A DNA stretch of 64,000 nt. Origin: a bacterium. Lineage in GTDB: Bacteria; Bacillota_I; Bacilli_A; Mycoplasmatales; Mycoplasmoidaceae. The notes under the pieces are model-generated. The model ran no database searches. It saw only the letters and a list, made by a program, of their open reading frames with translations, and was not told the DNA's origin. Positions 1-64,000 of the stretch are shown one piece after another. The position numbers and the translations under genes were made by a program. Numbering within the stretch: the stretch's first letter is position 1; each line of letters begins with the position of its first letter. The DNA lies in the NCBI GenBank assembly GCA_017645255.1, contig JAGCPI010000001.1, positions 20,680 to 84,679 on the forward strand. The letters run 5' to 3'.

Positions 1-29
1 TCAATAAAATTCTTATCTATCAACGCCAT
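1..29 (-). CDS. 5' end of unknown gene coupled to the GHKL ATPase gene
   Basis: Only the first nine codons are in the window (MALIDKNFI). The ATG overlaps the TAA of the upstream ATPase gene (TAATG). An AAGGAG ribosome binding site lies 8 nt before it, inside the end of the upstream gene, so translation is probably coupled. MORC-like ATPases of this type are often followed by a Z1-domain or nuclease gene, but nothing visible here decides the product. Confidence 0.6.
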
Positions 30-1450
30 TATAAAACTCCTTTTTTATTTAAAAAATCCAACAAAATTGATAAATTTTCCTCATTCAAGCAAAATGGTTC
101 ACATTTTGCCATTTTCTTACATAGGTCTTCATTCGTATAACCATTATCTTTTAATTCTTTATACATATCTTCCATGAATTCTTCTAAGTTTCCAAATTCA
201 TTTTGTTTAGAGGATAAGCCACTTCTTTCTATTTCGCTCAATGGAATATTTTTAGATATGAGGTCAAATAATTTTTTTCTCTCACCTTCAGTTAGTTTTT
301 TGCATATTTCTTGAATAATAGGATGCCTTTCATTAATATTTAGAAGTAATCCTTTAGGAGTAAATTTAACATTTCAAACATGAATTTTATCCTTTCTTGC
401 TAATTTGTATGTAGTAGGAGATTTCATGTAATTATAGTTTTTTAATGAATTGGTTCTAGCTTTCTTAGCAATATCAATAAAAAAATTTTTTAAATCTTCT
501 GGGATACTAATTTTATCCTTCATATAATTTGTTGAAAAAACACTATCCAATTCACTTGGGATATCTACTCTTATTCTTGCATAGTCGAACTTGTTAGAAA
601 TATTTAAATTTGCAAAGCCTAATCAGCCCCCTTCATAAATTAATCTTTTATTCCTGTAAATATAAAAACCTTGTTGATCACTTAATCCTTTACCTTTCAT
701 ATAATTTTGTTCATCTTGATTTAAGGTATTATATAGAGGCAATATATAAGTTTTTATAGATATAGTTCCATTAAAATAATTTTTATTAGCTTCTTCAGTA
801 ATCCTAGTTCCCATTTGTAAGCAAAAAGGATCTCAACCTTCTAATTTGTGTAAATGATTAATATAAATATTTAAGCCATTTTTTATGTAATCATTAAAAG
901 TATGATTTAGATGATTTTTAACGTTATCTATTTTTTCATATAATAAATTTTCGTCTTTAGACAATATATTTTCTTTTATATTTCTTCAAATTACAGCAGT
1001 TCCTGTACTAGTGGGAATGTATTTTTTATCATTTTCAATTAAGTTACCAGTTCAACCATACTTATTCATATTTTCAAAATCTATGAAAACTGTGTTACAT
1101 TCATTAAAAATAGATTGAATTACCAATTGACTGGCAACTGCTCTAGAAGCTGATTTCAGTCCAGTAGAAAATCTTCCTAAATCTTTGCTATCTCTTTTCT
1201 CTTCAAAATCATAGCCAACAACGCATGCATTTTTTAATTTTTCTAGGGACATTCCCTTTCCATCATCAATAATTTTGATATCAATTTGTGAGCCATTATG
1301 TTCAAAGTCAATATAAATATTATGAGCTTGAGCATATATGCTATTATCAATAATATCAGCTATTGCTGTTTCCAACGTATAACCCGCACTCCCTAGAATA
1401 GTCATCACACTTGTATTTGGAGTTATACCAAATGTTTCTTTTACTTTCAT
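29..1450 (-). CDS. MORC/MutL-like GHKL ATPase (HATPase_c_3 type)
   Basis: This is a 473-residue cytosolic protein, continuous only when UGA is Trp. The N-terminal ATPase domain shows the N box ADIIDNSI (about residues 31-38), the G1 box DDGKGM (62-67) and a lid motif GRFSTGLKSAS (around 93-103). Further on, QQGFYIYRNKRLI and GTAVIW segments match what I know of bacterial MORC-like ATPases found next to restriction-type nucleases and Z1-domain proteins. It is transcribed separately from the McrB/McrC pair, since a terminator at 1731-1769 lies between them, and it is coupled to the gene leaving the left edge. A role in restriction or phage defence is inferred from family and neighbours. Confidence 0.8.
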
Positions 1451-1865
1451 TATTAAGTTTTAAAAAAAATAAATTCTTTTTATATATTATTTCTATTCTT
1501 TCAAAAAAATATTTTTATAAATTTCAATTACTAATATAATTTGCTATTTATATTAATACCACAATGCATAATTATTGCTACAAATCAAATTATAAAAATG
1601 CTAAGAAATCTAAATATTAAACCAATTAATAGCTGATTAACTAATATAACTTGAGTAACTTACTAAGAGATAACTTTAGTTGATTTAATTAAGTAATAAT
1701 ATATATTTTTCTCACTTTACAATTACAACAAAAATACAGCATAAAAGTTTAAAATCCATGCTGTATTTTCTATGGATACGTATTCGTTTAACGCTACTTT
1801 AATTACCAATCCAAAAATTGATGGTTTTTTAAATTTCTTACTGCAATTATTTTCGTATATAACTT
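1451..1865. other. Intergenic region between mcrC-like gene and GHKL ATPase gene
   Basis: There is no convincing ORF on either strand under the mollicute code. The region holds the mcrC-like terminator (1731-1769) and, by position, the promoter of the ATPase gene. I see no clear -35/-10 pair that I would defend. Confidence 0.6.
1731..1769 (-). terminator. Terminator after the mcrC-like gene
   Basis: A perfect 12-bp inverted repeat, AAAATACAGCAT and its complement, is separated by a 15-nt loop. On the minus strand it is followed by T-rich sequence, about 100 nt past the mcrC-like stop. Confidence 0.75.
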
Positions 1866-3290
1866 CTAATTCAAAATATGTTTAATTATTTTGACTAATC
1901 TTAATTCTTGTTCCTTGAGATCATTTTCGTTTAAAAAAACATACGGAACTTTAACAATACCAATCTCAATATTTTTTTCGTCACCTCATTCACATTTCAA
2001 AATTAGAGTTTTTTCACCAATTTTTTGCATGTAGGATTGAGGATAAAGCAAATAAACTTTGGTAGTATTTCATTTAATTGCATATGCAATTAATTGGTAT
2101 AAATCAGGTTGCTTAACGTCAACTTTTATATTTTCAACTATTTGATCATTTGTTTTACTAATGAATGAATCAATTAATTTATACTTTGCATCTAAGATAT
2201 ATTTTTTATTAGATTTTTTATTTTCATAAAGAATATCAAGAAACATATGAAAGATATTATTGCCAATTATTTCATTGTTCAATACAACTTTATCAATTAG
2301 ATATTTCTCGCCATTTTGTAATTTAATTTTTGATTCATCATTACTAAAATGTTCTTGAATAAAGCCACTAATAAAAGCTTCGAATAAAAATTCTGAAGGA
2401 AATAAAAAACAAAAAGATTTACTATCTTCGCTATCGTAAGATGGACTTAAATTTAATAAAAACATTTTGCACATTAATAAAAGAATTTGATAGTCAGAGT
2501 GCATTTTGTCAATTTTTACTTTATCACAATCTTGATAACGAAATTTGCAATCACTTACTTCACTAAGCTTGGTAATAGCTTGATGCAAAGCTAACTCATT
2601 ATGATTATCTTTAGTTTCTTTAATTAATTTTTTACATGTATATTTAAGAATTTGATTTAATAAATTATCAAATTCAAAACTAGAATAGGTACATTTAAAT
2701 TTAGTTAACATTCCATTAGGATATTTATTGCATAAATAATCTTGGACATCAAATCTTCCAGTAATGTAAGACAAATCATTGGTTCTTTCTTCGTATTTGA
2801 AGTAACCATTTTTATTTAGAGTATTAACTAAATAATTTGCAAAAATGCTAATAAATAATTCTTTAAAAATATCTTCAGGATTATCAATTGTACTAGTTAT
2901 TTTTAAAAATTTATGATAAGGATACTTAAGATTAAGATAATAAGAAACCCATTCCCTTAAGTTAACTGTTAATAATTGATTTAATCCAGTGTCAGGTTTA
3001 GTATCATCTTTATTCCTTTTGAATACCTTAGGATAAATAACGAATTTGATATTTTTAAATTTTATAATCCCAATATAGTTATTGATATGAAATCCATTAA
3101 ATTCAAAATTAATAAAATGCTGTTTAGCTTCATCATTCCCTTTATTGTCACTATAAAATCATTTTTTTAAATCTCAATTAAGTTTTAAAAAACTTTCAAG
3201 TTCATTAAGAAAACTTCTATTATTATCTGATGACGATAATATTTCATCATATGGATAATAAGTATTTTCAAATAAGTTTATTAAAGCCAT
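1866..3290 (-). CDS. mcrC: McrC-like restriction nuclease subunit
   Basis: This is a 474-residue protein, open only with UGA as Trp. The start ATG (MALINLFENTYYPYDEI) lies 17 nt after the stop of the McrB-like gene. The C-terminal half carries a PD-(D/E)xK nuclease signature: an Asp in HMFLDIL, then YILDAKYK at residues 364-371 (Asp367, Lys369), followed by QPDLYQLIAYA. This is typical of McrC and related nucleases. In McrBC systems this subunit cuts DNA when recruited by the GTP-driven McrB ring. The N-terminal half is not distinctive. The target here may not be methylcytosine, because the N-terminal domain of the partner is not a recognised methyl-DNA binder. Confidence 0.85.
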
Positions 3291-3307
3291 TATTAATCCT
3301 TATTTGG

Positions 3308-4954
3308 CTAATTATTTTTTTCTACTTTAATCCGACCATAAGGATTATCAACTACCTTGCAACCAAGATTATCAATTTTTACTACTTCATCAATAATTCC
3401 TTTTACTTTCTTTTTAACATCATTATCATCGTCAAAATATTCATAAAGTAATGGAATTACTTTATCATTCAAAATATTAGGCAAATCATTAATAGTTTTA
3501 TTTATGAAATATGCTTGACCTATCAATAAATCAGTACTTTTTTGTAACTTAATTAATTGGTCATTAATTTTTTCTAAAACTTTTCTTAAGGTTTCACTAT
3601 CTACTTTTTCTAGATCAACTGGTTCTTCGATAAAATTAAATCTTCTTCTTAATGCAACATCAATATTTGAAATTGATTTATCAGCTGTATTCATTGTTCC
3701 GACAATATATAAGTTTTTTGGAACATAAAATTTATCTCCTGAAGGTAAGCTAACTGTTCATAGTTCTCCACGCTTATCTTCTTCTAATAAAGTAATTAAT
3801 TCACCTAAAACTCGTGAGATATTTGCTCGATTAATTTCGTCGATGATAATTACGTAGTTATTATGTTCATCATTACTTGCTCTATCAGCAATTTGTTTGA
3901 AAATACCATCTTTCCATTCAAATTTTAATGAATTAGAAGCACTTGCTTCATTATTATTCGAAATAACTGGCCTTAATCCTTGAATAAAATCTTCATATGT
4001 ATAACTTTGGTGAAAAGTAGTAAAAGCAATTCGACCTTCTACGCAAAAATCATGATATGTTTGCATTAAATCGTCTCGGTCTTTTCTTTTTGTATCGTCT
4101 AAATTTTGCTTATCAGCAATTGCAACTGCATAATCAATAGTTTTGTAAGTTTTTCCAGTACCAGGCGCACCATATAAAATCATATTTAATGGATAATCTT
4201 GATTTGATTTATCATCATGCTTATCACTATCATTACTGTCAATATCATTTAAGTCTAAGATGCCTTTTGATATTCAATTATCAAAAAAAACTTTGTATTG
4301 CTTCAAAGAAGCTGATAATGCATGATGGTATACTGAATTAATACTATTCACAATTTCGTCACTTTTATTGTTAATTAAGGAGGAAATATTATCAATTATT
4401 TCTGCAGTACTTGCTTTTTTAAATGATGAAAAAATTGAAATTCCTTTTTGCTTGTCTAAATCTTCAAAAACTCTTACATAATTTCTTCTAGTCCCCAATG
4501 CAAATTTATCATTTACATCATCTTTATCATCTTGTTTTGTTTTATCTTTAGATTTTGGGATAATTCTTAAATATAATGCATACGCAGTTTTTAAAACTGA
4601 TGGATTTGTGATTAATGCATTTTCTGATTCAGATAGATTTTCTGTATCAATTTTTATACTATTAACTTGCATAAAACTATATTGATTAGGTTCAGCTTTA
4701 ATTGCATTAATAATTAAATAATTTAGTTTTATCTTATAAATCAATAAAATATTAACATCTTTCATTAAAAAGTCGTTAACATAATTATTGAATGATTGAT
4801 TAAAAGACGATACTGAAACTCCAGTAGGATTTTTAGCAGTTAAATATTGGAGACAAATTGTTTCATTACTGCTCAATCCATTTGTAAATTCTTTTAATTC
4901 ATTTTCAGAAAAACCAATTGGTGTTTGGCTAATTTTTTTTAAATATACTTCCAT
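3308..4954 (-). CDS. mcrB: McrB-like AAA+ motor of a restriction system
   Basis: This is a 548-residue protein. Walker A is GAPGTGKT (262-269). The McrB-family segment FHQSYTYEDFIQGLRP follows, then Walker B with IIIDEINRAN (Asp372, Glu373) and the sensor region MNTADKSISNIDVALRRRF (421-439). These are the standard marks of McrB, a GTP-using AAA+ protein that translocates DNA and drives McrC cleavage. The first 250 residues, which set target recognition in this family, match nothing I recognise. A strong AAGGAG lies 10 nt before the ATG. It is the first gene of a two-gene unit with the mcrC-like gene, divergent from the gene at 5168. Confidence 0.88.
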
Positions 4955-5167
4955 GTATTTATTTACTCCTTATTATTTATATTTATTATTTATAAATTAT
5001 AGCACTGATATATATATATATACGCAACTTAACTAGAATGTCATATAACTTTAATAGTCAATCGAATCAACTAAAAATTTTGTTTACTTTAATAATATCT
5101 CGTAATTTATTTTTTTAATAATATAGGATAATATAAATAAAGAATATTACTAGTAAACTAATTAAGC

Positions 5168-5998
5168 ATGACCAAACAAATCCAAGCAAGAATAGTTGCT
5201 AATAAAACATATGATTTAAATTACCTAAACCTCAAAGTGTTATTAAAATTTGTGCTGTCTAAAAATCCTGCAATTAGACAAATTTTACAAGACTTTGGTT
5301 TTAATCAAGTTCCACTTGATATTTCTTTAATTAAAAGTACGTTTGATAAATATAAAAAAGTAATTTATATCAATATTAAAGAATTAGGCAATTGAAAGAA
5401 ATTATGTAAAGTAACAATTAAGGAATTATGGGATTTATTAAGATTAGATCATAATCAATTAAAAGACTCATTACCAAATTTAAATCACGAACAATACTTA
5501 GATTTATGAATTGATGCAATTATTGAATATAAATATGACTTTAATCTTATTAATGATCAAAGCAAGAAGCAACTTAATCATCAAAAACCACCAACTAAAA
5601 TTAAGAAACTACCCAGTGGAATTTCAATGGAACAAGTATTACATAAAGTCTATTTAAATTCAACTCAAATTTATGATATTCCTGCCAAAGAAATTACAAA
5701 TTTTGTGATTAATAATCATGCTTATTTACAAGTTAAAAATGCAACTGATTTATTAAAAGATGCCCTTAATTATTTAGATAGTATGTTAGGCCAAACATTT
5801 ATTAACAAATTAGGTCAAGCTGATGTAAAAATTAGCATGAATCCAAATATTTTCATGAAGCCAATTTTAATTGGGAGAAGTGGATATTACATTGAAGGAT
5901 CTTATCGTTCCAAAGTCATGGTCCAAAAAATTATTGCAATGTTAAAGTATTTTAACATCCCCTTAAACAAGTGTTATTTCACCATTAAAAATTCTTAA
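5168..5998 (+). CDS. Unknown protein carrying the C-terminal module of the GHKL array
   Basis: This is a 276-residue cytosolic protein, read with UGA as Trp (for example after the GN at residues 74-75). It has no signal peptide or membrane segment. The last 110 or so residues run from YLNSTQIYDIPAKEI to KKIIAMLKYFNIPLNKCYF-like sequence ending CYFTIKNS. They resemble the ends of the proteins at 21899-23671 (TKKLLVFFSIDLNNVYYLI), 25399-27420 (KYIFNKLNVSLDNIYLI) and the broken gene at 19413. The stop codon overlaps its own terminator. It opens the plus-strand array and is divergent from the McrB-like gene. Function unknown; sharing the module suggests it works with the GHKL proteins. Confidence 0.75.
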
Positions 5999-6029
5999 AT
6001 ATTACTGTTTTTATAGCAGTAATATTTTT
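5997..6029 (+). terminator. Terminator of the 5168 gene
   Basis: An 11-bp perfect stem (AAATATTACTG and its complement, loop 9 nt) is followed by a T run. It starts inside the stop codon. Confidence 0.8.
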
Positions 6030-6074
6030 AATTTAAATGAGATATTTAGAAAAGAAATAAAATAATAACTCTTA

Positions 6075-6104
6075 ATTTATTATTCATTTTTGATGAATAT
6101 AAAT
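6075..6104 (+). promoter_or_regulatory. Hairpin in the leader region of the first GHKL paralog
   Basis: A stem of about 12 bp with one bulge (ATTTAT.ATTCAT against ATGAAT.ATAAAT) lies 48 nt before the start codon. There is no T run, so it is not a good terminator. It may be leader structure. Confidence 0.35.
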
Positions 6105-6151
6105 AATTTACAATTTACCTTCATTAGCAAATAAAGAAAGGAAAACAACTC

Positions 6152-7615
6152 ATGAAAGACCTTGATTTAAATATCTTTCCTGTTTATTATGCCAAACAAT
6201 CTACTTATGATGCAATTTTGTCATTAGTTAATAATAATTACGCTTCCACCTTACCCTTAAATAATCATAATGCCCTTACTATTGAATATGAGCCATATTC
6301 CCAAACTTTAAAGTTTACTTTACACCAATGAGATATGCGGGTTGAATATTTTATTCAACAAGAAACTAATAATTTAAATTTTCATTTTACATTGTTAGAA
6401 GCCACTGCTATTCTAACTAGTCAAGGTAAGCATTTAACATTTAAAAGTAAATTTGGTACTTTTATTCCTTATTTAAAGCAAAAAGAAGGAATTGATCTTC
6501 CAATGGCATGTCTTTATTTACATTATGAACCAAAAATGCAACATAAAGATTATGCTGATCTTAAAAATTTATTTAATGATAGTGACACTAACTTAACTGA
6601 TACAATCATTACCATTGCTCCTGTTTCCTTTCAGTTAATAACAACTATTCAAAATCACTTATCTTGATTTCAAGATTGAAAGCAAATAATTAAATCAAGT
6701 AATGGATATTTGTTAATTGCTAATTCTAATAATCATCTTAATACCGTTTATTTAAATGGATTAGATTTACGTGATGAAATTACTTGTCAAATTTCCTCTT
6801 TTTTATATAGTTATGATCTTGATGCTACTTTAATTGATGAACCAAATGATGATTCACCAGAAAAGTGTCTTAATCAAATTCTTTGTTTAATTTTAGATGG
6901 ATTAGATGAAGAAGATAAAAAGAAAATTTACCCAACATTACTTAATAATGAACATGCTAAAGAATGAACCTTTAGCAGTGTGCAAATTTTAATCTTAAAA
7001 TACTTAAATAAATTAAATCCTAACCAATATGTCATTTATGCTAATGATGATTATCCATATCAAGATTATTTGCAATTAGCTGTTAAGGAGCATAAAACCA
7101 TTATCAAACTTAACAAAGATGCTTTTTTAAGCTTAAGGAATGAAATTGATTCGATTTATGTATTTGCTTTAAAATGAATGTCCGATAATTTAGTAAATGA
7201 ATATGCTAATGATGATTTAGATTTTAATGAACAAAATAACTTCAATACTTTGTTACAATTCATGGATTATTTTAAAAACCATTACGAATGGTTTAAGCAA
7301 AGTTTACTTAAAGATAAATTAAATCATTTAAGATGGGGAATTTATGAAAATTATCCGCTTGATGAAGGTACATATAGTTGGAGATTAGGTGGATGTATAA
7401 TTGCTCGTAGTAGTTTAAAAAGTTTGCCAACTTTATTTAATACTGCTTGTGATGCAGTGTGAAGATACAGTACTGACATTAGCTATAAAGATTTTCGGAA
7501 TGCATGATTAGCAAATACAATCAACTTCTTAAATTCTTACCATGTTAAAAAGCAAGATTGAAACCAATCACCAACCAAGCAGGAACTAAAAAATCAAAAT
7601 AAAGAATGATCATAA
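6152..7615 (+). CDS. GHKL-array paralog A, ATP site lost
   Basis: This is a 487-residue cytosolic protein (start MKDLDLNIFP) and a member of the tandem family. The expected G1 box is replaced by TLHQWDMRVEYF and the N box is absent, so ATP binding is unlikely. Family landmarks remain: SKFGTFIPYLKQKEGI (about 107-122), TVYLNGLDL followed by FLYSYDLDA, DEEDKKKIYPTLLNNE and the C-terminal GIYENYP with CIIARSSL. The RBS is AAAGAAAGGAAAA. Paralog B starts 17 nt downstream, so both probably share a transcript. Several W positions are TGA. Confidence 0.8.
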
Positions 7616-7632
7616 AAAGAAGGAAATTATTA

Positions 7633-9099
7633 ATGGAATATTTTGACTTGAATTTAAAAGCATGTTTTATTAACACGTGAAGTGTTAATGATGGCATTCG
7701 GAATTTAATTACTAACGCCATTAGACAATATCAAAATCAAAGTTACTTTGATAGTTTAATTGTCCAATATGATAAAAATACTAATTCTTTAAAAATTAGT
7801 GATGATGGGGTTGGAATCAACTTAAATGATTTTGTGCAACAAACTAATGATGAACAAGATAATTTGGCAAATGGTTTAAGATTAGCTATTTCTTCTTTGC
7901 TTGCTAATAAGATTAAAATTGTGTTTAATAGTGCCTTAGGTACTTTTACTCCTATTATTCGTAACAAAGATGGTATTAGTGAAAATATTACTGACATCTT
8001 TCTTAGTTACGAACCAAAAGCACCTAAACAAGCAAAATGATTTGGCCTTAAAACTCATCATAATGATTCTGAAAATGAAAACCAAGTAGTAAAAGGAACC
8101 CAAGTCATCATCAGTCCAATTGATGCTACATTCGTTGAAAATCTAAAGTTTTATTTTAGTTTCTTATTATCTTGAACAAAGAAGTTGGTTACGAAAGTAG
8201 GATATTTATTAGTAGCACCTAATGAAGCAGCCAATAATTTTTACTTAAATGGAGAAAATCTTACTTATTTTGATGAACGGGGAGATGCTCATGAAAACCA
8301 CTTAGCCTTTTCTTATGATGCCAATGCTAGTTATTTTGATCATGATTTAATTAAACGTAATAAACATCGAATTTGACAATTCATTCCTACTTGCATTAAT
8401 GCTATTTACGAAAATCTTGATGATAATGACAAGGAAACAATCTTTAAAGTAATCTTAAATAATGATGATTGTATTGAATGAAAAGAAGCCTTAATTCGTA
8501 AAACAATTGTTAAATACTATGCTAAACATCACGCAAATGATTATTTATTAGGGGTAGTTGATAGTGAAAATGAAATGTTCATCACGTTTGCAAAAAAAGA
8601 AAACAGAACTATTATTTGACTCTTTGATAATGATGAACTTGATGAATTAAAAAATGATGGAATTAATACGTTAGCTAACTTTGGTCAACAATATGTACTT
8701 GATCACTATCAACATTATGTTGATGTAGCAGATTTAACCGAAAAAGAAAGTACCAATTGAAATAATTTACAAGACTTTTTATATTATTTCATTAACCATA
8801 ATGAAAAAGTATTGAATGCGTTAAAGAAAATTAATAAAGAAAGTTTTAAGTTAAAAATTGTTGAAAACTTACCAGATAAATGAGGAATTTATCTTTATGA
8901 TGAAGAAGTAGGACTAATCGATAAAGATAGCATCACTGATCTTACCAAATTATTCCCTGCTGCTTGAAATGTTACTTGTCAAGCCATTGGAAATGAAATA
9001 AATGCGGAAGAATATCGTAGTCTTTGACTTGACAGCTTTATTTGTTTTGCATTTGATCACCAAGATGCAACAAAAAAGTCATCAAATAAAAATAACTAA
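7633..9099 (+). CDS. GHKL-array paralog B, ATP-binding motifs mostly intact
   Basis: This is a 488-residue protein (MEYFDLNLKA). The G1 box DDGVGI (57-62) and glycine-rich NGLRLAISSLLANKI are intact. The N box reads NLITNAI (24-30), with Asn24 where the catalytic Glu of GHKL ATPases normally lies. ATP could bind while hydrolysis is doubtful. The middle region has NNFYLNGENLTYFD and AFSYDANA. The C-terminal domain has KIVENLPDKWGIY and LIDKDSI. It follows paralog A by 17 nt and ends at a strong terminator. Confidence 0.85.
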
Positions 9100-9105
9100 T
9101 CTAAT

Positions 9106-9138
9106 AAAAGTAGGAAGAAAAAAACTTCTTACTTTTTT
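9106..9138 (+). terminator. Terminator after paralogs A-B
   Basis: A 12-bp stem with one G-T pair (AAAAGTAGGAAG / CTTCTTACTTTT) has an A7 loop and a T run. It lies 7 nt after the stop of paralog B. Confidence 0.85.
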
Positions 9139-9296
9139 ATTTACTTTACTCTTAAAAATAAGAAATCAATTATTTTCATGTTTTCTAAGATTTAAAGAAT
9201 GCTTTTAATTGAAATTAAAGGAAATTATTATATCGATAAATATAACTAGCAAGTAAAATAGATAACAAAGTTATTAAATCAACAGGAGAAAAATAA

Positions 9297-10712
9297 ATGG
9301 AATACTTAGATTTAAACATTAAACCAGTATTACTGGATAATGAAGCAATTACCAATAGCATTAGTAATTTAATTAGCAATGCAATTTTGCAATGTAACAG
9401 CCAAGAATATATTCAAAATTCAATTATTAATTATGATAACAATAGTCGTACGTTGCAAATTAAAGATGATGGAGTCGGGATTCAATTAGTTGATTTTGTT
9501 GCTCATTTAAATAGCAGTGCAAAAGGAATTACCAGCGGACTAAGAGATGCTATCAGCATTTTTTTAGCAAATAAAATTAATATTAAAATTACTAGTAATT
9601 TTGGTACTTTTACACCCGTGCTTCGTAATAAAGAAGTAAATGGAAAACAAACTCCATGCATCTTTATTGCTTATGAATCATCAGCATTAACTACCAATTC
9701 CCTTAAAAAACATGGCACGCAAATCACTTTAAATCCAATTAAGAAGCAAATCATGGTTGATTTAAAACCAGATTTTTCTTTTTTGCAAAACTGAACCAAA
9801 GTAATCACAACTAACCGTGGTAGCATTTTAATTGGTAAAACTAATACTAATCTTTATGTAAATGGTAAGAACATTACTCATTTTGAAGACAAGGATGTTT
9901 CTAAAAATCACTTTATTTTTTCTTATGATTTTAATGAAAATCCTCGCGAACCAATGTTATTTAATAAAACATATGAAGCATTGAAAAATGTTTTTTTATA
10001 CATTAACCAAATTTTGCAACAGTTAAATAATGAAGACAAAGAAACTATTTATGCAAAATTTATTAATAATGATAGTTCGTATGAATGAAGGGATGAAAAG
10101 ATTAGAAATACCATTATTAAATACCTTACTAGGTTAAATCCTACTAAGTATGTAATTGCTCTTTGAGTAGAAAAAAGTGCTACTTTTGAAAACTATATGA
10201 AACAAAAAAAGATTAAGGTAATTTGAATTAAGGATGAAGATGAATATGATAAATTAATCAGCGAAGGAGTTAAAAGTGTCTCTGATTTGGCTAAAATTGA
10301 TGGCGAAGAAGAAATAAACGAAAATACCTTTAAATTCATTGATCCAAATGATTTAAATGATAAAGAAAAAGAAAATTTGCAAACACTGTTACGTTTCTTA
10401 AACACCTTCTTAAATGAATCTGATTATATTCAAACAAAAAAGAAAACAACAAACTTGAATGTAAATACAGCCATGAATATTAAAATTAATGACAGTAAAG
10501 AATATCCCACTAATCTCAATGATTTTGATCATGACTGCATCATTATTGATCGTCGTTATTTATCAGATAACAAGGGTGAATTATTTGATCAAGTATCAGA
10601 TTTAGTTTTTGATGCAATCATGGATGATGATTTTAGTGGATTTAAAAAGGCTTGAGATAATACTTTAGTAAACGAAGTTTTTAAGCATTATCAAGAAAAT
10701 CAAGAAAAATAA
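9297..10712 (+). CDS. GHKL-array paralog C
   Basis: This is a 471-residue protein (MEYLDLNIKPVLL) with AGGAGAAA as RBS. The G1 box DDGVGI, SGLRDAISIFLANKI and SNFGTFTPV are intact. The N box is NLISNAI, again Asn24 for the catalytic Glu. The middle part has NLYVNGKNITHF and IFSYDFNEN, then NNDSSYEW and KYLTRLNPTKYVI. The C-terminal domain contains CIIIDRRYL. It is a single-gene unit, with a terminator before it and about 650 nt of non-coding DNA after it. Confidence 0.85.
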
Positions 10713-10795
10713 TAATTAGTAACATCATTAAATTAAATTAATTACACTTCAAAAAAATAACTTTCTAATTGAAAGTTAAGTAAACTATGACACTA

Positions 10796-10833
10796 AATTT
10801 CAATTTTTGGCCAAATTTCATGTCCTAGTTTAT
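10796..10833 (+). repeat. Copy of an IS3-type element end
   Basis: 38 nt match 52428-52465 with two differences; the last 23 nt (from CCAAATTTCATGTCC on) are identical. The other copy directly follows the 3' end of a decayed IS3-type transposase, so this one is probably a solo end left in the array. It is part of an inverted repeat (AAATTTC...GAAATTT-like arms) that could also act as a terminator. Confidence 0.6.
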
Positions 10834-10959
10834 ATCTTCTTTCTTTTTATTTGCTTTCTTGCTAAAAATAAAAATTCATTATTTTTAAAAATTATTTTCA
10901 AAAAATAATATAATACTAAGTCCTTCGAAACTTCCAGTTTCCGATCTATCTTTCAAATG

Positions 10960-10998
10960 AACTAGCATTATTTCTCAAAATGATGGCTAGTTTTTTCT
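10960..10998 (+). terminator. Terminator-like hairpin
   Basis: A 7-bp GC-richer core AACTAGC/GCTAGTT is extended by AT pairs and followed by seven T. It lies 250 nt past paralog C, so it could belong to a lost element. Confidence 0.55.
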
Positions 10999-11363
10999 TT
11001 TCATTGCTAATTTAGTTAATCGTAAATTAATAAGAATTTGTTAAACTAATGAAGCAATTTAATTATTTAGTCCCGTAGTTTCTTTATAGAAACTAAAAAA
11101 CTAAATGCAAAATCAATAAAACAAGTATCTTAATGATTAATAAATTTTTAACACAATTTTTTTTAATTGCGATTTTTTTCTATCCAATAAGAAAACATGC
11201 AACTTAAAAAATTAGTTAATGCTTGTTTTTATTAGCATTTGCTTAATTATTCTTACTTATTACCAAGAATAATTACCTGAATCCAACTTTAATGTAGCTG
11301 TCCTTTACTTGCAATTTTTAATTTAAATAAAATAAAAAGTAATTAAAACAAGGAGCAAACAAG

Positions 11364-12797
11364 ATGGAATATTTTGATTTAGACATCAAACCAGTATTAT
11401 TAAGTGATGACACAATTTTAAAAAGCATCATTGAATTAGTAAAGAATGCGATTGAACAATATAAAGACCAAGCATATTTTCAAAATTTGGTAGTTGATTA
11501 TAATAAAAATACTTGCACACTAAAAATTAAAGATGATGGGAGTGGAATTAAACTAAGTGACTTTGTTGAACACTTAGCTAACACGCAAGATTGAATGACG
11601 CATGGTTTACGCAATGCATTAAGCATGTTTGTAGCACACCATATTAACACCATGATTCAAAGTAATTATGGTACTTTTACACCAGTGGTTCAAAACAAGC
11701 AAGGAATTAGTGAACAAATTCCCTCAATCTTTATTGCTTATGAAAAAACACCAACGAGCAATAACAAGTGAGTTAATTTAAAAGATGTAGGTGATAATAA
11801 AAATGAAACGCATGGGACCGCCATTACCTTAAATCCCATTAGTCATGAAATGGTTGCAAAATTAAAATGATGATTCTCCTTTTTGCAATCATGAAAAAAG
11901 GTCATGAAAACTGAATTTGGAATGGTATTAGTTGCTAATCAAGGCACCATTAATAATTTCTTCTTAGATGGAGAAAATATGACTTTTAATGATGGAACTA
12001 ATCATAAAGGTTTACTCAAACTTACTTTTTCTTATGATTGCAATTCAGCTTCTTTTAATCCCGAATTATTTGCTAATGGTAGTCTTGGTGATTATTGAGA
12101 TAAATGCATTAGCACCATTTTAGAACATTTAAGTGATGAAGATAAACCAATGGTTTATGAACAATTATTAAATAATCATGATTCGGCTGAATGATCAAGT
12201 GCTTTAATCAGAAAAGTTGTCATTGAATATTATGCAAGATTGAATCCTAATAAATACTTAGTAGGAGTTTGAAAAAATGAAGATGAAAATTTTGTTAACT
12301 ATGCAAATGATGAAAATAAGGTAATTATTTGAGTAGAAGAACCTAGCGAATTACAAGCACTAAGTGATTGCAAAATTATGAGTGTTAATGAATTTGGCAA
12401 TCGCTATTTATTAAAGCATGCTCCAACTCAATACCCAATTAGCAAGTTAAGTTCAATCCAAAAAGAAAATTGAGAATTTATGAATAAATTTTTAAATTAT
12501 ATAATTGCTAATTATCCAGCCATTAAAGATGCTTTAAATGCAAATGATTTAACTAATTTTAATTTAGCTTTAGTTGACAAATTTGAAGGCCAACCAGTTA
12601 CTTATTTTGCTGCTCAAAATTTGATCTTAATTGATAATCACCTCCTTGATAAACATTATTGATTTGAAAGCATCCTTGATGCAATTGCTGAGGAATTAGC
12701 AAGTTTTGATAATTATGACCAATCTACGGATGTTTTATATAGTGCTTTCATGAATTTCCTTATTTCACAATTAAACAAAACAAGAATGAAAAATTAA
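11364..12797 (+). CDS. GHKL-array paralog D, catalytic Glu retained
   Basis: This is a 477-residue protein (MEYFDLDIKPVLL). It is one of only two array members with a complete N box: ELVKNAI, Glu24 and Asn28. The G1 box is DDGSGI (57-62) and the lid region THGLRNALSMFVA. SNYGTFTPV and IPSIFIAYE follow. Then come FFLDGENMTF and TFSYDCNSA, HDSAEWSSALIRK, ARLNPNKYLVGVW and a C-terminal domain with LALVDKFEG and LILIDNHLL. It is likely an active ATPase. Paralog E follows 51 nt later without a terminator. RBS AAGGAGCAAAC. Confidence 0.87.
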
Positions 12798-12848
12798 ATT
12801 AATTTTCTTAAAAGTTAAAAAGTACTTAAAAAAGAAAGGATAATCAAC

Positions 12849-14276
12849 ATGAAAAATTATGATTTAAATTTGGAATTTTGTCATATTGATGTTTTACCTC
12901 CTACAGAAGAATGTTTATGTTCTTTAATTACAAGTGACGTTACGTGAGTAATTCCTGATCACGCAGTCAAAATGGCTAGCATTCAATACAATCCCAGTGC
13001 TCAAATTTTAAAAATTGTGCACCACAATTTTTCTTTAAAAATATCTGATTTTTCTTTTTACAATTACATTCCTGAAATAGTGATGGTCCCTTTTCAAATA
13101 GCTGTGGCAACTTTAGTTGCTAACAACTATCACTTAACTTTTATTAGTAAGAATGGAGTTTTTAAACCAATTATTAAAGCAAAAGAACTTCATGGGAGCA
13201 AGAATCATGCTTTTATTCAATATGATTCATATCCCAATTACCAATTAACTTTAAGTAATTTCACCGAATTTCAATTAATTACAAAAGAATACCAACTAAT
13301 TTCTAATAATCAAAACAATGATACGACCATCATTGTTTCTCCGGTTGACAAAGATGCTTATGAATATTTACGAGCTCATTACTCGTTTTTAAAACCGTGC
13401 AAAGAAGTATTCTTAGCTGGTAAAGATAAAGTTTTAGTTCCCCTTGACCAAATAGGAGGTATTTTCTTTGAAGGTAGGCTTCTTTTTAACGAAATGCTTG
13501 AATGAACATTAAAACTACTTTATGATTATGAAATCATTGATGAAGATATTGATAGAATTGACAAAATAGAAACTGATATTTCTACTAAAGAAGGAATGTA
13601 CAAGTTAGTTTGTCACGCACTTGCCAATCTAAAAGATGCTGATAAAAATAAAATATTCTCTACTTTTATTACTCATCCAACCTGTGCCGAATGACAAAAT
13701 GATGAAATTCAAATGTTAGTAGCTAAATATTTAACAACTGCTTTTCCTAGTCAATATATTCTTTATAATGAAAAAGAATCACCAAGTGATTATGTTGCAT
13801 TAGCTAGAGCTAATCAACAAACCTTAATTCCCTTAAACCACAATGTGTATAGTGAACTTAGTTCCTTTGATCAAAATATCATTAAATGAGCCCATAGTTT
13901 TTTAGCAAAGAAATATGCTAATAACTTTTTAAATGGCAATTTAAGCATTAGTGAACAAAATAATCTTAATCTCTTAAAAAAATTCTGTAATTATTTTGCT
14001 ACTAGCTATTTTCCACTCAAACAATGAAGTAAACGCAAGCAAATTGAAGGTGTTAAATTTCTAGTCGTTAATGATTACATTAATCATGTTGGAACTTTAT
14101 TAACTGAATGAAATGTTGCCATCATTGATTATTTAAATTTAAAAACAATTGCAAATACATTAAGTGCTGGATGTGAAATAATTGCTCAATTTGAAGAAAG
14201 TAATAATCAAAATCAATTTAAAACAGCATGATTAAAAGCAACTATTGAATTTTTAAGTAAACTTAATTGAAATTAA
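12849..14276 (+). CDS. GHKL-array paralog E, ATP site lost
   Basis: This is a 475-residue protein (MKNYDLNLEF). The N box reads SLITSDV and the G1 position is VHHNFSL, so the ATP site is gone, but the fold landmarks stay: KISDF, AVATLVANNYHLTF, SKNGVFKPI and a C-terminal SKLNW-type helix. It is preceded by AAAGAAAGGA and lies 51 nt after paralog D, probably co-transcribed. The absence of stops over 1.4 kb argues that the degenerate copy is still under selection rather than a dead pseudogene. Confidence 0.8.
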
Positions 14277-14424
14277 ATTCTAATTGATTATGCACCACAC
14301 TAATTCTTTTCTTAGCAAAAAAATGACTGCTTTTTTCATTTATTGTTAAAAAAACACCCAGGTTTAAAAATCGAGTTATAATAAGTGGCACCATCAAAAC
14401 CACCTTAAAGAAAGAAGACAAAAA

Positions 14425-15939
14425 ATGGAATATTTTGACTTAAATATTAGTCCAATTACCTTAAAAAATGAAGTAGTTGATAAAGCAATTAATGACTTAA
14501 TTATTTACTTAATTAATCAATCAACCAATCAATCTTACTTTAAAAATCTAACCATTGACTATGGCAAGAATAGTAAGGTATTTACGATTAATGACAATAA
14601 GTTTGCCATTAATTTGCTTGCTTTTATCCAACAATTTAATTATCAAACAACTGAAATAAAAACTAATTTAACTAGTGCAATTAGCATTTTAGTTGCTAAT
14701 CAAATCAAGATTAGTTTCAAAAGTAGCAATGGTGTTTTTTATCCCATTATTCGCAATAAAGACATCACAAGTGTTCAAATTCCAAGTATTTTTATTGCTT
14801 ATGAAAAGTTAAGCAGCAAAGAAAATACCAGTTCTTTAGCATCTAACAAAACAGTAATCACCTTAAATCCTGTTGATTATTCAATAGTTGATGAACTTAA
14901 ATCTAATTTCTCATTTTTGTATTCCTGAACTAAGATTCTTCAAACAAAATATGGAATGGTTCTAATTGGAAGCAATCAAACTAACAACTTCTTTTTGAAT
15001 GGAAAAAAAGTTGTGATTCATAATTCTAATGAAAATGATGATAAGCATCACATGCCACTTAATATGATGCATTTTGTTTTTTCTTATGATTGCAATCAAA
15101 ATGCATTTAACTTGCCAATCTTTATTAATAAATATGAACCAAGCCAAGACGAATATGAATGTATTAATAAGATTCTAGAAAATTTAAATGATGTCGATAA
15201 AGAAGCAGTTTTTTCTAAAATAATTAATGATGATCAATCATATGAATGAAATAATCAATTAATTAAAACCACCATTATTGAATATTTAACCAAATTAAAA
15301 TCTAAAACCTACGTAATTGGCCAAAAAAATTCCCAACAAGCTGCCTATGAAGCATTTGCTAAAAAAGTTAACATCCATATTATTTGAATTAGCGATGATG
15401 ATGAATACAGAATATTGCATTATGACAAAAACATCCCAACTCTTAACGATTTTGAAGAAAAATATGGCCAAGATAATATTGATGTAGATAAACTAAAATT
15501 TATTGATCCAAATGATTTAAATAAATATGAAAAAGCAACTTTCCAAGTAATCAAGCGATTTTTAGATACTTTTATTGAACGTTTTATTGATTGAATGGAA
15601 GAAATGCATGATGGAGATGACGAATGATATGAAGAAGATCATATGGACCTTAATGATCTTAAAAATCTAAAGATTGTTGAAGGTTTACCATCTCCTAATT
15701 CTTGATATGATAATGGGAAAAGAATTGGTCTTCTTCAACGAACTGATCTTACTTCCTTATCGTGATGGTAATTATTTGAAGAAGTACGTGGTATAGTTCT
15801 AGCAGGTACCGAAGGCATTATTGATTGTGAATTTGATGACTTATGAAATGACACGATGGCACAAGAAATAGTAAACTGTTATGATAATCACCACGATAAA
15901 AAAAGCATTAAAACTACTAAATTAAAAGCAAAGAAATAA
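14425..15939 (+). CDS. GHKL-array paralog F, degenerate ATP site
   Basis: This is a 504-residue protein (MEYFDLNISPITL). The N box has Asp24 and Tyr28 (DLIIY). The G1 box keeps Asp57 but loses both Gly (NDNKFAI). The rest matches the family: NLTSAISILVANQI, SSNGVFYPI, IPSIFIAYE, NNFFLNGKKV, FVFSYDCNQN, QSYEWNNQLIK. The C-terminal part has an acidic stretch (MEEMHDGDDEWYEED) and a Lys-rich tail. It has its own RBS (AAAGAAAGAAG). It is followed by 400 nt without genes. Confidence 0.82.
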
Positions 15940-16281
15940 ATTAATTATCTGACAAAAAATAATTTTCTTAGCGACATTGATGCTTACCTATCCCCTTGCT
16001 TTAAAGTTGCTGAAACTAAGACAAAAGCATTTTTAAATTAAGGTGAATTATAATTTATTGTATGGTAAAAACGTAGTTTTACCTCGATGCTAATTATTAA
16101 CCACCAATTAATTATTTTTCACACATGCTTATTAATTAGCATTTAAATTTCTTCTTTTTGATGCTTTTTCTTTTTAAATTCCAATCTTTATAATCCATCA
16201 TAATTATTAGTAATTAGTTTAAAAGCATTAACGTATGAATGCTTTTCACTAAACAATAATTAAATAAATATTAAGTAAACG
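15940..16281 (+). other. Non-coding gap between paralogs F and G
   Basis: No gene is seen. It has a hairpin at 16219-16245 (AAAAGCATT / AATGCTTTT) and a smaller one near 16062-16081 (GGTAAAA / TTTTACC). Neither has a good T run. Confidence 0.5.
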
Positions 16282-16341
16282 AAAGGAAACATAATTTATT
16301 TTTGATTGTGATTTTTTCACATTCAAAATAAATAAAGAAAT
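16282..16341 (+). promoter_or_regulatory. Hairpin between Shine-Dalgarno and start codon of paralog G
   Basis: A good Shine-Dalgarno (AAAGGAAA, 16282-16289) lies over 50 nt before the ATG at 16342. Between them 16294-16310 pairs with 16318-16333: about 15 bp with one mismatch and one bulge, loop ATTTTTT. With the stem formed, the two sites are about 13 nt apart. Unfolded, only a weak AAAGAA is near the ATG. This could be a translational control element. Confidence 0.45.
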
Positions 16342-17808
16342 ATGCAAAATATTGATTTAAACATTTGCCTAAGTTATTTTACTAACGCAGATGAATACGA
16401 TATCATAGATGCAATTAGTGCACTTATTAAGAATGAATGAGTAAAACCTACTCCATTTAATAATAAAAAACAAATCACCATTAAATATGATTCTGCCATT
16501 CAAACTTTAAAAATTTGCAATAAGTCATGGACAATTAAAGCAAGTGATTTTATGCAAACTACCTTTATTAAACCTAATAGTCTTGTCTTATTAAGTGGAA
16601 TTATTAAATTGATGAAAAATAATTATCAATTAGAATTTAGAAGTAAATTTGGTAAATTCACTCCTTTTATTGCTCAAAAACAAGGCCTTGAAAACGCTGT
16701 ACCATCATTACACGTTAATGTTGAAGAACCATCAACTTCCCCATCTAATTGAACTGAATTAAAAAATGATTTTAATGAAAATGAAACAATAAATAATGAT
16801 GATGGAACTATTATCACTATTTGTCCAGTTAATGAAGAAATCATTGCTTTTTTAAAATACCATTTTTCATTTACCCAAGATTGAGATGAAGTACTTGATG
16901 CAAATGGTGATTATTTGCTAATTGATAAGTCTGATAAACCAAATAAAATTTTTGTTGATGGAATTGCTAAAGAATTCACTTTAGATGTTAATCCTCCACT
17001 TTTATACAGTTATGATCTAAACTCTAGTTTTCTAAATAAAGTTCGCGGAGATCATAGTGATGATTGATATAATCAACGAGCAATTTGCACTGTACTTTAC
17101 AATCTTAGTGATGAAGACAAGAAGCAAATTTATCCAATCATTTTAAACAATGAAAATTGTTACGAATGAACTTTACCAGAAGTACAACGAATTGTCGTTG
17201 AATTTTTAAGTAAACAAGCACCTGATAAGTACGCAATTTGCGAAGAAGATCATGATCCAGCTATCGATGTCATTGAATTAGTAAGAGAAACTGGAAGAAC
17301 ACTTGTTCCAGTTGCTGATGATATTTATAAGAAATTGAGCACACATGTAAAAAGTGTTTATGCTGTGATGCAAGAAGAACTTGTTAGCAAATATAGTAAA
17401 CCGGGTTTAACAAATGAAGATTTAAGTCCAAGCGAACAAAAAAATCTTCAATTACTAAAAGAATTTTTAATTTACTTTGCTAATCACTTTGATGAATTAA
17501 GAAAATGATTAAGTCATTACGAATTAGACCAAATCCCACTTGAAATTGTTGATGACTTACCTGAACATTGAGGAACTTACAGCATTGAATTGCGAAAATT
17601 AATCATTGATCGTAGTGTTCTAAGTGACACTGGTAAAACATTTAATTGTGCTAGTCTTGCCGTTAGACGTGGTTTTTCATTTGGACTAGATGATTATGAC
17701 TTTACTAATCTTTGACAAGACGCCACCATTAACTTTTTTGCTACTTTAAAATGCAACAAGTGTAATTGCCAAGCAGACCATGAATGCCAAGCAAAAGATA
17801 ATGAATAA
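16342..17808 (+). CDS. GHKL-array paralog G, ATP site lost, Cys-rich tail
   Basis: This is a 488-residue protein (MQNIDLNICLSYF). The N box is ALIKNEW and the G1 position CNKSWTI, so no ATP site is expected. Landmarks are SKFGKFTPFIAQKQGL, KIFVDGIAKEF, LLYSYDLNS, DEDKKQIYPIILNNENCYEW, EIVDDLPEHWGTY and LIIDRSVL. The last 16 residues are Cys-rich (CNKCNCQADHEC), unlike other members, and may bind metal. Paralog H starts 16 nt after the stop, so they share a transcript. The leader hairpin is described separately. Confidence 0.82.
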
Positions 17809-17824
17809 AAGTAAGGAGAAGAAA

Positions 17825-19291
17825 ATGGAATATTTTGATTTAAATTTACGTCCTGTTTTATTAAGTTACAAAGACCACATTCAAAGTGTATGTAATTTAA
17901 TTAATAATGCTATTAGACAATATCATTATCAAGAATATGCAACTAAACTAATCGTTGATTATGATGAAGCCACATCAACTCTTAGAATTAAAGACCAAGG
18001 AACAGGCATTAAATTAAGTGACTTTGTGCAAAAAGAAGATGCTAGTCAAGATTGATTTTCTACTGGTTTAAGAACTACAATTAGTGGTTTATTAGCAAAC
18101 CAAATTAATATTACTTTTAAGAGTAATTTTGGTACTTTTACGCCTGTAATTCGCAATAAAGAAGGACTAACAGAAAAAATTGCTTCCATCTTTCTTGCTT
18201 ATGAACCACGAGGTGCCAGAGTAAATCAATGAATTGATCTTAAATTTATTGATGCTGAAGATATTGCAAATAGTAATCATGGTACTGAAATTACCATCAG
18301 CCCAGTAGATGCTAGATTTGTTGCTAATTTAAAATATCATTTTTCTTTCTTGTTACCATGATCAGAAACAATTGAAACCCAATATGGTACTTTATTAATT
18401 AATAACCAATATGTTAATGATGTTTTTGTTGACGGCGAAAATATTACTTATAGTCAACAACCTGAACCAACTGCCGAAGACCAATCCCAACTAAGTTTTT
18501 CATATGATATTGACACAATGGCATTTGATAAAGAATTAATTGGTGATCGTTATAATGAACCAGAACGTTATGTGTTTAAATGCATCCGCAAGATTTATGA
18601 AGAACTTAATGATGAACAAAAAGAATTTGTTTTCACAACTTTATTAAATGACCACTTATCCATTGAATGAGACAACAAGTTAATCCGTGATTACATCATT
18701 AAATTCTTTGCTAAAACTAATCCAGATCAATATTTAATTGGTACGTGAGATGGTGAAAATGCTAATTTTGTTGAATTTGCTAAGAAAGCAAACAAAGAAA
18801 TCATTTGGGTAAAAGATGATGATGAATGTGATAAAGTTAGCAACTATGGAATTGAAAGAGTTGACGAATTTGGTTTAAAATATGCTGAACAAAATTACAC
18901 CAATTTTGTTAATATTAATCAATTAACAGCCAAAGAAAGAACCAATTGAGAAGCATTGCAATCATTCTTAACATACTTTGTTAAATCTAACAAAGAAATC
19001 CAAAGTCAATTAGCAAAGAATGATTTAGACTACTACAACATTAAGATTGTTGAAAATTTGCCAACCATTAAGAGTTTCTATTTATTTAATGAAGACACCG
19101 GAGTCATTGATCGCAGAATTTTAAGTTATAAATTTTCAGCTCTACTAAAAGGATGTGCAGAAATTGTATTTATTCCTACTGGTGACATTACCTGAGATGA
19201 CTTCAATCGAATCTGACTTGATAGCATTGCTAACTATATCATTGCTTGCAAAGAAGAAAACTCCAAAGCAAATAAATTTAATAAGAATTAA
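17825..19291 (+). CDS. GHKL-array paralog H
   Basis: This is a 488-residue protein (MEYFDLNLRPVLL). I chose this ATG over an in-frame one at 17780, which lies inside paralog G, because AAGGAGAAGAAA directly precedes it and the start matches its siblings. The G1 box is DQGTGI (57-62), glycine-rich STGLRTTISGLLANQI and SNFGTFTPV; the N box is NLINNAI with Asn24 for the catalytic Glu. The C-terminal domain has KIVENLPTIKSFY and GVIDRRIL. It is the end of the G-H unit, with a 13-bp terminator 30 nt after the stop. Confidence 0.87.
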
Positions 19292-19321
19292 TCTTTTTAA
19301 AATTTAACTTTTATTATCACG

Positions 19322-19359
19322 AAAATAATGAAGAAAAAAATCTTCATTATTTTTATTTC
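19322..19359 (+). terminator. Terminator after paralogs G-H
   Basis: A perfect 13-bp stem AAAATAATGAAGA / TCTTCATTATTTT with an A6 loop is followed by a T-rich tail. Confidence 0.85.
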
Positions 19360-19412
19360 CTTCAATAACTTTCATTGCTTTTGCTAAAATCAATCATGAT
19401 GAAACAATAATT

Positions 19413-19924
19413 ATGAATGGAATCGAACAAACTAACTGAACTAATTTATTAACCTATGATTATTCATCGATTAATAGCCACGCAATAACTGGTAATCATG
19501 CAAGTTACACTCAACTTCATTTTTGTATCGAAGAAAATGAAACGAAAATTGATTTGGATCATGATGAAGATAAAATAAATTGTCCTGGTAAAAAACAATT
19601 AATTTGTCATTTGCTTTCTCACTTTTATGAAGTAAAGCCATGAAGTGAAATGGATGGTATTACTTGGATGTTTTATCCTAAAAATATGGTTTAGAATTTA
19701 TTAAGTGTCTTAATTCTAATCAAGTTAGTAAAATTAAACTTAATTTCGTTTATCCCATTTGATTAGTTAAAGTGAATATTACGTTGAAAACTCATGCTAG
19801 TTGTAAAGATCTACTTAAAAAAATTATTAAATTATTAAATGAATATAACATTTTCTTTAATGATTGTTATTTTGTGCTTAAAAAAGCATGAAGACTGCAA
19901 TTAATATTTAGCAATAATTATTAA
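19413..19924 (+). pseudogene. Frameshifted gene with the shared C-terminal module
   Basis: Reading from the ATG at 19413 gives 93 residues (MNGIEQTNWTNLLTYDYSS...) to a TAG at 19692. Adding one A to the A5 run at 19680-19684 continues the frame as KKYGLEFIKCLNSNQVSKI and on to a TAA at 19922. The downstream part (KKIIKLLNEYNIFFNDCYFVL) resembles the ends of the proteins at 5168, 21899 and 25399. So this is a single gene of about 170 residues broken in a homopolymer. It could be a dead copy, a phase-variable gene or a sequencing error. No clear RBS is seen. Confidence 0.6.
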
Positions 19925-19942
19925 TAACATAAAGGAGTAAAT

Positions 19943-20233
19943 ATGGGAAGAAGAAAATCACCTTTATTTAAAACTATCATGACCATTACTGATGTAGTAA
20001 GTACAATTCACCACAAAATAAATAATATTCCAGTTACTACCAGTCCAAAACGGGGTACGTTTTTATATGATCTAAAGCAAGCACAAAAGCATGAGTTGCG
20101 AAGAAAGCGTTTAATGCAAGAAGAAGAACTAAAAGAACAACGCTTTCAATTAAAAATGGCTAAAAAGCAAGCTAAGTTAGAACAAGAAAGACAAAAACTA
20201 GCTAAACAACAAAATAAGAAAGTAAATAATTAA
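19943..20233 (+). CDS. Small basic coiled-coil protein inside the GHKL array
   Basis: This is a 96-residue protein starting MGRRKSPLFKTIM, with AAAGGAG 7 nt before the ATG. The C-terminal half (from about residue 45) is a long charged helix rich in Lys, Gln and Glu, predicted by eye as a coiled coil. The protein has no Trp or Cys. Paralog I begins 40 nt later, so they are probably co-transcribed. Function unknown; high charge would suit nucleic-acid or protein binding. Confidence 0.7.
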   Translation: MGRRKSPLFKTIMTITDVVSTIHHKINNIPVTTSPKRGTFLYDLKQAQKHELRRKRLMQEEELKEQRFQLKMAKKQAKLEQERQKLAKQQNKKVNN

Positions 20234-20273
20234 TTACTTATTTACAAAGTAGAAGAGAAAGGATTAAATAACA

Positions 20274-21743
20274 ATGGAATATATTGATTTAAACTTAAAG
20301 AATTATCCTAATAGCATCGATAAATCACTCCCAGCGGGATTATATGATTTAATTAGTTATGCAATTTTATTAAATTATGCTCCCAACAAATATGATGATT
20401 TAGATTTGAGTTATGATGAAAACAACCAAACTTTAAAAATTACTACTCATCGCGGAGTAATTGGTGCGAAGAACTTTTTGTATAATGATGAATGATATGC
20501 GAATTGATTGCTTCGCAACGCTATTAGTTTATTTTCATTCAATGATGTAAGTCTTACTTTTACTAGTAGTGAAGGGATTTTTAAAGTAATCGTAAGAGAT
20601 AAGCAAGATTTACAAGAAACTATTCCCAGCATTTTTATTAGTAAAGAACCAGTAGTTACAACTGCGAATTGAATCCCATTAAAAGACTTTGATGAACAAA
20701 TTGCTGATCATGATTTAACTACCAGTGGAACAACCATTTTAGTTCATCCCATTAGTTTGCTTGATCTGCAAGAAATTAAAGATAGTTTTAGTTTCTTAAA
20801 ATCATACCAAACTGTTGTTAACACTTTAAACAATAAATTATTAGTTCCTAAACCTAATAACCTTTCATTTATTTATTTAAATGGAGCACGTCAACAAAAA
20901 TACGAAGTGCAAAATCAAAATTTAAATAGCATTCACTTAATTTATGGCTATGATTTTGATTTGCACCAAAAATACTTGAATCACACCGAAAATGATTTTC
21001 AATCATTAGGTGACATTATGAGTGCAGTGTTAAGTGAATTAAACGAAACCCAACAACGCACTTACTTTCCAGCTATTTTCAATAATTCTCAATCTTATGA
21101 ATGATTAGCAAGTAGTGTACAAATTATTGTGACCTTAGCCATGAATAAATTTAATCCGCACCAATACTTAATTTATCATGAAGGTTATGAATACCGCAAC
21201 TTTTGAGATATTGCCAAAAAAGCTGGTAAGATTTTAGTCAAAGTCAAAGATAAAGCTTTTGATTATTTACAAGGTGAAGGGGTAACAACTTTATATAGTT
21301 TTGTGCAAAACTACATGAACTTTCAATATCCTCCTTCCAAAAATGAAGCCCGCAATTTAAACTTTGAAGAACGAACTAATCTAAAAATCTTAGCTAATTT
21401 TGTTGATAATTTTGTTAATGATTATCCCGAACTAAAAGAAACCTGAAAGAAACTAGAATTAAATAGGTTATATTTCGCGGTTTTTAGTGACTATCCTAAT
21501 CCTTATGGCACTTATTGGAAAGAATATAAGATTGCCATTATTGTTCGCAAGAATTTAATTAACATGGCAGACTTATTAATTGCTGGTAAAGAAATTGTTT
21601 ACCAAACATGTAATTTAAATCCTGACCAATTTAATAATAAGTGACTTGAAGCAACAATTAATTACTTTGTTAATAAATGTAATGACATGAAAAATGAACT
21701 TAAAAATAACAAAAAGGTTGTGCAAGAAAAGAAGCCTTCATAA
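20274..21743 (+). CDS. GHKL-array paralog I, ATP site lost
   Basis: This is a 489-residue protein (MEYIDLNLKNYPNSI). The N box is DLISYAI (Tyr for Asn) and the G1 box is replaced by THRGVIG. Kept are LLRNAISLF, SSEGIFKVI, IPSIFISKEP, FIYLNGARQ, LIYGYDFDLH, NSQSYEWLASSVQI and a C-terminal YGTYWKEYKIAIIVRKNL. RBS AGAAAGGA. It follows the 96-residue gene and is closed by a terminator at 21767-21800. Confidence 0.82.
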
Positions 21744-21766
21744 TTTAACTAATTAACTTTAAAACA

Positions 21767-21800
21767 AAATAAATGGCTCGCTAAAGTCATTTATTTTTTT
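21767..21800 (+). terminator. Terminator after paralog I
   Basis: A 12-bp stem with one mismatch (AAATAAATGGCT / AGTCATTTATTT) is followed by a run of T. Confidence 0.8.
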
Positions 21801-21898
21801 ATTGCTTCTATCTGGAATGATTGATTTACATCGGCTAATATTTTTCTTCTTCATGTTTTAAAGCAAAATATAATTTAAAAATAATTCAGACAAGTACT

Positions 21899-23671
21899 AT
21901 GGAAGAAAAGAAATTATTAAAAAATTTAATCGATTTAATTAGTTGAATGGTTAATTGAACTAAAGTTAGCATTAACCAAACCGGGATTAACTTAAATTTT
22001 GATGAAGACCAAAAATTATTAACTTTAATTATTAACAATCAAGCATTAATTTCCAATGAACTAAAATTATTTACTTTAACTATTGACAATAGTAAAGTAA
22101 TTAGTGACCACGAAATTATTACGGAATTATTTGCAAGTTTACTTGCATTTAACTTAAATGTCAAATTAACCATTAACAAAAAACAATACTGATTTAGTTT
22201 AGATAGCAATAATAACTTAGGTTACAGTGTAAGCAATGATCAAACACTAGAACTTAATAACGAAAGTATCATTCTTAAATTAAGTACGATTGATTATGAA
22301 ATTTATGGTGACTTAAAAACTAATTTTGCTATTTTTACTAATTACCAATATATCTTTAATACTAATGATGGAAATGTGCTTTTAGCGAATGATAATAAGC
22401 AAAATGCGATTTATTTTCACCAAATTAAATTACCAACTTTGAATTTAAGTAATGATAAACAACTTTTATTTAGTTATAACTTAACTTTATTAAATGACAA
22501 TTTATCTAATAATAAAATCATCAATAGCATTAGTGTTTTAAGTAATTCAATTAATCAATGATTTAAGATTGATAAATTAATTGCTAATTTCTTAAACAAC
22601 ATTAATGATGATTGCAAATTCAATGTGTATGAAGAAATTGTGCGTCATATACAATGTTATGAATGAAGTATTCATGCCATTAAATTACAAGTCATTCCTT
22701 TTTATAATCTTGCAACTAAAAGCGACTATTTCATTATTTGTTGTCCTAGTGATAATAACGAATTATTTAAGAGTTGAGTCGATTTAAAAACCCATGCTCT
22801 TATTGAATTAACACCAACTGATTATGAAATGCTTAAAAATAAGCATGTTTGCACTTTAAGCATATTTGCGAATAATTATCTAGCAAAAAACTATCACTAT
22901 GAAGTAGCAATTGATGAACTTAGTGCAATTGCTAATGCCAACTGCCATTGAATTAAACAAATTCTCGATGAATGATTAAATAATAATGAAGCATTTAAAT
23001 CGTTGTTAAATGATTTAAATATTAATGAAATTCCAATTGTTATTATTAATGAATTACCATTAGCATGCACTTGAATTGATAGTACTAAACAGTTATGGAT
23101 TAATAAAACAGTTTTAGAAGATCAAACTGATTTATTACACGAAGTAGCAACCGCATTTATTTACTTATTTAACCAATATCATTTAGACTTAACAAATTGA
23201 ATTAATAGTTTAATCACTTCCCAATGTTTATTAAGTGCAACTGATATTGAATCATCAGTTGATAGCAATCCTATAAATAGTTGTAATGAAGAACCAACTT
23301 CATCATTAATTAAAATGAGTTTTTGTTTACCACTTACTGAATTAAAATGAAGAGGTTACATTCCAGTTAAATACGTATTAAACAATCAAGAATATCAACT
23401 GGAAAGTTTTAAAGACATTTATGTTGATACTTGTGAATATTGTTTAAATCTTGATTCAGCAAAATTATTTCAATTCTTTAATGATAATCATCTTCAATTT
23501 AATACGACGGGAAATGACTTAACTAGAAGCAGGCAAATTCCTGGTACTAATTACTTCATTGAAACTAATTTAAGTGGAAAAGATATCTTGATGTGAACTA
23601 AAAAGTTATTAGTATTTTTTAGCATTGATTTAAATAATGTTTATTATTTAATAATGAAGAAAAATAAATAA
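21899..23671 (+). CDS. GHKL-array paralog J fused to the shared C-terminal module
   Basis: This is a 590-residue protein starting MEEKKLLKNLIDLISW. The N-terminal ATPase part is strongly reduced, with no G1 box. The middle and C-terminal regions align with the family: AIYFHQIKLP, LLFSYNLTLLN, CYEWSIHAIKLQV, VIINELPLACTWID, WINKTVL and DLLHEVATAF. After the usual end an extra 110 or so residues follow (VKYVLNNQEYQLESF to TKKLLVFFSIDLNNVYYLI). This extension is shared with the proteins at 5168 and 25399. TGA is used for nearly every Trp. No clear RBS precedes the ATG. It ends in a strong terminator. Confidence 0.8.
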
Positions 23672-23692
23672 TCATTAATACAACCTATAAAA

Positions 23693-23732
23693 AAAGCAAT
23701 AATTCCTTTCAAAAAAGGATTATTGCTTTTAT
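23693..23732 (+). terminator. Terminator after paralog J
   Basis: A near-perfect stem of about 15 bp (AAGCAATAATTCCTTT against AAAGGATTATTGCTT) is followed by TTTAT. Confidence 0.85.
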
Positions 23733-23893
23733 GTTAAATAATGGATATTTTGAATTGCTACCTAGATATTTTTAACAAGAAATTAATATTGATAAGCTAG
23801 TTATTTAACTTCTTGATTTGCAATTAAAGCAATAATAAGAAGTTAAAAATTGCTAATTATTATTTAATTCTCAAATTCTTAAACTTAAATTAG

Positions 23894-24451
23894 TTAGCGT
23901 GGTAATACAAAAACCCAGTTATAAGGAATTAAAACTTTATCAAAATCAATTGATTGGTGTGGTTTATCACTAATTAAACTTAAATCAAATTGCATTTTAG
24001 TTTGATCATCATTAAAAGTGATATTTAACTTTTTAATTAATTCTTGCATTTCATCATTCACTTGTAAATAATGATTAATTCCTTTTACCATCTTTTTAAA
24101 ACCTGGTTTATTTTTTAACTTAGCATTAACTTGGTCAGTTATATCTTTAAGAATCATTACACTGCCAAACAAGATAAGAACTAATTGACTAACAATCTCT
24201 AAAGTTTTTTTAATGGATAATTTGCTTTTATCAGCCACACTGTCTAATTCTTTTACCACCACGTTGGTATAAATCTTTATTAATTCTTGATAAGCATCAA
24301 AATGATCTTGCATTTTTTGCCAATCATTTTTATCAAAAATATCAAGAAAATTTTCTAACGAATCACATATTTCTTCAGCGTTAATCGTAATCAAGTCATA
24401 ATCTTTCATAAATAATTCATCAAGTTGATTTAAATATTCTTTATATGTCAT
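23894..24451 (-). CDS. Unknown helical protein
   Basis: This is a 185-residue protein from the ATG at 24451 (MTYKEYLNQLDELF), chosen because AAAGGA lies 8 nt upstream. An in-frame ATG at 24496 would add 15 residues but has no RBS. It is mostly charged amphipathic helix with one hydrophobic segment (IVSQLVLILFGSVMIL, about residues 90-105). It is convergent with the array's paralog J and downstream of the membrane-protein gene at 24735. No family recognised. Confidence 0.65.
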   Translation of the reverse strand: MTYKEYLNQLDELFMKDYDLITINAEEICDSLENFLDIFDKNDWQKMQDHFDAYQELIKIYTNVVVKELDSVADKSKLSIKKTLEIVSQLVLILFGSVMILKDITDQVNAKLKNKPGFKKMVKGINHYLQVNDEMQELIKKLNITFNDDQTKMQFDLSLISDKPHQSIDFDKVLIPYNWVFVLPR

Positions 24452-24693
24452 TCTTTTAATTCCTTTATTGCTCTTATCTTTATTATAAATGCTCATTAAA
24501 AAATTAAGTTTTTTAAGATTTAGTTACTGCATAATATTTAGATGTCATTAGTTAGTAAATTACCAAGTTAAATAATTTTTTGGTGGGGCAATAAAACAAA
24601 ACAAATTCAATTTTCATATCTATTAACTAACCTGTTAGCAATCTCATATTTAAAAAGCACCAAAATTAAGTAGGGAAGTAATTGCAAATCCCC

Positions 24694-24730
24694 ATAAAAA
24701 AACGTAACTTGAGCAAACTCAAATTACGTA
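24694..24730 (-). terminator. Terminator of the 24735 gene
   Basis: A 12-bp stem with one mismatch (ACGTAACTTGAG / CTCAAATTACGT) gives T7 on the minus strand. Confidence 0.8.
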
Positions 24731-24734
24731 TTTT

Positions 24735-25343
24735 TTATTTAGTATTATCGGCTTTATTTTGATAATACGCATCATATTTCGCAAAGAAATCATAAATGCC
24801 AAAGGTATACATTAGCATGTTCCAACGTAAGGCATGTTGATAATGCTGCTTTCATGCCTTTGGTTCATCTTTAAAAAATGCCATTTGCACAATTTCGGGA
24901 TATTCATTTAAATCTTTAGTTAAATAATCGTTTACTTGCATCTTCTTTAACTGTTCACAAGCTAACTCCGTAGCTTCATCAAAGTAATTTAACGTTTTAT
25001 ACGCCACATACTCAACAACACATAAAAAGAAACAAATTAAGATAATTCAAATAATTAGAAATGGTACATAATAAGTATGAATTACATGCGTTTTAGGTAA
25101 ACTTAAAATAAATAAGATGAAGAATAACCCAATCAAAATATAAGTCGGAATAATAATCATGAAGGTATGCTTAATTCTTAATTTAAACCTGGTTACTAAC
25201 TCATGATAGTTAGTAGGTAATTGCACATCAAACTTTGGTTTGGTTTGATTAATATATTGATCAATTTGGTAATTGGTAGCAACTTTAAATTTTGCTCGTG
25301 ATTTTCTAAAAAACATAAAATACTTATGATTAATAATTTTCAT
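24735..25343 (-). CDS. Small membrane protein, family also seen at 48-56 kb
   Basis: This is a 202-residue protein (MKIINHKYFMFFRK). Two membrane helices lie near residues 65-90 and 95-120. After them come DLNEYPEIVQMAFF and a Trp/Tyr-rich end (KQHYQHALRWNMLMYTFGIYDFF). The layout and YPE-QMAF motif match the proteins at 50099-50827 and, less closely, 52582 and 55635. It is divergent from the zinc-finger GHKL gene at 25399, with starts 56 nt apart. RBS weak. Function unknown. Confidence 0.7.
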
Positions 25344-25398
25344 TATTATCTTTTTTATTTTATGTTCTTTTACCAATAATGAAGGAAGAAAAAGCAAA

Positions 25399-27420
25399 AT
25401 GGAATTACTTGATTTAAATATTAACGAAATTAATAACAATTGAACCATCAATGATGCAATTAGAGAATTAGTTGCTAATGCAATTGATGAACATTTACTT
25501 GCTCACATTCCAAATGACATCAAGATTATTTATAATGATGGAACCAAAACATTAATTATTAGTGATGAAGGAAGAGGCATTAAAAGCACTCATTTCATTG
25601 AAAATATTAATAAAGAAAAGTTAAATAATCCTAAAGTCTTTGGTAAACTAGGAATTAACTTAAAGAATGCAATTGCCGTATTAGTTAACAATCATATTAA
25701 CGTCACGATTAAAAGTGATTTTGGAATTTATACTCCAGTCATTAGTGCTAAACAAGGATTAAATGACCAAATTAGTACGATTCACATTGAACGGCAAAAT
25801 AGCTTTAATGAGCAAAAAGGAACGATTATTTCTTTATCACCAATTTCCCAGCAGGAAGCAGACCAAGCTAATAATTTATTAACCTTGTGAAAACAAGGCA
25901 AATGAATTAATACGATTGCTAATCAACCTAATAATTCATCTTTAGTAGCTAATTTAAATCAGCAAATCATTGATTTAAAAACCCAACTAAAAGGAACTGG
26001 TAATGATGCATTAAAACTAGCTTCATTACATAATGAACTATTAGTTTTACAGCAAAAATTAACTGATAAAAATAGTGAATTAGATTGTATGCACCAAGAA
26101 TTAACTAATACTTCGAATCAGTTAAGTAAAATGGCTCAACAATTAACTGATAGTGTCCATGATAATAATGTTCTAAAAAATGATTTAACTACTACTAAAA
26201 CTGAAAACCAACGGCTCAAAGAAAACTTAACAAAAATTAACCTTGAATACAATGCAGTTGATGAATTATTAAAAGATCCAACTATCATTACAAACGAAGT
26301 TTGTCCTGATTGTGGGGGAAATTTAGTTTTACGAGAAAATCATAAAACTCATTCAAAATTTCTGGGATGCTTAAATTACCCAAAATGTACTTATATTAAA
26401 CATATTGCTCAACCCCAACCAGTAACACTAAAAACGAAAGTGCAAAAACTTCAAGCTGAAAATAAATCATTACACGAAGAAATAGTTATTCAAAAAAATA
26501 AATTTCATGCTGATTTAGAAGATGCTAAACAATCACTAAATCAACAATATCAACTGAGAGTTGATGATTGATACAAAAATATTAAAGAACAAACCCAAAA
26601 GACAATTAATGAATTGCAAACTAAATTGCAATCTAAGTTAGATCAAAATGATTCTGATTTAGTGGCTAAAACTAGTGAAATTGTTCAACTAAAGCAATCA
26701 CTAGCAAAATTAAGCATCGAAAAAAATGAACTTACTTCCCAACTTTATGACCAACAGTTAAATTATTTAAATGCAAATAATGAACTTAAAAACCAAGCCC
26801 ACACAATCAAAGAATTAACTGAAAAGTTAGACTTGGAAATTGAACATGCAAAAAATTTAACAAAAACTAATGATGATTTAGTAAAGCAAATTAGCAATTT
26901 GCAAACTGAAAATAATTCCTTAAAAGCAACTCAAAATAGTCAATTACCAAGTGATTTATTAAATCACCCTACTGAATTATTAAAGTTGGTGACTTTATTA
27001 ATTCCCAGTGCAAGAAAAACTACTTTAAATGAAAATTTAACAAATATTGCTAAATTACATGTTCTTTATGTATCAATTAACAATCAGTTATATCAAGTAA
27101 GTACGTGAGTACAAGCAATTAATTCAGTAATTAAAGTTTTATATACGATTTATCAAAGTGAGTTCATCCAAAAATTATGAGATTGTAATGAAGGCAAAAC
27201 TTACGATAATTTAACGATTAGTGAAAAGAATGAATCTTCCTTAGTATTTAAAGAAAATTTGCAACTAGCAAGTAATGCTGAAGACATTACCATTAAAGTT
27301 GCTGATACAATCTATCGTTTAATTATTGCAAACAATAAAATTGCTTTTATTGATTTAATTAAATATATTTTTAATAAACTTAATGTCTCATTAGACAATA
27401 TTTATTTAATTTGCTATTAA
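25399..27420 (+). CDS. GHKL ATPase with coiled coils and topoisomerase-type zinc finger (paralog K)
   Basis: This is a 673-residue cytosolic protein. Residues 1-160 form the best-preserved GHKL domain of the array: MELLDLNINEI start, N box ELVANAIDEH with catalytic Glu23 and Asn27, G1 box DEGRGI (56-61) and GKLGINLKNAIAVLV. Residues 190-290 and 345-540 are long coiled coils. Between them lies a C4 zinc finger, CPDC at 302-305 and C324/C330 with FLGCLNYPKC, of the kind at the end of bacterial topoisomerase I. The last 115 residues are the shared module (YVSINNQLYQVSTW to NKLNVSLDNIYLI). ATPase plus coiled coil plus DNA-type zinc finger suggests a DNA-binding machine, by inference. RBS AAGGAAG. 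Confidence 0.85.
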
Positions 27421-27465
27421 GCTAATAATTACATATTTTCATTAATTTACAATCAATGTTAAAAA

Positions 27466-27525
27466 ATAATAAACTAGGGTAATGAAGAAGTTTGGTCTTT
27501 TTCATGAACCCTAGTTTATTTATTT
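27466..27525 (+). terminator. Long hairpin terminator after paralog K
   Basis: A perfect 13-bp stem AATAAACTAGGGT / ACCCTAGTTTATT (27468-27480, 27508-27520) has partly paired inner sequence and T-rich flanks. The CTAGTTTAT end resembles the IS3-type end repeats at 10833 and 52465. Confidence 0.7.
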
Positions 27526-27688
27526 ACTTTTATTATCTTTAAGATAATTACTAAAAATCGCTTCCAGTTAATTAAGTTCAATACTTAATTAATTCGATGT
27601 GGATTTTATTAATCAAAACTTCAAGCAAATAAAGTTATTCCTTTATAAAATTAATTAACTATATTTTTTTATTTATTAGGACAAATGG

Positions 27689-30600
27689 GTGCAGATTAAA
27701 AAAATGAGAAAAACTAAAAAAATTAGTAAATATATAGTTGGAGCAATTGCAATTAGTGCAATTGGGGCACTTGCAGTAAGTACAGCAGTAGGATGTAGTA
27801 GCAATAATTCAACAGCTACTTCTTCATCTAATAATCAAAGTAGTGCCATTACTACGACTTTAGCAGTTATGAAAGCAACTAAAAATGATGGAACGGATTA
27901 TTATGCCCCATTTAACGATTCGCTTACTTTAAATGCTACAATTAGTAATTTACCAAATAGGAATGTCACATATAGTTGGTATTGCAATAATACTTTAATC
28001 AGTAGCCAAACTACTGCTAATAGTCTTGCCATTAAAGTTTTACAAACAAAAAGTACTTATTATGTCATTACTTATGTGAATGGCATTAAGCAAACTACTT
28101 CCAATGACGTAACAATTATTCCCACCTTTGTTGCTAGTAAATTTAGTGCAGTGATTGATGCTAATATTGGCAGCAATGGGATGATGCAACAAGTAACATC
28201 AATTAATGATACAAAAAATATTAATAGTTATAAACTTGCTTATCATGTATGCTATGATGGGCAAATATTTGATATTAATCCAAAAAGCGTTAATTGAACA
28301 ATTAATGATCAAACTCAAACAAACAATACAAGTACCTCAATTGTGATTAACAATTTAAAAGCAGGAGTTAATAATATTAGTGCTACTTCCATGATTAATA
28401 TCAATGGCCAAAATTACTTTATTAATAGTACCTCATTAACTATTAATAACTACCAATTATTAATTGATGGAACAAATGTAACTAATAACCAAGTTAAAGT
28501 AGCTTATGATGGTTCATTAAGCTTAAATGCTTCTGCTAATTCCATTGCATTATTAACAAGTGCATCAATTAATCATCTAACTTACCAATGATATGAAATT
28601 GCTAATAAACAAAGTCAAGCTACGTTGCTTAATAATCAAACCACTGCAACTTTAAATCTTAATAACATAACTAATAATGCAACTTATTATTTGGTTGCAT
28701 CCTGGCAAGAAAATAATACTACCTATACTTTAACTTCCAACCACATCATGGTGCAAGTAAATGCAAAAACAACATTAAGTAGTCCGATGATTGTTTGCAG
28801 TGCTGGTAATACAAAGATTTTCAATTCATTAAATCTTGACACTAGCAATATTAATAACCAATACCAATTTTCAACTGCTAATATTAAAAATAACAGTACA
28901 GTCACTTATTCATTAGAAGACTTAACAACTAATAAAGCAATTAGTCTATCAAATAATACAGTTACTGCAACCAGTTCATTGATGATTAACTTTAATTTAC
29001 TTGGTTTAATGAAAGGTAATCAATATCAATTAAATGCAACCATTATGAGTACTTCAACAACTTCATTGGTTTTAAGTTTTACTATTTATTATGATGATGT
29101 AACTATTGTTCCTAATAATAGTATGATTATTAGTCAAGTTGGAAATAGTAATACTTACAATGTCAATGAAGGTAGTTCAATTACGATCAACGCTACTAGT
29201 TATCAAGGATCAGCAACTGGACCGATTTCTTACCAATGAAAAATAAGTAGCAATGGTACTTCGTGGTCAAATCTAAATTCGTCTAGTAATTATCAAGTAA
29301 ATGGGTCTGAGTTAATAATTAATGATCTAAAAGGCAATAAGGTCTATTTCCAATTAATTGAAACAATTGGTAATTTAAGTTTAACCTCCAATTCAATCGA
29401 AATCATTCCAGTTGCCATTAATTCTTCAACAACATCTAATTATTCTGATATTGTTATTAGCACTACTTCTATACCTTACTATGGGTATGATGTTACTTTA
29501 ACTAGTAATATCAATAATGCTAAATCGTATGCTTGATATCTAGTAATTAATAACGAACTAAGTAGTAATGTAGTAAGTACAAAATCCACTTATACCATTC
29601 AAGGAATTACAACTGATCAATCATATAAATTAGTAGTAACAGGTCCTAGTAATAAAATTTATTCTTCATCAATTTATGAAGTAAAAGTTAATCCACTAAG
29701 CAATTTAACTTTATCAACCACTGCTAATTTAAACGGATATGCAACTTGGTGAGTTAATGAACAATTAACTACTTTTATTGGGCATGAAGAATTTAATAAT
29801 TTCATTAATCAAAATGGAATTGGATGCTCAATTGCAACTAACGTCACCTACCAAGATTTTACTGATTATAAGTGCTATTTTCACTGCATGCCAAGTAGTG
29901 ATGGTTTTGGTAACCAACAATTTTTAACAATTAGTGCGAAAGCAACTAATCCAATTAGTATGGCAACCTGAAATGCTGGGTGAAAAACTGATGCTAGTTT
30001 ACAAGTACCAACTGGCAGCATCTTTACGTGAACATTACCATATGAACTAAGTTCTTTAGATTATTCGCAAGGCAAAGTTGGATTAAGCATGCTTAATGTA
30101 AGCGACTGATTAACTAGTAATTATGCTCCTAGTTTAAAAGTTCCTTTTGGGTTATCAATTGGAACTAATACGAATCCAACTGCTATTTCTGGAAATGGCA
30201 AATATACCCAAGCAATCAATGGTGTCATTGGAATTGCATATGGTAATAGCATTAATGACAGTTGAAATGCTCCAAGTACTTGAGCAAATGCTTATTCAAA
30301 AACAACTGAATCAAATGAAAACAAAAGTTCTATTTCCAACCCAAATAAAAATTCTTTAATTTTGACAACTGCAAACAATAGTGTAAATATTGCTAGCAAT
30401 TCCCTCATTACCTTTTTAACCAATGCTTATACAATTGCCGGAACAGTAAGTACTACTAGTTTTACTAATAACACGGTGGCAATTAATCCAATTAGTTGTA
30501 CATATGAAATAATCAAAGACAATAATATCTTAATAAGTGGAAATGCAACTTGAATTAATGACCAAGCCATGGTTAACTATAATTTTTACGAACCAGGTCA

Positions 30601-33600
30601 ATACGAAATAAAAATTACTTATATGATTCCAAACTTAAAAAATACTACTTTACAACAAACTAATGTTTATTATGTCAATTACAACCAAATAGCAATTAGT
30701 ACTACTAATTTAAATCCTGTCATTGGCTCAAACGTTACTTTAAGTGCAAATAATACCAAAATGTATACAAGTGAAACGAATGCTACTTATGAATGACAAC
30801 AATTTATCAATGGCTCATGAAAAACTGTGCAAAATTCTAGTGCTAGCACATATGATGTCAACATCAATGTTTATAATGAAAACTATGAATATCAATTAAT
30901 TGAAACAATCAATGGGATTGCTTATCAAAGTGCTCCCATTACTTTAACACCTAATTTAGATAACTTTAATGCCAGTGCAACTATTAGTAGTGCAAACGCA
31001 TTAAATGGTGCAATTGGCATTACTAAAAATACTAGTCAAGCTTTTAATTTAAGCATTACTTGTAATGGAGTTACTTATGATAATGCCAATCATTCTTCTT
31101 TAAAGAACGTAAAAATTGTTTGAAATGTCAATGGTAATAATTTTAGTTCAGCTAACTGAACTAGTAATTATGCACCAAGTAGCAATAATTATGGCAATTA
31201 CAAAATTAGTGCCACTGTTACATTTACTTTATATGGCAAAACATTCAGCAATATTACTTCAAACGCCATTACGATTGACTATAGTGCCCAAATTGGTACC
31301 ATTACAGTTGCTAGTCCCACTAGTTCCTCACCTTATCTTTACAACCCTAAAGAATCAAAACTTGTTATTTGGGGAACTAATGAAAGTTCACCAGAAGACA
31401 CGAAAATTAACTTTGATGTAAGTGGAATTACTCATAACTCAAAAAATAAATACGCCATTGCTTTTTATAACAACAGTGAATTAGGCACTACCATTCCCGT
31501 TAATTATGACAGTAGTACTAATTCATTTACGATTACTGCTGATCAATTTATTGGATATAATTGCCTTCAATTATTAGTTAATGGCATTAGTGCATCCCAA
31601 GTAATTGCATATAGTTACTTACCGCAAAAACCGTGGTTTGAAATTGCTCCTCATAGTACAATTAGTGTTACTAACCCCCAAATTATTTTGCAGCCTAATG
31701 AATCATTAGGGAACGCGGTGTTAGGAACTTTAATTCCTGCTGACGTAAGTTTTGATTTAGAAGTAAACGGAACTAGTATCCAAATTAGCCATGATAAGAA
31801 TTTCTCAAGTGATGAAGGCAATGCAACAATCATTATTGACCAAGACACTAATAATCCCATTACTATTGATAATTTTTATAGTGTTAGTGTTTTAGGTGAA
31901 ACATACATAATTAAATTTAATAAAACTCAATTTGCTCAATTAATTAAATCAGTTGATTATAGCGGAAGTTGAACCACCATTCAAGTAAGTACTACTTTAA
32001 GCAATGTTACTTTAAATAACGAACCAATTAGTGGCCCTAACCCATTATCACAAATCATTGGGTATGCTAATAGTGATAATAGTAACAATTCAATATATAC
32101 AGCAGGTGTTTATTGAAATAATGTTCCGGTTACTTCAGTTCCAGTTGGAGCAACCAACGTTACCCTACAAATTAGTGGAACAAACTCCACCGACAAAATT
32201 CAATGAATGCAAGTAACTTCGAATGGGACGTTTGATTTAACTGGGGCAAATTCAAGTAGTTTTACTTTACCAACGTCAAGTTTTGCTAGTTCAAACCAAA
32301 TCCTTACTTATGAAGCCCAAGTTACTACAGCAAATGGAGTTGTGATTACTAATCAATGTACAGTCACAGTGAATAATCTTGGGCAAGCACAAATTAATGT
32401 TTATGATCCAAGTACTAACCAAAATGTTAGTGAAAACAATTCTATTTACACCTTAACTAGTGGCAATATTTATAATATTCAAACACCTAACCAAAGTCCC
32501 GTTACTTTTAATAACCAAAATAGTGGTGGTAGTAGTTTAGCTACTTACTACCAATGGCAATATAAAAGTAATGTTGTCATTTTAGGTGGGATTGCATCAC
32601 ACGGAGTGTGAACTAATCTTGGGAATGCTACTAATACTTACACTCCCTATCAATATGACGCAATTCCAATGTATTCAGTATCTTTTAGGTTAGTGGTATT
32701 TAGTGATGCAAATCCTACCAATCCAATAACTTTTAGTGTTGAAAATAATCCCCAATACATTATTTCTAACACCATTAATACGTATGCTCCATTAAATTGC
32801 AATTACACTTTAAGCAGCACTACTTCAACGATTAAGCAAGGAACAACAGTTTCTTATACTTTAAACCCAAGTAATCAACAAGCCTTAGAACAATTAATTG
32901 AAAGTTGCCAATATGAATATGAAACTTATAATTCAACAACTAATAATTACAATCAGCCAACTTGGTTTTATCCAATTACTGTAACTTGATTCTTTAAGTT
33001 AAGTAGCCAATCCAGTTATACTAAAGCTGCTACTTTACCAATTATTGATCAGAATGGGAAATTAGAATTTGCTGGTAGTGATTCATTATCATACACTTTT
33101 AGTGCAAATACTTTTTCAACTTTAGGTACTTATAATATTTATGCCAAAATAAACTATACTGATAACTTTAATTCTTCTATTAGTAACACTGCAAATTTAA
33201 CTGTTACTAGCACTGCAAGCAGTTTAAATTACAACTATGAAACTTACATGGAAGATACAATTGCTAATTGAATTAATGCTGGTACTAATGCAGTTGTAAA
33301 TACTTCACTAAGTGGCACCCAACCCCAATCAACTTTCAATGATTTCATTCAACAAAACGGTGCTGGTTATGAAGTGCATGCTACATCCCAAGACTTTGAT
33401 AACTATAAAGTTTCATTTACATCAACTCCAAGTGCAGATTCTAGTGAATTAGGTAGTAATGAATGATTAACTATTACAGCTACTGCAACTACTACCATTG
33501 ACATGTATTATTGAGAAGGAAATAATGGTTGAGGTGCAAGTGGGGGAACCACGGTTGCTAGTGGTAGTCAATTTGTATGAACATTGCCATACGCACTTGC

Positions 33601-34261
33601 TGATATTAGTTATTCTTCCTCTACGAATGGTGGCATGCTTGAAATGGCATTAAATAGTACTTACAGTAATGCTTCGTCCAATGAAAGTCTTCTTGTTCCA
33701 TTTGGTTTATCAGTTGGTACAAGCACTGACCCAACTTCAATTTCCAAGACATGATCTTTCACTAGCAACTATGATGGAGTCCTAGCAAATAATTATGGTT
33801 CAAATGGTGAATCGTTTATTTTGCCAGACCCTTGAGTAGTTCCATACAGTCAAGATAAGACAGCAATTAATTTATTTGCTAATCAATTAAGCACACGTAC
33901 TTTTATGTTTACTAGCATTAAATCAAAAACAAATAATTTCATTACCAATTTAATGAAGAACAATGAAGTTAGCTTAATAAACATTAATGCTAAATATCAT
34001 GACTTTAGTAATTGAGATTGATGATGAAATTTACCTGTAATGTATCAACATTATTTTTTAAATATTATGGCATTTAATCGCCATGAATTTACTTTAAATG
34101 TGGCAAATAAGCTAAGTACTAAGCAAATATCATCAGCATTCATCCCAATAAGTTCTTATTACCCATCAACTTTTTCTTATTTAAAATCATTAACCATTTT
34201 TAATTATTTTAGTACAAGTTCAAATGCCATTCTTTTTTCTCACTTGCTTTTAAACCATTAA
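27689..34261 (+). CDS. Giant surface lipoprotein with Ig-like repeats
   Basis: This is a 2190-residue protein in one frame with UGA as Trp. The start is GTG at 27689, seven nt after AGGA; an ATG at 27704 is the alternative but is 22 nt from that RBS. A lysine-rich signal peptide ends in a lipobox with Cys36 (AVGC), followed by a Ser/Asn-rich linker. The bulk is Asn/Thr/Ser-rich beta repeats with a Y-x-W core (TYSWYCNN, TYQWYE, SYQWKIS, ATYEWQQF), like bacterial Ig-type domains. A module of about 160 residues (FxxFIxQNGxG to VPFGLSxGT) occurs twice, near 680-840 and 1850-2010. It is likely an anchored surface adhesin or antigen and forms a single-gene unit. Confidence 0.85.
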
Positions 34262-34373
34262 TACTTAATCAGCCAATCAAAAATTAAATTACCACTGCAA
34301 TTGAATAATATCAATAAACAAATAGTTACTTTTTGTTAACTATTAAAAAAGATTCAAACAGACTTTAAGATAA

Positions 34374-34410
34374 AAAAAATGCAAGAACGATCGTAGTTCT
34401 TGCATTTTTG
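34374..34410. terminator. Bidirectional terminator
   Basis: A 14-bp perfect stem (AAAAATGCAAGAAC and complement) has a 7-nt loop, with A and T runs on both sides. It closes the MATE-like gene (minus) and may stop the lipoprotein transcript (plus). Confidence 0.85.
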
Positions 34411-34415
34411 ATAAA

Positions 34416-36122
34416 TTAAGCTTGTTCCTTAACTTCTTGGGTTTGCTTAATTTCATCTTTATGGTGAATATTATTAAATAATTTCTTAATGTCTTTAGTA
34501 ATATAACCAGGGTCTTTGACGGAGTTTAATGATTTATCTTTTACAATCACAATAATACCAATAAATAATTTTCAAATGACATAACTCTTATTTAATGCAT
34601 ACCATGCAAATAAGTTATCTAAGTTATTGTGAGTAAGAATTAAACCCCAAGTAAGAATGGCATATACAACACTTACAAATGCATCAGTTAATAAAATTCA
34701 ACGAGAGTTACCACTAATTTGGAAGTAATAAATATTGTTGTACATGATGTTAATGAACATGTAAGCCCCATAAATACAACTCATACCCATTCCCATGTTT
34801 CAAAGTTCGCGGTAAGTAAAACTAGTGGTGTAACTTTGACCATTTTCATTGACTTGGAACGACCAGAATTTATTCGGGTCATTCATGCCCCCAATGAGGT
34901 ACATATTTAATTCATACGAAATTATTAGAACAATAAATAGCAAGCACAAAGCAATGATAAATCCTCACCAGAACATTCTCGTCGTATTTTCCTTGGCATT
35001 TTTAATTAAACCACGACCAAGCGGAATGGAAAGGAAGATGTTCGTAATTAAACCAAAACCATTAAAGAAAATAAAGAGGTAAGTAGAATATTGTGAACAT
35101 AGCAAAATTACTTCATGATAAATTTTTTGATTTTGGGCGTCTAGTCCCGCATGGGGATCAATTACCCCTCCAACTTGGGAGAAGATATCAGCCACTGCTC
35201 ACACTGCTGCATCAAGCATTACTCAATAAGAATACTTAAAGAAAAAACCAACCAGTGGTCAATCCACTGTTCATTTAATAGTTCTTAAAAAATAAAAATA
35301 TGTATAAGCAACATTGCGTTCTTTACTTATATGAAATTGCCATTGATTAAACGTAATTTTGTAAACATTTGGAATGTAGCAATATACGAAAATAATGAGA
35401 ATTTGCACAATGTATCAGAAATCATAAATAATGGCGTAATTTCTTGCTACATCAATCGAATTAGCATTATAAGTAACACTAGCACTATAAGCCCCTAGCA
35501 CGATTAAGTAAAAGAAAAAACCAATAATAGCACTTCAACATTGCACTCAAATTAAGTTTAAGCAAACAAAGGAAGAAATGAAATATCAGTCAAGCATATA
35601 GAAAATAATGGAAACAGCTGATCATGCTAAAAAGGTTGATCCATAAGTTAAATACGATCCACTAAACCCAAAAAGATTTTCGTCAAAATTTTGGGAATAA
35701 ATGGTCATGAAGATAGTAACAATGATGGAAATACCAATGGAAAACATTAAGATATCCTTCATGATTTCATTCAGTTTTTTTAAATCATTTTGGGCAATAT
35801 AGTTCCCAATCATACTAAACCCGGCTAAAACAAATACAACGGCCAAAATATCAATATAACTAAAACCATAGATGGTGTAGTTATAAACGTTGTTTAACGT
35901 CGCATTCGTAGTCCCAAACATATCATGTGGTAAAACTGAAGCAATAAACACGGTAGCAAAGATTGGTGCTAGCGAAACAAAGATTGATCATAGAAAAGCG
36001 GGAATCGCAATTTTTCAATATGCTCTTATCCAAGCTCTATCACCCATGTATTTAATAAAGAAAGCCTTTGTTTTACTGCTAAAAGTTTGGGGAATATTAT
36101 TAAAGGTGGGATAATTTTGCAT
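34416..36122 (-). CDS. MATE-like multidrug/solute efflux transporter
   Basis: This is a 568-residue integral membrane protein with about 12 hydrophobic segments. The N terminus (MQNYPTFNNIPQTF) is followed by RAYWKIAIPAFLWS. Segments such as TVFIASVLP, VFVLAGFSMIGNYIAQND and LFIFFNGFGLITNIFLS fit MATE family proteins, which export drugs or metabolites using ion gradients. Assignment to MATE rests on overall pattern only. The ATG lies 2 nt after the rsmH stop, and a perfect Shine-Dalgarno (AAAGGAGGT) sits in the last codons of rsmH. The two genes therefore form an operon ending at the 34374 terminator. Confidence 0.65.
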
Positions 36123-36124
36123 CA

Positions 36125-37051
36125 CTACCTCCTTTCAATTACTCGTAACTTTGCACTGCGACTACGATGATTGAAAGCAACTTCTTGTTCACTAGCAACA
36201 ATTGGCTTTTTTGTAACTAAAACATAATCAACTTTAACATCCATTGGAATTTTTTTGTAAACTAAATCTTCATTACACAATTTGTAAAATTCTTGTTTAA
36301 CAATTTTATCTTCCAAGGAATGAAAAGTGATGATTGCTAATCTTCCATGCGGTTTTAATTTATTTGCTAAAACAGGAATAGCCTTTTTTAAAACATTTAG
36401 TTCATCATTAACATAAATTCGCAATGCTTGAAAATAAGGCTTACATGGATTTTTACGTACTAAGTCATGCGAAAAATCCACTTGATAAATTAAATCTGCT
36501 AATTCAAGCGTTGATTTAATCAAGTGGTCTTTTCTTGTCTTGACAATTAATTGGCTTAATGCTTTTGCTTGCTTGCATTCGCCATATGTTTTAAAAATAA
36601 AGATTAAAGTATCTAAAGGAGCAAAATTAATAACTTGATAAGCATCAAGATCTTGTTCTTGGTTCATGCGCATATCAAGTTTTGCGTCTTTTAAGTACGA
36701 AAAACCGCGGTCTTGTTCATCCAATTCGTAACTAGAAACTCCTAAATCAAGCAAAATAGCATCAAATTTTTGCGTCGGTAAATATTGATCAATGGCACCA
36801 TAATTAGCATGATACAAGTGGACATTATGGTCACCTTTGAATAAATTGAGGCAATAATTATAAGCAAATAAATCTTGATCAAAACCATAAAAATTACCCA
36901 TTTTATTGGCTTTTTGATAAATTGCTTGGAAATGACCAGCAAATCCTATGGTACCATCAAAATAGTCCATCATTGGGTGGACTTGTAAGATGCTAATCAC
37001 TTCTTCTAATAAAACAGATAAGTGATAAATTGGAGTTGCTTTTTCGTTCAT
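36125..37051 (-). CDS. rsmH: 16S rRNA (cytosine1402-N4)-methyltransferase
   Basis: This is a 308-residue protein of full family length. RsmH (MraW) uses S-adenosylmethionine to methylate C1402 in the decoding centre of 16S rRNA. Diagnostic segments are LLEEVISIL near the start, DGTIGFAGH, DAILLDLGVSSYELD, RGFSYLKDAKLDMRM, YFQALRIYVNDEL, ITFHSLEDKIVK and the C-terminal HRSRSAKLRVIERR. In most bacteria it sits in the cell-division cluster with mraZ and ftsZ. Here it is instead followed by a MATE-like transporter and has no division genes beside it. Confidence 0.96.
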   Translation of the reverse strand: MNEKATPIYHLSVLLEEVISILQVHPMMDYFDGTIGFAGHFQAIYQKANKMGNFYGFDQDLFAYNYCLNLFKGDHNVHLYHANYGAIDQYLPTQKFDAILLDLGVSSYELDEQDRGFSYLKDAKLDMRMNQEQDLDAYQVINFAPLDTLIFIFKTYGECKQAKALSQLIVKTRKDHLIKSTLELADLIYQVDFSHDLVRKNPCKPYFQALRIYVNDELNVLKKAIPVLANKLKPHGRLAIITFHSLEDKIVKQEFYKLCNEDLVYKKIPMDVKVDYVLVTKKPIVASEQEVAFNHRSRSAKLRVIERR

Positions 37052-37297
37052 AATTGATTTAGGTTTTTAAAGTTACAAGTAATCAATATTACAAATTTCG
37101 ATTAGATTTTAACACATAATATAAAAAATGAAATTAATTTTATAAATGTGTAAATTATTGTTTTTTCTTTAACAAAAAATATTTTTTTATATTAATTATC
37201 ATTACATATAAAATAAGCATAAACTTTAAGCAAAGATTTTTGACATCTTTATTTTTAAATTGCTTATTGTAAATATACATAATATAAGGATATAAAA

Positions 37298-37738
37298 ATG
37301 ACAAAGAAAGAAGAACATAAAGAATCAACCAAGGAAGTTAAGAAGCCAACTGAAGAAATCGAAGAAGAAGAAGTTGAAGAAGAATTTCCTGAATCGGACG
37401 CTGAATTTGAAAGCGATGAAGATGTAGAAGGAAATAAGGAAATGATGATTCTTGATGAAACAGCTAATAAGTTGATTCATAAAATTGAAACATTAGATCC
37501 TGATGACAAAAACAATTGAGATGATTTAAAAGAATTATCTAAAATTCTTAAGAACATTGCCAGTGCAAAAAAGAATTTATTAAAAGCTGATTTATTAGGT
37601 CTTGAATTAGATGATTGCTTAATCGATAGTCTTCCTGAAGATGAAAAGAAGGAAGATGAACCAATCGAATTCGAAGACGAAGAAATCGAAGAAATTGACG
37701 AACCTGAAACAAAAAAAGATTCCAAGAAACACAAATAA
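37298..37738 (+). CDS. Acidic hypothetical protein
   Basis: This is a 146-residue very acidic protein (MTKKEEHKESTKEV) with Glu/Asp-rich ends and a more ordered centre (MMILDETANKLIHKIETL to LLGLELDD). It has a Lys-rich C terminus (KKDSKKHK). There is one TGA Trp. RBS ATAAGGA. It is monocistronic, closed by a 12-bp terminator. The acidity recalls RNA polymerase delta, but I see no HARE-type N-terminal domain and make no assignment. Confidence 0.75.
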
Positions 37739-37764
37739 TTAATTATTAAATTTAGTTAAATAAT

Positions 37765-37800
37765 AAATAGTATGAGTTGCCTCATACTATTTTTATATAA
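37765..37800 (+). terminator. Terminator of the acidic protein gene
   Basis: A perfect 12-bp stem AAATAGTATGAG / CTCATACTATTT with a TTGC loop is followed by a T-rich tail. Confidence 0.85.
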
Positions 37801-37839
37801 TAATCTATTATATGGATTGTTTTTAGAAGGAGTAATTAA

Positions 37840-38487
37840 ATGCCAGTACAAGCAGCCCAATCCAACAATTCAGATGTTACCGGAAATAAATTTGCGAAAT
37901 TTTTTGGTTATAACTATGATAATTGGGAACAACGCAGTTTGATGCGTTTAAACTTCATTGCCGTATTGCTAGTAACACTTTCATGAATATTCTTCATTAT
38001 TGCCGTTGTTTTATTTTGCACCTCTAGTACGTTGCGTGAATCATACATGAATAATCCAAATGGAATGAACAATGGTAGTTATGATGCTCAAAATGGAATT
38101 GCAATTTTTTGCATCATTTGCTTCTTTTGCATTTGAGTAGCATTATTTATTATGGGAATTTATGTTCTTGGTAAAGCCAGAGATCTTATTGATTTAAGTA
38201 AGAATTGATGATGAGCAATTCTTGACATCATCCTTCCATGAATTTTTTGCTATGTTTCTTATTTTGTTTGAAAAGCCACTTTAGACAAAGTTATTTCCTT
38301 AAAAAATTCAAACTTTAAAACTACGGTTGATTTCCGATTTGAACATAATGAAGAACGCGAAGCAGAAGTTGAATTCTATAGAGAAAAGAAAAAAGAAACT
38401 GTTCAAGCTGAAGAAGCCAAGGAAGGTGAAAAAGGTTTAAATACCAGTGGAAAACCAATTCTTGGTCATAAAAAACACCGCAAATAA
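37840..38487 (+). CDS. Three-helix membrane protein, unknown
   Basis: This is a 215-residue protein (MPVQAAQSNNSDVTGN), RBS AGAAGGAG. It has three hydrophobic segments: LNFIAVLLVTLSWIFFIIAV near 36-58, IAIFCIICFFCIWVALFIMG near 87-108 and AILDIILPWIFCYVSYFVW near 127-145. A charged cytosolic tail follows (EEREAEVEFYREKKK to GHKKHRK). It loosely recalls the small membrane proteins at 56294 and 57831. No known family. Confidence 0.72.
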
Positions 38488-38505
38488 TTAAAATGCAATG
38501 TTAAA

Positions 38506-38592
38506 AAGTTGATTGATAAATAATCAACTTCCAGTATTAATATCTAAAAAATTAAATAGAAATATGAGAGGTTATTCTTCTCATATTTTTTT
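38506..38592 (+). terminator. Two hairpins between the membrane protein and lipoprotein genes
   Basis: The first, 38506-38530 (AAGTTGATT / AATCAACTT), lacks a T run. The second, 38561-38592 (AATATGAGA / TCTCATATT), is followed by T7 and is the likely terminator. Confidence 0.7.
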
Positions 38593-38678
38593 ATTGCCTC
38601 TTCTCCTGGTTATTGCTTCACTTTTAAATAATATAAAATATAAATAGAAAAAAGAATAAATAATAAAGGACAAAAAAT

Positions 38679-41327
38679 ATGAAGAATAAACACAAAGGGT
38701 TAAAAATTTTTGGTGCAATTGCAGGGATTACTGCAATTTGTTGTATTGTTCCTGCCTGCGTTGTTTCTTGTGGATCCTCCTCTAATTCTTCGACTTCTAA
38801 TCAACCAACTTTACCATCGAGTTTATATGGTACAAGTGCAAGTGAAGTTGCTAGCAACTGGAACGATACTTACAATGCATATGCTGGTAGTAGCAATTAT
38901 GGAAACTGAATGAAAAGTAATGTTGAAAATTATGCTAAAAACGCTCCAACCTACTTTAGTGATTTAGCAACTATTTATGCTAAAACTACTAGTACCAGCA
39001 CTTCTGTAAAGGGAGCACCTTTACAAATCCCAAGTTCTAGTTCAACTAGTGGCATGCCTGATTCGATGCCTAGTGGTAGTATGGGCAGTTCAGATTCAAT
39101 GCCAGACTCCATGACTGGTTCTAGTTCAATGATGGATGCCACTTCATCAACTCCAACTACTACAACTTCAACCACTAAAACGTATGATTTAAATGGTTAT
39201 TTACCATTCAGTACCGAAATTAACATTTCGATGGGGTCCATGGGTACTTATAAAGCAACCATGACTGATTGATTAAAATTAACCAGTGAATCATTAAGTA
39301 ACTGAACCCAAAGTAATGACACTTTCTCGTTTGATTTAACGCAAAATTACAGCGTTTATGTTGAAGACTACATGGACGGACAAAGTCATGAATTCACGCA
39401 AACTACTTTGAGTGTAACGCAAAAAATTACGGATGCTACTTTTGCTTCCACTGTTTTAGCATCCTTATCAAGTTCTTTAAACAGTAGTAATAAACAAACC
39501 ATGGTTAATGCTGGTTGATACATGAGTAAATGTACTTCCGATGTTTATTCATCAAGTGATTTTGGTGACATGCAAAACAGTCTTTCTATCATTAAAGACA
39601 TGATGGGTAATCTTGGTTCAGCAATGCTTGATACAACAAATAGTACTACTTCTTCAACCGCTTCAAACAGTTCTAATGATACTATTACTGGAAGTACTAC
39701 TTTCATGAACCCAACTTCCAGCAGCACCATTAATTCTCCACTTACCACTGATTTCTATTACAGTTTTGCTTCTTACGCAGCAAATGAAATCAAAGATACA
39801 TTTGGTTCTAGTTCAGAATTTAAAGTGACAAGCAATTGATCTGACATTAGTAACAGCGGCTGATTAGGATCATTTGCTATGAACGGTATTGCTGGTTATG
39901 CATTAAATAATGGTGCAAATATGACCAGTTATAATAATGTTAATAATCCAAATACTTCCTTAATTGACAGCTTAAAGAATCCAATTCTTCACACTGTTAG
40001 TGTAACCATGAACTTACCAACTGGTATTCCTTCTGGTTCTACTACTCCAATGCCAAGTGGTACTCCTTCTGGTTCTACTACTCCAACTCCATCTTCAACT
40101 ACTCCAACTCCTGCTAAGACTACTCCAGTATCATCTTCTTCTTTACCTACTTCGTTAACTGGTGCTAATTTTACTGATGAAAATACGAATTGAACTCAAG
40201 CATGAGCAAAAGAAATGGAAGATAGCAACTTTACTAGTTGAATGGAAGCAAACATCACTAATTATGCAGCGAATGCACCAACTTACTTTACTGATTTAGC
40301 AAATGAATATGACACTTTAACTGGTACTTCTACATCAGTTACAGCAATGAGCACTACATCTACAACTTCAACTGATTTAAATTTAAGTGGTTATTTACCA
40401 TTTGTTGAAAATGAATCAATAACTGGAACATCTTCAACGTACACTTACTGATTTAAACTTGATTCGGAAACTGCCTCCAATATTACTTCAAGCGATGGTG
40501 CATTTTCTTTTACCTTAACTCAAAATTACAACGAATATACATTAGAAAATATAGCAGGTGAATATCTCATTACCTCACAAGGCAACATCACAATCACTCA
40601 AGATGTAGCAAGTGCAACTTTTGTTCCAACCTTACTTGCCCCTTTAGCAAGTTCATTATCAACATCTTCTACAATTACTCCTGAAGCAGGTTGATACATG
40701 GTATCGTGTTCTTCAGATTCATTTAGTTCAACTGGTTGAACAACTGCCTTAGGAATTGAAAGTGAAACATTAACTAGTAAAGAAACATCCTTCAATAATC
40801 CATCAACTGAAGGATTCATTAATTCTCCAATTACCAGTGACTTCTATAATAATTATGCTTTCTATCCATCTAGTTTAGCAACTGCTGAACAAGAAGCAGG
40901 CTTTAAAGTTACTGATAATGTTGCTAGCTTAAAGACAAATCCTTGATTAACCACCGTAGCTGAAGCTGGTATTGCTGGTTATGCTTTAAATGGTACTAAC
41001 GAAATTAAAGGAAGTTCAATTTCTTACGATGCATCCTCAACTATTAATAGTTTAAAGGCAAATAAGATTGAATACACCTCAACTGAAACCATTAGTACTG
41101 CTGGCACTTCTGGAGCAACTGGTGATAGTGGCACTCCAAATATAACAATTCCTGGTGATACAACTGGTACTACTGGTGGTGAATCAATCCCAACTGGAGG
41201 AACTACCAGCCAAACTTCTCCATCTTCTACATCTAGCACTACTACAGGACCTACTGGTTCTACTACCACTCCAACTGCTAGTCAAACTCCAAGTACTACC
41301 AAAGCAACTACTGATGAAAGTAAATAA
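38679..41327 (+). CDS. Ser/Thr-rich surface lipoprotein with internal duplication
   Basis: This is an 882-residue protein. The lipoprotein signal peptide ends at Cys31 (VVSC), followed by a Ser-rich linker. Two homologous halves are seen: about 70-420 and 505-780, each with NYAxNAPTYFxDLA, LxGYLPF, GWYM-C-SD and GIAGYALN. They are separated by a low-complexity linker made of PSGSTTP/TPSSTTP-type repeats, and the protein ends in a Gly/Thr/Pro-rich tail. It is probably exposed at the cell surface. RBS AAAGGAC. A 14-bp terminator follows. It is not homologous by eye to the giant lipoprotein. Confidence 0.82.
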
Positions 41328-41369
41328 TTAATATTTACCTTCATAATTTGATTTAAAAAACAATTAATA

Positions 41370-41404
41370 AAAAATACTAAGCACGAAAAATGCTTAGTAT
41401 TTTT
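41370..41404. terminator. Bidirectional terminator
   Basis: A perfect 14-bp stem (AAAAATACTAAGCA and complement) has a 7-nt loop. It serves the 882-residue lipoprotein gene (plus) and the 26-codon ORF (minus). Confidence 0.9.
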
Positions 41405-41445
41405 AATTCTATGAAAATAAAGCAGGGAATAAATAAGATTAATTA

Positions 41446-41526
41446 TTACTTGTTTTCTGTTTTGTTTTCGGTGCTATTTGGATTCTTTGGATTAGCATTG
41501 TTATTTCGGTTAGATTTCTTAGCCAT
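41446..41526 (-). CDS. Very small basic, Asn-rich protein (26 residues)
   Basis: The ORF encodes MAKKSNRNNNANPKNPNS and eight more residues. A perfect Shine-Dalgarno (TAAGGAGGT) lies 7 nt before the ATG and a 14-bp terminator lies 40 nt after the stop. This framing is what makes it credible as a real gene or leader peptide. There is no signal peptide or membrane segment. Composition (Lys, Arg, Asn) suggests RNA binding or a disordered peptide, but no family is recognised. Confidence 0.5.
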   Translation of the reverse strand: MAKKSNRNNNANPKNPNSTENKTENK

Positions 41527-41527
41527 T

Positions 41528-41968
41528 GAAATTACCTCCTTAACACAAGTAAATATTGTACTTACGTTAATTAAATGTTTTAATTTTTTTACATAAATAC
41601 GATTTTCTTCTTTCTTTCTAAAAAATATCTAAGATATTTTTGCTAAATTCCCATCATAATTCATTTTTTAAGTAAATTTCAATAAGATTTTACTTAAAAA
41701 ATAAAATATTGTAATCCTAGTTTATTGGCTGAAGATGCTTTACTATTAATTTTTTTAAATTGATATTTAAAGTCACTCTTATTATTTTTTTAATACCTTT
41801 TAACTTAATTTAAATCAATCTTGATTGCCTTTAAATTTACGTACCTAGTTAATCAAAAGATAATAATTCATTGCATTAAATTCCTATTTAATATACTATA
41901 AGAGTATATAAGAATAAGAGTGCAATTAGCATTCATTATTAAGCCATAAACAAGGAGAAACAAGAATT
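41528..41968. other. AT-rich divergent intergenic region
   Basis: This 440-nt stretch lies between the 26-codon ORF (minus) and the 41969 gene (plus). Apart from the 14-bp inverted repeat at 41663-41702 I see no gene or recognisable site. Both promoters must lie here. Confidence 0.5.
41663..41702. repeat. Perfect 14-bp inverted repeat
   Basis: ATTTTTTAAGTAAA (41663-41676) and its exact complement (41689-41702) are separated by 12 nt. It lies in a divergent intergenic region rather than at a gene end, so it could be an operator or a structural element. A weak terminator is possible. Confidence 0.5.
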
Positions 41969-42391
41969 ATGAACAATAAAGATGACAACAAGAAAAACGA
42001 TAATAAGAAAAAGGAATTTGCAGCATTTTATAACCTTAAAAAAGAAAGTGGTTGAAGCATGATTGCTACCACTTTAAGACTTTATGTTGAAAGATTTTTT
42101 ATGGAACTGAGAAAGGGTACATTAGTTCCCCAAAAAGATTGCCAAATTGATTTTAATCAAACAATCAAAGAACTTTCAGTAATTGATGCAACAATGGAAA
42201 AATTAGCTTCCCCTGCTACCATTAAAGAACTTAGTGACTTTTTAGAAGAAGTATTTGAAATGAATAAGGATTGATTGCAATCAATGACAGTGGAACTTAG
42301 CAACATGCAGTTTGTGGAAAAACAAGAAAAAAATGATAAACAAAAAACAAACCACAAAGAACTAGCCAAAGCTAAAAAGCGTTTAAATTAA
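41969..42391 (+). CDS. Hypothetical cytosolic protein
   Basis: This is a 140-residue protein. A hydrophilic N terminus (MNNKDDNKKNDNKKKEF) is followed by a helical core (MIATTLRLYVERFFMELRKG, IDATMEKLASPATIKEL) and a Lys-rich tail. RBS AAGGAGA. It is convergent with the SecDF-like gene and shares a terminator with it. No family recognised. Confidence 0.7.
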
Positions 42392-42481
42392 AAGTAAAAT
42401 CATTTAATTACTAATAAATCTCGTTCATTATTTTGCTTAATCAACTGTAAAAAAATAATAAATCTCATTAATTGACAAAAT

Positions 42482-42517
42482 AAAAATGCAACCAGTAAAA
42501 ATGGTCGCATTTTTTTA
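42482..42517. terminator. Bidirectional terminator
   Basis: A 13-bp stem with one mismatch (AAAAATGCAACCA / TGGTCGCATTTTT) abuts the stop codon of the SecDF-like gene. Confidence 0.8.
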
Positions 42518-45500
42518 TTATTCATAAATATAATCTTCACGTTTAGTAATCTTAAATTCGTTAATTCCTTGGACAATTTCTTCTTGGACAGTATCATAAT
42601 TTTTGAACTTAATATTACCTTCAACCTTAGTAAACGCATTCTTGAATAGGACATAAACAAGACGAATGCTTGGTACTAAAGCAATACTAATAAACCAAAT
42701 AAAGAAATAAGGAATAATGTTCATTAAGTTTAATAAGAATAAATCAGTGGAATTAAAGATGTAATTTAAGATCATACTTAATAGTGCAGTTGCAGTAATG
42801 ATTAAATAAGTTCGTCATTGACTAATGATGACATTAATCATGATGTTCCAAGCTTCTTTAGTAGTATTTTCTACTTTAAACTTGAATAAATGGCAACATA
42901 AACTATTGATGTAAGAATTAATAAAGGTAGCACTTAAAATTCCTAAACCTAATCCTTCCACGTTGTTAACATCTTGAGTCATTCTACATAACACAAAGAA
43001 GCAAACAATCATGTAACATGCTAAACAATTAGTGATAAAGAATAAGATTCCTTTTCCAAAACGAACTAACATGTAGCAAGTGCTAAACGCAGTACCAATA
43101 AAGATAGCAAATAATAATTGGTTAAATAAATAATTACCAGTGATGTTGTACGAAGTGGATGCATTTAATGTTGGGTAATGGTAGATTCCATCAATGCGAT
43201 ATACACAAATGGATCAAATCATGAATAGTAATAAAACAATAAGAGCAACAGCACCAATTAATCCTAAACAAATCTTAATTAATTTACTTGGGGTTAAATA
43301 AACTGCTAATTTACGTCTAATTGCAATAACACTATCAAAACCACTTAAATCGTAGTGACCTTCGGGATTAACAGTTGAAACAAAGTTTTGTACATCACTT
43401 GCAGTTTGATGGTGGTGTCTATATTCTCAAAGGGGAACATAGCAATAAGAAGGTAAACCAAAGTCGAAATTGGCATACACATAGAAAATAAATCACGCAA
43501 TCAAGTAATTGATTAAGAACGAAATAACAAAGTAGAAGGCAAACACAATTCCAATGACTTGTAATTGGAAAGCTGTAAAGTAAACCAAAGCTAAGGAGAA
43601 CAAGAAAACTAATAAATGGATGTCTAGTGAATAAACAATGAAGTACTTGATTGCTTTTTCAAATGCCAGAGCAAAACTAATTCCACTATGGTATAAATCC
43701 ATCACTTTTTGCAAGAAAATAATGAAGATGCAAAGCGTAATAATGTAGCTTAATAAGTAAGCAGCTAAAGTAGCATTGGAAGTTTGTAATTCTAAGTTTT
43801 GATAAACCAAACCTGAAATTCCTAACGTACAAGTAGCAATAAATCACGCAATGACGCCAGGGAAACGATATAGGATTGCAACAATGATACCAATAATTAA
43901 AACTAATAAGATGATGGTAACAAAAATGGCTTTTCAGGAACTGATATTACTTACGCTGTTTGTTAGAATATATTTACTAGTGTAAGTAATGTTGGTGGCT
44001 TGCAAATTATTAATTACAAAGGGCAAAATAACAGCGGTAGGATTAAATGCTAAAACACTTGATTGATTGGCTTTACTTGGTTTTAATGCAATTGTAGTAG
44101 CATTGCTAGTTGATTCACTTGATCCACTATTGGATGCAGTTGAAGATGAACTGGTTGCTTGCGATTGAGTGTAAGCATTTGATGAAGTTTGTAAGTTAGT
44201 AATGTCATTTCAAATGCCAAATGGGTTCACATTAACATTACTGTAAGTATTAGCATTTGAATCTTTAATGTTAGCAGGACTAATGATTGGATTTAGTAAG
44301 TTATTTTTCCATTCTGTAATCATCGTGTCAATTTGGGCATCTTTGTTCGATGAATCAGAAGAAGAACTTACATAGCTACTCATGTCCATCATTAAAGTTG
44401 AACTATGATTAGCAGTAATGTTAGTAAAGTAAGTAGTGTAATTTGATTTATCAATCACTGCTAATAAATATTGATCAACAATTGATTTATATTTGTTGTA
44501 AATAGTTTGGGTAGTAGAAGGTAAATCAGCAAATAAAATGTTATCAATATTTTGAACAGTAATTAAGTTGTAAGGATTAGTTAATTGGGAATCATGAGGT
44601 AACAGTGCGGGTCTTAAATCAGTATAATCATTCGCCCCAATGATACTATATAAACTTTGTGCTAGTTCCCCGTATTCACTGCTACCATTAAATGAAGACA
44701 ATAAATTACTAATTACTTGATAATTTGCTTGGGTGTAATATTGAGCAGGAATAACGTTATCTAAACTTGATCATCAGTTTTCTTTTAGTCAATATAAACT
44801 ATAAAGGTTTTGACATAAGTTAACAAACGCTGCTTTATTAGTTCATCAATAAATTTGGTCGTTACTATTACTAATAATGTTTGTTAAATCAATGTTGTGC
44901 TTTAAGTTTACATATAAATAGGGTTCACTATTATTTTCTTTTCAACTAATACTGCTGTAATCAAAATCAGTTTGTGATAACGAATATTGATCGTTATTAT
45001 TATTAACTGGTTTTAATCCAACAATTGGATTGGACGCTAAGTAAGTTCGAACTGCACTGCTATCACTACCAGCTTGTTGTACAATCGTATTGGCATTTGT
45101 TTTAGTAACATCATCTAAGGTCATTAGATAAGAGTTATCATAAAACGTGTTAACTTCCACGTACGATTGCAATAAGGAATCAGCTGATTCACTGGCAAAA
45201 ATTAAATGCAATCCATAGTAATAGTTATTAGCATTATCAACGGTTTTTTCATAGATATAAGGTTGGACGTTAACCGTACTTAACCCAATATCTTTAAAAA
45301 TGGTAATTGTATTACTTGCCGCAGTTTTAGCCTCTTGCTTCGTTGCATTTTCATTATGAATATCGGCTTGGTTATTTGCGTAGTTAATACTGAAATCAAC
45401 GCTGTTTACATAAGATGAGGAACGATTGGTTGATAATTGGTTTGGCAAATAACAAAATGAACAAATAAGTCCAATCACGATGAGTGGAAACAAGATCCCG

Positions 45501-45562
45501 AACAAGACGTAATATAACCATTTAGTCTTCTTATGTTTTAATTTTCCAAAAAACTTTTTCAT
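42518..45562 (-). CDS. secDF: SecDF-like protein-export membrane protein
   Basis: This is a 1014-residue protein. Residues 17-40 form the first membrane helix. A large external domain of about 450 residues follows, Ser/Asn-rich and poorly conserved. Then come two membrane blocks of about six helices each. In the first, MDLYHSGISFALAFEKAIKYF followed by DIHLLVFLFSLALVYF and GIVFAFYFVISFL matches the pattern of SecD helices 4-6. The second block (ILSATFINSYINSLCC, TKEAWNIMIN) fits SecF. SecDF uses the proton gradient to help SecA push proteins across the membrane. Fusion and a diverged external domain are common in mollicutes. It is convergent with 41969 and divergent from the MFS gene. Confidence 0.7.
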
Positions 45563-45689
45563 GTAGCAAGTAATATATTGTATTTAATTATAATAGTACA
45601 ATTAATTAAGGAAACAAAATAATTTTTCTTTTTGCATAAAAATTAATAAATAATTTTTCTAAATTAAAGCGATTTTCTTTCAAAATAAC

Positions 45690-45817
45690 TATAATTAAAA
45701 ACATGGATAAAAAAATCCAACCTAAATTTTAGTTTGAAAACTAACTAAAAATAAGAAATAAATGTAGTGTTTAACACCTGCATTTATTTTCTTTAATATT
45801 AATTTAAGGAGTTTATT
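45690..45817 (+). promoter_or_regulatory. Structured leader of the MFS gene
   Basis: A TATAAT at 45690-45695 could be the -10 box. The leader holds a 7-bp hairpin (45729-45744, TTAGTTT / AAACTAA). A longer one of about 14 bp with a bulge follows (45756-45789, AAATAAATG / CATTTATTT arms) with TTTTCTTT after it. The RBS AAGGAG comes next. A nine-codon ORF (MDKKIQPKF, 45703-45732) lies at the 5' end. No gene upstream on this strand needs a terminator, so attenuation is possible. Confidence 0.4.
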
Positions 45818-47320
45818 TTGCCATTAACGAATTTTTTTAAGTTTAATAAGATACAACAAAATCCAACATTGAATAATCCAAACCCCGTTAATAAAATTAA
45901 CATCCCAGCTTTAATTTCCTTATGCATTATAATGTTCTGCTTAGGAATTGGTTGGTATATTCCAGGAGGAATTGCTAACCCCTTAATGAGTTCATTTCCA
46001 GGTACTACTGAAGCAAATGTTAACTTGACATTAACCCTTTATTTAATTGGAGTAATTATTAGTGCCATTTTGATTCCTATTTTATTCTTCAAAGTAAAGC
46101 GAAAATGAATAATCATTGGGTGCACAATCATTTATTGTATTTCCAGTATTATTGTTGGTTTTAGCACTAACTTTAGTGAATTATTATTCTTTAGGTTTTT
46201 ATGTGGACTTGCCCATGGGGCGATTGCTTCGATTATTACGGTAGTTGCAATTGCAATTGCACCAAAAAATAAACATGGGACATCAGTTACAGCTACTTTA
46301 GTTTCATTGTTTATGGCTACTTGTACCTTTGTGCCAATCTTTACGTTTGTAAGTAATATGGACATTGGAGCAAATTTACCTGCTTTATCGCAAATTCCGA
46401 TTGTTCATCAAAATTGGCGTTGAACATTTTTTGCTACTGCGATGTTTATTTTATTAGGAGCATTTTTCATTGAACTTTTTGTGCCAAATGATTTACATTT
46501 AACGGGAGGAAAACCAAACTTAAAGAAAGAATTAGGTTCAGTTGTTTACTGACCATTTACTTTATGTTTAGTTTTTGCAATTATTGTCTTTATGGCTATT
46601 TTCCTTCTTTATCCGCTATTACAAAAAGAATGAACCGCTTTTGAAGTGGGAATTATTCATACCCAAGTTAATTTACTTGGCTTATTACTTGCGATGTATG
46701 GAATTTGCTCCGCTGGGGGAAATATCTTGGGAGGAATTTTTTCAAATGGTAGGACTTTCCCATGAATTTACTTTCTGATTAGCGGAACTTTAATTGGCTT
46801 AATTGGTCTTGCAATTTCAGTTGCAATGAAATCTGCCCCTGCAATTCTTGCTTTCACTTTAATTTTCCCATTGTTTGCTTACATGTTAATGCCAAATATT
46901 TATTCAATGGCATTACCATTAGCAAGACACCACGATCAAAGTGATAATGTTGACTTTGAATCAGGCATGGTGTTAGCATCAGTGGGAATTGGAGGGATGA
47001 TTGGTACAGCAGTAGGTGGCCCGATTTGTACTATTAAAAATTCATTAGGAGTTAATGTTTACCATCCTGAATATTTTAGTACTGTAGTTTATATTGCTTT
47101 AGCAATTATGATTGCTGGTTTACTCATTGTTTTCCCAATTCATTGGTATATGTACTGCAGTAAATTAGTAAATACTAAATATCAAATCACCTTTAACATC
47201 TTTACTTATTTACCAATCTTAATTGATAAATATACTTCGAATGAAGTTAGAGATGAAATTTATCAAACCCACTTACACTTTAACAAAAAACAACGAATTA
47301 TTGATGTAAGTAAGAAATAG
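45818..47320 (+). CDS. MFS transporter
   Basis: This is a 500-residue protein with about 12 membrane helices. The start is TTG, six nt after AAGGAG, with no nearby ATG. FRFLCGLAHGAIASI after the second to fourth helices is the usual MFS helix 4-5 signature. A central cytosolic loop (VPNDLHLTGGKPNLKKEL) splits two six-helix halves, and GIGGMIGTAVGGP lies in the second half. Substrate unknown. It is transcribed alone behind a structured leader and ends at a 9-bp terminator. Confidence 0.8.
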
Positions 47321-47327
47321 TTAATTA

Positions 47328-47355
47328 AATAGATCACATCATGATCTATTTTTTC
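47328..47355 (+). terminator. Terminator of the MFS gene
   Basis: A perfect 9-bp stem AATAGATCA / TGATCTATT with a CATCA loop is followed by a T run. Confidence 0.8.
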
Positions 47356-47408
47356 ATTCCTCATTTTGATTTAAATTAATCATTTAAAATAAAAATAGGA
47401 AGAAACGC

Positions 47409-47933
47409 ATGAAAGAATTAATTACAACTAATCATCCTTTAGCATCAATCCCTTTACAAGAAGAAAATTGAAAAAAATTGCAATTAATGTTTAAATATTG
47501 CAAAATTGAACTTGCTTTATCAATTTTGCTTGTTTTAAACGGAATTGCTTTTATTGCCGCCATGGTTTATTGACCTGATTTTAATACCGCACAATTAAGT
47601 TGTGCTTTTGCCATTCCGCTAGTAATTTGACTAGCATTAGCAATTCCATCTAATATTTTTGAAAATAAGTACACTAAGAATGTCAAGAATCTTGGAATTA
47701 TTTTCGCTGAACGGAAAGCTTTATATAAGGTTAACCACCGCATTACCATGTGTGCATTTTTGCTTGGTTTATTTGCTTGGTTTATTACTATTCGGTTATA
47801 TATATGAACTAAATCAATTTATAACGATGCCAAAAAGCACATGGACCAACATCAACCATTTTTTATTGATATTTCTAACGATAAAGATGATGATGGATCA
47901 ATTGGGGGTTTTTCAATTTGAAATTGAATATAA
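47409..47933 (+). CDS. Small membrane protein, unknown
   Basis: This is a 174-residue protein (MKELITTNHPLASIPLQ), RBS AGGAAG. Three hydrophobic segments lie near 33-54, 63-81 and 114-134, and an acidic end (DISNDKDDDGSIGGF) follows. It may belong to the same broad group as the small membrane proteins downstream. A long terminator follows. Confidence 0.68.
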
Positions 47934-48279
47934 AGAATAGTGGATTGCTTAAAAACCATAAATTAGGACACGAAATTGGGTAAAAATTCCAATTTTGTGT
48001 TTTTTTTATTCCAATAATTCAATCTTAAGAATACTAATCAGAATTAAACATCCTGATTATCAAATAAATTGCCAAATCATAAAAATGATTGAATCATAGG
48101 ATAGGGAAAGTTGCAATATTAGAAGTACCATCAAATGACAACTGAAAATTAAAAATCATCAAAGTTTCTTAAATTTTTATTTATTTCCATAAGCAAGATA
48201 TTTAAATCAAAAAATCAAAACACCTATCTCTTCTTGAACTTTAAATAATTAAAGTCATTAATTTGTTTTAATTGTTTAG
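47934..48279. other. Gene-free stretch with a terminator
   Basis: A hairpin at 47968-48008 (ACACGAAATTGG / CCAATTTTGTGT, T8 tail) ends the 47409 gene. Past it, to 48279, I see no gene; the sequence may be decayed mobile DNA but shows no readable transposase. Confidence 0.5.
47968..48008 (+). terminator. Terminator of the 47409 gene
   Basis: A 12-bp stem with one G-T pair is followed by eight T. Confidence 0.85.
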
Positions 48280-48323
48280 ACTAAAAAAACAATAATCCTT
48301 CCATTTTTGAAAGAATTATTGTT
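48280..48323 (-). terminator. Terminator of the 48418 gene
   Basis: A 9-bp stem AACAATAAT / ATTATTGTT with a partly paired inner part gives T7 on the minus strand. Confidence 0.75.
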
Positions 48324-48417
48324 CCATTTTAATGCCCTGATTTAGGCATAAAATTATTCAATATTTTGTTTTAGTTAATACAAGTTAACCATTATTTTTT
48401 AGTAAAGAATGATTAAT

Positions 48418-49020
48418 TTAATTTGCAGGGTTAGAATTTAATGAATTATTATTTTGCGGTGAATTATTAGTTGGGAGATTAACCTTATTTTGGTGATCAA
48501 GATAATATTGATTTAACCGATCAATGAATAACGCAAGTGATTTGTTATATCCCACTCAAGTTAGGATTACTAATCCTTTCACACCATACCATTGTCCATG
48601 TCACATTGGTTTAGTGTGAAAATATCATAGCATCGTATAAACAATTTTTGGATAATTCATTGCAACTGGATCAATTGAACCTTGGCCCATTAGGAAGTCA
48701 ATTGTTTTATAATAACGTTTTGCATTTCAATGTAATATTTGCACACATCCAATTGCTGCTAAAAACCAAATAAGGCATAATGCAATGCCAATTGCACTTA
48801 ATGAGTTCGTTGGGAATAAATAAACAATACATAGAACTAATTGGACAATTGCTAATGCAAAAAATAAAAAGGTAAAAGGAAAAATAATCCATAGTAATTT
48901 GCTTACAAAATTTACTTGATTTTCTTTAAATTTGCTGGTATATTGATAATATGAGAAATTAATCACATACTTGGAAATATCGTAATTATTATAGTATTTG
49001 TATGCGTCTGAATAAGACAT
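48418..49020 (-). CDS. Small membrane protein, YPKIVYTMLWYF subfamily
   Basis: This is a 200-residue protein (MSYSDAYKYYNNYDISKYV). Two or three membrane helices span residues 42-97. A cytosolic part follows with DFLMGQGSIDPVAM, YPKIVYTMLWYFHTKPMW, VGYNKSLALFIDRLNQYYL and an Asn-rich end. Near-identical motifs occur in 54929-55609 and in the broken copy at 49227. It is one of a set of small membrane paralogs scattered over 48-58 kb. Function unknown. Confidence 0.75.
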
Positions 49021-49158
49021 ATGATGATTAGTAATAAGTTGCTTATTACGCTACTCCTTCTTTTCTTTCATTAATTTTTATTATATACACCGCATTTACA
49101 TGTACTAAAAGTAATCACGATAATAATGATTAATTTTTATCTAAATAAGTGGGAGATT

Positions 49159-49190
49159 AAAAAAATAGAAGCTTGAATGCTTCTATTAAG
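49159..49190 (-). terminator. Terminator downstream of the broken copy
   Basis: A perfect 9-bp stem AATAGAAGC / GCTTCTATT has its T run on the minus strand. Confidence 0.7.
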
Positions 49191-49226
49191 ATTAATTATC
49201 TTATTTAATTAAAGTTACTTATTAGG

Positions 49227-49545
49227 TTAATTAGCTGATGTACTTGAGGGGCCTTGCAAGCTGTTAATTAATGGTTTATTTTCATAATTTTGGTGATCTA
49301 AACAATATTGGTTTAAGCGATTTATGAAATTGCTAATGATTTAGTTTGGACATCCCAACTTTGAATAACAAGTCCTTATACTCCTTGATATTAGAACCTA
49401 AACATTGATTTAACATGAAAATACCAAAAACACGTATAAATAACTTTGGGGTAGGTAACTCGTACAGAATCTAATGAATCATTTCCATCAAAAAATCAAT
49501 TACTTTATAATATTTTTTGCTTTTACATAAAAGGAAAATGGAAAA
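49227..49545 (-). pseudogene. Decayed copy of the small membrane protein
   Basis: The C terminus reads cleanly (FINRLNQYCLDHQNYENKP to a TAA at 49227), very close to the 48418 gene. Further upstream the pieces KKYYKVIDFLMEM and PTPKLFIRVF are broken by TAG/TAA and frame changes. The N-terminal half with the membrane helices is missing or unreadable. The IS30 remnant lies just beyond. Confidence 0.7.
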
Positions 49546-49689
49546 GTTCACATTAATAAAACCCATTTTAAGTTTTTGATTAAATTGAACAATTGACAAA
49601 GAGAAGGTATCGCAATATTTGGATGTTCAACTTGGATCTTATGATACGTAGCATTACATCATGTTATCGTTTTTCATAATATCACAAAA

Positions 49690-49972
49690 ATAACTTTGAA
49701 AAATCTTCGTATTTTAAGTTGTGAAAAAAAGCATTTATTGCGATGACGACAATATGCTTTTTTGCTAGCAATTTCTGCGTCGTAAAAATAATTGAAAGTA
49801 TTTCTTTTTAATTCCCACCAAATTGTCGATTTACTGCGATTTACTTTTTTACAATTTCATTGATTGATAAATTTTCATCATTGAAGAAATGCTGAATTAA
49901 ATTTCTTTCACTTTGGTTTAAATGTATGTATTTCATGGTTAATTGACTTTACCACTTTTTTTATACAAAAAA
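49690..49972 (-). pseudogene. IS30-family transposase remnant, N-terminal part
   Basis: From an ATG at 49936 it reads MKYIHLNQSERNLIQHFF and then NDENLSINEIVKK before a frame break. Shifting frame recovers NRSKSTIWWELKRNT and AYCRHRNKCFF, the helix-turn-helix region of IS30 transposases. The rest of the transposase is absent. The first 18 codons and about 45 nt before them match the IS30 gene at 63947. Confidence 0.8.
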
Positions 49973-50002
49973 GCACAATAACTTATTTATAAGTCATTGT
50001 GC
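49973..50002 (-). promoter_or_regulatory. Hairpin upstream of the IS30 remnant
   Basis: A 13-bp stem, GCACAATGACTTA / TAAGTTATTGTGC on the minus strand, is followed by T6. It is the counterpart of the hairpin at 63879-63910, with paired base changes between the two copies. Confidence 0.7.
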
Positions 50003-50098
50003 TTGATATTGCATATTATGAATGCAATAACTACTTAAGTTATTGAATTTTTATGAATAAGAAATTACTTTTATTACTTTCTAAAATAAATCATAAAA

Positions 50099-50827
50099 TT
50101 AAGTTAAAGAATCAGGATGAAAAGTGTAATGAATAGTTCGATCAGCCATATAATAGCATCCAACACAATGGTCAAATCAACAAATTCATTTTGCATTCTC
50201 ATCAATGGGAAAATTTAAATTATCATAAACTCAAAAGAAATATTTAAGTGCTAAAAAACCATCATATCAACTTCAATGGCGAATAATGTGGTTTAAATCA
50301 CGATGTCAGTCATATCAATGATATTCTCAAAAAGCCATTTGTAAACTTTCAGGATATTTACTTAAATCTTTTTCAATATATCCTTCATCTTGCATTTTTT
50401 TAAATAATTTTTTTAACGACTGTAAATATTTTTTATTATACGAATGGAATGTTGCAAAAGGTAGAAAGTATAATACCAAATAAAGAACAAGGAAAAAAAC
50501 AGTTAATGCAAAAAAAACTCAAATTAAAGCAAGTGATTCTAAATATAGTTGATAAGGGTGAGTACAACAACCAAGTATAATAACAAATCCAATTAAAATA
50601 CTAATTCCAAATCAAAAAACAACCACTTTATCATAAAAGATTAAAGGACTAAGTTTTTTAATTTTAAAAAAGAAAGTTAAAAAATCATTTGGATTAGCAC
50701 TACTCACGTCATATTTTTCTTTTTTATTAACAATTACCTGTCTTACATCATAACTTTCATCAACCCTAAAAATATCTAAGGTTGGATCATAAATAGACAC
50801 ATAATCATTTGAATTATTTTGTTTCAT
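50099..50827 (-). CDS. Small membrane protein coupled to an exported protein
   Basis: This is a 242-residue protein (MKQNNSNDYVSIYDPTLDIF). Two membrane helices lie near 70-90 and 97-125. The cytosolic part has DLSKYPESLQMAFWEY and a Trp-rich region (YDWHRDLNHIIRHWSWYDGF), and the protein ends in a Cys/Trp-rich WICWFDHCVGCYYM stretch. The closest relative in the window is 24735-25343. Its ATG overlaps the stop of the upstream exported-protein gene (TAATG), so the two are translationally coupled. Confidence 0.72.
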
Positions 50828-51843
50828 TAATTATTAGTAACCATTGCACATATACATAAGATTCAAGAAGTGATAGCAGTTAATGTAAAAACTGCTGGAA
50901 CAATTCAACCAAAACTATCAGTAACAGTTGTTAAACCTGTCATAATTAAAACAATGTCCTTAAAGGCAGATACTAATGGTGCACTCATTAAAGAACTGCG
51001 AACAATAAACATTAAATTATCATTTAAATAACCTTCAGTTTTTGACTTAATTAAACTTGTTTGAATTCCTAATCCTACTGCTGCTATACCTAACGCTGCT
51101 GCAACACAAGAAGCAGAAATTGCTGCATAAGTGGTAATTCCGAATCAATCACAAAATCACATCAATACGGAAATTACACTAGCAATAACTGCAACACCTC
51201 CTACTGTTAAAGACGCAGTTTCTAAGTTACTAATTTCTTCAGAAACAGTTGGGTTTTGTGCATAATAAAATAAAGATAGATTATTTACTTTTTCCTTATT
51301 ATTTATTGATTTTTTACTTTCACTTTGAATTTCTTTTACTTGTTCTTTAATTTGATTGATTTTATCTTGACTAATAAAATGACCATAAATTGAATCAATA
51401 TTCTTTTCGGTAATTGGATTATTTTTTGTTAAATTATGCATAGTCAACATCCCATTTTTAATTTGATTTTGTTGACTAACTGACAATTTTTTTAATCCTT
51501 TGGAAATTTTAGTCATTAATTGTTTATTTTTAATTGAATTTTCATTGCTAATAAGCAATGTAACATCCCTAGTATTAGAAGATTCATTGTTTGCATCGAA
51601 GTTTAGGAATTGGTTAAATTGATCTTCAACAGTTTGTTGTTCTTTTGTTTTAACTTTTCATTTAGTAGAAAAACTCGCAAGTTTATTACTTGTAGTTACA
51701 TCAACTATATTTGAAGTTGATGAAATATTATTATTGCTGTTTTGTTTTAAAACAGTTAATGGAGTAGCAATTGCAACTACTCCAATACTTATTATTCCCA
51801 ATGAAGAAAATAATAAGTACTTTCATTTCTTTGACAATTTCAT
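50827..51843 (-). CDS. Exported protein with hydrophobic C terminus, copy 1
   Basis: This is a 338-residue protein (MKLSKKWKYLLFSSLGIISIG). An N-terminal signal/anchor helix (8-29) has no lipobox Cys. A hydrophilic helical middle carries SVSQQNQIKNGMLTMHNL and EKNIDSIYGHFIS. From about residue 215 come four hydrophobic segments rich in Ala, Gly and Ile (TVGGVAVIASVISVLMWF, AAISASCVAAALGVAAVGLG). Copy 2 is at 53253-54284. RBS AAGGAGA. The downstream membrane-protein gene overlaps it by one base. A secreted pore-forming or toxin-like role is possible but unproven. Confidence 0.7.
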
Positions 51844-51960
51844 TATTATCTCCTTATTTTTTCATTTTAAATTTTATTTCAAGTTATAAGTGCTAATCAA
51901 AAACTTCGCCATCCAAATTGGAAAATAATTATTTTAGAAAAGAAATGATTATTGTTTTCT

Positions 51961-52414
51961 ATGTCTAAACAATTAAAATTAGACCAATAACTTGAATTAT
52001 TCAATATTTATGAAGCACTAGGAACACGAGCAGTATGATTTAAATACTCAAAGTACAAGAAAATAATAGAATTATTTCTTGATTCATTTGATGCTATCAA
52101 AGACAGACTTGGTGGCTCAATTGTTCCTACCATCATGAAGTACATTATTCAGCCAAAACTCATAAGAAAATGTTTCCTAAATATCATTCAATTCTCAATC
52201 GAAGTTTTGAGTTAGAAATTAACTTGATAACCAAGTAGTTGAATTTTTATTCAGTATTCTTAAAACTAAACTTATTTCCAAGTTGAATATTAAAAATATG
52301 GCATTTGCTGAATTAAGACAAGCAATCTCTGATTACATCTATTACTATAATAATGTAATAGTTCAAGAAAAATTAGGTTGGATGAATCCAACTCAAATTG
52401 AAAATCAATTATAA
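51961..52414 (+). pseudogene. IS3-family transposase remnant
   Basis: Broken frames start with MSKQLKLDQ and then LELFNIYEALGTRAVWFKY. The 3' part reads VVEFLFSVLKTKLISK and FAELRQAISDYIYYYNN, then VQEKLGWMNPTQIENQL to a TAA at 52412. This is the usual end of IS3-type OrfB transposases (the integrase core's last Glu helix). Internal stops and the small size show that it is dead. Confidence 0.8.
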
Positions 52415-52422
52415 TGAAAAAA

Positions 52423-52465
52423 CATGAAATTTGAATTTTTGTCCAAATTTCATGTCCTAGTTTAT
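52423..52465 (+). repeat. IS3-type element end with hairpin
   Basis: An inverted repeat ACATGAAATTTG / CAAATTTCATGT directly follows the transposase remnant. Positions 52428-52465 match 10796-10833 with two differences. Confidence 0.6.
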
Positions 52466-52492
52466 TTCTTTTATTAACTTAGGAATTTTTGC

Positions 52493-52528
52493 AAAAAAAA
52501 GTAACAACCTATTTAAATAAGTTGTTAC
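52493..52528 (-). terminator. Terminator of the 52582 gene
   Basis: An 8-bp stem GTAACAAC / GTTGTTAC with an inner AT stem has an A8 run upstream, which gives T8 on the minus strand. Confidence 0.75.
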
Positions 52529-52581
52529 ATTAACAATTGTATAAATGGCAAAATGTAGGTTCTTTTTACTTTATATTTTCA

Positions 52582-53181
52582 TTATTTATCATTAGTTGGT
52601 TTGGTAGTAGTTAACAAATTGCTTGGTGAATGATGCTGCAAATAATATTCATTAAGTTTTTGAAAAAATACTGCAAACGAATAATACAAGTAATCAGTTG
52701 TTACAATCCAATAGCGGTTCATATCATAATGGTAAATTCTTCCAAAATAAAATAATAATTCGGACATTAAATGTGGATAAGCGTTTAAATCTGAATCAAT
52801 ATATCCTTGATAGACTAGTTGCATAAACGAACTAATGTAATAATTACCATAGCGAACCAATCAAATTAGAATGACAATTTCTGTGCCAAATCCAAAACCC
52901 AAACCTAACACTCAGCAAACAATTGCATATATTTGATCATTTGGTGCGTTAGCATTGTTGTTGTAAGTATATAAAAAATAAATTGCTAATCCACCTAAAG
53001 TAAATAAAACAATTCAAGCGGGAATTGCAAAAGAAAAAAATGTAATTCGAAACTTAATTAATACATGATGCGGATCTTCAGTAAATTTTTTGGTTAATTG
53101 ATAATAATTATCATTCAAAATATATTTACTAACGTCATAATCGCAATCCGCGATGCAGTCTTTTTTATGAGCTCACTTCAT
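52582..53181 (-). CDS. Small membrane protein, unknown
   Basis: This is a 199-residue protein (MKWAHKKDCIADCDYDVSKYI). Two membrane helices lie near 46-70 and 83-106. LNAYPHLMSELLFYFGRIY and a conserved end FFQKLNEYYLQHH follow, as in the 48418 and 55635 proteins. No good RBS is seen before the ATG. It lies 71 nt after the second exported protein in the same direction, repeating the exported-then-membrane order seen at 50827/50099. Confidence 0.72.
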
Positions 53182-53252
53182 AAAAGATTAATATATTAAA
53201 TATAGTTTTCTTTAAATAAAGAATAAAAAGATTTTCCCATTTAAGATAGAAA

Positions 53253-54284
53253 TTATCTTTCTTCAACTGCATTAAAAATTTCGCAAATTAAAGAGATGAT
53301 ATTACCTAATAGCGGAATGTATTCAACTCATTCATCAAAATCATCTAAATTTTGATTCAATTCATTAGTAGTAGCAATTATTTTCAAACCAATTTTAGTT
53401 GTTGCACTACAACTTGAAACTACTGCAGTAGTTCAGTTAGGATTTTCACCAATATCTTCTTCTAGTGAATCAACAGCACTTCCGGTTGCAAAACTTATGG
53501 TTGAGCATGCAAATGCTGCTAGTCCAGCAATTGTAGCAACTGTTTCAAGAGGAGGAATAAAGAAACCCGCTATTCCAGCAGCTACAGCTATTATTGACGC
53601 CGCAATTGCCACGTAATTGCTATCGTTCCTAATTTGAGATAGTTTATCAATATATTGACCAACAGTCATGGAATTGTATGCAAATGAAATTGTTGGAAGT
53701 GAAAATAAATCTGCTTTATTTTGATAGCTAGAAGTTTTATTTTTTAAATTACTATTATTTTTATTTTCAACAATTCTTTCCTGAATTTTTTGAACAACAC
53801 GCTTACTAACATATGGACTTAAAATGGCTAAATAATTTTTAATATTAATATTACCCTTAGTACTATTTATATAGGATTTAATTTTGATATAACTAGCAAG
53901 CATTCCGTTTTTAATTTTATTTTGGGATGCTAGTGGTAATGACTTTATCAAATTTAAATTTTTATAATTAATACTTTTAATACTGTCTTTACTATTTGGC
54001 AAATCTAGCAATGTTGCATTAGCATTTGCAGCCAAATTAGAATTCGTAATTTGTGAAAATAAATTATCAACAAATTGAGTATTTTCATTATCATTAACTC
54101 ACTTATTAGATAAACTGTTAATTACTTCACTTTGACTATTTTCACCATCTACTAATGAAACAGTTTGGTTAGAATTAATTTTATTAGTTGTTGATGTTTC
54201 ACAAATTACAACTGGTGGAACGATTGCAGTAATGCCAATCGTAACAATTCCTAGGGATAAACCTATTTTTCATATTTTTTTCAT
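53253..54284 (-). CDS. Exported protein with hydrophobic C terminus, copy 2
   Basis: This is a 343-residue paralog of 50827-51843. It has a signal/anchor helix (MKKIWKIGLSLGIVTIGIT), a Ser/Asn-rich linker and LPLASQNKIKNGMLASYIKI in the helical middle. A Gly/Ala-rich hydrophobic stretch follows near residues 215-255 (VAIAASIIAVAAGIAGFFIPP, AGLAAFACSTISFATGSAV). It ends with GNIISLICEIFNAVEER. The IKNGML motif and overall layout are shared with copy 1. No RBS of note before the ATG. Function unknown. Confidence 0.7.
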
Positions 54285-54928
54285 ATTTACAATCACTTTT
54301 GTTTTATTAATTTAATTATACTTACTTTAAATTAATTAGTAGCAATTAAATAAAGGCATCGTTCTAGTCGTCCAAGTAATGCTTTTGTTATCTTAATCTA
54401 AGTTTGAAATTCAAAATAATCATCTAAAAATGTAATAAATTTTTTTAACTATGTCACAAAATTTGGAGACATAAAAATGGAGCAATTTTATGGCAAAGAC
54501 AATAGATAAAAAAACTAATAAAGAAATAGAAAATGAAAAGGTCCAAATTTAACTTCTAAGATTATTTCTAGTACGGATGCAGGAGCGAAACAAAGATGAT
54601 ATCTAGAGAAAATTTGCAGAAGATATTGGCTATGGTGAAATTGCAAATTTACTAAATTAATTAGGTGATGAAGATAATGAATGGCTTCTTGAAAAGATGA
54701 CGGAAATTATCAAAAAGAAAAGAAATCATTCATTTAGAAAAACAATTAAAATTTTGAATATCTAAAATCAAAAATTTGCAATTTCATAAGTGCAAAATAT
54801 CCAATAGACAAAGTGAATTTTAATCATGAATGATTAAGAAGAGTAATCAATGATATTTTTAATGGACCTAAATTTAGAATAGGTAGCAAGCCAATTGAAC
54901 ATATTATTTTTGACAAATATGACTATTT
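54285..54928. other. Decayed, unrecognised coding remnants
   Basis: Short plus-strand frames near 54491-54550 (MAKTIDKKTNKEIENEKVQI, then a stop) and around 54612-54730 (KFAEDIGYGEIANLLN, EWLLEKMTEIIKKKR) look like a broken gene of foreign type. Another piece lies near 54810-54930 (NDIFNGPKFRIGSKPIEHI). Stops and frame changes are frequent. I cannot name the parent gene; a transposase is possible. Confidence 0.4.
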
Positions 54929-55609
54929 TTAATCTTCAAGTAATTTGAATCATGCGTCAAATGGGTATTTGTGCAATATTAAAAAATAGTGAATGATTAA
55001 ATTTTCATCCACTATTTTTATATTATTGAGCAATTTGGGTTTTAGTTTGTTCTTGTTGTGAGTTAAATAATATTCATTTAAGCGGTCAATAAATAACGCC
55101 AGGGATTTATTATAACCATATCAACTTTGCGGAACTAGACCGGGGTGTGCCATTCATTGGCCTCATCACATTGGGTGTTCATGAAAGTATCATAGCATGG
55201 TATAAACAATCTTTGGATATTGCATCGCAACCGGACTTAATGATCCATTACCCATTAATAAATCAATCACCTTGTAATACTTTTTTGCATGAGCATGCAT
55301 GACAAATACTAAACCGATTGCCATAAAGAATCAAATTAAGCAGCATGGAATGCCAATAAAGCAATAAGGATTATTGGTATTTAACCCAATGACAATACAA
55401 CAAATTAATTCAATAAATAAACCTGCTAAACAAATTGCCGTACCAAGTCCGACTAAAATTGCTAACTTCTTAACTTTAGCAACTTGATTAGTGCCAAATT
55501 CTTTGGTATGTTCATAATACGAAAAATTAAGGACATACTTACTAATATCATATTGGTTGTAATAATCATAATATTTAGCTCAACCAAATTTACTTGCTCC
55601 AGGATGCAT
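54929..55609 (-). CDS. Small membrane protein, YPKIVYTMLWYF subfamily, extended tail
   Basis: This is a 226-residue protein (MHPGASKFGWAKYYDYYNQYD). I took the second ATG (55609) because AGAAGG lies 8 nt before it; an ATG at 55615 is the alternative. DISKYVLNFSYYEHT, membrane helices near 48-105, MGNGSLSPVAM, YPKIVYTMLWYFHEHPMW and FIDRLNEYYLTH match the 48418 gene. The tail runs 30 residues further than relatives, straight through a terminator hairpin (54982-55019), which suggests that the original stop was lost. Confidence 0.72.
54982..55019 (-). terminator. Terminator lying inside the 54929 reading frame
   Basis: A 15-bp stem with one mismatch (AAAAATAGTGAATGA / TCATCCACTATTTTT) has T on the minus-strand side. 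Confidence 0.75.
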
Positions 55610-55634
55610 TTTCATTACCTTCTTATAAATAATA

Positions 55635-56219
55635 TTAATTACTTTCCTTGCTATCACTAGCAATTAATGGATGAGTAGCTAAATAATATTCATTTAATTT
55701 ATCAATAAAGTTGGCACACGCATACATTGATCAATAAAAAGAATACATTGGAAACTGATTACTATCACTCATACCAAATAAACCTAATTCAGTATTGTTA
55801 CGTACTTGCAATTGAATTAGTTGCGGATACGTACGTAAATCGGTATTAATTAATTTATCATGCAGTAAATCACAAAATACTCCATAGTATCGATACATTT
55901 TATACATGATGAATAATCATATTGGACCAGCAGCTAATAAGTCAATAATTAAAATTAAAACTCCAGTTCCTAGCACAATCTTCCATGAATAATCAAAATC
56001 ATTAAATCATACCAAATACATGATAAATAATACTATTAAAGGAATGGATAATGTGACCCCTAAACCGATGGTTCACCAAGTTGCCTTTCGCAACTTTCGC
56101 ATGTATCCAACATTATGCACTCCATATTTTTTAGTTAATTCATAATATTTGTCAGTCGTAATGTATTTACTTATTTCGTAAGTGCAATCTTGGATTGCAT
56201 TCAAATGATATCTTGTCAT
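55635..56219 (-). CDS. Small membrane protein, unknown
   Basis: This is a 194-residue protein (MTRYHLNAIQDCTYEISKYI). TTDKYYELTKKYGVHNVGY is followed by two membrane helices (about 52-75 and 87-110). Then come LRTYPQLIQLQVRNN and the family ending FIDKLNEYYLATH. It is co-directional with 54929 (20-26 nt gap), so probably one unit. Confidence 0.74.
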
Positions 56220-56251
56220 TTTATTAGTTATTTAACTAGTTATATTTTATT

Positions 56252-56283
56252 AAAAAAAGTAACCACGCAAAATGGTTACTTTT
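56252..56283 (-). terminator. Terminator of the SDR unit
   Basis: A 10-bp stem AAAGTAACCA / TGGTTACTTT gives T7 on the minus strand. Confidence 0.8.
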
Positions 56284-56293
56284 AATCATTTAA

Positions 56294-56908
56294 TTATTTA
56301 GGATCAGTATCTGGGTCATCACTTCATGGATCAAGATTTTCATCTTCAACTTGGTGTAAGGTGACGTGATGTTGAGCAGCATAACTCTTTACTCATTCCA
56401 ATTCTCATTGGTGTTCTTGTTCATCAGTAAGATGTTTTCTCTTTAAAATTGCTAGCACATCTCCTAACACTGCCAAATCCATTAATAAACCAAACGCAAT
56501 CATACTTCAAGTGCATTTCATTGGTTTTTCTTTAGCAAGCCAAAAGAACTTAACCATGACGTAATTATCAAAATTATCATCATATTTCTTAATAACTTCA
56601 GCGTCTTTAGTTAGTCGATAGTGAAGTAAAAAACCTAAAATAAAACAAATTGCAAACATGATTAAAAAGAAAATTCCAACCCCTAATTCAGCACGAAATG
56701 GTTCATAATTAGGTGCATCTTTAATGTATACTGCTCCTGCTACTGTTAATCAAATCCCCGCAATAGCAAAAAACCATCACAAGAACGAATTAATTGATAA
56801 AAAAATAGTATACCATTTAATGCGTTCTAATACTTTGCGGTCTTTAGGATCAACATTATAAACTGGCAAATGTCGATCTTTAAAATAATCTGGTTGAATA
56901 CGACTCAT
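56294..56908 (-). CDS. Small membrane protein, DRK-type subfamily
   Basis: This is a 204-residue protein (MSRIQPDYFKDRHLPVYNV). DPKDRKVLERIKWY leads into two long hydrophobic regions (about 34-60 and 78-102). VIKKYDDNFDNYVMVKFFW and a charged cytosolic end with LTDEQEHQWELEWVKSY and an Asp-rich tail follow. It aligns well with 57831-58499. It lies 31 nt after the SDR gene stop, so it is in the same unit. Confidence 0.74.
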
Positions 56909-56939
56909 AAGAAAATAAGATTAATTAAATTTGATTTAA

Positions 56940-57689
56940 TTAATAGTCTGACAATCCTCCATCAACGCAAAGAATGGAACCAGTTAAGAAAGTGTTTTCT
57001 TGCGATGCTAAAAAATACACAGCATTAGCAATATCTTTTGGTTCCCCCATTTTTTTCATTGGAGCAAGATTGGCTAATGATTCTTCAGTTAATCTTCCAC
57101 TCGCAATTGCTTTTTCAAAAATTTCAGTTTTAATTGCACCAGGAGCAACTGCATTGACTCTTATTCCTTTAGTTGCATAATCAATGGCTGTTGCTTTAGT
57201 TAAACCAACTACTGCATGTTTACTTGCAGTATAAAAAGCAGTGTGGGCGGATGCTCTAATTCCTAAGAAACTAGCAACATTAACAATTTGACCTCCACCC
57301 GTTTTAAGCATTGCTTTGATTGCATACTTCATACCAAAGTAAGTTCCTAGTAAATTAGTATCTAAGGTTTTAATAAAGTCTTCAGTGTTTGAATCAGCAA
57401 TTGGTCCTTCACCCATTGTAATTCCGGCATTATTAACAAAAACGTCAACTTTACCAAATTTATTAACAGTTTCTTCTACTAAATTTTTTACTTCTTCTTC
57501 CTTAGTAACATCAACCACCATTAGGGTTGGAGCGTCGCATCCTTGATCAGTATAGTATTTTAAGATTGCATCTTTTTGGTTTGCTTTGCGGCTAGTAATC
57601 ACCACGTTGTAGTTATTTTGCAAAAATTTTAAAGCAATCCCTCGACCAATTCCACTTGATCCTCCAGTAATAATTACAGTTCGTTTCAT
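56940..57689 (-). CDS. Short-chain dehydrogenase/reductase (FabG-like)
   Basis: This is a 249-residue classical SDR. The cofactor loop is TGGSSGIGRG (residues 8-17), VNNAG lies near 86-90, and the catalytic Ser region is VNVASFLG with YTASK as the Tyr/Lys pair (around 153-157). RVNAVAPGAIKTE and the end FLTGSILCVDGG are typical of FabG-like enzymes using NAD(P)H. The substrate cannot be told. The gene has no tryptophan, so it reads under either code; this and its tidy motifs would fit recent acquisition but do not prove it. It is first in a unit with the 56294 gene. RBS AAAGGAG. Confidence 0.92.
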   Translation of the reverse strand: MKRTVIITGGSSGIGRGIALKFLQNNYNVVITSRKANQKDAILKYYTDQGCDAPTLMVVDVTKEEEVKNLVEETVNKFGKVDVFVNNAGITMGEGPIADSNTEDFIKTLDTNLLGTYFGMKYAIKAMLKTGGGQIVNVASFLGIRASAHTAFYTASKHAVVGLTKATAIDYATKGIRVNAVAPGAIKTEIFEKAIASGRLTEESLANLAPMKKMGEPKDIANAVYFLASQENTFLTGSILCVDGGLSDY

Positions 57690-57794
57690 TTGATTTATTC
57701 TCCTTTTAAAGTTGATTAATCAATAAATATTAAATTCGCAAGATTAATCTCTAAGTTAATTTTATATGAGTAAACCATATCCGTAATGATAAAT

Positions 57795-57827
57795 AAAAAA
57801 GTAAGAAGTATAAAACTCCTTACTTTC
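57795..57827 (-). terminator. Terminator after the 57831 gene
   Basis: An interrupted stem AAAGTAAGAAGT / ACTCCTTACTTT gives a T run on the minus strand. Confidence 0.75.
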
Positions 57828-57830
57828 AGG

Positions 57831-58499
57831 TTATTTCTTTGGTGTTTCACCGTCTGTTAATTTGGCAGAATCATCATCTTTATGCCGTAAACTTAGGCGG
57901 TAATTAATGGAACGTTCATTAGTTTGACCATTTGTATATTCATTTAATCATTGTTCTTCTTTTGCTTGTTCTTCTTCCGGAGTTAGTTGTTTTAATTTCA
58001 AAATTTTTTTACTTAAAGAACAAATGTAACCATCAAGAATAAAACCAAAGCGACTTAAAAAGAAGAAAAGAATTCATTTATTTTGAGTAATGGCTCAATA
58101 GTATCTAGTGATGATATTACTATTCATACTGGAATCATATTTTTGCATTACTTTCGCATGCTTTGCAATCTTGAAATCAAGGACAACTAATCCAATTAAA
58201 CAAATTATTCATAAAACTAAAAAGAAAATTCCAAATCCTAGCATCGTACCACTAGCAGCCATATCTGGAAATCCTTGACTAGGGGGAATACCAGCTTCAT
58301 TTAATGCCACATAAGCTGCTCCAAAGCAAATTAGAAAGCATCAAAATCACAATAGGATAAAGATTAAGACGCGCATAAAAAGACTTCAGATGGCTCACGC
58401 TCGAATTTTTTTAATCAACTTGCGATCTTCGTCGTCTAAGCTAAACAGTGGGACGTCCCGATTAAACATTGGGTTCCCATAATTATTCATATTAAACAT
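57831..58499 (-). CDS. Small membrane protein, DRK-type subfamily
   Basis: This is a 222-residue protein (MFNMNNYGNPMFNRDVPLF); an ATG three codons in is an alternative. DDEDRKLIKKIRAW is followed by hydrophobic stretches (about 35-62 and 82-106). VMQKYDSSMNSNIITRYYW and KLKQLTPEEEQAKEEQWLNEY come next. It is a clear paralog of 56294-56908. It is co-directional with tpx and leuS with no terminator between them, so possibly the end of that operon. Confidence 0.74.
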
Positions 58500-58556
58500 A
58501 AATTTTTTCTTTCTTTAAATATTTTTTCAAATGGGTAAAACTAATTTCATTATATT

Positions 58557-59057
58557 TTATAGATTAACTTCAATTGCTTTTTCAAGCGCATCAAAGTTAA
58601 CTTGGTCATCTTGTTCTTTCACTAATTCAAAATAAACCACTTTTTTGTTTTTAATCACAATGACGGACCGAGCAAGTAAATGCAACTTATCGATTAATAA
58701 TCCGTAAGTAAAACCAAAATTGTGATCCACATAGTCGCTAAGCACAATTGTGTTGTCAAAATGCAAGTTTAAACATCATCGTGCTTGGGCAAATGGTAAG
58801 TCTTCACTAATACTTACCAAATATAAATCATTACGACCAGCATATTTAGTCATTAGCGTCCGACATTGTGTATCACATGTTGGAGTGTCTAATGAAGGGA
58901 ATGTACTAATTACGCATAATTTATCAAAAAATTTATTAAGATGTACTTCTTGTAATTTATCGTTCATTAATCAAGCATTTCTTGCTTCATCACCCACTTT
59001 GATTAAAGGACGATCACCTAATAACTTAAATGGAGTACCATCCAATGTAATATCCAT
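58557..59057 (-). CDS. tpx: Thiol peroxidase (atypical 2-Cys peroxiredoxin)
   Basis: This is a 166-residue protein of full family length. The peroxidatic Cys61 lies in PSLDTPTCDTQ and the resolving Cys95 in FAQARWC, the exact spacing known for Tpx. Tpx reduces hydrogen and lipid peroxides with thioredoxin as electron donor. HNFGFTYGLLIDKLHLLARS matches the third conserved block. RBS AAAGGAG, six nt before the ATG. It follows leuS by 40 nt in the same direction, likely co-transcribed. Confidence 0.95.
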
Positions 59058-59097
59058 TTTTTCTCCTTTATTTCTTATTATTAATAATTAAAAAAAC

Positions 59098-61011
59098 TTA
59101 TTCTTTAGCTTCATCAGCAACTAATTGAATTAGCACCATTTGGCCCTTCATGATTTGAATGGATGCTACCTTACGGTCACCAATAAAACGTTTAACATCT
59201 TTATTGTCAAGAGCAATCTTTTTAATTTGACTATCATCAGCATCAGCTGGCACACTAATAACTGCCCGGACTTTCTTGTCAATTTGAACTGGGTAATTCT
59301 TAGTAGTTTCTTGAACTAATTCTGGATCAAAAGTAGGTCATGTTTGTTGATGAACATAAGTGTCATTACCATGAAGTCGTGATCATAGTTCTTGTGATAA
59401 GAAAGGAGCAAAACATGAAAGCATGATTAAGAATTGGCTAAAGGTCTTTGCAGTAATTTGGTGTTTTTGGAATACATTGCTTAAAGTCATTAAATGAGAA
59501 ATTGCGACGTTGTGCTTGTATTCCTTAATACATTCTTCCACATTCATAATTGTCTTATTTAATGCAACAATTACTTCAATGTCATCAATAGTTCTGGTCA
59601 CATCCACATTATCAGTGAAAATACCATAAACCCGGTTTAATCATTTGTGAACCCCAATTAAATCATTATCATTTCATGGTAAAGTAGCAGTAATTGGACC
59701 CATAAAGCATTCATATAACCGTAATGAGTCAGCACCATAGTCTTCAACAATTTTCATTGGGTCAATGGTATTGCCCCATGATTTAGACATCTTGCGTCCA
59801 TCTTTAGCAAGAATCATTCCTTGGTTAATTAATTTTTGGAATGGTTCATCTTGACTAACAATACCAATATCATGTAAGAACATGAATCAGAACCGTGCAT
59901 AAATTAAGTGTAATGTTGCGTGTTCTTGACCCCCTACATATAGGTCAACGTTCATTAAGCGGTCAAATTCTTTCTTGGTTGCTGGTGCATCTAATGGGGC
60001 GTAATTTGGATTTAAATACTTCATGATGTAACCAAGATAGTATCAACAACTACCTGCTCATTGTGGCATCGTGTTAACATCGCGGTGGTAAGTCTTGCCA
60101 TCTTTACTAAACGTAATTCATTCCTTGGCATTGCCAAGTGGAGAACCATATTCCTTATTTGGCTTAAATTCATTTAGTTCTGGTAACATTAATGGTAAAT
60201 TTTCATCAAGATATTGTTTACCATTTTCATCATAATAAACTGGGAATGGTTCACCTCAATAACGTTGCCGTGAAAAAATTCAGTCATGTAAGTGATATGT
60301 TTTGTGACCTTCAGCATCAACTTCCCGACCAATTCACTTGCGTTGAATTTGCTTTAGTGATTCTGGTCAATCAAGTTGATCTAGTTGGTCAATTAAACGG
60401 TCGGCATATTTCGTAATTTTTAAAACTCATTGTCACATTTTCCGTTTGGTAACTGGAAAACTTCCCCGTTCACTAACTGGATTTCCTTTATCATCAGTAA
60501 GTACTTCTTCGTTACTTAATACCGTACCAAGTCCTTCACATCAGTTAACTTCAATTTCTTCAAGTTCAGCTAAACCCCGTTTATACATTTGAATGAATGT
60601 TCATTGAGTTCATTTGAAATAGTTCGGATCAGTCGTATTTACTTCTAGATCGTAGTCGTAGTCAAAACCAAGCACTTGTAGTTGGTGACGGAATTTCTTA
60701 ATATTTTCTTCAGTAAATTCTTTTGGGTGCTTGTTGTTTTGTAATGCATATTGTTCAGCAGGTAAACCAAAAGCATCAAATCCCATTGGATGTAGAACAC
60801 TAAATCCTTTTAGTTTCATGTACCGACTAATAACGTCAGTAAAAGTGTATCCTTTTGGGTGGCCAACATGTAAACCAGCTCCACTAGGATAAGGGAACAT
60901 ATCCAAAATGTAATATTTTTGTTTGTTTATATCATCTTTAAATTTAAAAACATTCTTTGAATAAAAATCAGTTCGTCACTTATTTTCGATTGCTTTAAAA
61001 TCGTATCCCAT
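59098..61011 (-). CDS. leuS: Leucyl-tRNA synthetase lacking the CP1 editing domain
   Basis: This is a 637-residue class I synthetase that charges tRNA-Leu. HIGH-type motif [15 protein letters not shown] (40-54) and KMSKS (407-411) are intact. LeuRS is normally about 800-860 residues. Near residue 225 the family sequence KWIGRE is followed after a few residues (VDAEGHK) by TYHLHDWIFSRQRYWGEP, so the whole CP1 editing insertion is absent. The reading frame is continuous across this point, so it is not a sequencing gap. The same loss is documented for Mycoplasma mobile. The enzyme should be unable to clear misactivated norvaline or isoleucine. Confidence 0.95.
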
Positions 61012-61205
61012 TTTATCTTCTTCCTTATTAAATTTATTAACTTATATTTTAATATAAATTGAATATAGAAAATATTTAAAAAGAAAAGGGGAAATTTTGG
61101 TTTTTAACAAAAAACAAAAATTATATAAAATAGATTATTAGTAAAATAAGGATAGTATATACACTCATCCTTGTTGATATATTGAAGAATGGAAGTAAAG
61201 TAAAA

Positions 61206-63818
61206 ATGAACAAGTTATATACCAATTATGACTTTAAGCAAATCGAAAAAGACATGATTGATTTTTGACACAAAAACAATCTTGCTCAACCTGATTTTAA
61301 AGATGGCAAGGACTTTACCATTGTCATCCCCCCACCAAATGTAACTGGTCACTTGCACCTTGGTCATGCGTGAGATGGTATTATTCAAGATGCCATTATT
61401 CGTTACAAGCGATTACAACACTTTAATGCATTATGATTACCAGGTACTGACCATGCGGGAATTGCAACCCAAGTTAAATTTGAAAAATATTTAAAATCCC
61501 AAAACATTGATAAGAATGCACTTGGAAAAGAAAAATTCATGGAAGAAATTATCAAGTGAAAAGATCAACAAGCTAATTTCATTCGCAGTCAATGAAACGC
61601 AATGGGATTTTTACTAGATTACACGAAAGAAAAATTTACGTTAGATAAAGATTGCAGTGAAGCAGTATTAAACAGTTTTGTTAGTTTATATAAAGCTGGT
61701 TTAATTTACGAAGGATACAAAATTGTAAACTGGGATAGTATTTTAAAAACTGCAATTAGTGATATTGAAGTTATCCATAAAGATACTAACAGTAAACTAT
61801 ATTACATTAAGTATGATTTACTTGGTAAAGATGGTAAGGTAATTGACCATTTACTAGTTGCAACCACCAGACCAGAAACCATGTTTGGGGACACTGCACT
61901 AGTTGTAAACCCTAATGACGAACGGTTCAAAAAATATGTTGGTTTGGAAGTAATTAACCCTGTTAATGGGGTAAAGATGCCAATTGTTACTGATGAATAC
62001 ATTGACAAAGATTTTGGAACTGGTATTATGAAGTGTACTCCTGCCCATGCTCCAAATGACTATGTCATTGCCAAGAAATACAATTTCCCATTAATTAACA
62101 TCTTAAATGATGATGCTACTTTAAATGAAAACTGTCCAAAAGAATTCGTTGGTTTAACATGTGAAGATGCTGCGAAGAAAGTAGTAGAAAATCTTGCAAA
62201 AGAAGGTCGCATTGACCACGTTGAAAACATTGTTAACCACGTTGGATATAGTGAACGAACTGGGGTAGTTATCCAACCATACATTACTAAACAATGATTT
62301 TTGAAAACCAGTGTTTTAGCAAAAGACGTCATTAAGACCCAAGAAAGTGACCGTAAAGTAAACTTCTTACCACCACGGTTCGAAGCAACCTTAATGCACT
62401 GATTGAACAACATGGAAGACTGATGCATTAGTAGACAACTATGATGAGGTCACCGCTTACCAATTTGATACAACAATAAAACAAATGAAGTTTATTGTGG
62501 TCTACAAGCACCAAAAAATCCAGAAAATTGACACCAAAGCACGGACGTACTTGACACTTGATATTCCAGTGGTTTATGACCAATGGAAATGCTTGGTTGA
62601 AATGGTAAAGAAGACCATGTTCCAAGTCCTAGATACCCAACGTCAGTGTTAGTAACTGGATATGATATCATTTTCTTCTGAATTGCCAGAATGATGATGT
62701 TTAGTTCCTATTTTGTGCACGAATCACCATTTGATTATGTTTATATTCATGGTTTAGTATTGGATGAACATCACCGCAAGATGTCTAAATCACTTGGTAA
62801 TGGAATTGAACCACAAGCTGTCATTGATGAATACGGAAATGACGCAATGCGAATTTTCTTCCTATCTGATAGTGCAAGTGGTGAAGATATTTCCTTTAAA
62901 CCAAATAAACTAAAACAAGCCTTTAACTTCTTAATTAAATTATGAAGTGCTGCAAACTTCAACCAACTAAATAAATTTAATTACGATCCCAACTTTAAAG
63001 TTGATGCAACTAAAAACAACGCCATTGAAAACTATATGTTGTTTGCATTACAACAAACTTCTAAAGTTGTAAAAACAAACTTAGATAAGTATAGTTTTAA
63101 TGTTGCTTACAAAGAATTAAATGACTTTGTTTGAAATACTTTTTGTAACTTCTATCTAGAATGCATGAAGAAACCCCAATTTCAAAATGAATACAGCATC
63201 CATTTATACATGTATATTTGAAAATATGTTTTAATCATGCTTCAACCTTACACTCCATTCTTAAGCGAATATTTATACCAAACTCAAATTGATAATACAA
63301 CTTCCATCTTAAAACAAGATTGACTAAAATCAACTGATTACACTTACAACGAAGCAAGCATCAAAGATGTTGAAATTGGTCTAACAATTTTAAACAAAGT
63401 ACGGCAAATTCGCAACAATTTAGGAATTGCTCATGCCACTGCACTTGTCGTAAATTGCGATAGTATTACAGGCAATGAACTTGCAAGCATCAACAGTATT
63501 CTTTCTTTAACTAACGCAACCATCGATAATAAAGTAAGTTTAAATAAAGAACAAACTAATTACGTAATTGCGGTGCAAATTCATGCCTTCAACCTTCATA
63601 TTTCCAACCTCTTAATGAATCAATACAAAACGAAGTTATGTGATGAAATTAATCGACTTCGTGGGGAAATTAATCGGTCCGAAGGAATTTTAGGAAACGA
63701 AGATTTCATTAAGAAAGCAAGTGAAGACAAGATTAACGACGAAAAAGAAAAGTACGAAAACTATAAGCAAGAATTGCTTCACTTACAAGAAGAATTAAAT
63801 AAACTAGAAATTAAATAA
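61206..63818 (+). CDS. valS: Valyl-tRNA synthetase
   Basis: This is an 870-residue class I synthetase charging tRNA-Val. HIGH motif [15 protein letters not shown] (about 42-56), editing-domain entry [33 protein letters not shown] (525-529) and a C-terminal coiled coil rich in Lys and Glu are all present. In the editing pocket the usual TPAHDPND reads TPAHAPND, with Ala282 at the first Asp; the second Asp (285) is kept. It is divergent from leuS. No T-box leader is visible in the 195 nt between them. Confidence 0.96.
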
Positions 63819-63833
63819 TTTAACTTGAACATA

Positions 63834-63861
63834 AAAAAACAAGGAACCAAAATTCCTTGTT
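63834..63861 (-). terminator. Hairpin between valS and IS30
   Basis: A perfect 9-bp stem AACAAGGAA / TTCCTTGTT has T7 on the minus strand only, so it would stop transcripts coming from the right more readily than valS transcripts. Confidence 0.5.
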
Positions 63862-63878
63862 CCTAAAGTGAAATTTCA

Positions 63879-63916
63879 AGTGCAACGACTCTAAAAGGAG
63901 TTATTGCACTTTTTTT
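63879..63916 (+). promoter_or_regulatory. IS30 leader hairpin with T run
   Basis: A 13-position stem with one C-A mismatch (AGTGCAACGACTC / GAGTTATTGCACT) is followed by T7, 30 nt before the transposase ATG. It looks like a terminator guarding the transposase against read-in transcription. The remnant at 49973-50002 keeps the same structure with changed bases. Confidence 0.7.
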
Positions 63917-63946
63917 GTATAAAAAAAGTGGTAAAGTTAATTAATC

Positions 63947-64000
63947 ATGGAATACGCACATTTAAGTCAAAGTGAAAGAGATTTAATTCAACATTTCTTC
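63947..64000 (+). CDS. IS30-family transposase, 5' end
   Basis: The first 18 codons read MEYAHLSQSERDLIQHFF, the standard start of IS30 transposases (HLSQSER with a helix-turn-helix to follow). It is cut by the window edge. It is close to the decayed copy at 49690-49972, which shows MKYIHLNQSERNLIQHFF and the same upstream sequence (GTATAAAAAAAGTGGTAAAG). Confidence 0.85.
   Translation, partial: MEYAHLSQSERDLIQHFF

Follow-up and report, generated by a model that had tools for sequence, protein, structure and literature searches.

A tandem array of diverged GHKL-domain paralogs beside an McrBC–paraMORC cluster in a mycoplasma-type genome

The window analysed here, a stretch of 64 kb with a GC content of 28.6%, carries mycoplasma-type genes in which TGA is read as Trp. 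Among 395 genomes searched, the LeuRS closest to that of the window was found in genome G287 (51% over residues 3–626), whose LeuRS frame is likewise 636 aa long and contains 20 in-frame TGA codons. A McrB–McrC–paraMORC cluster lies on the minus strand at the left end of the window. Its paraMORC/MzaB-like GHKL ATPase gene (29..1450) exceeds the cut-off of PF13589 (Pfam, E 1e-21) and stays under that of NF041932 MzaB (E 4e-51; 173.9 bits, the cut-off being 850); phmmer found no match between its product and the array proteins described below. The McrC-like gene (1866..3290) was assigned by PF10117 (Pfam, E 3e-54) and the McrB-like AAA_5 gene (3308..4954) by PF07728 (E 5e-17), and the latter also matches the NCBIfam McrB model under its cut-off (E 2e-40). 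According to a published account, paraMORC genes are located close to restriction systems (PMC8011034).

The cluster ends 213 bp before position 5168, where the plus strand carries a probable truncated twelfth member of the array (5168..5998). It resembles the C-terminal half of gene 21899 (BLAST, E 6e-7 against residues 352–585) and matches the array profile weakly (best stretch E 0.008, overall E 0.19). The array proper is also on the plus strand. Four D-type paralogs, recognized by BLAST, tree and motif counts, have lost DxGxG; they lie at 6152..7615 (HExxH also lost), 12849..14276, 16342..17808 and 20274..21743. Four A-type paralogs, recognized by BLAST and motifs, keep five pocket residues. 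Genes 7633..9099 and 9297..10712 have lost the N-box Glu and HExxH; gene 11364..12797 keeps pocket and N-box Glu, with a shortened lid and with LNRER and HExxH lost; the fourth is 17825..19291. For 7633 we prefer the ATG at 7633, although the ORF may begin at 7606 and our queries began at 7630 (TTA read as M), and 17825 is the better start for the gene ending at 19291. Gene 14425..15771 falls outside the D clade and has a decayed pocket (tree, motifs), and an in-frame TAA stops its frame early, before the family's last part. Gene 21899..23671 encodes a divergent member with an extra C-terminal stretch (BLAST down to E 8e-15 against core members), and is followed on the minus strand by a 200-aa ORF (23894..24496) with no family above cut-off in Pfam and PHROG scans. 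The last gene, 25399..27420, combines a GHKL module of nearly complete motifs with a coiled coil and a Top1-type zinc ribbon, and has no zincin (array profile, PF01396). Position 25399 is preferred as its start over 25273, the longer version gaining a hydrophobic stretch. By eye only, none of the array proteins has a signal peptide.

The array is thus made up of nine full-length paralogs (6152–21743), two partial ones (21899 and 25399) and the probable truncated member at 5168. All-against-all BLAST relates the nine core proteins to one another in all 36 pairs (E 4e-12 to 7e-126, 20–41% identity); what ties 21899 to them is mainly the middle and C-terminal regions, and for 25399 it is no more than the first ∼200 residues. 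The preliminary description had counted eleven paralogs sharing a set of named segments. Eleven ORFs linked by BLAST are indeed present under code 4, and only nine of them carry all the segments: in 21899–23671 neither the MEYFDLN start nor FTPVIRNK is present, and the 25273–27420 product has no middle and C-terminal part. Frames are open over 471–673 codons in 10 of the 11 array ORFs. A relic search of the array gaps gave nothing significant apart from 25399 itself, the best gap being the stretch past the 14425 stop (E 0.09). Tandem Repeats Finder returned just two entries between 4900 and 27500, a 13-bp unit in 1.9 copies at 4970–4994, in the gap that precedes 5168, and a repeat array within 21899. 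The paralogs are old: copies of their longest repeat family (155 nt, five copies) are 62–73% alike to its reference. Moreover, each D gene is followed by a non-D gene within 16–155 bp (4/4), across gaps shorter than those behind A genes (one-sided p 0.03), a hint that unlike subunits are produced in pairs.

Standard family models say little about these proteins. Pfam recognizes the family of the array just below cut-offs; none of the eleven matched an Hsp90 family there or reached the cut-off of PF13589, and NF041932 was not listed for the four members scanned. NCBIfam gave nothing above chance for the core members scanned, and PADLOC gave no match for three array members and weak coiled-coil-type matches for 25399. 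A search with 17825 recovered 11 unnamed proteins of 40–98% identity, probably metagenomic (sources ‘ena’ and ‘lgn’), and a search with the array alignment recovered 10 proteins, two of them already among the former. The database orthologs of 11364 are 83–90% identical. One homolog, the 21899 ortholog P0140, carries a precomputed PF25856 assignment, which is absent on the other 9 proteins of the alignment search and on the 11 of the 17825 search; the local Pfam seems to be without this model. Two weak matches came from 395 genomes of one class, one being P0012, a 473-aa protein with a GHKL start and a C-terminal HECIH. P0012 in turn led to 4548 relatives out of 7996 candidates scored; all of the 120 matches listed carry PF25856, and one UniRef name begins with ‘MPN635 N-terminal’.

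The PF25856 family (e.g. a Ruminococcus bromii ‘ATP-binding protein’) consists of GHKL, S5-like and HExxH zincin parts. Profile–profile comparison of 18 array-type sequences with 13 sequences of the PF25856 type (hhalign) gave a probability of 99% and E 2e-18 over 401 columns, collinear through the GHKL, middle and C-terminal domains and reaching into the HExxH helix. The two share the xFDLNI start, the GHKL core, the FSYN segment and a C-terminal zincin-like frame, whereas the array has lost HExxH and an intact LNRER, has a shortened lid and is amplified to 11–12 genes. In the tree, a single clade (support 100/100, stem 1.99) unites the nine core members with ten database relatives and is nested among single-copy GHKL-zincins of the mycoplasma order, and the four D members form a clade within it (95/86), two of them on long branches. 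At the level of sequence, these comparisons identify the array as an old, lineage-specific tandem expansion of a PF25856-type GHKL ATPase-zincin gene. As far as our searches show, the PF25856-type family is widespread, already present in databases and unnamed in function, and the array is what is new; we know of no function for the family.

The AlphaFold models of 17825 (pLDDT 87) and of the decayed 16342 (pLDDT 84), two of the 11 members, match Hsp90 N or N+M structures and support a GHKL fold resembling the Hsp90 N and middle domains for array members. Hsp90/HtpG provides the nearest solved folds, but differs in its C-terminal domain and reaches 9–19% identity among the matches listed. The preliminary description had proposed the GHKL fold and singled out members B, C, D, H and K; with letters taken in gene order, H is 17825, which is GHKL by its model, and the other four are homologous by sequence.

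Its further term ‘ATPase’ is doubtful for the core. We scored 20 residues against 11 intact relatives, in which every scored residue is present (11/11), and in no core member did we find the full catalytic set of N-box Glu, DxGxG, lid/G2 and S5 Lys/Arg. The A-type set (four window and 16 database proteins) keeps the N-box Asn, the G1 Asp, both G1 Gly and the GT Thr in 20/20 and the last G2 Gly in 19/20, and this selective retention of pocket residues argues for selection. The catalytic N-box Glu is gone in 14/20, surviving just in six 11364-type proteins, the Asn and first Arg of LNRER are gone in 20/20, and the ATP lid is 7–8 residues shorter in the A-type proteins aligned. Gene 11364 has Glu and DxGxG but not the lid and LNRER. 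According to Iyer et al. 2008 (PMC2292703), the S5 domain usually supplies a basic residue with a possible finger-like role. In D-type proteins the G1 Asp and the two G1 Gly are missing (4/4); in 14425 the pocket Asn and the glycines are gone, and of the five pocket residues nothing remains in the four 21899-type proteins. HExxH is lost at its conserved place in all 28 testable proteins (20 A-type, four D-type, four 21899-type; 14425 ends before the site, and the comparison of 25399 covered 165 residues); a string resembling HExxH in P0008 lies away from the aligned place. The core proteins are predicted to be catalytically dead. This is just a prediction, because 8/10 17825-type proteins have an Arg at the position of the second LNRER Arg and the six 11364-type proteins retain the Glu. 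From the roles of the GHKL motifs, A-type proteins would bind ATP but hardly hydrolyse it.

Gene 25399 is different. Over the first 165 residues, which were compared, it retains the N-box Glu and DxGxG (as RELVANAIDE and DEGRGI) and, apart from one altered glycine, most of G2, and it is the only array gene with a nearly complete GHKL set; the S5 part was not found in it. PF01396 matches it with E 2e-11 (Pfam). Its identity is 41–46% with three single-copy homologs from the mycoplasma order and 36% with a fourth, and in an N-terminal tree (184 columns) it is sister to the whole array (98/92), with the single copy of genome G580 standing next (99/94). By its motifs, 25399 is likely the one working ATPase, or motor, among the array genes. 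The preliminary description did not include the identity of the family, the loss of the zincin, the special nature of the last gene or the probable twelfth member.

In the order of G287, matches occur in 7 of 298 genomes; four of the 298 have a full-length homolog, each single-copy and each with HExxH, and none of 135 genomes of one family has family members in a search run without a positive control. The expansion was thus fairly called unusual. Three of the four full-length homologs lie on readable contigs, the fourth contig being 4 kb, and restriction-modification genes are found near the single copy in 3/3 of the readable contexts. In G634, a D12 methylase and DpnII lie 3.1 kb away; in G589, an Eco57I/ResIII restriction protein lies 3.2 kb off and a T5orf172/DUF4357 protein 90 bp off; in G580, an N6/N4 methylase and an MjaI endonuclease lie 3.7 kb away, transposase-like genes stand on both sides (by eye) and a CRISPR-like array of 66-bp repeats begins within ∼1 kb. 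A Pfam scan of ten chosen neighbours gave no family for four. The association was noted post hoc with n=3, and the chance of a restriction locus within 3.6 kb is ∼1–12% per genome, assuming 2–10 such loci. Methylase background, counted as the PF01555 and PF02086 classes alone, comprises about three PF01555 places in G634, two in G580 and none in G589, and two PF02086 places above cut-off in G634 and none in G580 or G589.

Our best reading, with a probability of roughly 45%, is that the array supplies sensor or adaptor pseudo-ATPase subunits around one likely ATPase, acting with the McrBC–paraMORC cluster, probably in defence. A restriction-associated, ATP-gated zincin gene, single-copy in other mycoplasma-order genomes, would have been duplicated; within the array HExxH was lost, LNRER broken and the ATP lid shortened. 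The outcome is three classes: A-type with the pocket kept, D-type with DxGxG gone, and 25399 with the zincin replaced. In the 25399 line the ATP motor may have persisted while a coiled coil and a zinc ribbon of nucleic-acid type took the place of the protease, yielding an ATP-driven member that touches nucleic acid, and the rest of the array would have become pseudo-ATPases of two grades. GHKL domains would probably pair as in Hsp90/MORC-type clamps, A-type subunits staying locked around bound ATP that they hardly split, if at all, and D-type partners binding ATP poorly or not at all; that P0013 carries two GHKL modules fused in one chain with a single HExxH makes unlike pairs plausible. The diversified middle and C-terminal domains may recognize ligands, most likely phage- or restriction-linked.

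The family assignment by profile and tree, the selectively kept motifs, the modelled fold, the sporadic distribution (4/298) and the restriction-modification neighbours (3/3, one single copy also lying beside the CRISPR-like array) count for this reading. Against it count the array-profile match to 25399, confined to residues 1–154 (E 2e-24), the changed G2 glycine of that protein, the PADLOC outcome, the early stop in 14425, the GT Thr retained in 4/4 and the N-box Asn in 2/4 D-type proteins, and the D-then-non-D arrangement, which taken alone has a chance of 15 in 210 (0.07). The non-mycoplasma contexts of G125 (12.4 kb) and G902 (11.8 kb), without restriction genes by eye, also count against it. 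The defence role put forward in the preliminary description is a suggestion from neighbourhood only, from the adjoining McrBC and paraMORC genes and from the single-copy contexts. A GHKL domain serves the known defence protein VcSduA, a GHKL-fused Shedu of a different family (PMC12137116), and paraMORC/MzaB are GHKL ATPases, yet of other families than the array.

A variant, which we regard as improbable, would make the array a combinatorial immune-type receptor set, in which ATP-locked A and nucleotide-poor D pseudo-Hsp90 subunits of different specificity pair and feed McrBC and 25399 as the single working clamp ATPase, diversity residing in the dead subunits. These might complete each other's broken sites, 17825-type proteins having mostly the Arg without the Glu and 11364-type proteins the Glu without the Arg. 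Somewhat more credible, though still unlikely, is a set of chaperones or scaffolds with no link to defence, in which Hsp90-like pseudo-chaperones would hold host or cell-surface proteins; the nearest solved folds would agree with it, as would the right-hand neighbours, a lipoprotein-like giant and housekeeping genes (by eye), whereas the sporadic distribution, the restriction-modification neighbours of the relatives and their zincin in place of an Hsp90 C-terminal domain speak against it.

Phage likeness raises the possibility of counter-defence or mobile-element cargo, i.e. domesticated or element-borne relatives of phage RIIA. PHROG 6077, a phage family of unnamed function, matches two of four members scanned (7633, E 2.5e-5; 25399, E 1.6e-9), P0012 is matched by four phage records, and the named top structural matches of 17825 in BFVD are mostly phage proteins among those listed, four of them named RIIA or rIIA-like (E 1.5e-6, to KVP40 RIIA, then 1.5e-3, 3.1e-3 and 5.8e-3). 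RIIA shares the N-terminal GHKL, but its likeness is structural alone, with chains of 689–887 aa among the matches listed and a variable C-terminus. We give this explanation little credence, as no integrase or phage structural gene was noticed in the window (by eye, ∼20 genes Pfam-scanned), tblastn of phages and plasmids and of viral contigs returned no array relatives, and the paralogs are old and diverged. Even less probable is a gene graveyard of duplicates decaying once activity was lost. The incomplete catalytic motifs of all core members, the early stop in 14425 and the long D branches would be expected of it, but not the ten open frames, the A-type pocket kept in 20/20 or the database orthologs of 17825 and 11364, full length at 57–98% identity.

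When mycoplasmas carry a large tandem gene family, it usually encodes surface antigens. Here, ∼22 kb is devoted to proteins, apparently intracellular, that keep the fold and partly the ATP pocket, their chemistry being lost. Under the sensor or adaptor reading, pairing, ligand recognition and a defence role would follow for the array, which offers a testable case of diversification among pseudo-ATPases next to restriction genes; and a widespread, unnamed GHKL-zincin family is now linked to restriction neighbourhoods in mycoplasmas.

By eye, each of the database proteins P0013 (823 aa) and P0015 (772 aa) carries two GHKL modules in one chain, together with a single, C-terminal HExxH. In G580, a genome of the mycoplasma order, the single-copy GHKL-zincin gene lies within about 1 kb of a CRISPR-like array with a 66-bp period (L095:9500-16001), and, by eye, IS30-like transposase copies adjoin this homolog. 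These copies are resembled, by eye, by 49500-49976 (-) of the window, which matches Pfam HTH_38 at E 0.22 only and is possibly a remnant of an IS30-like transposase.

To the right of the paralog array, a 2190-aa protein (27689-34261, +) was judged by eye to be lipoprotein-like, and its Ig-like Pfam match is weak (E 0.003). Four small membrane proteins (48418-49020, 52582-53181, 54929-55663 and 55635-56219, all -) are mutually related paralogs by BLAST (E 4e-67 to 9e-6); two more paralog pairs (50827/53253 and 56294/57831) are found in the window.

In the genome search, matches from most genomes to the 637-aa LeuRS (59098-61011, -) were split into two pieces meeting near residue 235, where most matching genomes carry an insert. 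This insert is the editing domain, which is without counterpart in the window LeuRS. The LeuRS frame of G287, the closest among 395 genomes, is 636 aa. The editing domain is likewise missing from Mycoplasma mobile LeuRS.
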